The notes under the pieces were generated by a model. It was not told the DNA's origin, did no database searches, and saw only the letters and a program-made list of their open reading frames with translations. Source: Branchiostoma floridae (lineage: Eukaryota > Chordata > Leptocardii > Amphioxiformes > Branchiostomatidae). Taken from it: a stretch of DNA of 64,000 bases. The stretch is taken from contig NC_049992.1 in NCBI RefSeq assembly GCF_000003815.2, forward strand, positions 19,900,356 to 19,964,355. The letters run 5' to 3'. Each line of letters opens with the position of its first letter. Within the stretch, counting starts at the first letter, position 1. The position numbers and the translations under genes are program-made. Positions 1-64,000 of the stretch are shown one piece after another.

Positions 1-1940
1 AACAAAAGTGCACGTGAAACTTGGAACGGCCGTTCTCCGTATGGGCGGTGGTGTTCCTGTGTCTTCATCAGCATCATTGTCTATAGGAGAAGAAAGAAAG
101 ACGATATCATATTGAGCCTGTAATTAATGTTAATAATATCTATTTTATTGCACTGTTGGTGTAATTCTCCTCCTCATCAATAACATTATCATCTTTGGCG
201 AAACATAATTGAACGGTCACGTCTCCATATGGATGGTGTCAACATCAATCTATCTTTTACAGTTTCATTGCCTCAGGCCAATTTAATAAAATGATAATGA
301 TTTTTTATGTGGATGGCATTCGCAAGCGCATCACTTTTCGACTATATAAAGTAGAGCTGCAAATTTATGCTGTAAATTGTAATGAAAACATGATATACGA
401 AAACGGATACTTTTTGTCGTAGAAAACCAGTTGAAGCATTCACATAGAGAAAGAACAAATATGCAGAATCTGTTGTTTGGTACAACGTGCTCTGTGTGTT
501 CATCCAACTCCCTGACTACGTGATATGAAGCCAAAAAGTCTATGATTAATGGCATGTAATTTTGTTACGCTGTAGGTTTTATCTTTATTATCCCCATTAC
601 AATTAGTATGAAACATTGCCAACATCAAACATGAAACTTTGAATGGCTGCTCTCCGTATGGCCTATATCATAATACCCTAAAGGAGAAAAATCTAATAAT
701 AAGCCTATGATTAATGAAGCTTAAGCTGTCCTTACTGTTGGTGTCATCCTTGTCATCTCTAATATTATTATGAAATATTGACTGTATTTATCTTTAGGCT
801 TCTTTAGCAAAGGAAATAAGCTACTCTTAAAAGGTTTAATTACATATATCTTCTCATTCATTCTTCTTTCTATTCCTGCAGGGATATTTTTTATGCCACA
901 GCATATGATGTTTCCATTAATTTTGATGAAAATATCCACTAGATGTGATAATTGCATTGCAGTAACTCTAGTTCATAAGGGCCTTGATATGAAGAAGCCC
1001 CTATGTGTTGCATATGGAATAATATCAATCATAACTCTCAGGAGGTACATTTAGTACATTATGACATTATTACATTAAGTATTAAGCCATGTTGATTTGA
1101 TTACTAGTATATGGATGTAACCTCCGAGCGCGCATCAATTTTCATTTGTTTCTAAATAAGACAAAGTTTTTGACCATAATGTAAATGGTATTAAGCAGCT
1201 GCAAAATGAGCAAATATATGCCTTAAGCTACAAAATAAATATCGAAAAACGGATATTGATCTTAAAGAATGCGGATATTGATGTTGTCAATTCCGAAGAC
1301 AAAGATGACAATGTGAAAAAAAATGAAGAATATATTGTTTCGTACATCATTCTCTTAATATGTGTTTCTCCCGTTGCTAAACCTTCCTCATAAGATTTTT
1401 AGAATAATGAAGACAACTTTTTAGTTTGGCCACGTTTTTTCTATTCGCACGTTCATTTTTGGGGTTTCCAGAGGACGCCATCTATATAATCCAATCAGCA
1501 TCAACATAGTCATGAAATCTTCACATTGTGAAAACGACTGGCATAAAGTCAGTAGCACCATAAAGATTTCACCCTTACTTGTCTTAAGCACATCTAAAGT
1601 GCTATAAAAAGATAGTGTTGTAAATTGCACACAGGGTGGATTGTGCCTAATTCTATCTAGATGAAAGCAACTGTCTTGACAGTGCTTATTCTTAATGGTG
1701 AATGGGAGTAAATTGCACTGATGAGAGCATGTTAAGAGTCTATTAATGCTTTCCATGGCTTACTGGCTATTGTAATGTTACATTGTGGAAGAACAGAGCA
1801 TGTGTGGGTGAAGGTAACATGTATCATTCAATGGATTACTTCTGCAAGTTCTCTGAAATGACCTACATTTTACATCGCTTCAGATTACTGAGTGTGTACT
1901 GTGATAGAAGAGAACCCCCTTGATGAATGCACTTGAATGT
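1..1940. other. AT-rich intergenic DNA with an old duplication
   Basis: No convincing coding exon is visible; the open frames are short and lack family resemblance or splice context. Two stretches about 600 bp apart, near 12-190 and 625-775, share a run of similar motifs in the same order (a 'ctctccgtatgg' motif, then 'cctgtaattaatg' against 'cctatgattaatg', then 'actgttggtgt'). This suggests an old, degraded duplication. Confidence 0.5.
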
Positions 1941-1944
1941 TTGG

Positions 1945-2510
1945 GGTGTTTGGAACACATATAGGGGTGTCAGAAGTCACTCAGAACATAGGGGTGCCAA
2001 GCATGGATGCTTTTTGAACATAGGGGTGTTGGAACATGAGAATACTGGATCATATTGGTGTTAAAACATAGAGGTATCAAAACATAGAGGTGTTGAGAAC
2101 ATAGGGGTATTGGGGACATAGGGTTGTCAGGACATAGGGGTGGAACACAGGGGAGTTAGAACACATTGGTGTCGGAACATAGAGGTGTCAGGACATAGGA
2201 TCGTAGGGACGCCTGAACATAGTGGTGATGGAACACGGGGCGTGAGAACATGGGGTATAGTTGGCTAAATCAACGTGATGATGATGATGATCATNNNNNN
2301 NNNNNNNNNNNNNNNNNNNNNNNNNNNNNNNNNNNNNNNNNNNNNNNNNNNNNNNNNNNNNNNNNNNNNNNNNNNNNNNNNNNNNNNNNNNNNNTAGGGG
2401 TGTTAGGTGCATAGGGGTGTCGGAAGATAGGGGTGCCAGAACATAGGGGTGTCGAAACACAGGCCCTGGGGTATCGTGACATAGGGGTGTCAGAACATAG
2501 GGGTCCTTTA
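1945..2510. repeat. 16-17 bp minisatellite interrupted by an assembly gap
   Basis: Degenerate tandem units built on the core 'aacataggggtgtc' repeat across this stretch on both sides of a 100-base N run at 2295-2394. Units vary (ggggtgttgg, agaggtatca, ggggtattgg), so the array is old and diverged. The gap inside the array suggests that the assembler collapsed or could not span it. Open frames read through it on both strands are repeat artefacts. Confidence 0.85.
2295..2394. other. Assembly gap (100 N)
   Basis: Exactly 100 unknown bases, the usual placeholder for a scaffold gap of unknown size, inside the minisatellite. Confidence 0.98.
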
Positions 2511-3149
2511 AAAATAGACTGCGCACGTCGTTTGATAACAAAAGTGGTTATATGTTCTGCTTCAGCGCTGAAATTTTGCTTCAGTGTCCCACAATCTGTA
2601 CATGTCCTGCATGATAGAGAATTGCTAAACTTTCATTCCAACACAAAAATAATGTAAGGACTTACCCCTAAATTTTCGGTCGATCTCCGTTGACCTTGTT
2701 CACAGAATGACCCTTTCTCACTCCAGCAGTGACGTCAGGATGGTTTCGTTTTGCCGTTGGAAGAGAAACGATTCCTTTTGACTGATATAATTCATCATTG
2801 TAGTCAGTTCAGGAGATCAGGGTTGCATATACCCTAAAGGCTGCTTTTGTTAAGCTCCTTCTCCAGATAAATGTATGCTCCACATAGGCACAGATGATGT
2901 GTCTATTGGCATTTCAAATCCACTTCCTCTTGTAACATATACAGAGCTTACTAGATAAGAAACCAATGTTTCTACTTGCACATTCATCACTGACATGCTG
3001 TTTTTTTTCATATATAACTATAATTTAGCAACATATACAGTTGGTACACATGTGCATGTCCGTTACTAGAAGTAGTTTATAGGAACCAGCCGGAATGAAG
3101 AAATTACAAAATTTGTGACACATTCGGGCTGGAATTCCAAATGGACCTA

Positions 3150-3580
3150 GTAATCTCTTCACACGAGAGGCAAAATGAGCCGGAATGCTGTCTGAATAGT
3201 AAATTAGCCCTGGGTATTCGTAGTACATTCCAGAAATTCTCACTGCATTCCATATATTTCTGTTTATTCTTGTGGCCGGATGGTTTTGCATCAAATGGGA
3301 TCAGAATGTTTCGAATAATGTTTAAATGCCTATGCGGTCATACTGTTGTTAGAATACCCTTGAAATTCCGTTCAATATTTCTCCATTTAAAATGCACCTT
3401 GAAAGCACAAATATCTGGAATGCAGTGAGAATTTCTAGAATACAGCACAGATTCCAAGGAATATACAATTTGAATAAGCCAGAATGCCGTCCGAATAAAA
3501 TTCTTCGGAATGCCGTCATTGAAAGCATTTTTATTCAGACGGTATTCTGACTCATTCCAATTCTCGTGTGAAGGGGCCTT
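3150..3580. mobile_element. MITE-like element with ~45 bp terminal inverted repeats
   Basis: The left end from about 3157 (cttcacacgaga, then aatgagccggaatgc and tctgaata) is the reverse complement, with mismatches, of the right end at 3535-3573 (tattcagacgg, gactcattcc, tctcgtgtgaag). The element is about 420 bp, has no coding capacity and carries further internal copies of the 'gaatgccgtc' motif. This is the architecture of a non-autonomous DNA transposon; the superfamily cannot be assigned because target-site duplications are not clear. Confidence 0.7.
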
Positions 3581-3599
3581 AAATGCGATTTAGATAGTT

Positions 3600-6130
3600 C
3601 TTCATTCACAACCGGTAACTGCACATTTACAACTGACGACATTTTGGAGACTAACTGACACCTACTTCGGGACAATGATGACGCCAAATTTATGTACACT
3701 CCTGTAAATATGTGGTTATTTGATATATACCACGTAGAACGTTTGCTATAAATTTTCGTTCACCAATCTCATGAAATTATTCACGCACGCACTAACTTGG
3801 CTAACAAGCTCTGCAACTTTTTTTGCTGTAGTTGTTATTTCTTCACCAGCCACAATTTGTTTTATATTTCACCACATTTCTGGTCACTATATCAACACAC
3901 TGGAACAGTCTTGATTTACAAAAGTTTTTGGGCAGGATTTTTATTCATCTTGAACTTTTAAAGGGGGTTTCTGCATGGGGAAAATTCATGGCATTCTGTA
4001 ACCAAAAATTTAGGATGACATAAGATCGTCATACATTTTCCAATGGTAATATCATTGTACAAACTCAGAGTATGCTTTCATTAGAGTATTTTTGTTGTCA
4101 TCTTACAGCAATTCTTATAATAAGGGTAAATGCCAAAAATAAAGACTCTCTTTTTGTGACAAGTAGTTCCAGAAGCTATATGTTAGAACCTAATACCTGC
4201 CTTCCAAAGGTGAGATGATCCATAGCTACAAAATTTAAATGTCAATTATGGACCTTAAATGGTCCATGATACATTATTTCTGCTTTGTCAACAAAAGATG
4301 GTGATTGTCTTTGCAATTTTTCATGCATGGGCACATCATTCTGCAGTTTAAAGATGTCCAAAAGCTACTAATATTAATACAGAAATGTAATATCCACAAT
4401 AAAAGAGTACATTCGTACTTATTTGCAAGCAACTGGATTGAGTAAACGATTAACCGGTCAGGAGTATCTGGTAGCATTCACTCCCTATCGACATATTTTT
4501 TTCAATCACTAACAAATCTAGATGCATGTGTCACTGAGATGTCTAACTGTTTACTAATTTATTGTTGATATTGTTATTTGGTTTCAACTCGACTACTCTC
4601 TTTTGAATTGCAAGTAACTTACAATAGGAAGGACTTACTTGCATAGGTCTCGAGCAGCTGCATTTGGTGCTAACTCAGGTGACCTCAATACGACTTTCGC
4701 AAGGGTCTGGTTCACTTTTTACAAGTTTTCACAGATAATCAGGTTCAGGTCCAGACCTGGACCTGATCCTCTGGAGCTGGACCGTACCTGGATTTTCTAC
4801 ACCAGTACCCTCCCCTAGATCACTGTGTTAGGCCTCAATAGCATGTAGTTAAATGCTCTGGATGCTTCCCTATACATACATGTAGGACTGTCAAGGCTTA
4901 AAGTCCCATTTGTTGGACAAAAAATGTGCTTCTGATGAATGTAACACCAGGGAATTGATCAGGAACGCTATGTTAGGAAGTGTGAATGCCCTCGCAGTGG
5001 GGAGGCAGTGTTTGATGACAGCACTTCTTGGACCCATAAACCCTGGAGTGACATATGCCAGTATTACCTGTGGATCTGCGGCCTTAGGCCCAGGATTAGG
5101 GTTAAGCTGGCCCTGTGGGACTCGACAGACATGTTTTACAGTGATAGAGATGTAGACGCACCTTTTCATGCATAGGCCTTACATTGGGGGTGGGTGCATC
5201 ATACTGGTACAAAACCACTTTAACTTTCTTTTAGACCAGTCTGAAAAAAAACTTTTAAAAACCCCAGTAAATCGGATTTTGGACCAATTACATAACAATG
5301 TATATTGGCAGGCGTCCACATGATTGGGGGCTGACCGGTCCAAGAAAATAGCAAGAGAGATGTGGAATAGAGTCTGTAGTCATATCGATCAAGTTTCTAC
5401 AGTAAAACGTGCAGAGGAAGCTGGCCTTGTTCACATGTAGATAGGATTTTAAAATGCCAGGGGGTGTGAGAAAATCCACCAAACAGATTCCTGAGACTTG
5501 ATTTCTTTCAATTGAATGTACTATTCTTTTGAGTAATTCACAAATTTTCACGATTAGGTCCAGGTTCAGGTTTGGACCTGTTCCTCTGGACCTAAATTTT
5601 TCCGTACATGCACCAGTACCCACCCCTTTAAAGGCCTCAACAATTGTTCTTGTTAGTACAAACTCCAAGAGTGTGGACAGCCTATATGCTATAAATGTCT
5701 TTGCATAATTCCCTACAAAACAACAAAATTGTCCAACTTCTTTCTCTTGAAAATTTAAAAAAAGAGCAAAACCCTAGAAAAGCTTTTTTAGATTATCGTT
5801 CTGGTAAATGGTATCTCTGATTTATAACATTGCTTTAAAAAATTGAGGTTTTTGAATGCCATAGACTATGGTTCAATTCCCAAGCCAGCTGTAATGTAAG
5901 ATAAATACTGAAAGTAAATACGTTCAGGGCTCGGTTTCATCTTACGAGGCTTTGCAGAAATCCCTTTAAGACGCTGAGTTAAGTGCAGGATCATTCGGCA
6001 CATTTAACTACGCTACGGATGGGAGCTGCATATAACTCACTACTAGTGGGTAATTACCACAAGGTAGGTCTCAATATGTTAACTTCAGAACAGCCACCTA
6101 AATCTATTGGTTATAACGTTAGGTCAGACC
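3600..6130. other. Intergenic DNA, no gene recognised
   Basis: No exon with family resemblance was seen. A degenerate direct repeat is present: about 4715-4830 and 5535-5645 share 'aggttcaggt', 'gacctg', 'cctctgga' and 'caccagtaccc' in the same order. The stretch 4891-5169 is open on both strands, but neither translation is recognisable. Confidence 0.4.
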
Positions 6131-6134
6131 AATT

Positions 6135-6299
6135 TTATTTGTTGCTTCTCGGATTTACCGACCCTATCTGTTCCAATATGAAAAAAAAAAGTTTCTTCCT
6201 CAAATTCCAGTAGCTGTACCTGCCTATACCCACGATTTTTTTTTCGACCGACCAAATATTTTTCTGAAAAAAAAAAAAATCCGAGAAACGACAAATAAT
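6135..6299. mobile_element. Small foldback/MITE with ~22 bp terminal inverted repeats
   Basis: The left end 'ttatttgttgcttctcgga' near 6135 is matched in reverse complement by 'tccgagaaacgacaaataa' ending near 6299, with two mismatches. The interior is A/T homopolymer-rich and non-coding. It lies immediately to the left of the first 111-bp direct repeat. Confidence 0.6.
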
Positions 6300-6408
6300 G
6301 GTAGGATTTCTAATAGAGCAATCGTAGGGAATTTCGCTGACGGAAACGTCCCTTGACCTCACTGAGCGACATCCGCCGGCTAGGTCGGCCGGGCTCGCAT
6401 TTTGCTTA
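6298..6408 (+). repeat. 111-bp direct repeat, copy 1
   Basis: It is nearly identical (I see one mismatch) to 7331-7441, about 1.03 kb away. It contains the GC-rich segment 'cgacatccgccggctaggt'. The near-identity in otherwise diverged DNA implies a recent duplication, or terminal direct repeats of an element. Confidence 0.9.
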
Positions 6409-6409
6409 T

Positions 6410-7160
6410 CATTTCGTTCAAAAATTCTGGATTTTAGTTCTTATCAAGAGCTTCTTCCCAGTGCACAGCGTGTCTGAACCACTGAGGCACACGATTCCGC
6501 CAGTAGACGATGTGGGACCGCTGGATGGCTCACGGAATCGGCCGATAAAGCGCATCACCACGAAGGGCGAGCTGTCCGAACACCACGCCATGGCCATGCG
6601 CGCCATCCAGCCACTTTCGACAGCCAGTAACTCGCTCTACCTGGGGCTCCGAAACATCACGTCACTGAAAATCTGTCTCAGACAAACTTGCAGATGCTAC
6701 GAAGGACTTGCCCTCTCTCTTATGAGACGTACAGTCCAACTGGAGGCCAAACGGTGACCGCCCCCCCCCCCCCCAGCCCAACAGTTCCACCGAATATTCT
6801 CGAATTCTCGCGCCCTTCCCGTTCTCGCGAGACGTTCGTGATCTCCCGTGACAGTCATGGTTCCATTATCAGGGGCGCGGCAGCTACGTAAACGAGCGGC
6901 ACTTCCTTCTCTGCGTTCCTTCTGTTCACCTTCGACAACACTAGGAAACCAGCTCCAGCGGCGTGTTGAAGACCCTCAGGACCCCTCACATCACAGTACT
7001 AAGTTAGACTCACCGCGTCGGCGCACCTGTTTCCGGCCCGAGTCTACGCTGTTCGACAGTGCCCGGCGGCGTTCTGCAGGCAGATCTTCACCAGTTCTGG
7101 ACTGTTTCTTTGACACTGACCTGAAATCTTATATTCCCTCTAATTTACTACAATAACAAT
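6410..7160 (+). other. GC-rich unrecognised coding-like module between direct repeats
   Basis: This stretch is much more GC-rich than its surroundings and is open in long pieces of three plus frames: to 6757, 6688-6891 and 6848-7156. The frame changes fall near a 14-base C run (about 6759-6772) and near 6890. The last piece, rich in Ser, Arg and Pro, ends at a stop at 7156. I recognise no family. It could be a broken gene fragment, a retrocopy or cargo of an element bounded by the 111-bp repeats. No splice signals were convincingly placed. Confidence 0.35.
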
Positions 7161-7235
7161 ACCACCCTTCACACATTTTCCGCTACGCGGTTTGGGGCCA
7201 CCTCACTACGCTTGGCTTGGCCGTCTTTGCACAAC

Positions 7236-7704
7236 CTGTAAGCCTCTCATCGAGCAGAATAAAGACATCATATATGCCCCAAATCGCGTAGCTCTCTCCC
7301 TGTGTCGTCTCGGAATACGTAAGAGTAATTATGGTAGGATTGCTAATAGAGCAATCGTAGGGAATTTCGCTGACGGAAACGTCCCTTGACCTCACTGAGC
7401 GACATCCGCCGGCTAGGTCGGCCGGGCTCGCATTTTGCTTAACCACCATCCCACCCTTGCTGCATTGAATTTATCCTTTCAAAGAATGTTACCGTAGCAC
7501 TACATGCATATGTACACTCACTGTATTGCTCATTGTTATAGCCAAGATCCTGGTCTTAGACCCTACATTGTTGTGATCGGCAAGACCTTGGTCTTAGGCC
7601 GCACAACCTGTAGGCGTCTCATCGAGCTGAATAAAGACATCATTATATGCCCTAAACCGCGTAGCTCTCTCCCTGTGTCGTCTCGGAGTACGTAAGAGTA
7701 ATTA
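7236..7704 (+). repeat. ~90-bp repeat pair around the second 111-bp copy
   Basis: 7236-7329 and 7618-7704 share a ~90-bp unit (containing 'gcgtagctctctccctgtg' and 'gtaagagtaatt') at high identity. They flank copy 2 of the 111-bp repeat at 7331-7441. The whole 6.3-7.7 kb block is therefore a nested set of direct repeats. Confidence 0.8.
7331..7441 (+). repeat. 111-bp direct repeat, copy 2
   Basis: Near-identical partner of 6298-6408 in the same orientation. The single mismatch I see is near the start of the unit (attg against attt). Confidence 0.9.
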
Positions 7705-8219
7705 AATTGGTGTGGCCTTAAGCAGCGGGTAAAGGAAAAAAAAATGCCTTCTCTATCACCCATCCACAGCTCAGTCTAATATTCCAAGCACAGGTTAAAT
7801 GTAGGAGAAACACACCATGCAGAAAAGGAATGTACATGTATATCATGACTTTTCCCCAGTCAGAGTGTTTCTAATATTTGTTTTAGAGGATATATAGCTG
7901 ATAATTTTCCTTTTGCCAATTTGAGACTGTGATTCTAAAATTATGTATTCCTCTTGCGATTCCTTGTAATCAGTCACACCCTAGGAGGAGAGCTGGGCAG
8001 AGTTGATGGACAACATGCTCCTATATCCTTATCTCTGGGGCTAATTATGGGTGAAAAATAAACCATCCACAGATATTATCTATGATTCTATTGAGTTTTG
8101 TTTCTGAATCCTTCAGTCCTATATACTTTAGTAAGAATCAGATTGGAAAAGTGTTCTATTATACGTTGACTGTATTACTGAGCTTTGCGAGGGTGTCAGA
8201 CTGTGAGTGGCTAGATTGT

Positions 8220-8720
8220 GAAGTCGCGTGGCGCAGCGGCGGCATTTGTGCCCCGTGATCGAGAGGTCGCAGGGTCAAATCCGACTGCGTGTCACCGATC
8301 TTGTGCCCTTGGGAAAAGCACTTTACACTGCTTTCCTCACTATACTCAGGTGTCAATGAGTACCTAGCTTCGGTTAGGGCCATCCCTCGGATAGGACGTT
8401 AAATGGAGGTCCCGTGTATGGGGAGAGTCACACCCCATACACGTTAAAGAACCCCCACACGTGCGATGGTGCGGTGTGAGATGGAGCAAACCCTTCTGTC
8501 TGGAGTTAGTGATTCACTTCAAATCACCAGGACGGGAGACCTGGCGCATCCCCGTCTTGTAATTAGCCAGCGAAAGGGTATGTCACCCCGTAAGGGGCGG
8601 TATAACCCCCCGTGTGTAAACATGTGCGAACATGTGTGTATGTTGTGACCTTTGACACCTGTTTTGCCATACCCTCCATTGTCATCGTATGTGGAGAATC
8701 CTAATAAATAAATTGACTCA
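8220..8720 (+). mobile_element. tRNA-derived SINE, apparently full length
   Basis: The head resembles a tRNA gene: a box-A-like 'gtggcgcagcggcgg' and a box-B-like 'ggtcgcagggtcaaatcc' lie about 35 bp apart, as in an internal Pol III promoter. The body (containing 'gtgtcaccgatcttgtg', 'ttacactgctttcctcac' and 'cacgtgcgatggtgcgg') is shared with the copy at 30.44-30.9 kb. The tail ends in an AATAAATAAA-like run. Non-coding; mobilised in trans by a LINE. Confidence 0.85.
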
Positions 8721-8729
8721 AACTAAATT

Positions 8730-9900
8730 CTGCTGACCCTAGCCCTTTTTTCGGGGTTGACCGCTGGCTAGGGAATAATAATTTTGATCGGTCATCTTCA
8801 AGTTCAACAGTATCTGGTAACTTTTATGACATATGTTCACTGAATGTAGATTTGGAAGAATATTTTGGACAGCTTACACATAATAATTAATATATCTGAT
8901 GTAAAATCTTCATAGAGTTATTCACACAGCTATAAAACCTAAACAATAAAAATAAATTAAACTACACAAAACATGCAAGATGTTTAGCCAAAATTATTTA
9001 GGATGCAAAAACAAAAGATTCAGGCATTCTTATCATTTCCAATTACATGATAATTTGACATGTATCTCTATCTCACTACAACTATACGTTGTACTTTCTC
9101 CATCATTTTCTATATTCTTTACATAGACTTTATGTACTAGACAAGGCAAACAACAAGACTTTACTGTTGCAAATGAATTGAATGAGCCATGGGAAGACTG
9201 GACATCGTACATCCTTTTGATTTTATCAAGTTGTAGTAAACCTGATCACATGTCAGTTGCATGGAAAATGAAGTAGTACATTTTTCTTACTACCTTGTTT
9301 GCAGTAGTCAGAATTGAATATTGCACCAATATTTCAATTACTCTTCAACTACAGACACCTGAGAATAGGTACCTTTAAAATATCATTTATTGTGTATACT
9401 GCAGATCTTAAGTATCTTCTTCTTGACATGTCTTAGATTTCACCTCCGGAGACAAACACAACATTACTGTCACCTTGTTGACTGAGAAACTTTTAATAAA
9501 ACTTTTGCACAATGGAAGACTGTCACTGAAAACGTCCGTTGTTCAGAAGGGAGAATACAGTATTCTGGGCCATACACTCTGGAGAAATATTTCAACTCAT
9601 GTCTTGTCTTGTCAAGTCTTAGAGTAACTGTTGTGTACATGTGTTAAGTTCCAGGTTAATTGCTGTGAACGGCAACTAATTTCATCTGTTTGAATACTTG
9701 GTCCTAAAAATTTAAATCTTCTGATCCTTTTTAAACTTTTAAAGTAACGCTTAGCTCACATGTCCAGAGTTTGGAACAAAAGTGCAATTGTAGAGGAGAC
9801 AATAAAACATGTCGAATGTCCGTATGTTCCGTGATAGACACTTTTCTTTCTCGTTTCTGCAAACATCCCGATCGGTGCCTGTTTTGGAAATGTGACCTCA
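8730..9900. other. Intergenic DNA, nothing recognised
   Basis: AT-rich sequence without long open frames, RNA-gene motifs or obvious repeats. Confidence 0.5.
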
Positions 9901-9923
9901 AAGCATTACAACGCGGTCACAAC

Positions 9924-10103
9924 GCGGTCACATTTTGATGCTTCAAGCAGGTTGTGACAGACCCAACCACCGACACGGATGATCCCAAACAGCATTTTGT
10001 GCACCAAGCGAGTTGAACTTTCAGGAGACATACATTTTTGTCCTCCAAATTGCCTGAAGCTAGTGATCATATGACGATCACTCAACCTACTGAATGTGAC
10101 CGC
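9924..10103. mobile_element. Possible 180-bp MITE
   Basis: The left terminus 'gcggtcacatt' (9924-9934) is matched exactly in reverse complement at 10093-10103, and weaker inverted similarity continues inward. A second 'acgcggtcac' lies just outside the left end. The short arms keep this tentative. Confidence 0.35.
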
Positions 10104-10151
10104 AACCACAGAGGGCAAGTTTGACAACATCTAAGAGAGAAATAGACATCA

Positions 10152-10310
10152 CTACTTGCTCCATTCCGTGGGACTGGGTGTAGGCTTTGCGGGATGGGGG
10201 CTGCCTGGAGACTCCGGTGTCTGTTTGTGCAGCCACTCCATCTTCTGTCTGTGGGCGACCACGGCGTCAATCAAGTCCTCTCCCAGGACCACATCTTCAG
10301 AAGCATAGAC
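10152..10310 (-). CDS. Putative terminal exon of an unidentified minus-strand gene
   Basis: Read on the minus strand, about 50 codons look coding-like, with an acidic/hydrophobic stretch (VVLGEDLIDAVVAHRQKMEW) followed by a Pro/Ser-rich tail and a stop at 10152. An acceptor-like 'cttgtacag' precedes it near 10311, with an alternative 'tccccaccag' slightly further upstream. I recognise no family, and no matching upstream exon was found in 10.3-13 kb. It may be a chance open frame, or the last exon of a gene whose other exons are short. Confidence 0.25.
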   Translation of the reverse strand, partial: VYASEDVVLGEDLIDAVVAHRQKMEWLHKQTPESPGSPHPAKPTPSPTEWSK

Positions 10311-10564
10311 TGTACAAGCATAGGCTGGTGGGGACAAATGAAGTAATATTAAACGTTATATATCAAATACATATATCTATATACAAATTAACAGGACCGT
10401 CAATTAGACTTGAGCTCTTTTTTTTACAATAGGCTCCGTTTCTTAAGTTCCAGAAACAATCGCTAGGCGACGATTTTGTTTCGTAAACAACAATGGTTAA
10501 GCAGAAATCTTTTATTTATAACGTAATTCTATATTTCCTGAAGTTTAATAAATTTTAAACAGTT

Positions 10565-10680
10565 ATCGCTGTGTGTGTGAGAGAGAGAGAGTGTGTGTGT
10601 GTGTGATTGTTTGTGCATGCTTGTCTCTGTGTGTTTATATGTGCGTATACTTTTATGTGTTTTAATGTGTGTTTGTATAT
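10565..10680. repeat. TG/GA-rich simple repeat
   Basis: Imperfect (TG)n and (GA)n runs; open frames across it are low-complexity artefacts. Confidence 0.8.
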
Positions 10681-11474
10681 TTGAACCCAGCGAGACCGCA
10701 GGCGAGATCGCCGTCTGGTAGAGTGGGGGACCTCTGTCTAAAACATGTCTATTTTCTAATACTATTGTCAAATATATTATGTTTATAATCTTTTTTCTCC
10801 ATTTACTAAAACTGTGAGAACACAGGCGCACTTTTCTTGGTACTAAATCTTTGTAGTTTTATTACATGTTGCTATCTTTAATAACAACTTTGACCAAAAG
10901 TCACTTAATAAAGAAAAGAAATTTACCCTGCTGACATATACAAGCTATTCTAGAATTCTGACCAAGTTTTTGAATATGAATTAATCACCAAGCTCTCGCA
11001 TTAAAAGGTATTGTTTAGACCAGTTTTCTACACAGCGACCTGTTCTTGGTTCTGAACTCTTTCCATACAAGAGCACGGTTTGTTCGTTACAAGTAGCAGT
11101 ACAAAGTCCTCTGAATGTGCCAAAAAGCGCGCTTTGTACACTGTTCCGGATCCCGTAACATTACCCAATGACGGTAATAAATTCATACTATTGTTCTCCA
11201 TAAGACCTTGACAGAAGCTCATCTAATGCCGGTATATCAGGCATGGATCAACTGTTTTTTATATTCAACTGACTGACATGTATTGCAGTTCTAAAAAGCA
11301 CTGCAATTCTAGTTAGAATAACTAGGGGACGTTTTTGAACCATAACATCGAATCCTCTATGACGCATCTTGTATGATGGTAGTTCTATCAACAATCAACA
11401 AAAAATCATCAATACGCTTATGTGTGTCTGTGTATGTTCTTGTGTCGCTGCTTGTATGTGCACGTTACTCTGCT

Positions 11475-11477
<3 letters not shown>

Positions 11478-11551
<74 letters not shown>

Positions 11552-11569
11552 GTGTGTGTGTGTGTGTGC
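11478..11569. repeat. (TG)n microsatellite
   Basis: About 90 bases of near-perfect TG repeat with one interruption. It creates spurious CV-repeat open frames on the plus strand and HT-repeat frames on the minus strand. Confidence 0.97.
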
Positions 11570-11849
11570 TTTTCTGTATGTACGTGTGTCTGTTTGTGGT
11601 TGTGTGTGAGCTTCTGTGTTGCACTTGTGTTTGTCAAGTTGTGTGTATGTGTTTCACCATAAACACGTGAAGGATCATTCTTGTCATTTAAAGTGCGTTT
11701 TGGTGCTGCTCCTGATTGTTATGGTGGAAAAGGTGGATCAGTGATCAGCAAAAACGTGTGCACGAGGGATATTCGTATGTCGGTGAGAAAACCCTCTGAA
11801 ATAGAAGCCAGTGTACTAATAAACGGACACAAACACTGAGACAATCACA

Positions 11850-11927
11850 CACACACGAACGCACGCACGCACACACACACACACAAAAAAACACAGACAT
11901 ATACATGCGCACTCACACGCACACAGA

Positions 11928-11965
<38 letters not shown>
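11850..11965. repeat. (AC)n microsatellite
   Basis: Imperfect AC array; it faces the TG array 300 bp away in inverted orientation. Confidence 0.95.
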
Positions 11966-11968
<3 letters not shown>

Positions 11969-12179
11969 CTAGAGTGTTACGCCAAAAGCCGGTTTGCCGG
12001 GAACTCAAATACAACAAACATACGTATGTCGTCATACAAGACCGTTCTCATCTTGTTTTCTTGCAATTGTTCATAATCGTTTGCGCTCGTGCTGTATGTA
12101 ATGTTGTCTTTGGTCACGATGTGTTTTATTATAAGATATTTAAAAAAATGTTCACCAAGAAGTAATATGCGTTAACTGT

Positions 12180-12372
12180 GGATGGTCCAGGAGATTTCGG
12201 TCAACTTGTTGTTTTGATCAACGTTTGTAAATCGTGTAACAACACCACGCATCTGCTTGAAGATTAAACAGAGATAACTACCCTAGACAACCTGCCGATA
12301 ACCTGCCTGAGGTTTCACGCAGAGGCGCTCCAGCTATGTTGCCAGTATCGAGTTCGCTTGAGCGGAAGGGAA
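12180..12372 (+). repeat. Unclassified interspersed repeat, copy A
   Basis: It shares an ordered set of blocks with about 18565-18735: 'catctgcttgaagattaaa', 'agataact', 'gaggtttcac', 'ctccag' and 'cgcttgagcggaagggaat'. The repeat is about 180 bp, non-coding and in the same orientation in both places. It could be a SINE or MITE remnant. Confidence 0.7.
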
Positions 12373-13257
12373 TGTGTTAATGCCGAAGCAGAACTCTCTC
12401 AGCTTTTCCTTATACAGGTTTATCGATCGTTGTTTTCTTCCGTTGTTTTTCTTTTGTTGTTTTCCCTCTGTAACGTTGAGTGTAGTATTTGTAAAACCAC
12501 TTTTGTATAAAGAAAGTAGGGAAGATATGACGAAGATGCATATCACGTACGGGGACTATAGAAAATTTTGAGTGACATGGCTGAAATTCTTCGGATAACG
12601 AACTGCCAACAAAAGGTTAGGTTGTGGAAAACAAGTTACATATGGAAGTAACCTTTAATTGGAATTTTATTTGGTGGAATTGAAACATTAGTGTATTATG
12701 TGTTAGCTAAGATGAAAGTATTAGACACTATAATGAGAAAGTACAGACTGAAGGTTATGCGAATATTGTAATCGGCTAAGTTGTCCTACAGAGATATGAT
12801 TTTTGAATGTCTTACAGAGATATGATTGACAAAAAATCGCATTCATTATGAACAAATGACTTATTACACAGAATATTATACATTTACCTCATTCATTCTT
12901 AACTCAGACATTGGATCTTTTACTCAGATGATTTAAAGGTACACAATACATGAATAAGTAATTCCGAATTGTGGACTGTTTTGTAAAATAACAATTGCTT
13001 TTTGATGAGCGCGGAACTTAATCGTACGATATTAAGTAGCATACATTTTACTTAAGGTACTAAAACTAGTATCTATTGGAAAGTAACACCCCATTTGGAG
13101 CTATGGACCCATCTCGTTTAAATGCAAAAGGAAATGCCACTATAAAACAAATAACATAAAAAGACATAGATATATTAACAAATACCAGCCTAGGCACCTT
13201 CGAATTCGCCATGGACGTTGAAAAGGTCGAGCCACGATTGCTTTCTTTTGATTGCAG

Positions 13258-13944
13258 ACATCAATGGGGGATTTTATAGGCCATGCTGTTCCGGGCACCA
13301 TTCTGCTATTGTTTGGCCTGTGGTGGTCCATCAAATACTCCGTCAGGTGGGCCAGTCGGGTAAGGGGCCGTGAGACGAGCTCAGCTGCAGCGCGCTGTAA
13401 CTGTGGTCCAAGTCGTTTCCTGAAGAGGCTTCCTGTAGAAGGACTGTGCAAAACTATACTCGGAACATCAGGTACCAGAAACATTTCATGAATGGTTGTC
13501 ATTCTGTCTGTTGTATGCATAAAAAACATCATTTAGTTCGTACCATACCGTACATAAGCGAGTATGACTATGCATGTATGTGTAATAAAAAAACTATGTA
13601 TATCGTACATAAAGCTTACACAAAACGATTGCGAATAAGATCAGCAAGGTGCATACCACTACGTATGGAAATGTGTTGATACCCAAATCGTACAATGTAA
13701 GAATACTCACAGTAGTTCCTTGGGTTCCGTATTTATTAACAACATACTTCTAGATAAATACATTTCATATAATGAGGCCGGAATCCAAAGATAAACGTTT
13801 TTGGGGCCAGGAAAAAGAAGTCCATATCAATATTGAGACTGTGCTGAAATGTGGAAACAAACAAGCAAGGAAACAAACAAACAAACAAACAAAGAAACAG
13901 ACAGACAGACAGACAGACGGACAGACAGGCAGACAGACAGACAG

Positions 13945-13977
<33 letters not shown>

Positions 13978-15232
13978 ACAATTTTATTTGCGCCAGGCCG
14001 GCACTGAAAGGCTAAACCCAGCTGGCATGCGGATGGTGTAAACAAACAGATGTATTTTGTTTCAGGAATATTCTTGGAACAGCATGTCGGCAATTGGACG
14101 CTCATTGATCCCGTAACTTCAGAGTTCCACATGGTAGGTATCTGGCAACACACCACCATGGATCTGTTCCTCGTCCTGAACGGGTTCTGTGATGTTGTGA
14201 TTGCACTGGGAGCGCCTGTGCCCAGAGGAATAGACCACGTCTCCCTGTCGATGGCGTATGCAGTAGAAGGACTGTTGTTCTTCTATCACGTGCACGGCCG
14301 TACTTGCGTGGACGTCCGTCTCCACATGCTGCTGGTGCTGGCTGCGGGTTTGTGTGCTGCTGCGAGTGGGCTGGAGGCCTGGAAGTCTGACATCTTACTA
14401 CTGCCCATGTTGCGGACAGCATGTACTCTTCAACAGGGCACCTGGTTCTGGCAGGTCAGATATTGTTGTGCTTTGTACATGAAAGGAATCATAATTTTCT
14501 TTATTTTTCTTTTGTTTTCTTTTTGCATTGACGTAAGTACGAGATCTTGTGGCGTAACGACAGCATGTCTGGCGGCTCTGAACCTACAGGTCTCGAGTTC
14601 GAATCCTGTCCTGTCACAGAACTTGTGTTCTTGGTAATTGCACTTAACACAATTTCCCCACTTTACTCACGTAAAATGAGTATATAGTTTCGGGTATGGG
14701 CGTCCATCGGAGAAGACGTAAAATCGAGGCCCCACGTAATGTAGAGGTTGACGGTGATTCCGATTCAAAACCAAACCAAGCGTAAACCGGGTCAGGAGTG
14801 ACCGCACGCTAGCCAGCCTCCACATAATTCATCTTCGACCTTGTTCATGTTACAGAACTGACAGATTCTTTGAGGTTTTTCGGCTGTGCCCTCCTGATTC
14901 ACCAATAAGAAATGCGAAACAAGAGAGTTGAAAGAGCTTGCCATAATGTACTGTCTCAAGCTAAAGTATAGCATTTTTTATTATTATTTTTTTTTCAGAT
15001 CGCTTTCATCTTATATTCCCCCTTTCCTGGCCACGATTGGGACCTGGACAGCCATGAGAACATGATGTTTGTCTCCATGGCGTTCTGTTGGCACTTGCTG
15101 GGTGTCCTGCTCTTCATGTGTGTTGTGTACACAGTAGTCTATCACATCTACCGAGCCAAGGAGAAACAGTTAGGTACCGACATGGAGCTGGGACTGATGC
15201 AGACACACTCGGACTCCGATATGGACCAATAA
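13258..15232 (+). CDS. TMEM45B-like: Transmembrane protein 45 (DUF716) family, three coding exons
   Basis: Multi-pass membrane protein of the TMEM45A/B family. Coding exons: 13264-13471 (exon begins at 13258 after 'attgcag'; Met codon 13264), 14066-14454 and 14999-15232 (stop 15230-15232). Phases join cleanly (1, then 0) and every intron is GT/AG. The product is about 276 residues, matching the family's usual ~275. It begins MGDFIGHAVPGTILLLFGLW, the typical hydrophobic start, and continues with several hydrophobic segments, including the family block GIWQHTTMDLFLVLNG and a final one near FVSMAFCWHLLGVLLFMCVV, before a short hydrophilic tail. Family members are endosomal/lysosomal or Golgi membrane proteins of unclear biochemical role. 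An untranslated first exon must lie upstream. Intron 2 holds a diverged SINE. Confidence 0.92.
13856..13979. repeat. (AAAC)n/(ACAG)n microsatellite in TMEM45 intron 1
   Basis: Tetranucleotide array changing from AAAC-type to ACAG-type units. Open frames here are artefacts. Confidence 0.95.
14543..14800 (+). mobile_element. Diverged tRNA-derived SINE in TMEM45 intron 2
   Basis: A box-A-like 'gtggcgtaacgacag' and a strong box B 'ggtctcgagttcgaatcc' are followed by SINE body motifs also found at 8.2 and 30.4 kb ('ttactcacgtaaaatgagta', 'tttcgggtatgggcgtcc', 'cgtaaaatcgaggcccc'). It is more mutated than those copies. Confidence 0.75.
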
Positions 15233-15910
15233 CACATACCACCGGGTCAATGCTAACACCTGTCAACCTTGCAACTAGATAACTACTACTTTTACAAAGA
15301 GGGACCTTCCGATAACAAGTTCGACATATTCTAGAGGAGAATGAGGTAGGATTGCAGATTAGTCCACCAACCTCGCATAAGTATCTTTTACTTTTAGGAC
15401 CGCTTGTCGTATTTGACAATGTTATCCAACGTGAACATATGTCTGGATAGTTTGCAGATAGATAATGTCGGAAGTGTAATGTTTTTTTTTTGGTTCGTGC
15501 TAATTTGTTTTGACGATTGGCCGCATACAAGTTCGATAGCTGTTCCGTCATATTTGCTGATATTTACTTATACTGTTGTACTTTTGGTTTTTAAATTCCG
15601 TTGAACATCTCCATATACAAGATGATATTCTTTACATACATATAAGAAATGACATCAGCGAATAGGTAGCTGAATGCAAAGTGTATATCATATAGGCAGA
15701 TTTATACATCATTATCACATCAGGAAACCATAAGCATAGTGTAACTTACATTTGCCACTTGTGCCAACTAACATGTTATCAAACATATGACATTATGCAA
15801 AGTCAACATATTTTCTGTTGTAACATTAATGCTGGTCACCTTTCTAGTTTCTACCAACGACTGTCAATGACTTGATTCTTTAGTTTGGTATATCTTTGTA
15901 ATCAAGAGTG

Positions 15911-15916
15911 AATAAA
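15911..15916 (+). terminator. Possible polyadenylation signal for the TMEM45-like gene
   Basis: AATAAA lies about 680 bp after the stop codon, within plausible 3' UTR range. Other signals could be used. Confidence 0.4.
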
Positions 15917-15929
15917 GTAACAATGCTAT

Positions 15930-16880
15930 GGGGACTTTTTTGTGCACGAAATATGGTTTCCACATGGCATGTACTTAAAGTTGTATATATGGACTATAAT
16001 ATTGAATAATAGAATTAATAAAAAAAAGATAAACAGATATTCATACGATTAAAATGCTAATAAATCAGTTGATTTGAATACACTCTCTGTCTCTGTGGTA
16101 AATGGTTGTGTCAATAGAGTCTTTTTAAAGACAACAAACTCAGAGCGATCGCGACTTGCGTTAAGCATGCGATCGGCGTCAACTGGATCCGTCGCAGATA
16201 CTATCGTCCTCGGCACTGCATGGATGCACGACTATTTTCAACTAGGGATGCGCAATGCACACACATGTAAAACGCACCTTACACGCAATGGCTGCCTACG
16301 TACCCACAATAGATACACCAAATTCGTCATATATTCGCTAATTGTGCGTTACAAATAAGCAAAACAATTGAAACAAGAAATTCTTAAAAAAAAAAAAAAA
16401 AACTGGCAACGCAGCTTGAAGTGATGCTGTTACAAATTGCATACGTCTGACCGGGTCGCTGTACAACCGCCCCCCTCCCCCTTATAACGTTAGCTAGGCT
16501 GCTATGGTAACGGCAGAATCTTTCTAACTTCTCCTTCGTTGCGAGACAACTTATAGCTATAGTATTGTCCTAGGTATTTCATCCGTCAAAACAAAAACAT
16601 TGCAACTTCTCGGATGCCGTTTAGATTGTATTGAAAGCAAATGGATTGTAAAATTACTCATCATCTATTAAAGTTAGATCCTAACTCGATCTAATCATGC
16701 CAACCGTACAGAGGTTAACAAAAAATGTCAATAATATCTAATCATCTGATTATGTCAACCAAGTATCCTAGTAACGAGTATCCATCACTCTACTACTAAC
16801 ACATCAACCCTCAAAGCACATAGTGATCTCTTTCTTGAGTTTTGTCTGTGTATGAATGAAGACAGCATTCAATATTGACT
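15930..16880. other. Intergenic DNA, nothing recognised
   Basis: AT-rich sequence with an A-rich run near 16388-16401. No coding or RNA feature was recognised. Confidence 0.5.
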
Positions 16881-16884
16881 GGTA

Positions 16885-17165
16885 AAATTAACCTCACCTT
16901 CTTGTTATGACTGAGAGAATGTTAGTTGTGTCAGGAACGCCGACAGTTTCCGATCGAGGTAAGATTAGTGAATTCTCTCCCATCCCGGCTGGAGCGGTGT
17001 GGCGACACAAGGTCAGTGACTGCACATACAATAACAGTAGCTAATGTTTAAGCACTGTACTGACCTTGCAGGGATGACCTGAGATAAGGGAAGGGTAAAA
17101 TAGCCTATTTATCAACAATCTCGCAATATGTAGTCAAATGAGTGTCACAGAGTTCCAGCATTACC
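16885..17165 (-). repeat. Three-copy interspersed repeat, copy 1 (reverse)
   Basis: In reverse complement this matches 42.8-43.1 kb and 55.7-56.06 kb. Shared blocks include 'cgctccagccgggat', 'gaattcact', 'atcttacctcgatc' and 'gagattgttgataaa'. Non-coding or only partially open; the family is unclassified. Confidence 0.75.
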
Positions 17166-17349
17166 TCCTCAACTATCCACACTGATAGTCTTCTAAACAT
17201 TGTACGCATACCAAAAGTACAGACAAGTACATTGTCTCTCTGCGACACACCACATATGAGTCTTTGTCTCTAATGAATAACACTTGCTACTGGAGTAGGA
17301 TGTCTTTTTAAGATCGAAGAGATATGCCTGTTGCTAAAGGGAGAACACG

Positions 17350-17622
17350 CACAAACATACACGACGTTATACAAATACAACATAGACATACATATGCATT
17401 TAAACACACAGACACAAAGGCACAGAAACACACAGACACAGACACACACACACAAATACAGCACCTACACATTCAAACACACACACACACACAGACATAT
17501 TCACAAACACACACACACACACACACCGCAAATACAGCTACCTACACATTCAAACACACACACACATTCACAAAGACACAAACACATACACACACACACA
17601 CACACACACACGAAAGCACGCA
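17350..17622. repeat. CA-rich microsatellite
   Basis: Imperfect (CA)n mixed with ACACAG and CAAATACAG units, including a locally repeated 'tacacattcaaacacaca'. It generates long HT-repeat open frames that are not genes. Confidence 0.95.
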
Positions 17623-17973
17623 CAGAGAGAGATAACAACCAGACGTAGGTATTCAAACGCACACAGGATCATTTTCAAACATTTTGAGATGTCCTTTAAT
17701 TTCGTTAAACAACCCAACCACGAGCACTACTGATACGCCCCAAGTACCTCAATGATGACACAACAGACTCTAGTTGTGTTTACATAAAACAGTCATGTAT
17801 TTTTAATGTGGAACTCCTGTTTATTGTCAATAAAAGCATCCTACTGTTAACAATCATGGGTATACCATTCCCAACTTTTGAACGATTTTGAAGAACTGTA
17901 TTTATGTGAAACGTCTAACTATAAAAAAACAATAAAACATGTTAATACTAGTATATCGAATTCTTTAAGATTC

Positions 17974-18019
17974 CGTACTGAGCGTTAAGTAGACCTCGGT
18001 CTACTTAACGCTCAGTACG
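17974..18019. repeat. Perfect palindrome, 22-bp arms with 2-bp spacer
   Basis: 'cgtactgagcgttaagtaga' followed by 'cc' is exactly the reverse complement of the right arm starting 'ggtctacttaacgctcag', with only 'tc' between them. No repeat copy was noticed elsewhere in the window. It would extrude as a near-perfect hairpin. Confidence 0.95.
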
Positions 18020-18564
18020 CACACCCCTGCCCCGATAAGTGGTCTCGTCCGAACAGGAAGTTGCAGGATAAGTGCAGTGACTAGAACCGTAACATTTGAC
18101 AGATTATCGCTGTCTTTTGCCTTCTTATGTTTACAGCATCCATGCTTTTTTTGTCTTCTAAGTTGCTTCAATACGAAGGTAAGTGTTGTACTTTTAGAAG
18201 ACGCTACTAAGCTACTAATGGCGGTATTCCTAACTTACGCACCGGCTGTTTCATTGGTACCCTGACACTGCTCTGCAACTTTAACCCTGTTAGACCAGAC
18301 TTGTGTGTATTATCGGGGGTGGGGGTCGGGTTGGTGCAAAGGGTGTTCTTTTGTGGCAAATTTCTACATCATATACTTATCGCATGACCATGAAATATTC
18401 ATACAACAAGTTGCGTACAATTACATTGTTCGGACGTGTCTGTGCTAATTTTTGCTGAAAATTGGTACGCGGAATTTAGGATGTGTATACGATGTTTCAA
18501 AATTTTATAAGCTAGGAGGGATAGGCTCAAGCGTGAGATATTCCAGTAGACATTCTGATAGGTA

Positions 18565-18735
18565 ACTTTGTGTTTTGGACAACGTCCGTAAATCACTAAA
18601 TGCACCATGTATCTGCTTGAAGATTAAAGGAAGATAACTAGAGCTACCTGTCGGGGCCCTGTGAGAGGTTTCACCCAGTGGCACTCCAGTTATTTGCCCG
18701 ATAGCGAGTGGGTGAGCGCTTGAGCGGAAGGGAAT
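18565..18735 (+). repeat. Unclassified interspersed repeat, copy B
   Basis: Partner of 12180-12372 in the same orientation, with the blocks 'tctgcttgaagattaaa', 'gaggtttcaccca' and 'gcttgagcggaagggaat'. It ends just before a piggyBac-like MITE. Confidence 0.7.
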
Positions 18736-18800
18736 TTCTGTGAAAGAGCAGACCTCAGTGTTGTCTTTCACAGATGAAGACATTTCCAGAGTAGGAATTT

Positions 18801-19120
18801 TTAAATCCTCAAACCACCGTATGGGGTCAAAACTGACCCAGGCGTATATCAGCAGGTGCTATTGTGACATTTCTGGTCAACAACAAAAAATCCTCTAAAA
18901 CACTAGTACTCTTCATACACTTTTACCAAAATTTGCTAATTGTTGATTATGGTATCCTAGACAGTTTATGCATGGTCCAGTGGGCTGAAAACTGACCCAA
19001 GCAAAATGTGCATCTTTTTAAACAAACTTTTTAGACCAACACCTAAACTACTTACCGTATGACCACCAAAGAATCAGACAAAAAACAAATCGAAAAAAGC
19101 TACGGTGGTTTGAGGGTTAA
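18801..19120. mobile_element. piggyBac-like MITE, TTAA at both ends
   Basis: TTAA at 18801-18804 is followed by a terminal sequence (tcctcaaaccaccgta). The right end carries its reverse complement (tacggtggtttgaggg) directly followed by TTAA at 19117-19120. The element is about 320 bp and non-coding. TTAA target duplication with a C-rich terminus is the piggyBac signature. It shares 'ccgtatggggtca' with the larger element at 52161-53110, so the two probably used a related transposase. Confidence 0.75.
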
Positions 19121-19948
19121 GGCCCTGGTAACGTAAAACGTACGCTTTATCAGGCGGGCGATTCTATATATCCGGTACTAACGTGGTAACAATGCCGTAC
19201 ATCGTATGTATGGGTATAATTAGGTAGAAAAATATATCATTATAACGTTGTGGTCACAAACATCGTAGGCTAATGTATGATTGGGGATTATGAGACTACC
19301 TGCGCCAGTCACAGCATATCGTATGCTAATCGCAAATAGAATTAGCGCGGGCACGTTTGACGATGAAAAATAGAGCATATTAAATGGATTTAGAACATAG
19401 TAAAAAAATCCCCTATCGACGTAAGATATTTGTTTCAATCTAAGCAGGCGTCACTTTGGCTATTTCTTTGAAAGATGGCACGAAAGCTTCTTAAATATCC
19501 ACTATGTTCTGAGGGCTTTTGTTTTCCTTAACGTTGTCAATGTTGTGAAAACTCACGCGCACGTAATGCTTACAACTGTTTGATGGCTATCTACGTGGGA
19601 AATTGCATTTAAATCGTGTTTTTTTTAATAATTAGATCAGGTCTCACCCCTGGCCTGTGTCAGTTTGCCAAGCGGGCAGTTTGCAGACGGCTCCCCGAAA
19701 TATGTTTTTCACTAATAGGATGACATTGCAGCCTGGTTCGGCTGTTTTACAGCTAGGTCTACATTTGGTCAGTTAAAGAAGAAGAAAAGCGTTCAGGTGG
19801 CTATTCACACATGGACAATCGTATGACCTTGGAGAATTATTGGTGGCTGATTTTATCGATAATTTAGCCATGTAGGTTAATGGCTAATACCGTCCTTGAC
19901 TGGCGTTCACCACATATCAGGGAATGTTTTGGAAGTATACGCAAGTTG

Positions 19949-20231
19949 GTCTAATTGTCTATGGAAGATTATTTGTTTCTTGTTTCAATCACATTTTGAA
20001 GGACACACACCACACATGTCTTTCCAGTTTCTCTGGATATACAGCAACAAACAAACGAGCAAACAAACAAATGAATAATGTAAACGGTCTAATTGTCCAT
20101 GGAAGATTATTTGTTACTTGTTTCAATCACATTTTGAAGGTCACACAACACACATGTCTCTCCTGTTTCGCTGGATATACAGCAACAAACAAACAAACAA
20201 ACAAACAAACAAACAAACAAATAATGTAAAC
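19949..20231 (+). repeat. Two tandem ~140-bp units with CAAA tails
   Basis: 19949-20084 and 20085-20231 are near-identical units ('ggtctaattgt', 'atggaagattatttgtt', 'tttcaatcacattttgaagg', 'ctggatatacagcaacaaac'), each ending in a (CAAA)n run of different length and then 'taatgtaaac'. This is a recent head-to-tail duplication. Confidence 0.93.
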
Positions 20232-21094
20232 GACATCATGTCAGTTGTCTGTTTTGCCCACACCCTCTATTTTCACCCTACGCACATGTATAGGACTGTT
20301 TCCAAGTAGATAAAATGTTGTTGGTACGTTTTTCATTATGTTTTTTTTTTAAATTACGGTCCTGGAAGAGATACAAACTGCTCATTTTCGAAGAATCAAT
20401 CGTTGCCAAAGCATTGCTCTTTGTAAAATTTCTATTCCTCTGTCTACGCACTAGTATATCTTACTTTTCGATTTGGATTTTCTATCAATTAAATACCATC
20501 ATACTCTTGCTACAGTAGTCACCAGTACTTGTCACCGGGATTACTTGCTACGATCTGCCTGGACAGTAGAGAGAAATGGGCACCAAATCAGACGATCCAC
20601 ACGACCACAGTGGCCAGGGGCCGGGCTGTATGAAGAGATGCAGTAACGTGTTGGTGTTGGCACTAGAAAGTTTCTTCTACAGGTCAGGCAGTTTTCAAAG
20701 CCACAATAACCAAATATGAACTTGTCAATGCTCGTCGGATACAAATTAGAAAAAAAATGACGAGACCAAGACATCTATCAACAATCTTTTCTCAGATGTG
20801 TTTCGTTGCATTCCATGCGTCAATTGCTTCTATGATATGTACCCCAAAAAAGTAACCCGCAATTTCAAAGAATAAATTTCTGAATTCCAGGTATAACTTT
20901 ACAGGCAGGATGAGATCTAATATTTGTATCATTTGTAAAATTTGATTTTAACACGGTGAAATAGATATTAATCGTGAAAAGTGTATATTTGTTTACTGAT
21001 AAGAATTCAAGGAGAATTTGGCCACTTTGCGTTGAGTTTTAACGGCCACGAAAAGATTTAAATTGCGGCACGTATTAGGTGTGTGTCCTTATAG

Positions 21095-21295
21095 CCCCAA
21101 CATTCCACTAGGATGGCGCTCTCGCCGCGCTCTCGCTGCCACCTAAAATTTGATGTATTGATCAACGAATTGTGTTGTCTTCTCGGTCACACGTTTACGT
21201 TTCGTATGATGTACCAAGTGTAAAAGGGAAGGTTACAATATCCTATTTAGGTCGCAGTGAGAGCGCAGCCCGGTCGCAGTCTAGTGGAAAGGGGG
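21095..21295. mobile_element. ~200-bp MITE just upstream of the PTCHD gene
   Basis: The left end 'ccccaacattccactag', followed by GC-rich 'gcgctctcgctgccacct', is matched in reverse complement by the right end 'aggtcgcagtgagagcgc ... ctagtggaaaggggg'. The arms are about 45 bp with mismatches and small indels; there is no coding capacity. Confidence 0.65.
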
Positions 21296-21375
21296 TCTTG
21301 GTGTTTTACATGTTTATTGGCTAAGGCATGCTAGACTATTGACACTGATAATTCCTTTGAACTTCTTGCCGCCAG

Positions 21376-24300
21376 ACTGGGTAAGCTGGTGTCCGGCCAT
21401 CCATGGCTGACCATCCTGCTGACCCTGCTCCTTGGTGGTTCCTTATCTGCCGGGATGGTCAAGTTCTACGAGGAAAGGCGCGAAGAAAAACTGTGGACCC
21501 CTTATGGCTCTCGGGTTATTGAGCACCAGAACTGGATCAACGAGAACTTCCCCGCGCAGTTCCGCTTCCAGAACCTGCTGATTGAGGCCGACAACGTTCT
21601 ACAGCCTTCGGTGCTGCGAGCTGTAAGACTATTTTTGTCAACTGCATTTTTTACTAGTACATTCTTTCCATCTTTTAACTCACTGTATAACTCTTGTTCC
21701 ATGATTAGTATTACAATACTAGTAGTGTAGGCTGCCATATGATATTGTTTTTTTTAGAGGCAAAGGTACACTCCCACTGCACTTGCGTCAAGCTTGCGTC
21801 TCTGCGGGGTTCGAGAAATACGAATTTCAGAGATAAAGAACGGATTTTCTTACTTTTTGTGTATTTCGTTATCTCCTCATTCATACTTTTACGTATTACG
21901 CAATATATAAATTTTACAATATCAGTGAAAAACAAAACAAAAAAGTGACGTAATACTATGAGAGTACTCCTTGTTTGGTCCAGACCATTTTGTTTATAAA
22001 GTGAGGCTCTTTATATATATATGCAATAACATGTTTCTGCTGTGCCTAGCTGTCTACAATGGATAGGCGATACTTCTGTTTTACAGCTCTATGATGGCCG
22101 TTACTATACATGACAAAATCAAGACGGCATAGTACTTAATGATATCACTTTCTGCACTTTTTTTTTCATCAGATGCTTGCATTAGACTCAGCAGTTAAGA
22201 ACGTGTCAACGGATGCAGCAAACTGGACATCCATATGTTACCGGTAAGACAAATCTCCATACTTTTAATTTGCAAAATTAAAACTATGAGGAATGAAAAA
22301 TAACGTGTTTATAATTGCAAATTTTACAAGCAGAATAGAACACATTGTGCTTTCTAGGTACGCTTTATCGATATGCAGTTTCACGGTTAATACGATTGAT
22401 CGCGTAAAGCAGTGGTTGCATACACGATCACAAAGAGTAAACAAGATGAGATGTGTTTTGAAAACAAAATAAAAACCGATGGGTCCAAGAAAGCTATTCG
22501 GGTGAAAGCCCTCTTCCCGAGACTCAAAGCCAATTTAAGAAGCACGTAGCATGTTCCGACAAATAAAGGTCTCATTGGTGAACTTAATTCTTCCCATAGA
22601 CCTTTTATTTATTTATTTCCCATAGACCTCTAAGTTATAATACGTGTTTACATGGGCGTGTTCAAGCTACATGAGTTATCAGCATATGATTCGTTCTGTT
22701 ATGAGCACATTTACACTATATCATGGGGAGAAAATGCCAATGACCAGAATCTATACGTGTGATGAGAATCTATCTGTCTGAACAAACTAATTATCATAGC
22801 AAAACATAAGGTGCCTCTTTATTTTAACCGTATATATAATAACCATGAAACGATCTAGACACTAGAACTACAGAGAATGCCCATAAACATAGACTTTCGG
22901 ACTCGATGAATTCAATAATTTAATCTGCACTGATGAACATCACTTTGCGTTCAATTTACAGGATTGGTCATCAATGCTGGTCTAGTAGTCTACTGGAGTT
23001 GTGGAGTTTCAATGAGAATGTCATCAACAGCCTGTCACAGCAGGACATCCTGGACAAAATCAACACAAACAACCTCATAAGGCATGCCTGAAGTCGATAG
23101 ATGACAACAATGCTAATCTATCGTTCTATATGCAGTAATCCATGTTGTCATTGGCTTTTCCATTTCTTCTGTTTGAATTATCTATTTCATTAGGAGGCAA
23201 ATTTAATCTCTCTCTATATATTTATTCCCTCTAGCCCCCTGACATTCCGGCCGTACGATGTTGAGGCCGTGTTGGGAGAAATCCACCGGGACTCTGATGG
23301 TAAGATTTCTGGCGCCAAGGCCACCACAATGCTGTATGCTGTAAAGGACCAGACCATCGAACGACAGGGAGAAAGGGTGAGTTAATATATTTACGGTGTA
23401 TGATAATGGTAGAAAATACAATATCTGTATAGCCTATTCTCTCTATATCTCTTAGAGATAGATTGCAAATCCCTTTCAACTATCTAAATTCTATATTACC
23501 AAGAAACATTAATACTGTACAACTTTCGTAGATAGGACACCTTTTAATATGAGCGAACACTAATAGCATTATGTATTTTAAATAGTTAATACTGATATTA
23601 CTGTGTTAAGCAAATACTATTTTAAATGTTTTGGTAATAACACTTCATTTTATCCCAATACTGTTTTAATTTGTCGGTCTGAAATGCCTTTTAAGAACTA
23701 TGTTATTGCTTTATCGATTTTAACCACTTTGTATGTTAACGGTTTGTAATGACAAGTCGTAATTCAGCCGTGTGGTTGCAATGTCATTGTCAGTTTGTTG
23801 AATTTCGAAATAAACCAGTCATACTTATTAAAAGGTATGGAAAAAGTTTTCACAGGCAAAACTTTACATAATTTATCACTTCTCCACATGAGATACCAGC
23901 AATATCGTGAAGCAAATATAACATGACCCACGACATCTATACTTCTTGTCCAAGTTATTCTGGAATAAAACAATGTCTCAATTTCAATCTCGCTCCAATG
24001 ACGTTTAGGACATTGTGGCAGAAACATGAAGAACTGAATCCTAGTTTCTGCCACATTGTTCTAAAAGTCATGTTGTTTTCTTCTGATGACCTAGTACAAA
24101 GAGAGTTTGAACTACCAAAATGGATGTAAGTACTTCACAGTCATGTAATTTAAAACATACAAACATATCGCCTTTCGTCATAGATTGATGAGATCAGGCT
24201 TGACTGGGAGAAGAAATTTCTGGACGTTGCTTTGGAGGAGAGGTCAGATGTGGTCACCGTGACGCCCTATTCTTCCGAACAAAGGTAGTTTCAAGTTCTT

Positions 24301-27300
24301 TTTTTTTTTAATACTAAATTTATTATTCACGGGCCGGATTTGTTCCGGATGACACCACTTCTTCATCTACAGTTTAGACCTGGTGTGGCTTACATTATCC
24401 CAAGTCTGATGTTCCGTCTTTACCGGTTTTTTTTTACTACGTCTTTGCCTCTTTCCTGATTTCGGACCTTACTAAATGACATTTACTGACTCCGACATTC
24501 GATGGTCGTAAATGCTAATTATGTTTTTATCTCAATGGACACATTAACTATGTAATCTTCATATAACCTATTCCCTCATAAACATAAATAAAAGCGGCCT
24601 GGTGGTCATATTGATTTTTCTTGTAAATGAATAAAGATGAAAACTAAATAACAGGTCCAATATTTTTTTTTGCCAGCTGGATCGACGAAGCACAAGGCCC
24701 TATCCAGAAGAACCTGAACTTGTTGGCTGCTGGCTTTGTCATCTTGTTCGGATACGCGACAATGTCACTGGGCCAGTTTAATTGCATTGGGCAGAAGGTA
24801 TATATATTTTCCTTCTTAAAGCAATGCACGGACATTATCCACAGTTAGAATATAGGAGAATTCTTGGACACAACCAGAAATACTTAATGTGCTTACGTTT
24901 CGGTGTCCATCTGACATCTTACTATAGAGCTTCTGACTATGGAGTTCTGCTTCTCGACGCTGTATATAGGTGATATAGGTGGCGCTTTTGAAGCGAGAAC
25001 AACAATCCAAACGTGGCCAAGTTTGTAACCTCTCTCGTCCTGGTTCATAACTGGGGTTTGACTTTCTTATCCAGACTGCCTCCTTGATCCACTGAATCCG
25101 CCTGTTGTCTTCCTTGTCTATGACTTTGTCCCCCAACCCCTTCCAGCGCCATCTACTTCGGTAACGTGAAGCGGCGAGAAGCAGGACTTCAGTCAGAAGC
25201 TCTGAGGAAAATGTCTGATAGATACCAAAATGTAAGCACTGTATATCCCGGCTGTGTACAAGAATTCTCCTATATCCTTTTTTTTTTCTACCAACCTTCA
25301 TTTATGCATCTCTAGCTGAAATATTAAAAAGCAATCCTAGTATATGTAAGCTTCATATGATGATGTTTATTTGTCCCCGGCCCATCTATAAAAGAAGATT
25401 TTGCGTCGAAAAGATTTCCCTATGAGCCTTATATTTTTAACCTTCAACATGGCGGTTTCTAGATTACGTCATTAAAAGTCACGTGACTCCAATACTTTTC
25501 AGATGTACGTGTCGTTGGCGGGCATGGTGTGCGTGGGGCTGGCAGTGGTCGGAGCCATGGGAGTCTGCTCGGCGGCAGGAGCTGCATACGGGCCCGTCCA
25601 CACCATTCTGCCCTTCCTCATCCTGGGTAGGTGCATTTTCCAAAACATTCCTGTGCACAGTACAAAAGCTATCTAATATGAAAAAAAAATGGTAGTCAGA
25701 ACACGAGTTATGAAAACGATAATCCCAAATTGACAATTTTGTCATTTGCGACGAAGAATACAAAAATAACAAGAGTTCATAGACCTCAGGCCTGCATGAA
25801 ATGTATTAGGTGTCTGTAGACCTATTGTGTATTTTTTTTTCCTTTTCGTCCCTGGTTGCGTATTTTTACCGTGTTGTTGTGCACCATGCAAAAGTCTGAA
25901 ATTCCATTTTCAGAATGTGTAAGTTTGGGCATGGATGAACATTAATTATTTTGGATTTCTTAAGCATGTAACCAACCACAGTACCTTAAAGTTATTGCGA
26001 CGACTTTTCCTACCTTTTTTGGTCTCAGAGTCAGATGGCCCATGTAGTTGTTCCGTCACATATGATATATTCAGTACTGATATCTTCCTATTTCAATGTA
26101 CTGACCTAATGCAGCTGCTAAATCTCCTTATTGTACCAATGCTATTCATTAAAGATTTATTTTTGGAGTGTTATATCACTTGACACTGGAAGGTTATTTG
26201 CATAATTTGAAAAATTATATTTTTACAGTAGTTCCGTAGACAATATGAATTGTGGTAGGCCCCATCCAGCAGCATTAGGGTGGTATGATATTTTGTTCAA
26301 TCCGACAAACTAAAACCTAAATCTCCTGAAGTACCTAAGCCAAATTTTACAGCAGAATTTACTACTCAAAATGTCCTTGTCAATCCCATTCATAAATGGC
26401 AAGCTGCTGGCAACTTTTAAAAGTTCAGAAAGCTGTCGTAGTCAGAGTGAACACCCAGCAAACATCCCCCCAAATCAATGAGCAGCTGCTTAGAGGAGGA
26501 AACAATTTCATCATATTTTTGCAGTGACAAAATGCAACAAACGATACCAAATTTAAAACAAAACAAAGCCTCTACCACTTAACCTTGCCCGTACTATAGA
26601 TTAAGCAGGCCCAAAAATCAAGCAAATATGACTAGCCCCAAACTACAAATTACCTGCATACAATACGGAAATGGCATCCCCAAAGAAACAACAAGAAACA
26701 GGAAAAATCATACACATACCTTTGTCTTACACTCAAGCTCTATACATTTATCCTCCACTTTAGAAAGTCCACTTTAGTATCTTCTGCTGATTGCCAAACA
26801 GGGTAAAGGAACTTGTACCAGAACATTAAACCCAGTACTACACAGCTCTCAAAACACCACAAACTCGGACTAAGAAGCAAACTCAAACTGTACCTAACAA
26901 ATACAGCAACAGATACTAGACTAAGTATATCATCTGGCAGGTCAGACACTGTTGATACAAAGTAACCTGATACATTGAAGGTGGCCCAGGCCAGATGATG
27001 GTTCTAGGTGTAAACTTAAAGACCTCTCAATCGACCAAAACAGATGATGGTTCTACCCAACCCAACCGTCAGCAACCAAGCAGATATTGGGGGGATGCCC
27101 CAACCACACCAAAACAGGGTCAACCTATACAGTATCAAGTTCAAGCACTAGGAGGCCCAAAATCAAACCTCACCACCAGGACACCACTAACAACTCACGT
27201 ACCAAATAGCAACACAATGGCACCTTGCGTTCTGGAGATACAGCGCACGCCCCGTGCCCGCACAAAAGGTAACCTAAAATGTTAAGTTCAAGCACCAAGG

Positions 27301-28837
27301 GCGCCAAAATAAAAAATTAAGAATTATTCACCCATCGCCGACACATGTGCCAAATATCATCGCGCCAGCACCAACCGTTCAGAAGATATAACTCCGGAAA
27401 TACCCCTCTCGGACACAAAATTCAACCTGCCGGGTCAAGTTCAAACGCGGCAAGGCCCAAAGTCAATCCTAGGCAACAGACAACAACCCCCCACCCATGC
27501 ACCAAAAATCGTTGCAATCGCGCGTATCGTTCCGGACACACAGCGCCAAAAGTGCCCCCAAAACACCAAAAATGCCACCTGCAATGTCAAGTTCAAACGC
27601 CAGGAGGCCCAAAATCAAACCTGGGTGTCAGGCCACCACCCCCAACTCACGTACCAAAAATCGTCGTGCTTGCACCATCCGTTCTCGAGATACAGCGCCC
27701 TAAATCCCCAGCTTCCAAATTTTCCCACGCCCGTGAAAACCATACAGGTGTGACAGCGTTCTCGCCCCCCCGTGATATCGCCCCCCCGGGGGCAAAATCA
27801 CTAGTGTTTTCGCCCCCCCCGGGGCAGGATCACTAGCGATTTCGCCCCCCCATCTCGCCCCCCTCTGGTGATTTCGCCCCCCCTCCCGGGGCGAAATCGC
27901 TAGTGTGTATTTACCTGTTTGTATTCTAACAGCAGAGGAACAGGTGGGCATAGCTGTTAATGACAAGTGTGTATTTACCTGTTAGTATTATAACATCAGA
28001 GGAACAGGTGGGCATAGCTGTGAATGAGAAGTGTGTATTTACCTGTTAGTATTATAACAGCAGCGGAACAGGTGCGCATAGCTGTTAATGAGAAGTGTGT
28101 ATTTACCTGTTTGTATTGAACAGGTGCAGGAATAGGTGCGCATACCTTTATGGTGATTAGCATATATTCAACTGTTAGTTTTCTTTCAACTCGAAACAGG
28201 TGTGTTTACCTGTATATTGATAGTCCTATATTTACCCGTTAGTTTTGAACTGACCAGAACAGCCCAGGAACAGGTGTGTTTACCTGTATGTTGATTAGCA
28301 CGTATTTACCTGTTGGTTTTGTTTCAATTCGGATACAGTTGTGTATTGAACACCGGTTAGTATTATCAGCACAGGAACAGGTGTGCTTACCTGTACATGT
28401 ATGTTGATAAGGATGTATTTAGCTGTTAGTTTTGAACATCACAATTTGTTTCAACTCATAGACAGGTGTGTATACCTCTGTGCTGATTGGCAAATATTTA
28501 CTAGTTTTGTTACAACTCAGCAACAGGTGTGTTGATATGCATATGTTAATATACGTTCGTGATGTTAATAAAAGTCACCACAAATTCACAACAAAAATGT
28601 ATCTGTTTTATTTCAATGCAAAGTGTGCTTGCACCAAATCAGGTAGGATCGGCTTCACATGTACTGTATCTCATCTTAACATACTAAGGTGTCACGTATA
28701 TATAGATACCAGGTAACACACTATATACGTTACATCCAAGTACCATATTGTTCCAGGTAGCTCGATTAATATGCAGTAACAAGCTGCAAGTTAAGTATCT
28801 TAAGGCTATGTAAAAAAGTAGGTAAATATATACAAAA

Positions 28838-28884
<47 letters not shown>

Positions 28885-31800
28885 AAAGTAGGTAACAAGA
28901 CAGTGCTAATCATTATCACAGCAATAGGATTAAGATTCAACCGAACACTCTAGAAAACGGGAAGGATATTCCTAGGGGGGGCGAAAACGCTGGGATGGGG
29001 GGGGGCGAAAACGCCAGAGGGGGGCGAAAACGCTAGCGATCTCGCCCCCCGGGGGGGCGAGATCGCGGGGGGGGCGAGATCGCTGTCACACCGGCATACA
29101 TGCAGGTAAAAATACTAGGGGCTTTACTTTGATTTTAAACTTCTCCTCGTTCATGTTGATTAGGTATCGGTGTTGACGACATGTTTGTCATCGTAACTGC
29201 CTGGAACAACCTTTCCCAGGAGGAGAGAAAGCTGGACAGACGACAGCAGGCGGCGCTAGCGCTAAAACACGCGGGCGTCTCTATTACCGTAACCTCCATG
29301 ACGGACGTGGTTGCGTTCGGTGTCGGCGCCTCTACGGTATGTACTGCTTATATTATGATGTACGTCATCAAATATATAAACGACGTTTTCACTCTTCAGG
29401 GGACCCCAGAATCTGCTTGATAGACATGGTAGTTTTGTAATTTCAGTTAATGTTCTAACATGGTGATACTTTATAATAAGGGCTCATTTTTAAAGCGCTT
29501 TAGGCCTCGAAAGACGTGGTAATTCATCGTCGTGCGATCGATCGTTTCGTCGTAGGACTATGACACAACTGCAACTATGATTCTGTTACCAGGCCGCTGG
29601 ATTTTGTACGTACTTTTTGTTAGCAAATGTATTTCAGGCGTATGATAAAAGTGCGTACTATGCCGTGGAGATACGATCTGTTCGGTTATTGAATAACTTC
29701 CAACATCACACCACAGGTCTTACCAGCCTTACAGTCGTTCTGCATCTACGCAGCTGTCAGTGTTTTCCTGGCCTTTGTGTACTCATGTACCCTGTTCTTC
29801 GCCGTGGTGTGCCTTGACTTTCAGCGATGGGAGGTAAGGATCAACATCTCGAAAATTCAAAAATTTGCCTACAATTTGGTCGTATTGGGCGATAGAAATC
29901 TCAACTAGAAATTCCATCTCTGTAAGTAAGAGTTATTCTGAAAAAAAGTTTAACAGTTAAAACTAATCACATACATGTGCTATCTACATAACGCGACACC
30001 ACAGATGCAATGTAGTATATTTTTCTTGACAAAGACTGGTGTCGATCAAATGAAAATCTGGGTAAGTCTTATTTCTTGTGTTGGTATTTCAGCATTATTC
30101 AGAATACTCAAATTCTTAAGTTTTAATTTAATACGCGATCAAGCGGCATTCTGACGAATTCATCCATTTTAAGATATATATTAAAAAAAAAATCATACTC
30201 ATATACGCAATTGTTTTCCAATCTAGGGCAGTCGAAATGCATACTGTTGTTGCTACAAGCACGCGGAAGACTACCGACCAACCGAGTGTTCACAGAAAGA
30301 TCATCTGCAGCTTTTCTTTCAAAAGATCTACGCCCCCGGTCTGCTGACCACCCCTGGCAAGGTTTGTTTCTCCACTGAATTTAGATCAATTTTCTATGTG
30401 TGTGTGTGTGTGTGTGTGCGGCAACCACGTTGACTCGCGGGACCGCGTAGCGCAGTGGTATTGTGTTCGGCCCGTGACCAAGAGGTTGCGGGTTCGAATC
30501 CAGCTGCGTGTCACCGATCTTGTGTCCTTGGGAAAGGCACTTTACACTACTTTCCTCACTTTACTCAGGTGAAAATGAGTACCTAGCTTCGGCTAGGGGC
30601 CGTCCCTCTTATAGGACGTTAAATTGAGGTCCCGTGCCTGGGGAGAGCCATACCCCAGGCACGTTAAAGAACCCGCCACACGTGCGATGGTGCGGTGTGA
30701 GTGGTCCAAAACCTACAGTACCCTGGCCGCACCTGGAGCAATTACTGTCGTATTGAGGTCATCTGAGTGGCGCCGAATGGCAACTCGCTCCAGACCCTTG
30801 CGATTTAGCCCCGCAGTTACGATAGCCCCGCCCATTGTAAGCTTCTCGCAATTCAGCCCCTGGCTGCAAAGGGTGAGTAGTCGATCCACCCAATAACAAT
30901 AACAATAACGGTTTCTGACGGCTTACAGTTTGATATGGGAACATTTCTTTATCGACAGATCGTGACTCTACTCGGAGTGTTCGCCATCCTGGGAGTCAGC
31001 ATTTGGGGATTTATCAACCTCAAACAAAACTGGCGCCCAATCTGGGCCTTAGCCCCGGATTCTTACCTGCGACGGTACTGGGAGAGATCAGAGGCGGTAC
31101 GTATTCAAGCATCGAACACTCACCAATACTGCGCTGGCAGTAAAAACAGAAGTTGTGCGTTGATTTCTTTGAAGATTATTTTCTTATCTCTCTAATTGTC
31201 TCTATCTTTCTTTTACAGTACTTTTCTGGTGATGGAGAAGAAGTTTACATTTACATCGGTATGTTCAATAATTTTTTCGATGTCAAAAAACTTTTTGAGG
31301 GAGTCCCCTATTTCTTACCTCTTTGGACTGAGGAAAGGTACATGTTTTTTCGTGGAAATATTTGTTATCGTTATAAGAATCTAAAATTGAAGATACACCC
31401 TATCCACGCACATACAAACACGCCGATTCTATTTACTGAACAGTAATCATCTACGCAGTTGCAAGAACACCTGTAACTTGTCCTGAACACCATCCACACA
31501 CATGTAGACGCATAAATCCCTAATGCTCGGCACCATCAGATAACCGCACATGTCTTCTGTGCTAAAAACGTTACACTGAATTTTCTGAAAATTGGAGCTG
31601 AACACCCTCCGCACACATGGTAACACACACACAAATCCATGGTGCCACGCACCATCAGACAAACATACATGACCCCTGTGCTGAAGACGATACAAAGACA
31701 AACAGAAATTTACATACATTTATATTCATACTCTTTATCGAGTTGAAGCATTGCCAAAGTTCCGGTTCCCGAGTGATCTATCTTTCATCAGTTCGATGAG

Positions 31801-32232
31801 GTCCTGAGGTGAGGTATGGACGTCCTCTTCTCATGTTTGCTTCTGGAGACCAAAAGAGCAGTTTACCGGCTGGTTAACCATGTCGAATAACATGTACAGC
31901 AAGGCTTAACCGGCGTCGCCTGACTTCAGTTTATACACGATATAAAAAACGCCGACATCGGCGCCCTCTATTGTACAGCCGTGTTATCGAACTAAAAAAA
32001 AAACAATCGGTCACCTGGCTGTACACGTTACCAAAGCCCCAAAATTGCCTGCTTACCTGGAATTGTAGCTGAGCGCCCTCGGCACACATGTTATCACACA
32101 AATACCTGATGCTAAGCACCATCAGCCAAACACATTGGTTCCTTATGCTGAGTACCATCTGAAATTTGATTGCACACCTGATGAACACCATCCCTACATA
32201 TGTAAGCACGCCTGTAACTTATGATGAACACT

Positions 32233-32268
<36 letters not shown>

Positions 32269-35200
32269 CTGTATCTCTCTACTTGTATCTGCACAAACTT
32301 CAGGCAACATCGACTACTATGCAGAGAGAGAAAAGCTGCACAGTCTGTACCGTAGATTTGAGGCCGACAGCTACGTAACCAATGGCACCGTGATCAGTTG
32401 GTTTGAGGACTACAAAATGTGGGTAAATTCCATCAAGAATTCCACCCTGCTTGGTTCAGGTAAAGTTTACCTTTCCTTCAGCACATGTTTGTATTTGCAT
32501 TTCTGCATATGGTTATATTATTATATCCGTTACATAAAGAAAATAAATCGTGGTCATATGCCTTAGTACACCAGCAACCAGGCGTGAATAATGTACTGTA
32601 GGTATCCTTTATCCCCTATGGACTGCAAATTTAGAGGCTGTCTGTCACCACATTTGGCTCGAAGCAATGAGAGAGTGACGCACAACAACCATTGACTTAG
32701 GTCTTAAATTTAGAACTAACCGTCAGCTAAACTCTTCCACACCGCATCTGACTCCACATGGACAGTGACCTGCTTCCTATCTAGATATAATATCTATATT
32801 TTACATATATCTGTCAATTTTTTAGATGTCAATGGACATTGATGATATTGTAGCATTAATTATACTGCGCGCCTATCACATTATGCTTTATACACATTTT
32901 GTGGGCTTCAAGTCAGTCGCAAACAATGCAACATATGTGATAAAATAATCTTGTATTTTACATATTATATATCATGTTATATATGTAATCACATAACTGT
33001 CTGAACTGTCTGTAGCCGCCATGATGCACTCATGATGCAAGCGTACAGTTGATTGGTTGTAACGACATAACCACAATCTTGCCACAGCGAACTCAAACAA
33101 TAGATATTTAAATTGTACGCTTATTTCCCAGACGGCCACGCCACCGATAGCGACACTTTCCACCAGTGGATCCTGCAGTTCCTGACGACAGACGCGACAG
33201 GAAGGAGCCACGCTGGGGACGTCAAGTTAAATGTTACTACGTCACCACCTACGGTCATGGTAAGTTAACGTGATGGACGACATTTTGGAATGAACCTAAG
33301 GCAAAACAACAAAAGAAGCGTCGATGAAGAATAAAAGTGAAATAGAAAAATGTAGAATAGAAGAAACCTACTGGAATGCGAGCTAATCACCTGACATTTT
33401 TGAAGTCCCAAAAAATTATTGTTTTGAGTGCATATTTGTATCTTAAAATGTATTTTAGCTACATCCCTTTTTGTTTTACGACAGTAACATATTGTGATAG
33501 TATTACTAACGAATGAAGAAAAAATCTACACTTTATATTTCAGGCATCGAGAATGAGAGGAACGTACAGGACCCTACAAGACTCTACTGAGGAGATACAG
33601 GCCATGGATAGTCTGATTGCCGGGACAGACTCTGTTGGCTTCTCTGCAGAAGCATTTCCTTACATGTTCCGATTCCCTACCTATGAAACCAACAAGGCAC
33701 GTAGCCCTTACCTTTTCTATGATATAGGCATCATCAGGCAAAGACTGTATTTTTAAGTTTAATACGCGTTCTTTTTTCTTATCACTAACTTTTCCAGGCA
33801 CTGTGACATTTGAAAATGTGCTTTACATGAATTTCCTTACAATACCAGAAAAATGAGTACCTTGCTTCGTCTAGAACTACCAATGAATCAAATGGGATAT
33901 GGTCAATGGATGGTAAAGATTTGAGGACAGACACGCCTGAAAAAATGATCAACAAACGTATCTAAAGTGTATTGGTGTTTATCGATATAAGTGTTTCGTA
34001 GCCTTTTAGTCAAATGGCAGAATTTTGGGATAATCACGACCGCATTGCCGTTACTAAAAAAAATCGCTCCGGTGACTGAGTTGTGGCAACTACCCACAAC
34101 AATAATTATTATGTAATGTTTTCAATTCACAACTGCCAGCATAGAGATAGTAGTGGGCCCAGTGAATATACTTTGTGGTATATGCATCTGTGCAAGTTCC
34201 GTGGATTCGAAAGTACATTTCTTTTGTACATTTGTCACTACAAGTAAAAAAGTTAGTATGGCGTTTGATTTAAGCAATAAGTCAATACATAGCCAACATT
34301 TTGGCGAATGTCTGTCATCATCCTCAACACCGACTGGTTTAACTACGCACTGAAGTTATATGATACCACAGCTGCAGCGTTAAGAATGCGGTCCAAAACG
34401 TCTTACAGTGTGTACCCCCCATGCCCCATCCTCACAGCTCAAAATTGGAGTGAAGTTTCTGATCCATAAATCTAGCTGCCATGTGACGTTGGCTCCGACA
34501 GTACTACCGTGAGGAAGCTGACAGATGATCTTTTAGAACTTTCTATAGATGTAGAACTTTGCTAGCAAGTGATTTCCATACCAATAAAAATGAGACTAAA
34601 TGCTGGTCAGCAGGTCATACAATCGGAGTTGTACCGTAACCTCGGCATCGCCATGGCGGCAGTTTTCGTCATCACTCTGCTGCTCCTGGCAGACTTTATG
34701 GGAAGTCTCTGGGTTCTTCTCTGTGTCGTCATGACTTTGGTGAGTCCTGTATTTCTGTCTCATGTGGCCATTGTAGCTATAGATTATTTTTGTTTCTTTT
34801 GTTCTATGTGTTTGAAAAACTCCGTGTGACGCATAGATCCCTTGGCACTGTACTTGTGAATTCCGTTGTGGAAGTTCTTAACAATCACATTTGTTCTTTG
34901 GTACATAGGGATATTGCATATTGCATTTTGAATTTAAAATTTCAACACAAAATATTCAAAACATTGCCGTCTTGGCATGTCAATCCTTTTCTATTTTACC
35001 ATACTGTATTCATGATCATTCCTCCCACAGGGGTCTGATCTTACCTCCTTGTTTTGTGCTATTCTGATTCATGTATATCTCATTCTGACTGGTCAGACTC
35101 CTGTGTGTATCGATTCTTCTGATTGGTAACAATTTGCACGGACACCAGTTGGTGTCGATGCAAATCGACAACAACTGATGCCGATGCAAATTCTGACCAA

Positions 35201-38200
35201 TCAAAATGAGCGATACACACCATGCTGGCTGGAATCTATATGTTACCGCATCATAACCAAAATGAAACGGGGCCTTCTGATTGGTCCGTGGCGCCTGGCT
35301 ATAAGATAAGTATTCTTTACATGTCATCATACAAGTGAATTGTTAGACATGATCTCCTTCCTGCACACTATGAAGCGTAACGTAAGACATGTTCATATGA
35401 TCATATGTCGGCAGGTGGACGTAGGTGGGATGCTGCACCACTGGGGCCTGACCATCGACACGGTGACCACAAACATCATGGTCATCGCCATCGGTCTGGC
35501 CGTCGACTACGCCACGCATATCTGCCATACATTCCTCATTGTCGGTGGCACAAGGCAGGGTAAGGCACGTCTTATATTTTTTTTACTCAATTATCGCTAT
35601 GTAACAATACCCACAAGCCACTTCGAAGTCATGAAATATCACGATAAAGACAACATTGACTACATGAGAGCCAGGGCTAAATAAAACAAGAAAACCTGTT
35701 ACGCTGGCTTCTCGGGTACATTTCTTACCCTGAGTGTACTGAAATGGGTCTGATCCAGTAACACCGGGTGTACCACTTCTCGTGTACTTTCCCGTGTACT
35801 TTTCGCATTTGATATTATATAAAAGAATTTTGGCAAATATTAACATAAAATTCCATCTTTTTTGGTAGATCATTCTGGATGAAGTTGAACTGTATTTTCA
35901 AACACAACAAGTTGGATTTACCTACATTTTCGACCAATCGACTCCAGTATGCATCAAGGAATGGACAATCCGCTGCTGTTGGGACGTCATGTTATGACGT
36001 CATATCTGATTCGGTGCTCATAAGTTGCATAAATTTACCTGCCACCAACCGCGTGGAAGCAGCACAGTTGACTACATAATTTGCAGTCAGTCCCTGATCC
36101 CACATATCTTATCGTTTCACATAAAACCATTAACGTTATTCTCTGATCACTGCATGGTTTGGGCATTAATCCAATCAAAATCAACAAATCACTCTTATCA
36201 AGAAAGCCGGAACATATCAAATGCAAAACCTCTCCCCAAACAGTTTAAATGGAACGATAAAGCAGCCCAGAAGTTCCTTTCTTCTCTCGACCAGTCTCAT
36301 TTCGTCGATAGACTACGTTTACTTTGTTCTAACGTTCCAAACAACATAAACAGCACTTCGGAAATTGATGATTATGTGTCGGAGTTTGGTTCCATTTTGA
36401 GAGAAGCAGGTGACCAGTCGCTGTGTTTGAAAAGGGTAAGGAAACGCCCACGTAAAAGACAAAATAAGAAATGGTTTGACAAAACCTGCTTGGAAATGAA
36501 AAGGGAAGTGAAAAACATAGCATCTTTACTGGAAAAAAATCCGTCGAATCCAGACATAAGGGGTAGATTCTTCAAAAGTAAAAAAGAATATAAGAAATTG
36601 CTAAAAAAGAAAAAACGAGATTTCCACCAACAAATCATGGATCAATTGTCTTCACTAAGGGAAAGAAACCCGAGTGCATTCTGGAATTTGATAAATAAAC
36701 TGAAACCAGGAAAACCAAATGACGATAACCAGATTACAGAAGAGGAATGGGTAAACCACTTCAAGAATCTTGACAAATTTCCTGATAGCCCTACAGACAA
36801 CGGCCTTCCCAGTGAAAACATTCAAACAGACTTTTCGACCACCCCACCAAACTCGTCAGAACTAGATTCCGCAATTACCCCAGAAGAATTGGACACCGCA
36901 GTCTTAAAACTAAAAAAACAATAAGTCAAGCGGCAATGACAGAATTTTGAATGAAATGCTAAAATCTGGTAAAATGTTGCTTAAAGAACCTATACTCCAC
37001 TTGTTTAACACTTGCTTACAAAATGGTCATTTCCCGCAAGAATGGTCAGTAAGTCATTTTGTTCCTATCCACAAGTCAGGAGACACCTCCCTGCCAGATA
37101 ACTACAGAGGGATTTCTATAATCAGCTGTTTAGGGAAATTATTCTCCTCCATTCTAAATTCACGCCTTGTCAAATACGCAGAACACAATAACCTTTTCCA
37201 GCCACACCAAGCAGGCTTCAGACAAAACTTTAGAACTACCGATAATCTGTTTGTTTTAAGTACACTAGTTAGCAAATATCTTAACAAAAACCGTCAACTT
37301 TACGCTTGCTTCATTGATTTTAGCAAAGCATTTGATTCTGTTTGGAGAAACGGCCTCTTGTTTAAATTGAGTAAACTCGGTATTGGTGGTAAATTTCTAA
37401 AAGTAATAAAGGGCATGTATTCAAAGACTATAAACTGCGTTAAATCTAAAAATGGATTGACTGAAACTTTTGTTACTAACTGTGGTGTGAGACAAGGGTG
37501 CAACTTAAGCCCTACATTATTTAACCTTTTTCTTAGCGATATTGTGTCCCAATTTGACGGTGCTCCTTGTAATCCCCCACTTATGCACAGCAAAACTGTC
37601 CCATGCTTGTTGTATGCTGACGACTTGGTAATTTTTTCCGAGTCCAAACAGGGATTACAGCATCCTTGAACAATCTGGAAAATTATGGTGCACTTTGGAA
37701 ATTAAAAGTAAATCTTAGGAAAACAAAAATTATTGTATTTACAAAGGGTGGCAGTCTACCTAAAAACTGTTCTATCCTGTTTGATAATCGTGAAATAGAA
37801 ATTGTAACTTGCTATACTTATCTTGGTATTATTGTGAGTACAGCTGGCACGTTTAAAGCTAACAACAAATACCTGAGTGGCAAAGGTCTGAAGGCTTTAT
37901 TCGGAATAAAGCAGTCTTTAGATAAAGCCACCGCCTCATTACCTGTTAGAAACAAACTTTTCGATGCATGTGTCAAACCTATTCTACTTTATGGCTCAGA
38001 AATATGGGGCGCATTTAAAAGCCCTAAAACCTGTCCCATTGAATCTGTTCACCTTAAATTCTGCAAACAAGCACTAAATGTCCCCAGACCAGCATCTAAC
38101 CTTGCCACAAGAGCGGAATTAGGGAGGTACCCCATTCAACTGGAAGCCTCCCTGAACGCTATCAAACACTTTCTAAGAATCCGTCAAAACGTGCCAGCTG

Positions 38201-40838
38201 ACAGTCTACAAGCCGACGCCCTATCTTGTCAATTACAACTAGATGCTAATGGAAATAAGTGCTGGGCGTCCGGCGTTCGTAAGATACTGGAGGAATGCGG
38301 TTTTGCCTACATATGGAGATCTCAAATATCTCTAGGAACAAACCTATTACCTATAACCAACGCCATCAGCCAACGATTAAAGGATATTTACGTTCAAACA
38401 TTTAGAACCGAAATACACAATGACAACCGGGACAAATCTTTCGGTAACAAATTACGAACCTATAGATTATTCAAGACTATTTATAAAGAAGAAGAATATC
38501 TGATGGTGAAAAACACACAGCACAGATTGGCTGTCACTAAACTCCGGATTAGTTGCCACAAGTTACATATCGAAACTGGAAGGCACAACCGCACCCCTCT
38601 GCAGCATAGAGTCTGCCAATTTTGTGATCTACAACATGTAGAAGATGAACAGCATTTTATTTTACACTGTAAATTGTACCATAATGAACGGATTGTGCTT
38701 TATGAATATATCAGAAAAGAGTTCCCATATGTTGAACATCTTAATGCAACGGATAAATTTCTATTTTTGATGCGCCTAGACAAACCCTGTATATCAAACA
38801 TTATATGTTCTTATATCTACACCTGTACAAAGAAGCGAGAAGATGTCGACAATCCTGTTAGCTTAGTACCTTCAACTAGTTAAATTGTATCCTGTTGTTT
38901 TTTTTTCATATATTTGTTACATGTATTCTGTTATCAGTCATGTCTGTTATCAGTGACCTGTACCTAGCCCGTCGAGGCATGAATGTACAATAAAGGTCTT
39001 TCATTCATTAATTTTTTTTCAGAAAGAGCTCTTCTGACTCTATCCAACATGGGCCCAGCAGTCTTTAACGGAGGGTTCAGCACATTTCTGGCTATCGTGC
39101 TGCTGGCATCTTCACAGCACTACGTCTTTATAACTTTCTTCAAGGTGAGATAGACGCGCACTACGCCCGATCTGATTTTAGTTGTTTTTGCCGCAAGCCT
39201 TGATATCTGATCCTAAAAAACAAGGCGAACATTCTAAACAGAGTAGGATATTGTGATGATAATTGGTGTGATAGTCTTTTCTGCTTTACTGAAGCTTCAT
39301 ATTATTAGTCTAACGACTGAAAAATAAGTATATACACTTCGGCTATGGACGTCTCTTGGATAGGACGTAGAAGGAAGACCTGTGATCGGGGAGAGTCACA
39401 CGATTGTGTGGTTTATGTGTGATGGTGTGGTATGCAATGGTGCAAATCCCTATCGGTGTATCCTACGTTGTGAGTCGTCCTAAAAACCATACACATTGTT
39501 GTAGAGCCAAACAAAATTTCCCTGAGATTGTAATATTAGAAAAATGAATTCCACACCTTGCACCTTCCAAAAACAACCGTACTACAATGCAAAACAACAA
39601 AACGGATGATTAAAAACTTTATGATAAAATAGAACTTTTGCAGTGTAATATGAATTAAAACCAAGGTTTCTTTATCCCTTCCTTCCCGAGGTGTTTTTCC
39701 TCGTCCTGCTGTTCGGATGTCTCCACGGGCTGGTGTTCCTGCCGGTCATACTGAGCTGGCTGGGACCGGCTCCGTACGACACGGCCCCGGTACGGGACAC
39801 GGCCCCGGCACAGGACTCGGAACAGTCCGACAAACGGTACATCAGGAAGGTTCAGACTCAAGGTTTCGTCAACCCAGGTCTGGAAATGGACGGGGTAGGT
39901 TGATGGCAATAAAGTTTAATTATAGTTCCTGAGCATGTTTAAAGTATGATTCCAACAAAATAAAAGCTAAACGTAAGGGATATGCAGATTTTTCACTGTT
40001 CCATAGTTTCTTTGTAAAAAAAAAACAATTCTCCTCTTCGTCAAAATATCATTTATATTCATCTTTCTGCAAGGAAGGTAAACTTAAAGTTAACATTTGA
40101 ACGAGTTCAACTTTTATTGAGCAATGAAACATCATTAACCTATTTTACATCATAATAAATGCTACTAACTTTGTAAATCCTTATTGACCGTCGGGACAAC
40201 TGACGAACTTTTTATACTTTATACTCTCCTTAGATATTGCAAGGAAAAAATCTATTAAACAATGATAAAGTATATTTTCATACCTGTATATCATTTTCTT
40301 TCGATAGGACGTCAGAACCGGGGTGCCTGAAAATCGTTCAGACGTCGTCCCCTGTGTGATGTCCCGGCCTGAGTACCCCCCTGATATCCCTTCGCCAGAT
40401 TACAATGTTTCACCAGCCTCAACAATCAGACATATCGCAAACACTGGCAACTCCGTACATGGTCATGCTGAAGCTACCGTCCAATGGGGATCCCGTAATA
40501 AAATCCCAGAAGTGAACCAATTGGACGTCCGGATAGACAACATGATCACCGCAGCGAACCAGAAACTGTTCCTGTTACGCCGACTTAAGAGATGTGGGGT
40601 ATCAACAGAAGACCTTACAACAGTCTACACGGCCTATGTTCGACCCTCTGTTGAATACGCAATGCCTGTGTGGTACAACTCTGTAACTGCCGCTCAATCT
40701 GAAAAACTAGAACGCGTACAGAAGAGGGTGTGCCGAATCATACTGGGTATGCAGTACACAGACTACATGTCAGCTCTGAGCACACTCAACATCAGCTCCT
40801 TGGCAGAACGGCGTGAAAGACTCGATCTGTGTAACTGA
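21376..40838 (+). CDS. PTCHD3-like: Patched domain-containing protein (PTCHD3-like), at least 20 exons
   Basis: RND-superfamily membrane protein with a sterol-sensing-type domain. Exons: 21376-21622, 22173-22243, 22962-23081, 23235-23376, 24184-24284, 24677-24797, 25503-25626, 29164-29336, 29717-29833, 30227-30361, 30959-31096, 31219-31258, 32304-32459, 33132-33259, 33544-33696, 34614-34739, 35415-35559, 39023-39144, 39691-39894 and 40308-40838. Phases agree across every junction, giving about 1,030 residues. The first exon with the start codon is not visible. Visible order: TM1, extracellular loop, sterol-sensing TM cluster (from ~237) with GIGVDDMFVIV (~309), second loop, then the second TM cluster with GLAVDYATHICH (~727), the RND GxxxD-type motif. 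Introns after 23081 and 33696 need GC donors. Substrate is unknown; relatives handle sterols or lipids. The last exon is chimeric with reverse transcriptase. Confidence 0.9.
24851..25274. mobile_element. Foldback element in a PTCHD intron
   Basis: Arms of about 135 bp at 24851-24990 and 25144-25274 are diverged reverse complements. The outermost 16 bases (tataggagaattcttg) match exactly, and blocks such as 'agagcttctgact' and 'ctgcttctcg' recur. The loop is about 150 bp. A pseudo-exon-like frame in the right arm has no compatible splice phase, and the flanking exons join directly in phase 0. Confidence 0.75.
27130..27725. repeat. ~150-bp satellite, four diverged units
   Basis: Units start near 27136, 27282, 27434 and 27586, each with 'aagttcaa', then 'ggcccaaa', then a 'caactcacgtaccaaa'-like block, then 'gttctggagatacagcgc'. 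The stretch is GC-richer than the surrounding intron, so long open frames run through it, but the periodicity explains them. Confidence 0.75.
27902..28530. repeat. 64-bp minisatellite rich in CAGGTG, inside the foldback element
   Basis: Three well-conserved 64-bp units start at 27902, 27966 and 28030 ('agtgtgtatttacctgtt' then 'gaacaggtg'). A fourth at 28094 leads into longer, degenerate copies. CAGGTG or its complement recurs about ten times in 630 bp. Confidence 0.85.
28844..28880. repeat. (TA)n microsatellite
   Basis: About 37 bases of TA, inside the foldback element. Confidence 0.95.
30437..30910 (+). mobile_element. tRNA-derived SINE in a PTCHD intron
   Basis: The head has box A 'gcgtagcgcagtggta' and a near-consensus box B 'ggttgcgggttcgaatcc'. 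The body matches the 8.2-kb copy ('gtgtcaccgatcttgtg', 'gtacctagcttcggctagg', 'cacgtgcgatggtgcggtg'). The tail ends in (AATAAC)n at about 30893-30910. It sits between exons ending 30361 and starting 30959 in sense orientation, leaving only about 48 bp to the acceptor. Confidence 0.88.
31455..32225. repeat. Degenerate ~110-bp repeats in a PTCHD intron
   Basis: Copies near 31470, 31590, 32060 and 32180 share 'gaacaccatcc', 'cacacatg', 'gcaccatcag', 'caaacac' and 'tgtgctga' in order. The two pairs are separated by unrelated sequence at about 31700-32040. Non-coding. Confidence 0.65.
35102..35220. repeat. Intronic foldback hairpin
   Basis: 'gtgtgtatcgattc...tgattgg' at about 35102-35127 pairs with 'ccaatcaaaatgagcgatacacac' at about 35196-35219, and the middle contains further self-complementary 'gatgcaaat' blocks. 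It is likely the core of a MITE. Confidence 0.5.
36020..39005 (+). mobile_element. 5'-truncated non-LTR retrotransposon in a PTCHD intron
   Basis: The element keeps the C-terminal part of the endonuclease (motifs VDYIICS and SDHCMVW), a full reverse transcriptase (PIHKSGD, DNYRGIS, YACFIDFSKAFDSVWRN, RQGCNLSP, YADDLVIF) and a C-terminal zinc-knuckle-like CxxC...H...C region (QFCDLQHVEDEQHFILHC). Two single-base frame shifts break it, one at an A run near 36910 and one near 37655; otherwise it is open to 38883. The 3' end has AATAAA followed by a TCATTCATT tail. The N-terminal endonuclease half is absent. The clade was not determined. Confidence 0.9.
36025..38883 (+). pseudogene. LINE endonuclease/reverse transcriptase reading frame, frameshifted
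   Basis: Three consecutive frames, 36025-36924, 36947-37669 and 37666-38883, together read as one retrotransposon polyprotein. The endonuclease end is in the first, RT fingers/palm with the catalytic YADD in the second, and thumb and zinc-knuckle regions in the third. The two breaks are one-base indels, so this copy is dead or mis-sequenced but young. Same strand as the host gene. Confidence 0.85.
39320..39500 (+). mobile_element. 5'-truncated SINE fragment
   Basis: Body motifs of the 8.2/30.4-kb SINE recur in order ('cttcggctatgg', 'ggataggacgt', 'cggggagagtcacac', 'tgtgatggtgtgg'), but the tRNA-like head is missing. It lies in the PTCHD intron 39145-39690. Confidence 0.65.
40308..40838 (+). 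other. Chimeric last exon: PTCHD tail fused to LINE RT C-terminus
   Basis: The acceptor 'tttcgatag' at 40307 joins in phase 0 to the PTCHD exon ending 39894. The first ~65 codons are hydrophilic and include RPEYPPDIPSPDY, as expected for a cytoplasmic tail. From about 40516 the same frame is unmistakably the C-terminus of a non-LTR reverse transcriptase (ANQKLFLLRRLKRCGVSTED, AYVRPSVEYAMPVW, VQKRVCRIILG), running to a stop at 40836-40838. LINE-like sequence continues past the stop, two bases out of frame. Either an exonised LINE or an abutting insertion that left an accidental open frame. Confidence 0.7.
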
Positions 40839-40959
40839 AACTGCTCAAGTAAGAGTTTAGAGACCATCTACAAACCGGACACAGTCCTCTGCCATACTAC
40901 GTGTCACGAAATCCCTACTTTCCCTGCGCGAGCAAGTAGTTTAAAACAGGGAGAGTTTA

Positions 40960-42200
40960 GTCGGCACAAAAGGTTGGAATATCTAATTTGGTACATTATA
41001 TGTCCGTTGTTTATGGTAAGATTTCAATATTCATTATATATCAATAGAAATCGTGTGTAATTCTCTTTCCGATACTATCAAACCCATTATGATTGTAAAC
41101 TCACAGTTTTTAGTGACTGAGTATAGAAGGTAGCTACCTCGGATAAATCATCAACAGAGTCAAAAACCATAGACGCCCGTTTATTCCTACAATGATGATA
41201 AGACACTTGGACATAATGTTAGTATGTGCAGTATTTTTAAAAACTTTTTCCTTTGTTTTGTGTTAACTTAACCTAAGTATACTATATGTTAAAGATTTAA
41301 GATACACAACTTAACTGCCAGGTAAGTATGCCGTCTCTTGATCACGGCACCTGATTGTAGCATGTTTGTAGCATGTCAACAAACAAATAATGACGGGGAT
41401 GCATACCCTGGGGTATGGAGTATACAGGGTGGCACCGCTGAAAGTTTGGAGGTCTTCGGGTAACGTACGGTCAACAATAGGCTAGGCTATGGCAGAAAAG
41501 TTACATGTGGAGGGAAAAACGTTTATATGATCGTATAAGGAGGTCAGTACTGTTTCAGATGTTCGCTAAGTCCGATATAGGAAGGGAAGGTATGATGGAC
41601 AGTAACAAAAAAGGAATGATGTTTTCGAGGTTTGGCAATTTGTCTTGCAGACATGTTTTGTAATGATTAAACTAGCTGTTATGTAAGCGTGTCTGTAATG
41701 GGTCGAAAAAGTACTGAAAAAACGAACTCCGCATTTCCTTCATTTTTAGTAGGCAGTTAGCTTAGACAGAAATGTACATAACGAATTGCAAGTCATGCTT
41801 AGGGTTTGAGTTACATTATCAATGAAAATTTTATGTGTATTTTATATCAAAGGACTGAAATGCATATAGAACAAATAAATGAATACCAATTATGAATTGA
41901 TTAATTCGTTATTAATGCAAAAGTTTCAAATTCTTATGAACAACTGGACTGTCAACATTTGATCGCAATAAGTAAGTTTGATTATATAATTTAGCTTGAA
42001 TTATGTAAACGAACTCATCTGCATATTCAGTATATTTGAAAGGATATTGGGTCTCTTGTCATTCTTTTATCATATTTTTTACTGTATATACCGTATTTTA
42101 AAGAAGACTTTGTAAGCCCTGATAACAATGACATAATTCAAGAGTATTGCTTTTATACCCTTTTCTGCCTTGACTAAACTTATTGTGTCGTGATAATTTC
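40960..42200. other. Intergenic AT-rich DNA
   Basis: No gene was recognised between the LINE tail after the PTCHD gene and the CA array. It may include the PTCHD 3' UTR. Confidence 0.45.
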
Positions 42201-42224
42201 ATTCGTAATCTTAATCCTGGTCAT

Positions 42225-42385
42225 TGATGAGCAAACACACACAGACACACATACAGACACAAACACACAGACTCACACTTACACACACACAAACATAATC
42301 ACGTACACGAACACACACACAATCTCACACACACAATCACACACACATGCACAGACACATAATCACACACACACACACATACACG
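42225..42385. repeat. CA-rich microsatellite
   Basis: Imperfect (CA)n with ACAGAC and AATCAC variants, just upstream of three-copy repeat copy 2. Confidence 0.95.
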
Positions 42386-42464
42386 TCATTGATGCATATG
42401 ACTGTTCTCATACGGCCCCAAAAAAGGATGAATTCCTTGTATCTATTTCTTTCCATTACCTTCT

Positions 42465-43085
42465 CACAAATAGATGAGCACTTGTTGGGAAGGAAAATGT
42501 TATTTTTTAGTTGTTTGAGTTTGAATGTCAATATTGTAAATTGTAATAAGGTCCGTATGTTACTGTTTATAATTGTGGGAGGATGTAATAATCATGTCAT
42601 GGTTTATCAAATATAAAGTCTAAACGGCACAATGATACCGACCAAAGCGTACACAAATACCCCAGACTCGGACTATTTTACAATTAACACTCAAATGGCT
42701 TTCAGAATTTTTACAACAGTAAGGTCTGGACTATTTTTCTGGAAAAGTCTGAACACGGCTCAAACAGCATATTTTGATATATCGGCGGAAAAGTATTTAA
42801 CGAATGAGCACAAGAAACCAAGTGCTTCGTGTCACTCATTTAAATATACATTACGAGATTGTTGATAAACGAGGTATTTGAACCTTCCCTTATCTCCGTT
42901 CACACCAGAATGGTTAGCACTGTGATTAAACCTTGTTTTGCGACACCGCTCCAGCCGGGATGAGAGATAATTCACTTATCTTACCTCGATCATTAACTGT
43001 CAGTTTTTTGTGAAACAGTTTGAATTCTTTTATGCATGGTCGGTAACATACGTTCAACAAGAAAGCCTAGAAGTTTTATTCTACA
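42465..43085 (+). repeat. Three-copy interspersed repeat, copy 2
   Basis: 42797-43085 matches 55745-56060 closely ('gagcacaagaaac', 'tcatttaaatatacattacg', 'agattgttgataaac', 'ctccagccgggat'). Similarity continues upstream: 'agatgagcacttgtt' at 42472 corresponds to 54773, and 'gttctggac/ggtctggac' blocks also match. Copies 2 and 3 are therefore remnants of one larger unit. Confidence 0.75.
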
Positions 43086-43436
43086 AGTGAATAATTGGCA
43101 TTATCTCTGTCTAAGACACGGAGGCTGAGATAAATAGTGTGATATACCAATATGCATAGTGTTTATTGAGGACCTGCATTTCTACTGTATGCAAATAACA
43201 TAGTAACTACTAACAATCTCTGAACAGCCCCCTCATCATGTCCTCAATCACATGATTTCATTAAACTTGGACCGGAGTACGTCACCTTCGAGGCTGCGTG
43301 CTCTGCACATATATGTGCATCGGGTCATTCTATGTCTAAGATTCGTATATAGTATTTGTACACTACATCGCTAATTACTGGTATTTACATCTAATGCTGC
43401 ATGTAGCAGACTTCAAATGCATATTAAATACATCTC

Positions 43437-43573
43437 CGTCGAAAATATACTGTAGAACAGACAAGTCGAAAATACCACAATATACTGTAGAACAGACAAG
43501 TCGAAAATACCACAATATACTGTAGAACAGACAAGTCGAAAATACCACAATATACTGTAGAACAGACAAGTCA
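43437..43573. repeat. 35-bp minisatellite, about 3.7 copies
   Basis: Three perfect 35-bp units ('gtcgaaaataccacaatata' then 'ctgtagaacagacaa') follow a partial first unit. There are no spacers, and near-identity implies recent expansion. Confidence 0.95.
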
Positions 43574-43579
43574 CAGCAG

Positions 43580-44510
43580 TAGGATCCAGTTAATGCTATA
43601 CGACAACGTTAATATTGGATGCTATACAGCGTTAGTATAGTGGGTTAATCATGCATTAAATTTTTCATTTTTTTTTTACTTGTTCAACATAATATAACTT
43701 CGTTTTACTAATTACCAACAGTAGTTGTACTGCTAAAGCTGATACAAGAAAAGTAGAAATGTTAAGATTTGTGTTGCCTTCACATGTACTGTAATTCCTG
43801 GTTTTTAACCGTACTTTTTTGCCAACGGTTTTCATGGTGACGCCTGTAAGGTGATCTTGTTATTACCGATAACAAATAATTATTTGCCTTTTTTACGTGC
43901 ACCTGATGCCAGTGTGAAAATTTAGTTCCGAGAACAAGTCCAAGTTTCTCAGACCGCAAAAGTTTGGTAGAGACAGAGAAGACAAAGCGAATTACAGTAT
44001 ATGAAAACAAAAACCTTTTCGCACCGAATTGATCTTTCAAGTTTGTTATATCTTGTGTTTCTTGTATTGTTAAAATGATGTTAAACTCTAAGTTGTCACG
44101 CAAAGATAACAGTGCAATAATAACAATGCAATTCAATGTACTTCCTAAAAGAGTTTATCTTTCCTTTAAACAAAAGATCAAAACATATCCTGATGAGCTA
44201 TAATTCATTGGAGTTCATAGGAACACTTCATCGGCAATATAAGATTATAACACGTTGATTTTATCCATGTATAACATATTTGTCACTGCATAGCCTTTTG
44301 TTATCTTTGAAGACTTCCGAAATATTTCATCCTTTACATTCTTCACCCTGGGGTATTCATGCCGTCAAAATATCTCATACAATTATTAGGTCTTACAACA
44401 GTTGTCGCATATTAACTGTAACATTCCTTATGAGTTGCTTAGTTTAGTGCTACCATGGCACAGAAAGGATTGAAAGGAGTATTCCGCTTAAATAAAAATC
44501 CTTTTTAGAG
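43580..44510. other. Intergenic AT-rich DNA downstream of the SDR gene
   Basis: No exon was recognised. It probably includes the 3' UTR of the minus-strand SDR gene, but no clear polyadenylation signal was seen. Confidence 0.4.
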
Positions 44511-44517
44511 TCTTTCC

Positions 44518-46418
44518 CTACTGCTGACCCTTACAGCAGGCAGGTTTATGTATTGGTGCCACTAGACGAAAGATGAGATCCCCCAGGTCGGTGGGTAGCC
44601 AGGAAGTTGGTACCGTTATAAAACGGGCGTCCCAACCGACGACATAACGGCTACGGGGGTGGGTAGCGCTCAGCGCATGCTCCATTGCATCCACAATGGC
44701 GACTGGAACTTGCGAGAAACGGGCACCGAAGATTATATCGTCCTTTGCTGTAAAAAGAAAGAACACATAATGATGCGTTATTTCTAATGAGTCTCATTTC
44801 TTCACTATCAATCCTTAAACAGAAGATTATCAACGCCCTCTTGATATAGATTCAGGGATGTTTAGGCAGAGATGATATAATTTGTAGCATCGCCAAGAAA
44901 CATGAAGACGTCAATTGATACAATAATAATCAGTAAAGGTCTGCATGTAGGAGATGGCAAACAGTTCATCATAATTGCATTAATTGATTTCAACCTATAT
45001 CATGACAATTTGACTGAACCGAGACGGTGGCCGGTATCGACTTCCTGACGTCGTTGACTCCTGCTAGTAGAAGATCGAGACAATCGGCCAAATTATATGA
45101 ATTCCAATGACTTGCACAGCAGTAAAACCACAAGAATTATGAACTGATGTTCGGCTAACTCACCAGCTTGTAGGAACTCCTCTCCGTACTCGGTCTTCGT
45201 CTCTGGAGTCTGCCGCTGCCAGGTTTGGTCCAGACGACGCAGGATGACGTCATGATTGGTCATGTCGGTCCGGAACAGCCCAGGCTCAATGATGTAAACT
45301 TTGACTCCAAAACATCTCATAGCTCGTCTGGGCACAAAAGAAATTATTTAAACAATAGTTTCGCAGTTGTTTTTCAACAGAGGGGACACAAATTGATGTT
45401 CTGTTTCCAAAGCAGAAAAAAAAGGTCTAATTTCGTTGAGAAGCGTTCTCGATTTAAGATTTTGTGGAAGAGCTAAAAAAATGTGTCTAAAACAATTACC
45501 TGAGACAGTCAGAAAAAGCCTCCACGCCATATTTAGACACTGTGTAAGGCATGCCAAGTGGATTGGCCATTCTCCCGGCAGCACTTGCGACGTTAACGAC
45601 CCGACCACGTGACTTCTTGAGGAGCGGGAGAAATGTCTTGGTGACGTCAATCATCCCCAGCAAATTCACATTCAGGACTGCCTGATGATGCAAAAGGTGC
45701 AAAAAATGAAATAAATGACGAAGCAATGATTATTTCTGTCTCTACTTCCTTGGGAGAGCAGTTCATTTTATTAAGTAGTAAAAAATAATTCCTACTTCTT
45801 TGAATGAAACAGACCTGGTAGTCTTCCAAGGTCGCCCACTCTGCGGTTCCTCCAAAGACCCCGGATATACCCGCATTATTCACCAGCCCATGCAAACCTA
45901 GGGAGTACACAAAACAGATGTTTAATGTGAATTAATGTTTGCTTACAGGCTTGGCAACAGAAAATTCATGATACTGATAAAAAGGTGAATTTTCCTTTAA
46001 TAGTGGTATACATGTAAACTCACCATATGTATATATAAAGAGAGGCACGGAGAGAGAGAAAGAGAGACAGAGAGTGAGAGAGACAGAGACGGGGAGAGAT
46101 GGGGGGAGGAGTGAAAGAGATGCAAATACATCCCTTTTGTTAGAGTGTTTGAAATAGAACTCCTTTTCTCTGAACGTTTTTACCTTTACTCCCCACAGCT
46201 TCCCTTACCACCCTGAACGCATCTTGTACGCTGTCTGAGCTGGTGACGTCCATCCGGATCGGCTGCAGCCGTTCAGAGCAGGACTGCCGTAACTCTGCCA
46301 CGCCGGCCTCGGTCAGACAGCCCGCGAACACCCGCAGGCCGAGCTGGTCCAGCCGCCGGGCCAGGAGGTTCCCGAAGCCGGTGTCACACCCCGTGATCAG
46401 CACGGTCTTGCCTGTTAG
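44518..46418 (-). CDS. SDR9C-type dehydrogenase (retinol / 17-beta-hydroxysteroid dehydrogenase-like)
   Basis: NAD(P)-dependent short-chain dehydrogenase of the RDH16/DHRS9/HSD17B6 group, which oxidises retinol or steroid alcohols at the ER. Minus-strand exons in order: 46418-46184, 45897-45815, 45681-45500, 45327-45164 and 44747-44518 (stop). All have GT/AG signals and matching phases; together they give 297 residues. Visible motifs: TGCDTGFG cofactor loop (10-17), [19 protein letters not shown] with the catalytic Ser, YTVSK (catalytic Tyr/Lys), [12 protein letters not shown] and [10 protein letters not shown]. Family members are ~315-320 residues with an N-terminal hydrophobic anchor; that piece is missing here and should lie in an upstream exon beyond the LINE or in the 52-kb gap. 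An in-frame upstream Met at 46463 exists but lacks an anchor. Physiological substrate cannot be told. Confidence 0.9.
46035..46110. repeat. GA-rich purine tract in SDR intron 1
   Basis: Imperfect (GA)n between the first two recognised SDR exons. Confidence 0.85.
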
Positions 46419-46505
46419 CTGTACAAGGAAGCTGTTAGCAATACGTTTTGTAAAATGCTTCAACCGGGTATAGTTTTACTATCTATTTAACTCCGTGTTT
46501 TATTG

Positions 46506-46523
46506 AGTTACAATTTAAACGTT
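46506..46523. repeat. Target-site duplication, left copy
   Basis: 'agttacaatttaaacgtt' is identical to 51624-51641. The final T bases merge with the LINE poly(A) tail (poly-T on this strand), so the true length may be one or two bases shorter. Confidence 0.93.
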
Positions 46524-46745
46524 TTTTTTTTTTTTTTTGTCAATATGACTTTATTCGGGTCCAACAGCAGTACATTGTGATTGTTACAAATCTAACGTCC
46601 GTACATGAAGTAGTGGCTGGATACATATAGCTTATTGTCTAGCCCAGAACCAAGGTGGTTCATTCAGTATAGAACTTACACAGAAGCCACGTAAATTGCT
46701 TAACAAAGCAAGTAGCAAATAGACATTTTGTTGTACACAGTTTCT

Positions 46746-49469
46746 CTACTCAATGATTTTACAAGTTTGCACATCTTGAGTGAGAGCTGTAAATAAATAC
46801 AATACATTGTGGTTTCTAAGTAACTCCTTGTTGTCTTTATATCTGGTCCACGATACAAATATGGCGTATTTTGCAAGAGTAACATAAAAGTTACCTCCAA
46901 AAAGTACAGAAGCTGTAGTATTGATGGCTATGTTAATGCCAGATTGGGAAAGCAAGTGTTTAACTTCGTCCCAATAGCCTCTTAACCTTACACACTCAAA
47001 GAACATATGTGAATAATTTTCGTCTTGGTTGCAAATCGCACATTTAGGGCTGTAGATAGTCCCAGAGGTGTCTACTATTTTCCATTTATGAAGTAAGAAT
47101 CTGCAAGGGAGGATTTTGTGCAATAATTTAAAATTAAACTCTTTCAACTTATTCTCTTTTAACTTCAGGGTCTGAGATCTCCATATATTCGTCCAATTTA
47201 AGTTAGGAAATATGCTATCCCAATAAGCTTGAGAAGAAGGTTTTGTTAGGGTTTTGGCGAGACAAAGAGAATACAAATATTTACTACTGAGTTTTACTAC
47301 TGGTATTTTACAAAAATTAATCCAAAACATGTAATCCTCCTTGCAAACTTTTATCTTAAAATTCTTATTTGACCAAATTCTATCATCATTAATTTTTGCA
47401 AGATCCCTCCTCCCCCCTCCAAGTTCCTGCCAGGCCAAGACTACCTCCCTATAAAAGGGTGGTAGTTGTGTCAGGGGTGGGGCATTTCTTTTAACATTAA
47501 AGTTACATCTAAAAATATTACAGTATTTTCCGAGTTTTTCAATAAAGTGTAAGGGTATTACTTGCCATCGTCTTATGTTATCTTGATTTGTCTGTAGCAA
47601 TCTCTTTACCCATGACGCTTGTAAGCTTTTACACTTGGAATATATGTCTGTCATTTTGATTCCCCCGTCGGTATAACTGGAATATAGTGCTGTACGCTTT
47701 ATTTTGTCAGGTTTGTTGTCCCAAAGAAATGAGAAGGTTAATTTCTGAGTTTTCTTAAGTACCCATTCTGGGGTTGGGATCATAAACATGTTGTAGATAA
47801 TTTGAGACAGGGCTAAAGTTTTTATAACATAGCATTTTCCATATAAAGTTAATTTGCGTTTCTGCCACCTTCGAAACATATTTTCAATTTTGTTTATCCG
47901 TTTGTCCCAATGTAAGGTTTCGCATAGTTCTTCTGAAAGGCTGAAGTATAGTCCCAGAGACTTGATAGGTGTCCCCGGCCATGTGATACCAAAGGGTTTG
48001 TCTCTGCGGTGTTGGAAGGACCCTATCCATAGTGCTTCGCACTTTTTAAGGTTCAATCTGGGTCCTGCGACTTTACTAAACTTATCTACAATGTTAAGGG
48101 CAGTTTGTATTGAAAGGTCATCCGACAGTGTAAGTGTAGTATCGTCAGCAACTTGACTGATCTTTACTTCATACTCAAGATCGTGAACCTTGACCTTGAT
48201 TCCTTTAATTAAATCGGTATGTCGAATTTTAAGTGCCAGTATTTCTACAACTAAATTAAATAAAAGAGCAGAGAGTGGACAGCCCTGCCGGATGCCACGC
48301 TGCAGTTTGAAAAAGGCTGTCTTCCAGCCGAAGTTAGTCAAACAACATTCAATATCTGTATACATCATTTTCACCAAGGAAATAAAATTTGGTCCAAAGC
48401 CAAATTTCTGAAGGGTTTTGAGCATGAAGTTCCAGTTCACCATATCAAAAGCCTTTTGAAAGTCGAGGCAAATAATGGCTCCAGGAATGTTATAATGGTT
48501 GCAGTAATATATAACATCATGTATAACACGGACATTCTGACCGATAAATCTGTTTTTCAAATACGCTGTTTGGTCGTGTGAAATAAGGTTGGGTAGAGCT
48601 GCTTGGAGTCTTTTCGCCAGAGCAGCTGCCAACAACTTATAATCAGTATTAAGGAGACTAATGGGTCTCCAGTTAGCGAGATCTTTTCTGTCTCCCTTCT
48701 TAAAGATAAGTTTAAGGACTGCTCTTTTTTGAGACGGAGACATACATCCCTTTTCCATAGATTCTTTGAGAGCATCAAAAACAAAGTCTCCAATACTGTT
48801 CCAGAAAGTAAGATAGAATTCGGCGGGAAGTCCGTCCGTTCCTGGGGATCTATTTGTTTTCATAGCTTGCAAGGCCTCAAAATATTCCTCCTTTTCTAGA
48901 GGTTTCTCAAGAATCAATTTTTTATGTTCGGAAAGGCTGGATTCTAGCTCAACAGTCTCAAGGAACATATCAATTTCCCTGTCAGAGACTGAACAGTCGC
49001 TGGTATATAGACGTTCATAGAATGATTTTTCTAACTGTAAGATTTTCCCCTGGTCTGTTACATCAGTGTCTCCATCACTCAGTTTTGTAATATTATTGTT
49101 TGCAGCTTGCCATTTTTCAAGGTTGACAAAATAAGAGAGAGATTTTTCTCCCTTCTCAGTCCATTCTGCCCGTGCTCTAATTTGTGCACCTCTGGCTTTT
49201 GACTGGTAGATTTTCTCAATCTCAGTTTTTACAGTGGTATATTCGTTCAGAGTTGTCTCATCCAGGTTTTCGTCTATTTTATGATCTAATTCCAATAATC
49301 TTTTTTCTAAGTAGATAAGATTTCCTTTCATTTGAATGGCTTTCTGTTTACAGAAGCCAATTGAGAATTCCTTGATTCGTTTTTTGATAAGTTCCCATAG
49401 GAGCTGTTTAGAAATAGTCGTGTTCTTGTATTCCAAATTAACATCTAAATATAGAATTTTTGACGCCAT
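46746..49469 (-). pseudogene. LINE ORF2, reverse transcriptase part
   Basis: About 900 residues. The RT region is clear: KTNRSPGTDGLPAEFYL, LIFKKGDR, NWRPISLLNTDYKLL, AIICLDFQKAFDMVNW, RGIRQGCPLSALLFN and a catalytic box read here as QVADDTTL (ADD retained). The C-terminal CxxC...H...C knuckle (CAICNQDENYSHMFFEC) follows. It is out of frame by one base with the endonuclease part; the junction is near 49438-49469. The ATG at 49469 is probably incidental. Confidence 0.9.
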
Positions 49470-50253
49470 CCATGTAATCCTGATCGGAAAGATATGCGGT
49501 ATTTAAGCGCCATAGTCCTGGTCCGCGCTTTTCTTTGTTTAATCGTATTTTTAGAAAGATAGCTTTATGATCGGATTTGATGGATGGTTTGATAGTGCAC
49601 TGTAAAACGTGGTCAACCAAAGATTTTTGAATAAGCCAAAAGTCTATTCTGGTGGACACTGGATAGGGATTCTTCCTTGTCCAGGTGAATTGTTTGCTCT
49701 GGGGATGGTTTTTCCGCCAGATGTCAACAAGTAAAAGATTTTGTTTTAAATTATTCAAGGAATTCCCACCTGTGGGTGTCTTCGTTGCATGTTTTGAATG
49801 TCTGTCTAGCCCATTATCATTTAAATCATTGAAGTCTCCACCTGCGATGAGGTTAGTGACCTGATTGTCAGTAACCCAATCACAGAGATCGCTGAAGAAT
49901 TTCCCTCTTTCAGTGCGATCATTTGGAGCATACACATTAAGAATACAGTGATCTTTCAGTACAACAATCAATTTTCTTCCATCGTTACCCTTTAACACAT
50001 CAACAACATCAACATCAAGTCCTTTCCTGATAAGTATTGAAACTCCTCGACTGTGAGTGCTACCAAAGTCATGAAATTGTACTCCGTTCCAGTCTAATTC
50101 AAGATCGCATTCAATGTCAGCTGTAAAATATGTCTCCTGAAGGAGGAAAATGTCTGCTTTTTGTTGACTTAGCCAGAGGTAAACGGTAGCTCGTTTGCGT
50201 TTATCACGCAAGCCACGAGCGTTTAGAGAAAGAAAACTAATAGCTGAAGCCAT
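49438..50253 (-). pseudogene. LINE ORF2, apurinic-type endonuclease part
   Basis: About 270 residues of exonuclease-endonuclease-phosphatase fold: LSLNARGL, LLQETYF (catalytic Glu), NVYAPND, AGGDFND, FTWTRKNPYPVSTRIDFWLI and SDHKAIF (catalytic Asp/His). It starts with Met at 50253, 52 bp after the ORF1 stop, and breaks off by frame shift before the RT part. Confidence 0.9.
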
Positions 50254-50304
50254 GGTGGTGAGTGTAACTTACAGTAGCAACAGTCTCAGGAGGAGACTAA
50301 CAGT

Positions 50305-51387
50305 TCATGTTCCATCTCCAGAGTTCTCACCGGACAGGTCGTCGGCAGCGTTGCGACTTGTCTCTATCAGGTCGTCGATGCGTTGTCTTAAGGCTCGATC
50401 ATCAGTGCTTTTGCTGCTAGCCGCAGTCGACGACGGGGGGTTCTTCTTTGTAGCACTTCTCGTTGCCACAGTTGATTCGGTGGGCCGGTGTGTTGTCTGA
50501 GTTCTTTTCTTATTTCTTTGTGGTTTCGGTGCAGTGAAGTCAGTGATTTGGCTTTGTTTTCCTTTTTTCTGCTGGTTTTTCTCAAGCGTGTTACAGTGTT
50601 CATCTTGTTCAGGTGAGCTAGGGGTGAGCTGAACATATGCTGTGCTGACTTGACTCTGCTGTTCTTTGCTGGATCCCTCTTCCCTTACGGTGGTCTCACC
50701 ACTGAGGTGTGGGGCAGGGGTGGGAGCGTCACGAACGCTGTCCTCAAGGACTGGTCGCGGTCGATGTGAGGCCTGCGGAGGAGGGGGTTTGGGTTGGTCT
50801 CGGTAGAACACTCTAGCCTTCCATCGCCCTCCAAGCTCCACAAATCTTGGGATATGTTCAGAAGGGTTAGTTGGAGGTGCCATAAAGGCGAAACGGTCTC
50901 CGGTTTCACAGTTGGTAAGTTTACTATCAACTCGAAGCATTTCGCGCTTCAGGGGTCCAAGGAGCTTAACACCGTAGCTTTTCAGGCCAGACGCTATGAC
51001 TCCATCGTCAACGGAGAGGGGTACATCTCGGACTGTGATTCTAACACCATTTCGCTGCTGAAAAGGGTGATTGTCACTGATTTCAACATACTTGTCGCGA
51101 AGGCTAATCCCAGACGCGATGAGGGAAGCACGTTCCTCTGGATCACGTAAGTAGAGACGCCATAATCCGCGAACCTGTTGAATCCCGGCTATATTTGACG
51201 CTTGAACACAGCGCGCTACGGCTTTGTAGACCTCGACATTCGTGAAGAAAGTCTCAGTAGGACTAACGGCATGGACATCCTTCTCCAGAAAGAAGACTGG
51301 TTTGCAGGAGGATGCTGGAGTTCCGTTAGGGGCCGTCGCGACGGTGTCTATAGCCTTGCCATTAATGACTGCTGACACGTAACTCAT
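50305..51387 (-). CDS. LINE ORF1 protein
   Basis: 360 residues, uninterrupted. The N-terminal half looks like an RRM-type nucleic-acid-binding domain (FTNVEVYKAVARC, VRGLWRLYLRDPEERASLI, VRITVRDVPLSVDDGVIASG). The remainder is a long Pro/Ser/Thr/Lys/Gln-rich hydrophilic tail. In LINEs ORF1 binds the element RNA. Assignment rests on position upstream of ORF2 and composition. Confidence 0.85.
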   Translation of the reverse strand: MSYVSAVINGKAIDTVATAPNGTPASSCKPVFFLEKDVHAVSPTETFFTNVEVYKAVARCVQASNIAGIQQVRGLWRLYLRDPEERASLIASGISLRDKYVEISDNHPFQQRNGVRITVRDVPLSVDDGVIASGLKSYGVKLLGPLKREMLRVDSKLTNCETGDRFAFMAPPTNPSEHIPRFVELGGRWKARVFYRDQPKPPPPQASHRPRPVLEDSVRDAPTPAPHLSGETTVREEGSSKEQQSQVSTAYVQLTPSSPEQDEHCNTLEKNQQKKGKQSQITDFTAPKPQRNKKRTQTTHRPTESTVATRSATKKNPPSSTAASSKSTDDRALRQRIDDLIETSRNAADDLSGENSGDGT

Positions 51388-51623
51388 GGCTATCGGTGGG
51401 AGGGGGGTGGTGATCGTCGTTGTACTGATCAGAAACGAAGTTCGACAAAGGAATCGTAGGGAAAGTTGAACTCACCACCTTATCCCAGGACCTTTGTAGA
51501 TGTGTTACGGAGCGGATGAGTTGAGAAAATTGCGAAGAAAATGTTGAGAATAGGCAATAGAACTCTGGAAAGTGCAGAGCTCTAGAAAAGGCAGCTAGCC
51601 ACCTCGCAAGGCATCATGGGAAC

Positions 51624-51641
51624 AGTTACAATTTAAACGTT
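51624..51641. repeat. Target-site duplication, right copy
   Basis: Same 18 bases as 46506-46523; marks the 5' end of the LINE. Confidence 0.93.
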
Positions 51642-52060
51642 ACGCAGCGGTTTTTAAGAGGATCCAGCAATTTATATATGGATATTCACTCTAACTACAA
51701 CACAGACATCTGGATTGGTGATTGTCTTACATGACAACGGATCTTTTGTGCAACGATTACATGGATTTAACCCTAAATTAACAACAATAACATCGTTTTC
51801 AAAATTTAATGGCATGACTTTTTCTGCACACATTGCTGGGTCATGGCGTGTTTAAATCGAAGGAAGTAAAAAGCGGAACACATCAGGTATGTACAGTCAC
51901 ACAAACACCAAAGATGTGCCAATTATAATTAACATCAAATACGAAGACAAGAAAGAAATGTATCCCTCTGTTGCACTAACCTGTGACAGACGTCCTTTCT
52001 CCAACCACAAAGTCACCACTAAATACGTCACCCATAAGACAATGATGATCTCAAGAACCC

Positions 52061-52160
52061 NNNNNNNNNNNNNNNNNNNNNNNNNNNNNNNNNNNNNNNN
52101 NNNNNNNNNNNNNNNNNNNNNNNNNNNNNNNNNNNNNNNNNNNNNNNNNNNNNNNNNNNN
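52061..52160. other. Assembly gap (100 N)
   Basis: Placeholder gap directly at the left end of a piggyBac-like element. The missing SDR first exon could lie within the unsequenced part. Confidence 0.98.
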
Positions 52161-53110
52161 ATTACCCTCATCCGACCGTTACATTTTTACGACGAATCTG
52201 ACCGTATGGGGTCATTTTTGACCCCATTTTGTTTTGCTCATAGACATATTGCTGCCGGCTTATTTTTTTCATTTCTATGTATTTAATGTTTCACTAATCT
52301 ATGAAAAATATTTTGACAAGTTTTGGTGTCAGTAGTTATTACTCATTATCATAATTTATGCAGAAAATGAGGAGAAACCACATTTGCTCTAAAAATCTAC
52401 CATACTCAACTTACTTAAACAATGTTTTGTCTTATCAATTTCTAAACAATAATTGTGATGATGCAATAATACTGATAGCAAAATAGTGTTATTTAACAAG
52501 AAAAAATACAATATTTGTGAAAAGTAACGAATTTATTACTTAATTATGCACCATATTCCGCCATCTAAACACATACATACAATAACTCTTGTCTATTTTC
52601 CCGCAAAGAGCTTTCTTGTAGGTTCCTTCTGCACATTCTGTCCATATATTATTTTTTAATTAATTAGAAACATTTTCACTTTCATTAGCATAGGTAATTA
52701 GTGCGTATTATCATAATTCATGCATAATGTCGAAAAACTGTGTTTTACACTAAAATACTAAATGTCTTTGAAAATATTCGGTGTTTACTCATCTAAGCAA
52801 CTATAACTTCTTGCTGTAATAGCAATGATGAGGAATGTCTTTTATTTTATTAAAATTTCTTGATATTTATGTAATTAATTATTCACAATTGGCTGGGGTC
52901 ATTTTTGACCCCACCGAACAAGACACAAACTTTCAATTATAGCTTATACAATAATGGGCAAAACTCGGTGAAAATTTGGTAGATGCTGTAAGACATGTAT
53001 ACAAACAAATTCATGGAAGTAATTTTTTCTCTGATGAAAAATGTTGCTCTGGCAGATTAAAATATACGCCTGGGGTCAAAAATGACCCCATACGGTCAGA
53101 TGAGGGTTAA
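52161..53110. mobile_element. Non-autonomous piggyBac-like element, ~950 bp
   Basis: The right end reads 'gaccccatacggtcaga', then 'tgaggg', then TTAA (53107-53110). Its reverse complement recurs at the left ('tgaccgtatggggtca' near 52199) behind an extra terminal block starting 'attaccctcatccgaccg' beside the gap. The palindrome ggggtcatttttgacccc occurs left and centre (near 52209 and 52905), with its complement on the right near 53073. AT-rich interior without coding capacity. Confidence 0.75.
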
Positions 53111-54450
53111 TCAGTTATGATATTTTTCGAAAGGTTATGTAATTTAGTTCCTCATTTGCATTTTTGTTATCTGTTGGTATCTGTTAAGAGATAAAAAAAA
53201 TTGCATGTGTTACGTATACTAGAGCCCATTTATCTTAAACAATTGGATTATACAATATTAAAAAACATAATTTTAATTAATGTAGTTTTTTGACAATATT
53301 TTGAAAAAAATAGCAGATCTAAAGTCGATATCGTCTATCTTTCGTATCATAATAACTCAATATAGTTCAACTGACATATATAATGCGTGGCACCTAATGA
53401 AATTTGCCACTAGACATGTTTAACGGATAGTTTAGCAGAAACTGGGCTGCTGACAGTTTAGTAAACAAAGTTCGTCCTTGCCATATTTGCACTCTGTTAT
53501 TGTCTATCTTATGGATCTAACGTACTGTACATTGATTTCATTACATAGCTCCGTGTATTTTAACGATATGATGCTTAATTCTAATCACGGAGCTTTTTAG
53601 TTTGAGTTGGACATGTCAGTAAATTTGGTTGTCCCAGCACAAACTAGTTCCGGAGATATACGACGTCAAGGTTGACTTATAGCACACAACCCCCACCCCA
53701 CACACCCTACCATTAAATAAGACGACGTGTGCTAGGACTACGAAACTTGGTGAATTTTCCTTTAAATTAGTCAGGAACTAATGTTAGCATAAAATTATTT
53801 TTTCGTGATGACATGATATTACCAAATTAGTGGGAAAGATAACAAAAATACGTAACGTGACGCCACGTAATGGTAGCAATGTAAAGTGCGTTAAGAATGT
53901 ACAGTGCGATAAGAATGTACGGTTCGTACTTAAGTTCCACAAGATGAAAAATAACATAATGTGCATTTGGCAAGAACGAACTTTGTTTGCTAAATAATCA
54001 CTAGCCTGGAATTGATTCTATCTGCTAAGCTATGGCACGGAACATGGCTAGTGGCAAAGTTCATTTTTGTGTCAGGCATTACGTTACTGGAGTAATATAA
54101 TAGAAAACTAGAAAGGCCGACATTTGCTTCAGAGCAAATACAGCATATTTCAGCCATACACGTTCCCATGCAAAAATTGAACTGTTCCAAATCCCCCCTG
54201 CGCGAAAATGGAACATTCTAACAGTGACTTCTCGAAATGAACGGCTAGTAAGGCCGACATTCACTTATGAGCAAATGCACCATTTTCACCCCACCCCTCT
54301 GCAACAATGCTCTTCCACAATCACACATATGGAAAAAAAATAAACATTCCAAAATGGAGATTTCTGTGGTCTGGTAAGTTTTTTTTCGATTGAAGAATAT
54401 GAGGAACAAATTTATGGCCAAACAAGAAACTGACTGGGCGGAGGTAAAGA
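53111..54450. other. Intergenic AT-rich DNA
   Basis: No gene was recognised. Two related motifs ('aaggccgacattc/tgcttcagagcaaat') at about 54114 and 54251 suggest a degraded local duplication. Confidence 0.4.
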
Positions 54451-54483
54451 TGGAAATGGTTGTTTAACACGCACATGCAGACT

Positions 54484-54485
54484 CA

Positions 54486-54534
<49 letters not shown>

Positions 54535-54680
54535 GCACACACACATACACACACACACACAAACGCGCGCGCGTAAGAACGCAAACACACAGACATACAC
54601 ACACACACGCAAGCGATAGCATAGTACTAACACACAGACGCACATGCATATACATACGCACGCAAACACACACAAACACG
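54484..54680. repeat. CA/CG-rich microsatellite
   Basis: (CA)n with embedded (CG)n runs at about 54520-54535 and 54565-54575; the alternating purine-pyrimidine tract could form Z-DNA. It is just upstream of three-copy repeat copy 3. Confidence 0.95.
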
Positions 54681-55068
54681 TCTTGCAATCTTACTTCGAT
54701 AACTGTTCTTACATAGCCACGAATAAGCATGGATTCTTAAGACATATTACATCCCAATCTCTCCTTACAGAGATGAGCACTTGTTAGGATCCGAAAAAAA
54801 TGTTGAGTGCTTTCCGAGCGGGATTTATCGGTTATTGTTCAATGTCCTCTTGTCGACGCTTGGCCTTTATTGGTCAATCTATGCAGTTGGGAAATGTCAT
54901 CTTTTCGTCACGGACCCGTGAGAAAAATCCGTTTATCTAGCCCTCCAGCTTGTCAAACATGCATAGCACGCAGACGCGACCACACGACACAATCTGTACA
55001 ATGCAGTGCGCCTGAGCATGTGACAGCACTGACTGAAGACGTCTGGAAATCAAAATCGAAGGTAAGAA

Positions 55069-55070
<2 letters not shown>

Positions 55071-55109
<39 letters not shown>
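55071..55109. repeat. (TA)n microsatellite
   Basis: About 39 bases of TA. Confidence 0.95.
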
Positions 55110-55114
<5 letters not shown>

Positions 55115-55136
55115 AGAGGCCATTTAGTGTAGCTAT

Positions 55137-55425
55137 CAATGTCAAAGTCTAAGTTCCTTCCCGCCCCTGATGGCGCATAGGGCGGCGCCCATCTCCGTTT
55201 CAGTAGCCCTTGGGCCACACAACGCAATCACTACAGCAGGGGGCTAGTCCACTGGTAGTGTCGTGTGTTCAACTTCCATACTCTTTCCCGAATGCTGAGT
55301 GCTAAGCAGAGAAAGAAGCATGTGCCATTTTTAAAGTCTTTGGTATGACTCGGCCGGGGATCAAACTCGCGACCTACCGAATGCAAGGCGAACACTCTAC
55401 CCACTAGGCCATTGCACCAGTGTAG
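55137..55425 (-). mobile_element. tRNA-derived SINE of a second type, minus strand
   Basis: Read on the minus strand it begins 'tgcaatggcctagtgggtag' (box-A-like) followed by 'ggtcgcgagtttgatcccc' (box-B-like), then a body unlike the 8.2/30.4-kb SINE. It interrupts the unit shared between 42.5-43.1 kb and 54.8-56.06 kb, so it inserted after that duplication or transposition. Confidence 0.75.
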
Positions 55426-55744
55426 CTATACTGCTGATAAATAAAGATTTGGAAGGCGATTATAGCTTACATTATAATCGATTGCGATGGTACATTTATT
55501 ACTAATCTCATCTTTGAAGACTTTTAATTGTTAAACATACGTGTAACATGGAATAACGTCTCTGTGTCACTATTCATAACTATGACTGGATGAAAAAAAT
55601 GTCATAGTTCCACATTTCAAACTCAAAAGGCTTTCATAACCTTAGAAAATACGTTCTGGACTTTTTTTTTCTTAAAAGATATTCTGACTTCAGTACAAGT
55701 GCCTAGAATGCCATTGTTTTCAGGCATGCCCGCGGCAAACTATT

Positions 55745-56060
55745 TAACAAATGAGCACAAGAAACTATGTGCTCTGCGTCACTCATTTAAATATACATTA
55801 CGAGATTGTTGATAAACAAGATATTAGATCCTTCCGTTATCTCCGATCACCCCAGAATGGTTAGCACTGCTTAAACCGTAGCTACTGTTGTTGTACGTGC
55901 GGTCACTGACCTTGTGTCGCGACGCCGCTCCAGCCGGGATTGGGGAGAATTCACTCATCTTACCTCGATCGTAATCTGTCAGCTCTCGTGTAACCACTGG
56001 AATTCTTTTACGCTTGATATCCGGCAACATACGTTTAACAAGAAAGCCAAGAATGTTTGT
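55745..56060 (+). repeat. Three-copy interspersed repeat, copy 3
   Basis: Matches 42797-43085 in direct and 16885-17165 in inverted orientation. In reverse complement about 100 codons are open here, including MSEFSPIPAGAASRHKVSDR, and part of that frame persists in copy 1. No protein family is recognised. Confidence 0.75.
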
Positions 56061-56880
56061 TTTACAAGTGAATAGTGCACAAGTTATACAATGGCTGAGA
56101 TACTTAATTGATATACATAGCAAAAACTATACAAATGGTAAGTATTAGAAATTGTCCAAATTACACATGTCTCCTTGTTAATTCACAAAAGACGACAACT
56201 CTAAAAACTGCACTAAAAACGAACCATTCATTAGGCCTGTGCAGCGGCTAAGTACAGTGGGGCAGCTTTAAAAGCGCCGCATAACGTCAATATGGGATTC
56301 CGAGTTTCCGAGTTTTCATGTAAGATTTAATAAATAAGAGATAAGTAGAACGACATAAAACGAATTAAAGACAAACAAATGTCAACCCCTAACCACAACA
56401 TACCGGACTCCGTGTTTCCCACATTTACATTGCTTTCTCGAGCATAGACTATAATACAACAGAACGGATATTGAATTCTTCTTTCACGTCACATCTGTAA
56501 AAATTTTCATCTTCTACCAATTTTCGTTTTTGATATGGTTATGTGGATAGCTTTCTACCGAAGCAAGGGAAGACGACAACTGCCGTCCCGAAAGACTAAA
56601 TGCGCATGCATTACCGTAAAAAACAGCTATTACACATGTTATTTTAAATATAACATTATTTGATTTTTCAAAGACTTTAACTCCTTTAACTTAGTTAACT
56701 AACCCCCTTGCATTGGATAACTACATTAGGTAACCGTGATGTACTCTATAACTAATCTACATTCAGAAAGTATACAAAAGTTTTGTCATTTTATGCCGAG
56801 AATGCTATATATTTGAATTTAATAGAGTGAAGACTTTCCCATGTTTTATACACTAGATTCAATATTGATCTGTTGTGTCA
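56060..56880. other. Presumed 5' region of the AGPAT gene
   Basis: No recognisable exon. An acceptor-like 'acactgacag' lies at 56881-56890, just before the start codon, so a 5' untranslated exon is possible further upstream. Confidence 0.35.
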
Positions 56881-56899
56881 TACACTGACAGTAGTCACC

Positions 56900-59800
56900 A
56901 TGGGCCTGGCCTCATCGCTCACCAATGTGGTGGCTTACATCTTCATGACGTACGTGATTCTGGTGACCGCTGTCATCAGTAACGTGTTCCAGATCGTGGC
57001 TTACCTGCTGATGCGGCCGTTCTCGCTAACGGTGTACAGAAATGTGGTCTCGTTCTGCCAATACCTCATCTTGAGCCGTGAGTCGATTTCCCAAGACTTA
57101 GCATCCAATTTATGAATTGTGATTGTTTATATGAAAGTAAGACTAAGGTAAATAGTACCTCAACAACTGTAATTGTCAGTACAAATATATTTACATGTGA
57201 GATGACTACACAATCGTGAGGCGGTAAAATTCATGAGGAAAAGCTATGCATCCATTGCGCTTTTGATAGTAATTCCATATAATTATATCTAAAACATTAT
57301 TTGATATCGTCAATGTATTTCATGGCATAAATTGTGTAAACCTTAGAAATAATAAGCAATAATAGAATGGGATATTGTAAATAATGCTTTTAGAAAAACT
57401 GTCACTCTCCGCCGGTGACATTTGAACCTATCCTTTATTATCTTCCCTAAGGGTTGTAAATCATTTACTTGACATGAATAGATTCATGTAATGTCTACAG
57501 ATCTTAAAACAACTGTGATAAAACTTAGAGTTATAGTACTTGGTCATTGAAAGCATATTAATAAGTTGTTTCATGATTTAGTTATGTAAAATATGTGCCT
57601 ACACTGCCAAAAATGATTTTTGCTTCTTTTGCTTACACAATGGACAATATGAAGAAAGATATTTTTACGAGAAGAAAATATAGAATAAAATTCAAGCAAA
57701 ACAAGAAAGTAAAAAAACAACTTAATTCTCACACGAATAACAATTTTCTTATTCTTCTTTGGTGAAGAATATTTTTGTGAAAGATTTTAACACCTAAGAA
57801 TTTTCTGGAACTTAAGCAAAATCTTTTTTTTTTCTGATTTCATGAAAACAATCTAGAAATGCTTGTTTTTTATGACAAGAAAAGAAATACAAGAATTTTT
57901 GCTCTTAAAGTAAGAAATGTAGTTTTAGTTTAAGTAATAGTAATCTCAAAAATGATCAAAAAAATTCAAGCAAAAGTTTGCTTGCTCCATTGACAAGCAC
58001 ATTTTTTCTAAGATTTCTTGGAGAAAGAATAATTTTTTTCCTGAAAGATACGTTTTCTGTCTGGAAGAAAAAAAAAAAAAAACACGAAAAAAAATTTTTT
58101 GGTTGTGTATTACATGGGTGCAATCATAATGAACAGGCACAAAATAAAAAAAATTACTTACTCTTTGTTGGGCATATTTGATCTTTAAAACAATCTCAAA
58201 CCGCCTCTAGACAAAATTTTTCTGACATTCGCAAAACAAATGCAGTCTCGCATCACGAAATGCACATCTCGCCAGGAATGTGCACTTCCGACTATCTTAC
58301 TTTGCCTGATGATTTTCTGAGCTCATGATTTACTAAAATTCGTCAATCTAACGTTTGAAAGGCTGACTTAGTCTCGTGTTCTCTCGCGAAACAGAGATTA
58401 GGTCATTGTCCGTGATCAAGATGTAATGTTAGATATTGAAAACTTGGAGGTATGTACTTTGCCTTTAAAACGGTCACTGTTGGAAGAAAAATTGGTAGTA
58501 ACAGTATACATACGTGACTGATGATCCTGTTCAACGCCTTCATCTATATTTTTTCCTGTTCCGCAGAATTGTCTTTCAGGTTCGACTGGTGGGGGCAGTC
58601 AGAAATAACATTTTACATCAGTGACGCGGACCGGCCGTTCTTTGGGAAGGAGACCGCCGTCATTGTGATGAACCACAGGAACTCAGCTGAGCATCTGTTT
58701 TGCTTTGCCATAGCAGAGAGGCTTGGGCTACTACGGGTGAGTCATTTTGAACATTTACTCATGTGTCAATACTTGTGAATCTGAAATCACATACTAGCTG
58801 ATACAGAAGGGAGTGCACATACACTATACTTATTAAACTTTTTAACCACATAAAGACGGAGGGGGGTGGGGGATGGGTTAAAACCCGGGTTTCTAAAATG
58901 AAAATTTCAACAATGGGATTTTCATATTTTCTTCTTAAACTACACTTGCTTTCATATATCTTTATTCTCTAGCATATCTTAATGTGACCTTTATAATTAG
59001 ATATTCATAATTTTTGCTAATGTGATGACGTAATTGTCATTATTATATAACTTCATTGCACAACTTCATTGCACATTCTCAACATAGTTTGTGTACGCCT
59101 GTTGTTATCAACTTATATAATTCATGCAAATGCGGACCTTTTTGCATGATTAATGACAAACCCGTTTAATACGGCAGTTGTAAACGTTATAATTTTTGGC
59201 ATATGCATGGGGTCGTGAAACTCTATTATTTTATTTGTTTCGATGATGTCTTTTTACCAAACTTCTTGCAGACATTCAAAGCTTTTTGTGCAGACTACAT
59301 AAAGTACATACCTACAGCTGGCTGGAGCTTGTTCTTTAACGAGTGCATCTTCCTGAAGCGGAGTTACGAAAAGGACAGAGGACTCATCGTCAAGCAGCTG
59401 GAGGAGCTGCAAACCTATCCTGGTATCTTCTGGGTAGGTTTGGGCTTGTTATGGACATACGGAGCACTCGTGTTAAAACAATCCAACGATGATACATTAA
59501 GAAAGAGATGACTATCACTTCGATCGTTGATATGTAGAGTGATGGATACTTGAATATAAGAAGCTATTATTGGTCTGTAAGTTTATGAAGGTTGGATATT
59601 CATGTAAAACAATATTCAAATGCAATTCAATGTCTAAAACTGGATAAAAACGGAGATTTTTTTTCATTTTTTTTCAATGTGGTATGTTTTTTTTATTTTA
59701 CATTTTGTTTGATCCCACAGCTCCTGTTCTACTGTGAGGGTACCCGGTTTACGGCAGAGAGGTACCAGACGTCCATGGAGGTGGCCAGAAGCAAGGGCCT

Positions 59801-62652
59801 GCCTGAGCTGAAACATCACCTTCTGCCTCGCACCAAGGGTTTCACGCTGTGTGCTCGAGTCGGCAGGAAATACAGTATGTTTTATGTATTTATGTACTTC
59901 AGCCTGTTGTATCAATTACCTAGTCTCCGGACCGTAGTATCATTGATAACTGCGTTAGTTCACATCCATTATTAGGGCCCAGTCATAATTTTGCACATAC
60001 TAGCCCTAATTGCTTCCTTATAGATGCACAGGATTGTATGGATAAACCAAATTGTAACTAGCCAAAACTAGAAATAAGTTGGGACTTACCTCAATTTGCA
60101 GCTACTGGCATTTAAAACCCTCACTGCAGCACAATTGAGGTAAGTCCCAACTTATTTGTAGTTTTGGCTAGTTACATTTTGGTTTATCTGTTGAGAACCG
60201 ATGGTAAGGCTATTGAGGAATTGTAAATAACTGGCCGCACACTGGACGTTTTGAAAACTACATGGTTTAATGTCTTTCCTCCATGATTCTAGCTCCAGAC
60301 TAGAGCATGGACTCCAACTCATGGAATGAGGTCACAGCCTCACAGGACCAAACTATTTCCAAAATAGGGGGGTTTCAGTACTTAATTATAGGTTTCTGTG
60401 GGTTCATAACATTATCCATACAATCCTGTGCATCTATAAGGAAGCAATTAGGGCTAGTATAGATACCATGTATCGGTCCAATATATGACTTAAAGTGATG
60501 GCGATTTTTTTCAGCTGAGATACTAATAACATGTTTAGGTCATATATACCCCACTAGCTAGTTGGGACAGGTTTTATAGTTTCCTTTTTTTAAAATTATT
60601 TTCATTTTATTCATTCGTTTCCCTTCACAACTGGAATGGGAGGGGAAATCGGACATCTATCTATACCCCCTGCAGACGAGACTGCAAGGGCTTTTTGTCC
60701 ATTGGCAAATAGTCTGGATGGGATGGGAAATTTTGGTAATGGCAGACCAAAGTGTCATTTGTATCACATTGCAGTTAGAAAATTCGATCTTATTCAAAGA
60801 ATCTGTGGGAGTTAATAATTTTCATTCCTTTACTTCAGTTCAGGCTTTCTATGATTTAGAGTATCATTTTGACAATGGCAGACCGGAACCGACAATGATG
60901 GATTTGCTCAAGGGAAAGGCGCATCACGTGCATGTCTACTTCCGGTCAGTTCTCTGCACACGTCTTTTGTTTTTGTGTGACACCCTGATTATATGGTAAT
61001 TTGTTAAGGTTATTTATATTTTTAAGGCGCAAATTATTCCATTTTACAATTTGTCTTATTGACTAATGTAATCTATGATCTGCTCTTCTATGTACAGGAG
61101 GATACCTATGGAAGAGATACCGGAAGATGAAGAGGCTTGTGCCAAGTACTGCCACGAGTTGTATAGGATAAAGGTTAGTATGTTCAGCTGCCTCGGCTTT
61201 CGCACGTCTGAAGGAATGAATAAATCAATAATAAATGGAGGTACTGCTGGTTTCAATTTGTGTGTGTGTGTGTGTGTGTTGTGTGTGTGTTGTGTGTGTT
61301 GTGTTTGTGTGTGTGTGTCTGTCTGTCTGCCTGCCTGCCTGTCTATGGTTCAGATGCCGGTCTATGGTTTCAGCATAACGTTAGAGCTTGGTGTCCGGAA
61401 ATTTGGTATCTGGATAGATGTTAGAAAGACGATAGTAAAAGTCATGGCAACATTAACCAAAACAATCTGGAAGCACAGGCAAACGACAGGCAGTGAAAAA
61501 CTTTACAGCGACAATATATTGGTAACCCTATACATTATGCAACAAAACTCAACTCGATGGGTTCCTCTTAAGAACTGTGCACTCTGTCTGTGTCCTATAG
61601 GTACTATGAGTACTTTGAGCGACACGGGAGGTTCCCAGAGAAGACGTATGAGATACCTCGCAGGCCACACCCGCTCCTTGTGTTCATCTCCATGTCTGTC
61701 CTGCTCGCTCTTCCCCCCGATGAAGTGTGTGTTGGATGTGATCCTGGCCGGTTCAATGTACATGATTGCTGGAGTCGTCCTGGGCGGACTTCTCGGTACG
61801 GTTTTGGGGTGTAACAAGTCTTCGTTTGAGGCATAATATTTTGCCTTTGTAGATAACCTTTCTTAGAGTCAAGGGCTATGTAAGGAAATGTTTATTTTTT
61901 CCTACTATGACGGGGGAGAGTAGAAGTGCCTGCGCCAACTTTAATGTCGTATACCTGCGAATTGACTTGTACTAGGACAATCAAACTTAGTGACTTTTCT
62001 TCAGTCTTTGTTAGCAACAATTAAAAAATTAGCAAGTTTATTAAAAAAATTAGCAAGTTTATAGTTTTTCGTGTTGCCATGGCAACTGGTTTCTGAAAAG
62101 TATGTTATGCAAAATTCTCCAATTTTGGTTCAACAATGAGATTTTAAGGTTTTCTTGCTTAACCGAAATTGGTTCAATATATATCTAATCGGCAATATAT
62201 TTTAATGTAACATTTATAATTAGATACTCATACTTTATGCTGATATGATGACGTCAGTGTTCCAAATACAAAATGGTAAAGTATATCATGATGAAAAGTA
62301 TAATTAGGTTCTTTTCACTCGAACTCCATCTCTGCACACTCGTGTAAATGTCTTTGGTCCGTCCTCATGAAATTTTGGGTTTATATTGTCGAAAGGATGT
62401 ATCCTAAGACTTTTAAGCCTGATGATCCAACGTCTTGATGATGACGTCTTGCTATTGACAACAGAACCCCCCCCCCCCCATTTCCATTGCTGGCAAAAGC
62501 AAGCGATTGTTGTAATCTTAGATGGCTGGTTTATATCGTTATCAACAATTCGTCAGAAGAAATGTGCTTCAGTTCTACCATCGAATGTCACAAAGTAACA
62601 TATGTTCTATTTGTGTCTGACGGTTTCAGGGCTGCTGACGATGTGGTGGTAA
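56900..62652 (+). CDS. AGPAT3/4-like: 1-acylglycerol-3-phosphate acyltransferase (AGPAT3/4-like)
   Basis: ER membrane acyltransferase that makes phosphatidic acid from lysophosphatidic acid and acyl-CoA. Exons: 56900-57077 (Met in a Kozak-like 'caccATGG'), 58567-58736, 59272-59433, 59721-59874, 60839-60944, 61098-61173, about 61611-61795 and 62630-62652. Phases match through 61173. The product would be about 350 residues (family ~376). N-terminal hydrophobic segments precede motif I, NHRNSAEH, where the usual NHX4D aspartate is Glu. FLKRSYEKDR and CEGTRFT (motif III) follow, then KHHLLPRTKGF and RRIPMEEIPEDEE. The seventh exon needs the internal acceptor at 61610 to keep frame, and a one-base shift at a C run (about 61713-61718) to enter the expected C-terminal TM segment (VLDVILAGSMYMIAGVVLGG). 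The stop at 62650-62652 is tentative. Confidence 0.85.
58890..59060 (+). repeat. Interspersed repeat shared with 62120-62270
   Basis: Shares 'ttcaacaatg', 'gattttca', 'tatattttaatgt/tatcttaatgtga', 'tttataattagatatc/tactcat' and 'gatgacgt' in order with the later copy. Both flank AGPAT exons, in an intron of the gene. Unclassified. Confidence 0.6.
59998..60459. mobile_element. TA-flanked foldback transposon with nested inverted repeats
   Basis: Terminal inverted repeats of about 46 bp (60000-60045 and 60412-60457; outermost 'ctagccctaattgcttcctt') are nearly perfect and flanked by TA on both sides, as for mariner/Tc1-type insertion. Inside lies a second inverted repeat, at about 60046-60103 and 60137-60190, built on 'gttgggacttacctcaatt'. 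458 bp, no coding capacity, in the AGPAT intron between 59874 and 60839. Confidence 0.85.
61258..61342. repeat. (GT)n and (CTGC/CTGT)n microsatellite in an AGPAT intron
   Basis: GT dinucleotides grade into CTGT and CTGC tetranucleotides between AGPAT exons 6 and 7; frames through it are spurious. Confidence 0.93.
62120..62270 (+). repeat. Interspersed repeat, second copy
   Basis: Partner of 58890-59060; lies in the intron before the last AGPAT exon. Confidence 0.6.
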
Positions 62653-62754
62653 GTGGAGGTATTATTACCAGGTGTCCTGGGATTCCAGGTACAGACACAT
62701 CGTCATCAGTGACAAGAAAAAGCAGCAGCATGCAATGATGAACACCCTTGATGG

Positions 62755-63250
62755 GGCTTAACACTGCAGCTAACTGGACTAAAGTTACTCAAGAATCGCC
62801 GACGAGCGGACCTATGTCTGAAGTTTGCTGACAAACTCAGCCCTGAACTCCTCCCACCCACAGCAGGGGAACTCCACGGCAGAAACACAAGGAACTCTAA
62901 GAAGCTCAAAATTGTAAAAAGCAGAACGAATCGATAAAAAAATTCCGCAATGTCATATCTAGTCCGCCTCCTTAACAACAGATAATCACGGTGTGCATAG
63001 TCGATTTTTGATCATGTTCCATGCATTTAAGATCAATTGTCGTTTCTACATAACGTTTGTCTTAAAGTTAAGTTAATTTTTGCTGTATTGACTATAATTT
63101 TAAACGTACATTTTAAAGCGTACTTTCTTAGATGATTTAAAATGTATAATAAGTTGTAATGTTTTCTTTTGCCACGCCTGTACCGTATACGTAATTATAC
63201 CTCTGGCTGAGAAGTATCACGTTTTTATAAACCTTTCATTCATTCATTGG
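62755..63250 (+). mobile_element. LINE 3' fragment, plus strand
   Basis: About 60 codons on the plus strand resemble the extreme C-terminus of a non-LTR reverse transcriptase (LKNRRRADLCLKFADKLSPE, followed by a GR..R..K basic stretch and stops). A 3' UTR then ends in TTCATTCATTCATT, the tail type also seen at 38.99 kb. It probably marks the limit of the AGPAT locus. Confidence 0.7.
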
Positions 63251-63257
63251 TAAACAC

Positions 63258-63730
63258 AATTCGCCCGGAAGTAGTCATAGCGTTCAACAATAATCTAGTG
63301 TTCACAGATTTCAATTTCGGTCTCATCTGGAGGAGACGATTAGCCTTATTCTGTACTCTCTGTAGAAGATTTAGCTCCTCTCTGTTGTGCTAGACTACGC
63401 TGGGCTACAGTAGTAAATGTGAGACAATACAAGATATTCAACCACCTTGTTTAACAATGTCTGGTCCATGAGTTTTGCACATCTTTTAACCATTCCGAAA
63501 GACCAGGCCATTTTGTTTGAGGTAGATTTTGTTTGAGAGTTCTGAGTGAGACATTCATCAATGGTTGTACCAATAAGTTTTTCTTCCGTAACTTGTTCTA
63601 TGTTCTTGTCGTCCAAAGGCAAGTTAAGTTTTGGCCTTTTCGACATTTTTGGTTAACTTCCGAGAACTATGCATTTTGTTTTGATATGTTCAGAAAAAAG
63701 CTGATTTGTTCTTACTCAGCTTGATATTGT
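63258..63730 (-). mobile_element. LINE reverse-transcriptase fragment, minus strand
   Basis: On the minus strand 63395-63646 reads as an RT thumb region (EEKLIGTTIDECL, NKMAWSFGMVKRCAKL, NKVVEYLVLSHIYYCSP). Both ends are truncated and the frame is interrupted downstream. It lies tail-to-tail with the preceding fragment. Confidence 0.75.
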
Positions 63731-64000
63731 TGGTGTTTGATATTGTTGGTGAGTCAAATTTTGATGTTGAAAACTGCATTTCAACTTTATTCAGAATGTC
63801 TTCTACTAAGACAGATTCAAGCCAAGAGTAAAGATCTTTTCACCAGTCCAAGAGAGGTATCATACTGGCATATAGCTTATGCAAAGTGTTACAAACGGCT
63901 TGTGATTAATGTGATTTTGGCAAGTTTGGTTCTTGCTGAAATATAGCTTTATATATAAACTCGGCATGTGTGCGTGTGTCAATGATTCAATCTATCCATT
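63731..64000. other. Right window edge, nothing recognised
   Basis: AT-rich DNA ending in the window edge; a short open frame at 63737-63946 has no recognisable content. Confidence 0.45.

Follow-up and report, generated by a model that had tools for sequence, protein, structure and literature searches.

The window analysed here (the whole 64-kb stretch of DNA) contains two inverted arms packed with C/G tracts, and these raise the question of whether they are the ends of a mobile element or the outcome of simple-repeat growth in place. Within an intron of a Patched-type animal gene, the arms bound an insert (27747-29092; 1,346 bp, i.e. 1.35 kb) that has no recognisable genes. As argued below, the insert is likely to be a non-autonomous class II DNA transposon with a foldback architecture, and the gene whose intron it entered is of the Patched/sterol-sensing-domain kind. 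Its features suggest a passenger DNA transposon belonging to the foldback type, which has long been known, and not a novel kind of element.

With its 40% GC, introns, reverse-transcriptase frames and the Patched-type gene, the window resembles an animal genome. The frames 25476-25673 and 29160-29399 match the Patched profile at positions 22-69 and 68-131, respectively. Since the second match takes up the profile where the first leaves it, the two exons flanking the insert are consecutive. Judged by eye from the splice sites, the intron between them spans about 25627-29163, and the right end of the element lies about 70 bp before the exon. No Patched match was found for the frame 21335-21730 (searched against Pfam and solved structures), nor for the frames 24648-24845 and 23194-23382; the gene assignment therefore rests on the two exons. 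Two other repeats occur in the neighborhood: an inverted pair at 24847-25278 (79% over 115 columns), a short way upstream of the 25.5-kb Patched exon, and, immediately to the left of the element, a degenerate tandem array at 27096-27709 whose period is about 150 bp. A relationship between this array and the element was considered and rejected, as the last unit of the array, compared with the sequence to the right of the element, gives a best score of 26, and 32 on the reverse strand, which stays within the noise (maximum of 33 in 300 shuffles).

The insert and its immediate edges comprise the following features.

27741..27746, + strand: CATACA directly abutting the left arm, a possible target-site duplication (left copy)
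27747..27901, + strand: left arm, GGTGTGACA and then a C-tract module (16-18 bp), with six copies in direct and three in inverted orientation; homologous to the right arm
27791..27855, + strand: extra left-arm module material, its exact place unsettled as two alignments position the gaps differently
27902..28144, + strand: 64-bp minisatellite, 3.8 copies with 90% matches, abutting the left arm (Tandem Repeats Finder)
28145..28545, + strand: degenerate continuation of the minisatellite (repeat families D2, D4 and D7), ACAGGT copies 61-107 bp apart
28546..28973, + strand: AT-rich interior, array-free save for (TA)22 at 28839-28882 and short two-copy matches; no coding domain in the frames scanned
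28974..29092, - strand: right arm, from the terminus inward GGTGTGACA and then the module in five direct copies and one inverted copy
29093..29094, + strand: GG, separating the right terminus from the right CATACA; either filler or the last two bases of that terminus
29095..29100, + strand: CATACA adjoining GG, a possible target-site duplication (right copy)

The first-pass annotation had proposed that the element has matching termini, and this holds: the 12-bp sequence GGTGTGACAGCG is present exactly at 27747-27758 (+) and 29081-29092 (-), the two copies facing each other from 27747 and 29092. These are the sole two exact matches in the window. Once up to two mismatches are allowed, the window holds four matches, with 2.76 expected by chance, so the 12-mer alone proves little. 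The similarity extends well into the arms, as the regions 27747-27818 and 29019-29092 align by BLAST in inverted orientation with 87.8% identity over 74 columns. The local alignment of the arms scores 99, whereas 1000 dinucleotide shuffles of both arms average 20.6 (sd 3.0) and do not exceed 34. When gaps are introduced, their placement being uncertain, 9 of the 96 ungapped columns differ (five transitions, four of them at CpG sites, and four transversions), and there are 50 gap columns including end gaps. The BLAST match starts exactly at the terminus on both sides. The ungapped repeat finder (pair I6), however, carries the terminal match 5 bases beyond the terminus at 90% overall; the edge is thus sharp according to BLAST, yet not beyond doubt.

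We also asked how the arms rank among inverted pairs of the window lying at most 4 kb apart. The arm pair scores 86.9; in 10 versions of the window shuffled in blocks of 200 bp, the top pair reached 41.9-69.8. With pairs among the facing TG/CA microsatellites near 11.5-12.0 kb set aside, two pairs outscore the arms slightly (59997/60460 with 89.7 and 24847/25278 with 87.8), so inverted pairs are not rare in the window.

Several of these and other repeats deserve mention in their own right. The pair at 59997-60460 is a 49-bp perfect inverted pair, within which another inverted repeat is nested (by eye). The region 52161-53110 is an inverted-repeat element. Its left end, which borders an assembly gap, is ATTACCCTCATC, its right end in the inward direction is TTAACCCTCATC, and it has a 31-bp perfect inner match (52196-52226/53071-53101); with its TTAA and CCCT ends it resembles a piggyBac-type MITE. 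Inverted arms of about 150 bp (70.5%) with the ends TAATGCGTGGCAC and TAATGCCTGACAC delimit the region 53381-54081, and an 18-bp tandem repeat (53878-53920) just inside its right arm makes it the second element in the window to combine arms with a small array. A 35-bp tandem repeat at 43444-43572 has 3.7 copies at 100%. On the minus strand, 46746-51471 is probably a non-LTR retrotransposon, having a 918-residue reverse-transcriptase frame (RVT_1) and two further long frames upstream. By eye, the frames at 36010-38883 (+) resemble these, and the one scanned (36010-36924) had no Pfam match. Finally, a dispersed repeat at 16916-17152 matches 42829-43001 (68.1%) and 55772-56006 (80.6%), both in inverted orientation.

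To return to the insert, its arms are composed largely of one module of 16-18 bp, roughly GCG(A/T)T(T/C)TCGCCCCCC, from which some copies depart. All 12 window matches to TCGCCCCCC fall within the arms (0.08 expected), as do 11 of the 13 matches to GCGAAAWCGC at no more than one mismatch (2.97 expected). These counts confirm the earlier description of the arms as repeated C/G-tract blocks accompanied by short inverted copies. The right arm, moreover, has a near-perfect palindrome at about 29034-29066. We then compared the order of the modules in the two arms, using for each the 18 letters leading up to and into its tract, of which the last 6 are the shared tract start. Five of the six left modules find their best right partner in the same order: L1-R1 (17/18), L2-R2, L3-R3, L4-R3 and L6-R4 (16/18 each). 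The remaining 25 of the 30 left-right pairs agree in 9-15 of 18 letters, these being raw counts without a shuffle control. Module L5 is out of order, its best match being R2 (15/18), and R5 has no ordered partner. We conclude that both arms descend from one ancestral arm, with the left arm holding extra unit material. The largely kept module order indicates shared descent, as arms that had grown independently would hardly keep it. The foldback-type structure proposed at first is accordingly supported.

The evidence for a target-site duplication is less clear-cut. If the element is taken as 27747-29094, CATACA becomes a perfect adjacent 6-bp duplication and the right end gains two bases (GG) relative to the left, the right flank sequence being GGCATACA. 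If it is taken as 27745-29094, the ends are CAGGTGTGAC and CCGGTGTGAC, and the duplication shrinks to CATA (4 bp). When 10-bp segments were drawn from the window at random in pairs (20,000 pairs), a 6-mer was shared with a frequency of 0.0083, and an adjacent duplication of at least 4 bp arises across nine boundary choices with a frequency of 0.0365 (20,000 draws). A wider scan covering 15 bp on each side returned CATACA as the only match, and a match of at least 6 bp at the same tolerance occurs in 0.147 of 1500 random pairs. The duplication suggested by the first-pass annotation thus adjoins the element on both sides, though at the cost of two additional right-hand bases, and we regard it as weak, suggestive only. 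No duplication of 8-10 bp was found in the 15 x 15 bp flanks at up to one (8-9 bp) or two (10-11 bp) mismatches, and a longer imperfect duplication of the Mutator type, looked for within 15 bp of the ends, was likewise rejected.

The interior had been described as a 64-bp tandem array, and this proved correct for part of it. The array proper occupies 27902-28144, each of its four units carrying both ACCTGT and ACAGGT; degenerate units follow to about 28545, and 28546-28973 is other sequence. The array is best seen as cargo. Transposons that generate or carry tandem repeats are well described (PMC9659126). Among the 42 frames of at least 30 residues overlapping the element, eight were scanned and gave no Pfam match above the cut-off. 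A coding remnant was rejected, the same eight frames yielding a sub-threshold match to DUF1067 only (E 0.031; 15.5 bits, the cut-off being 25). Structured RNA was rejected as well, as zero Rfam families reached the gathering score across 26900-29300.

The arms are predicted to form strong secondary structure. As single-stranded DNA, the right arm alone (28974-29092) has a predicted fold with a z-score of -5.0 and the left arm alone (27747-27896) one of -3.9; none of 200 shuffles folded as well in either case. The predicted minimum-energy DNA fold of the whole element, for which shuffles at that length were not made, pairs the two termini. The large hairpin envisaged for the arms would therefore agree with the whole-element fold, at the level of prediction. 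The accompanying idea that the arms form G-quadruplexes was rejected. Motifs with loops of up to 7 are absent from the arms on either strand, and only looser ones (loops of up to 12) are present there, three (28975-29005, 29051-29074 and 27765-27787) out of eight in the window.

How, then, should the insert be classified? MITEs are usually below about 600 bp, high-copy and non-coding. The insert has 1,346 bp and is domain-free in the frames scanned. In keeping with foldback elements, its inverted arms are for the most part stacks of a short module, which could be counted in both arms and keeps mostly the same order in the two; the arm lengths of this one copy differ through module number, the left arm having the extra unit material; and the arms should be able to snap back, as the predicted pairing of both termini suggests.

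Among the known systems to which the insert can be compared, the closest in architecture is Tm1, a Mutator/Foldback element of root-knot nematodes (PMC3169594). Both have composite arms with a variable number of repeats (about 14 bp in Tm1), so that the arms of one element can be unequal in size; both have a short asymmetric sequence at the extreme ends; and MITE-like non-coding copies are described for Tm1 too. The differences concern the module sequence, the presence here of modules inverted within an arm, and the 9-bp duplications and many copies of Tm1 as opposed to at most 6 bp and one known copy here (PMC3169594). Since a duplication of 8-10 bp (9 bp in Tm1) was not found in the 15-bp flanks, we did not file the insert under Tm1 or Mutator-type foldbacks. 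Tetris and Galileo are looser parallels than Tm1. Tetris of Drosophila virilis is, like the insert, an apparently non-autonomous foldback whose inverted arms contain tandem repeats and which lacks a conserved ORF, yet its repeats are about 220 bp, its arms up to 1,735 bp and its duplications 8-10 bp (PMC4079207). Galileo of Drosophila shares the long, internally repetitive Foldback-like arms, but is a P-element relative with a known transposase and is likened here by description and not by sequence (PMC3688188).

Two further systems resemble the insert in its contents. Rehavkus carries a minisatellite beside one of its inverted arms, which measure tens to hundreds of bp; it differs in its PHD-finger transposase and 9-bp duplications and is recorded in the cited report from arthropods and annelids only (PMC6446971). 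In the insert there is no 9-bp duplication, a PHD-finger transposase was not found in the 8 of 42 frames scanned (a non-autonomous copy would lack it too), and the array abuts one arm where Rehavkus has its minisatellite by the 3' arm, there being no gene to fix the 3' end. The BrickBuilt MITE of Porphyromonas gingivalis likewise has a minisatellite inside a small inverted-repeat element, though it is bacterial, with 23-bp units and small inverted-repeat ends (PMC4596501). Composite arms (Tm1, Tetris) and internal minisatellites (Rehavkus, BrickBuilt) both have precedents, which refutes the initial impression that the arms and their contents are unlike anything known. The insert is foldback-like in the way it would work and is assigned to no particular family.

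Searches for further copies covered the window and external sequence sets. No second copy was detected in the 64-kb window at E 0.01. The exact 24-base terminal pattern is absent from viral contigs and prokaryote genomes; since an animal element would hardly be expected in either collection, this absence is uninformative about an animal family. In the literature text searched, four papers contain one of four end strings; their titles concern two cancer topics, FBN1 diagnostics and yeast metabolites, and we took them for chance or primer matches. Family reports such as Repbase Reports lay outside the scope of that search, so that absence from it means little. With just one copy known, mobility, family and novelty cannot rest on the insert alone. 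That it represents an undescribed foldback family, in which palindromic C-tract modules in both orientations give strong hairpins in each arm and a 64-bp minisatellite is spread as cargo, is a tentative and rather doubtful proposal.

Could the arms have arisen without a transposon? They might reflect local growth of C/G-tract simple repeats combined with a chance inversion and involving no transposition. The arms are indeed composed of short repeats, no other copy was seen in the sequences searched, the duplication is weak and one left module is out of order. On the other hand, five of the six left modules have a positional counterpart on the right, both ends carry the identical non-tract terminus GGTGTGACAGCG, and on either side the terminus is where the BLAST match begins. 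The arms, being largely colinear, argue against local simple-repeat expansion, and given the 1000 shuffles together with the module order (the latter without a shuffle control) we hold a chance or simple-repeat origin of the arms to be quite unlikely. Equally improbable, in our judgment, is that one arm was duplicated in inverted orientation where the DNA had broken, through foldback repair or as a palindromic duplication, and that unrelated sequence later split the two copies. Such an event would yield colinear arms without any transposase, and the arm palindromes, if they fold as predicted, could prime it; it does not, however, predict CATACA on both sides, and the interior of about 1.07 kb would have to arrive separately.

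A different possibility is that the insert is a decayed autonomous element, for example of the Rehavkus or Mutator type, whose transposase gene has been lost beyond recognition. This overlaps with the non-autonomous foldback reading and was judged separately, so the likelihoods expressed here are not meant to add up to a whole. Rehavkus arms measure 26-400 bp with a minisatellite next to one arm (PMC6446971), and here too the array abuts one arm. Nevertheless, with no above-cut-off Pfam match in 8 of 42 frames, no 9-bp duplication and an interior of just about 1.07 kb, we think it improbable.

We therefore favor the non-autonomous foldback transposon. The homology of the arms and their largely colinear modules, their makeup as module-built TIRs, the common terminus, the zero recognised domains in the frames scanned and the location in an intron are the observed part of this reading, and from it we infer how the element may have been mobilised. 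A transposase made elsewhere (in trans) would bind the repeated arm modules, pair the two ends and move the element. The modules would then be probable repeated transposase-binding sites, several per arm strengthening or specifying the binding. A precedent for such binding to modules is provided by the multiple transposase-binding sites of Galileo, where footprinting found one site, from whose sequence additional ones were then recognised in the tandem repeats that make up the long arms (PMC3688188). Module number per arm could change by unequal exchange or slippage; Tm1 arms likewise vary in repeat number (PMC3169594). The interior minisatellite might be a passenger grown by slippage or gap repair.

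What the present evidence mainly shows is that the arms were inherited as inverted repeats and did not arise as simple-repeat noise; the understanding of foldback elements is left unchanged by this insert. If other copies exist, the foldback architecture would gain an animal example, and the insert would provide a case of a transposon carrying a minisatellite beside strongly structured arms within a gene.
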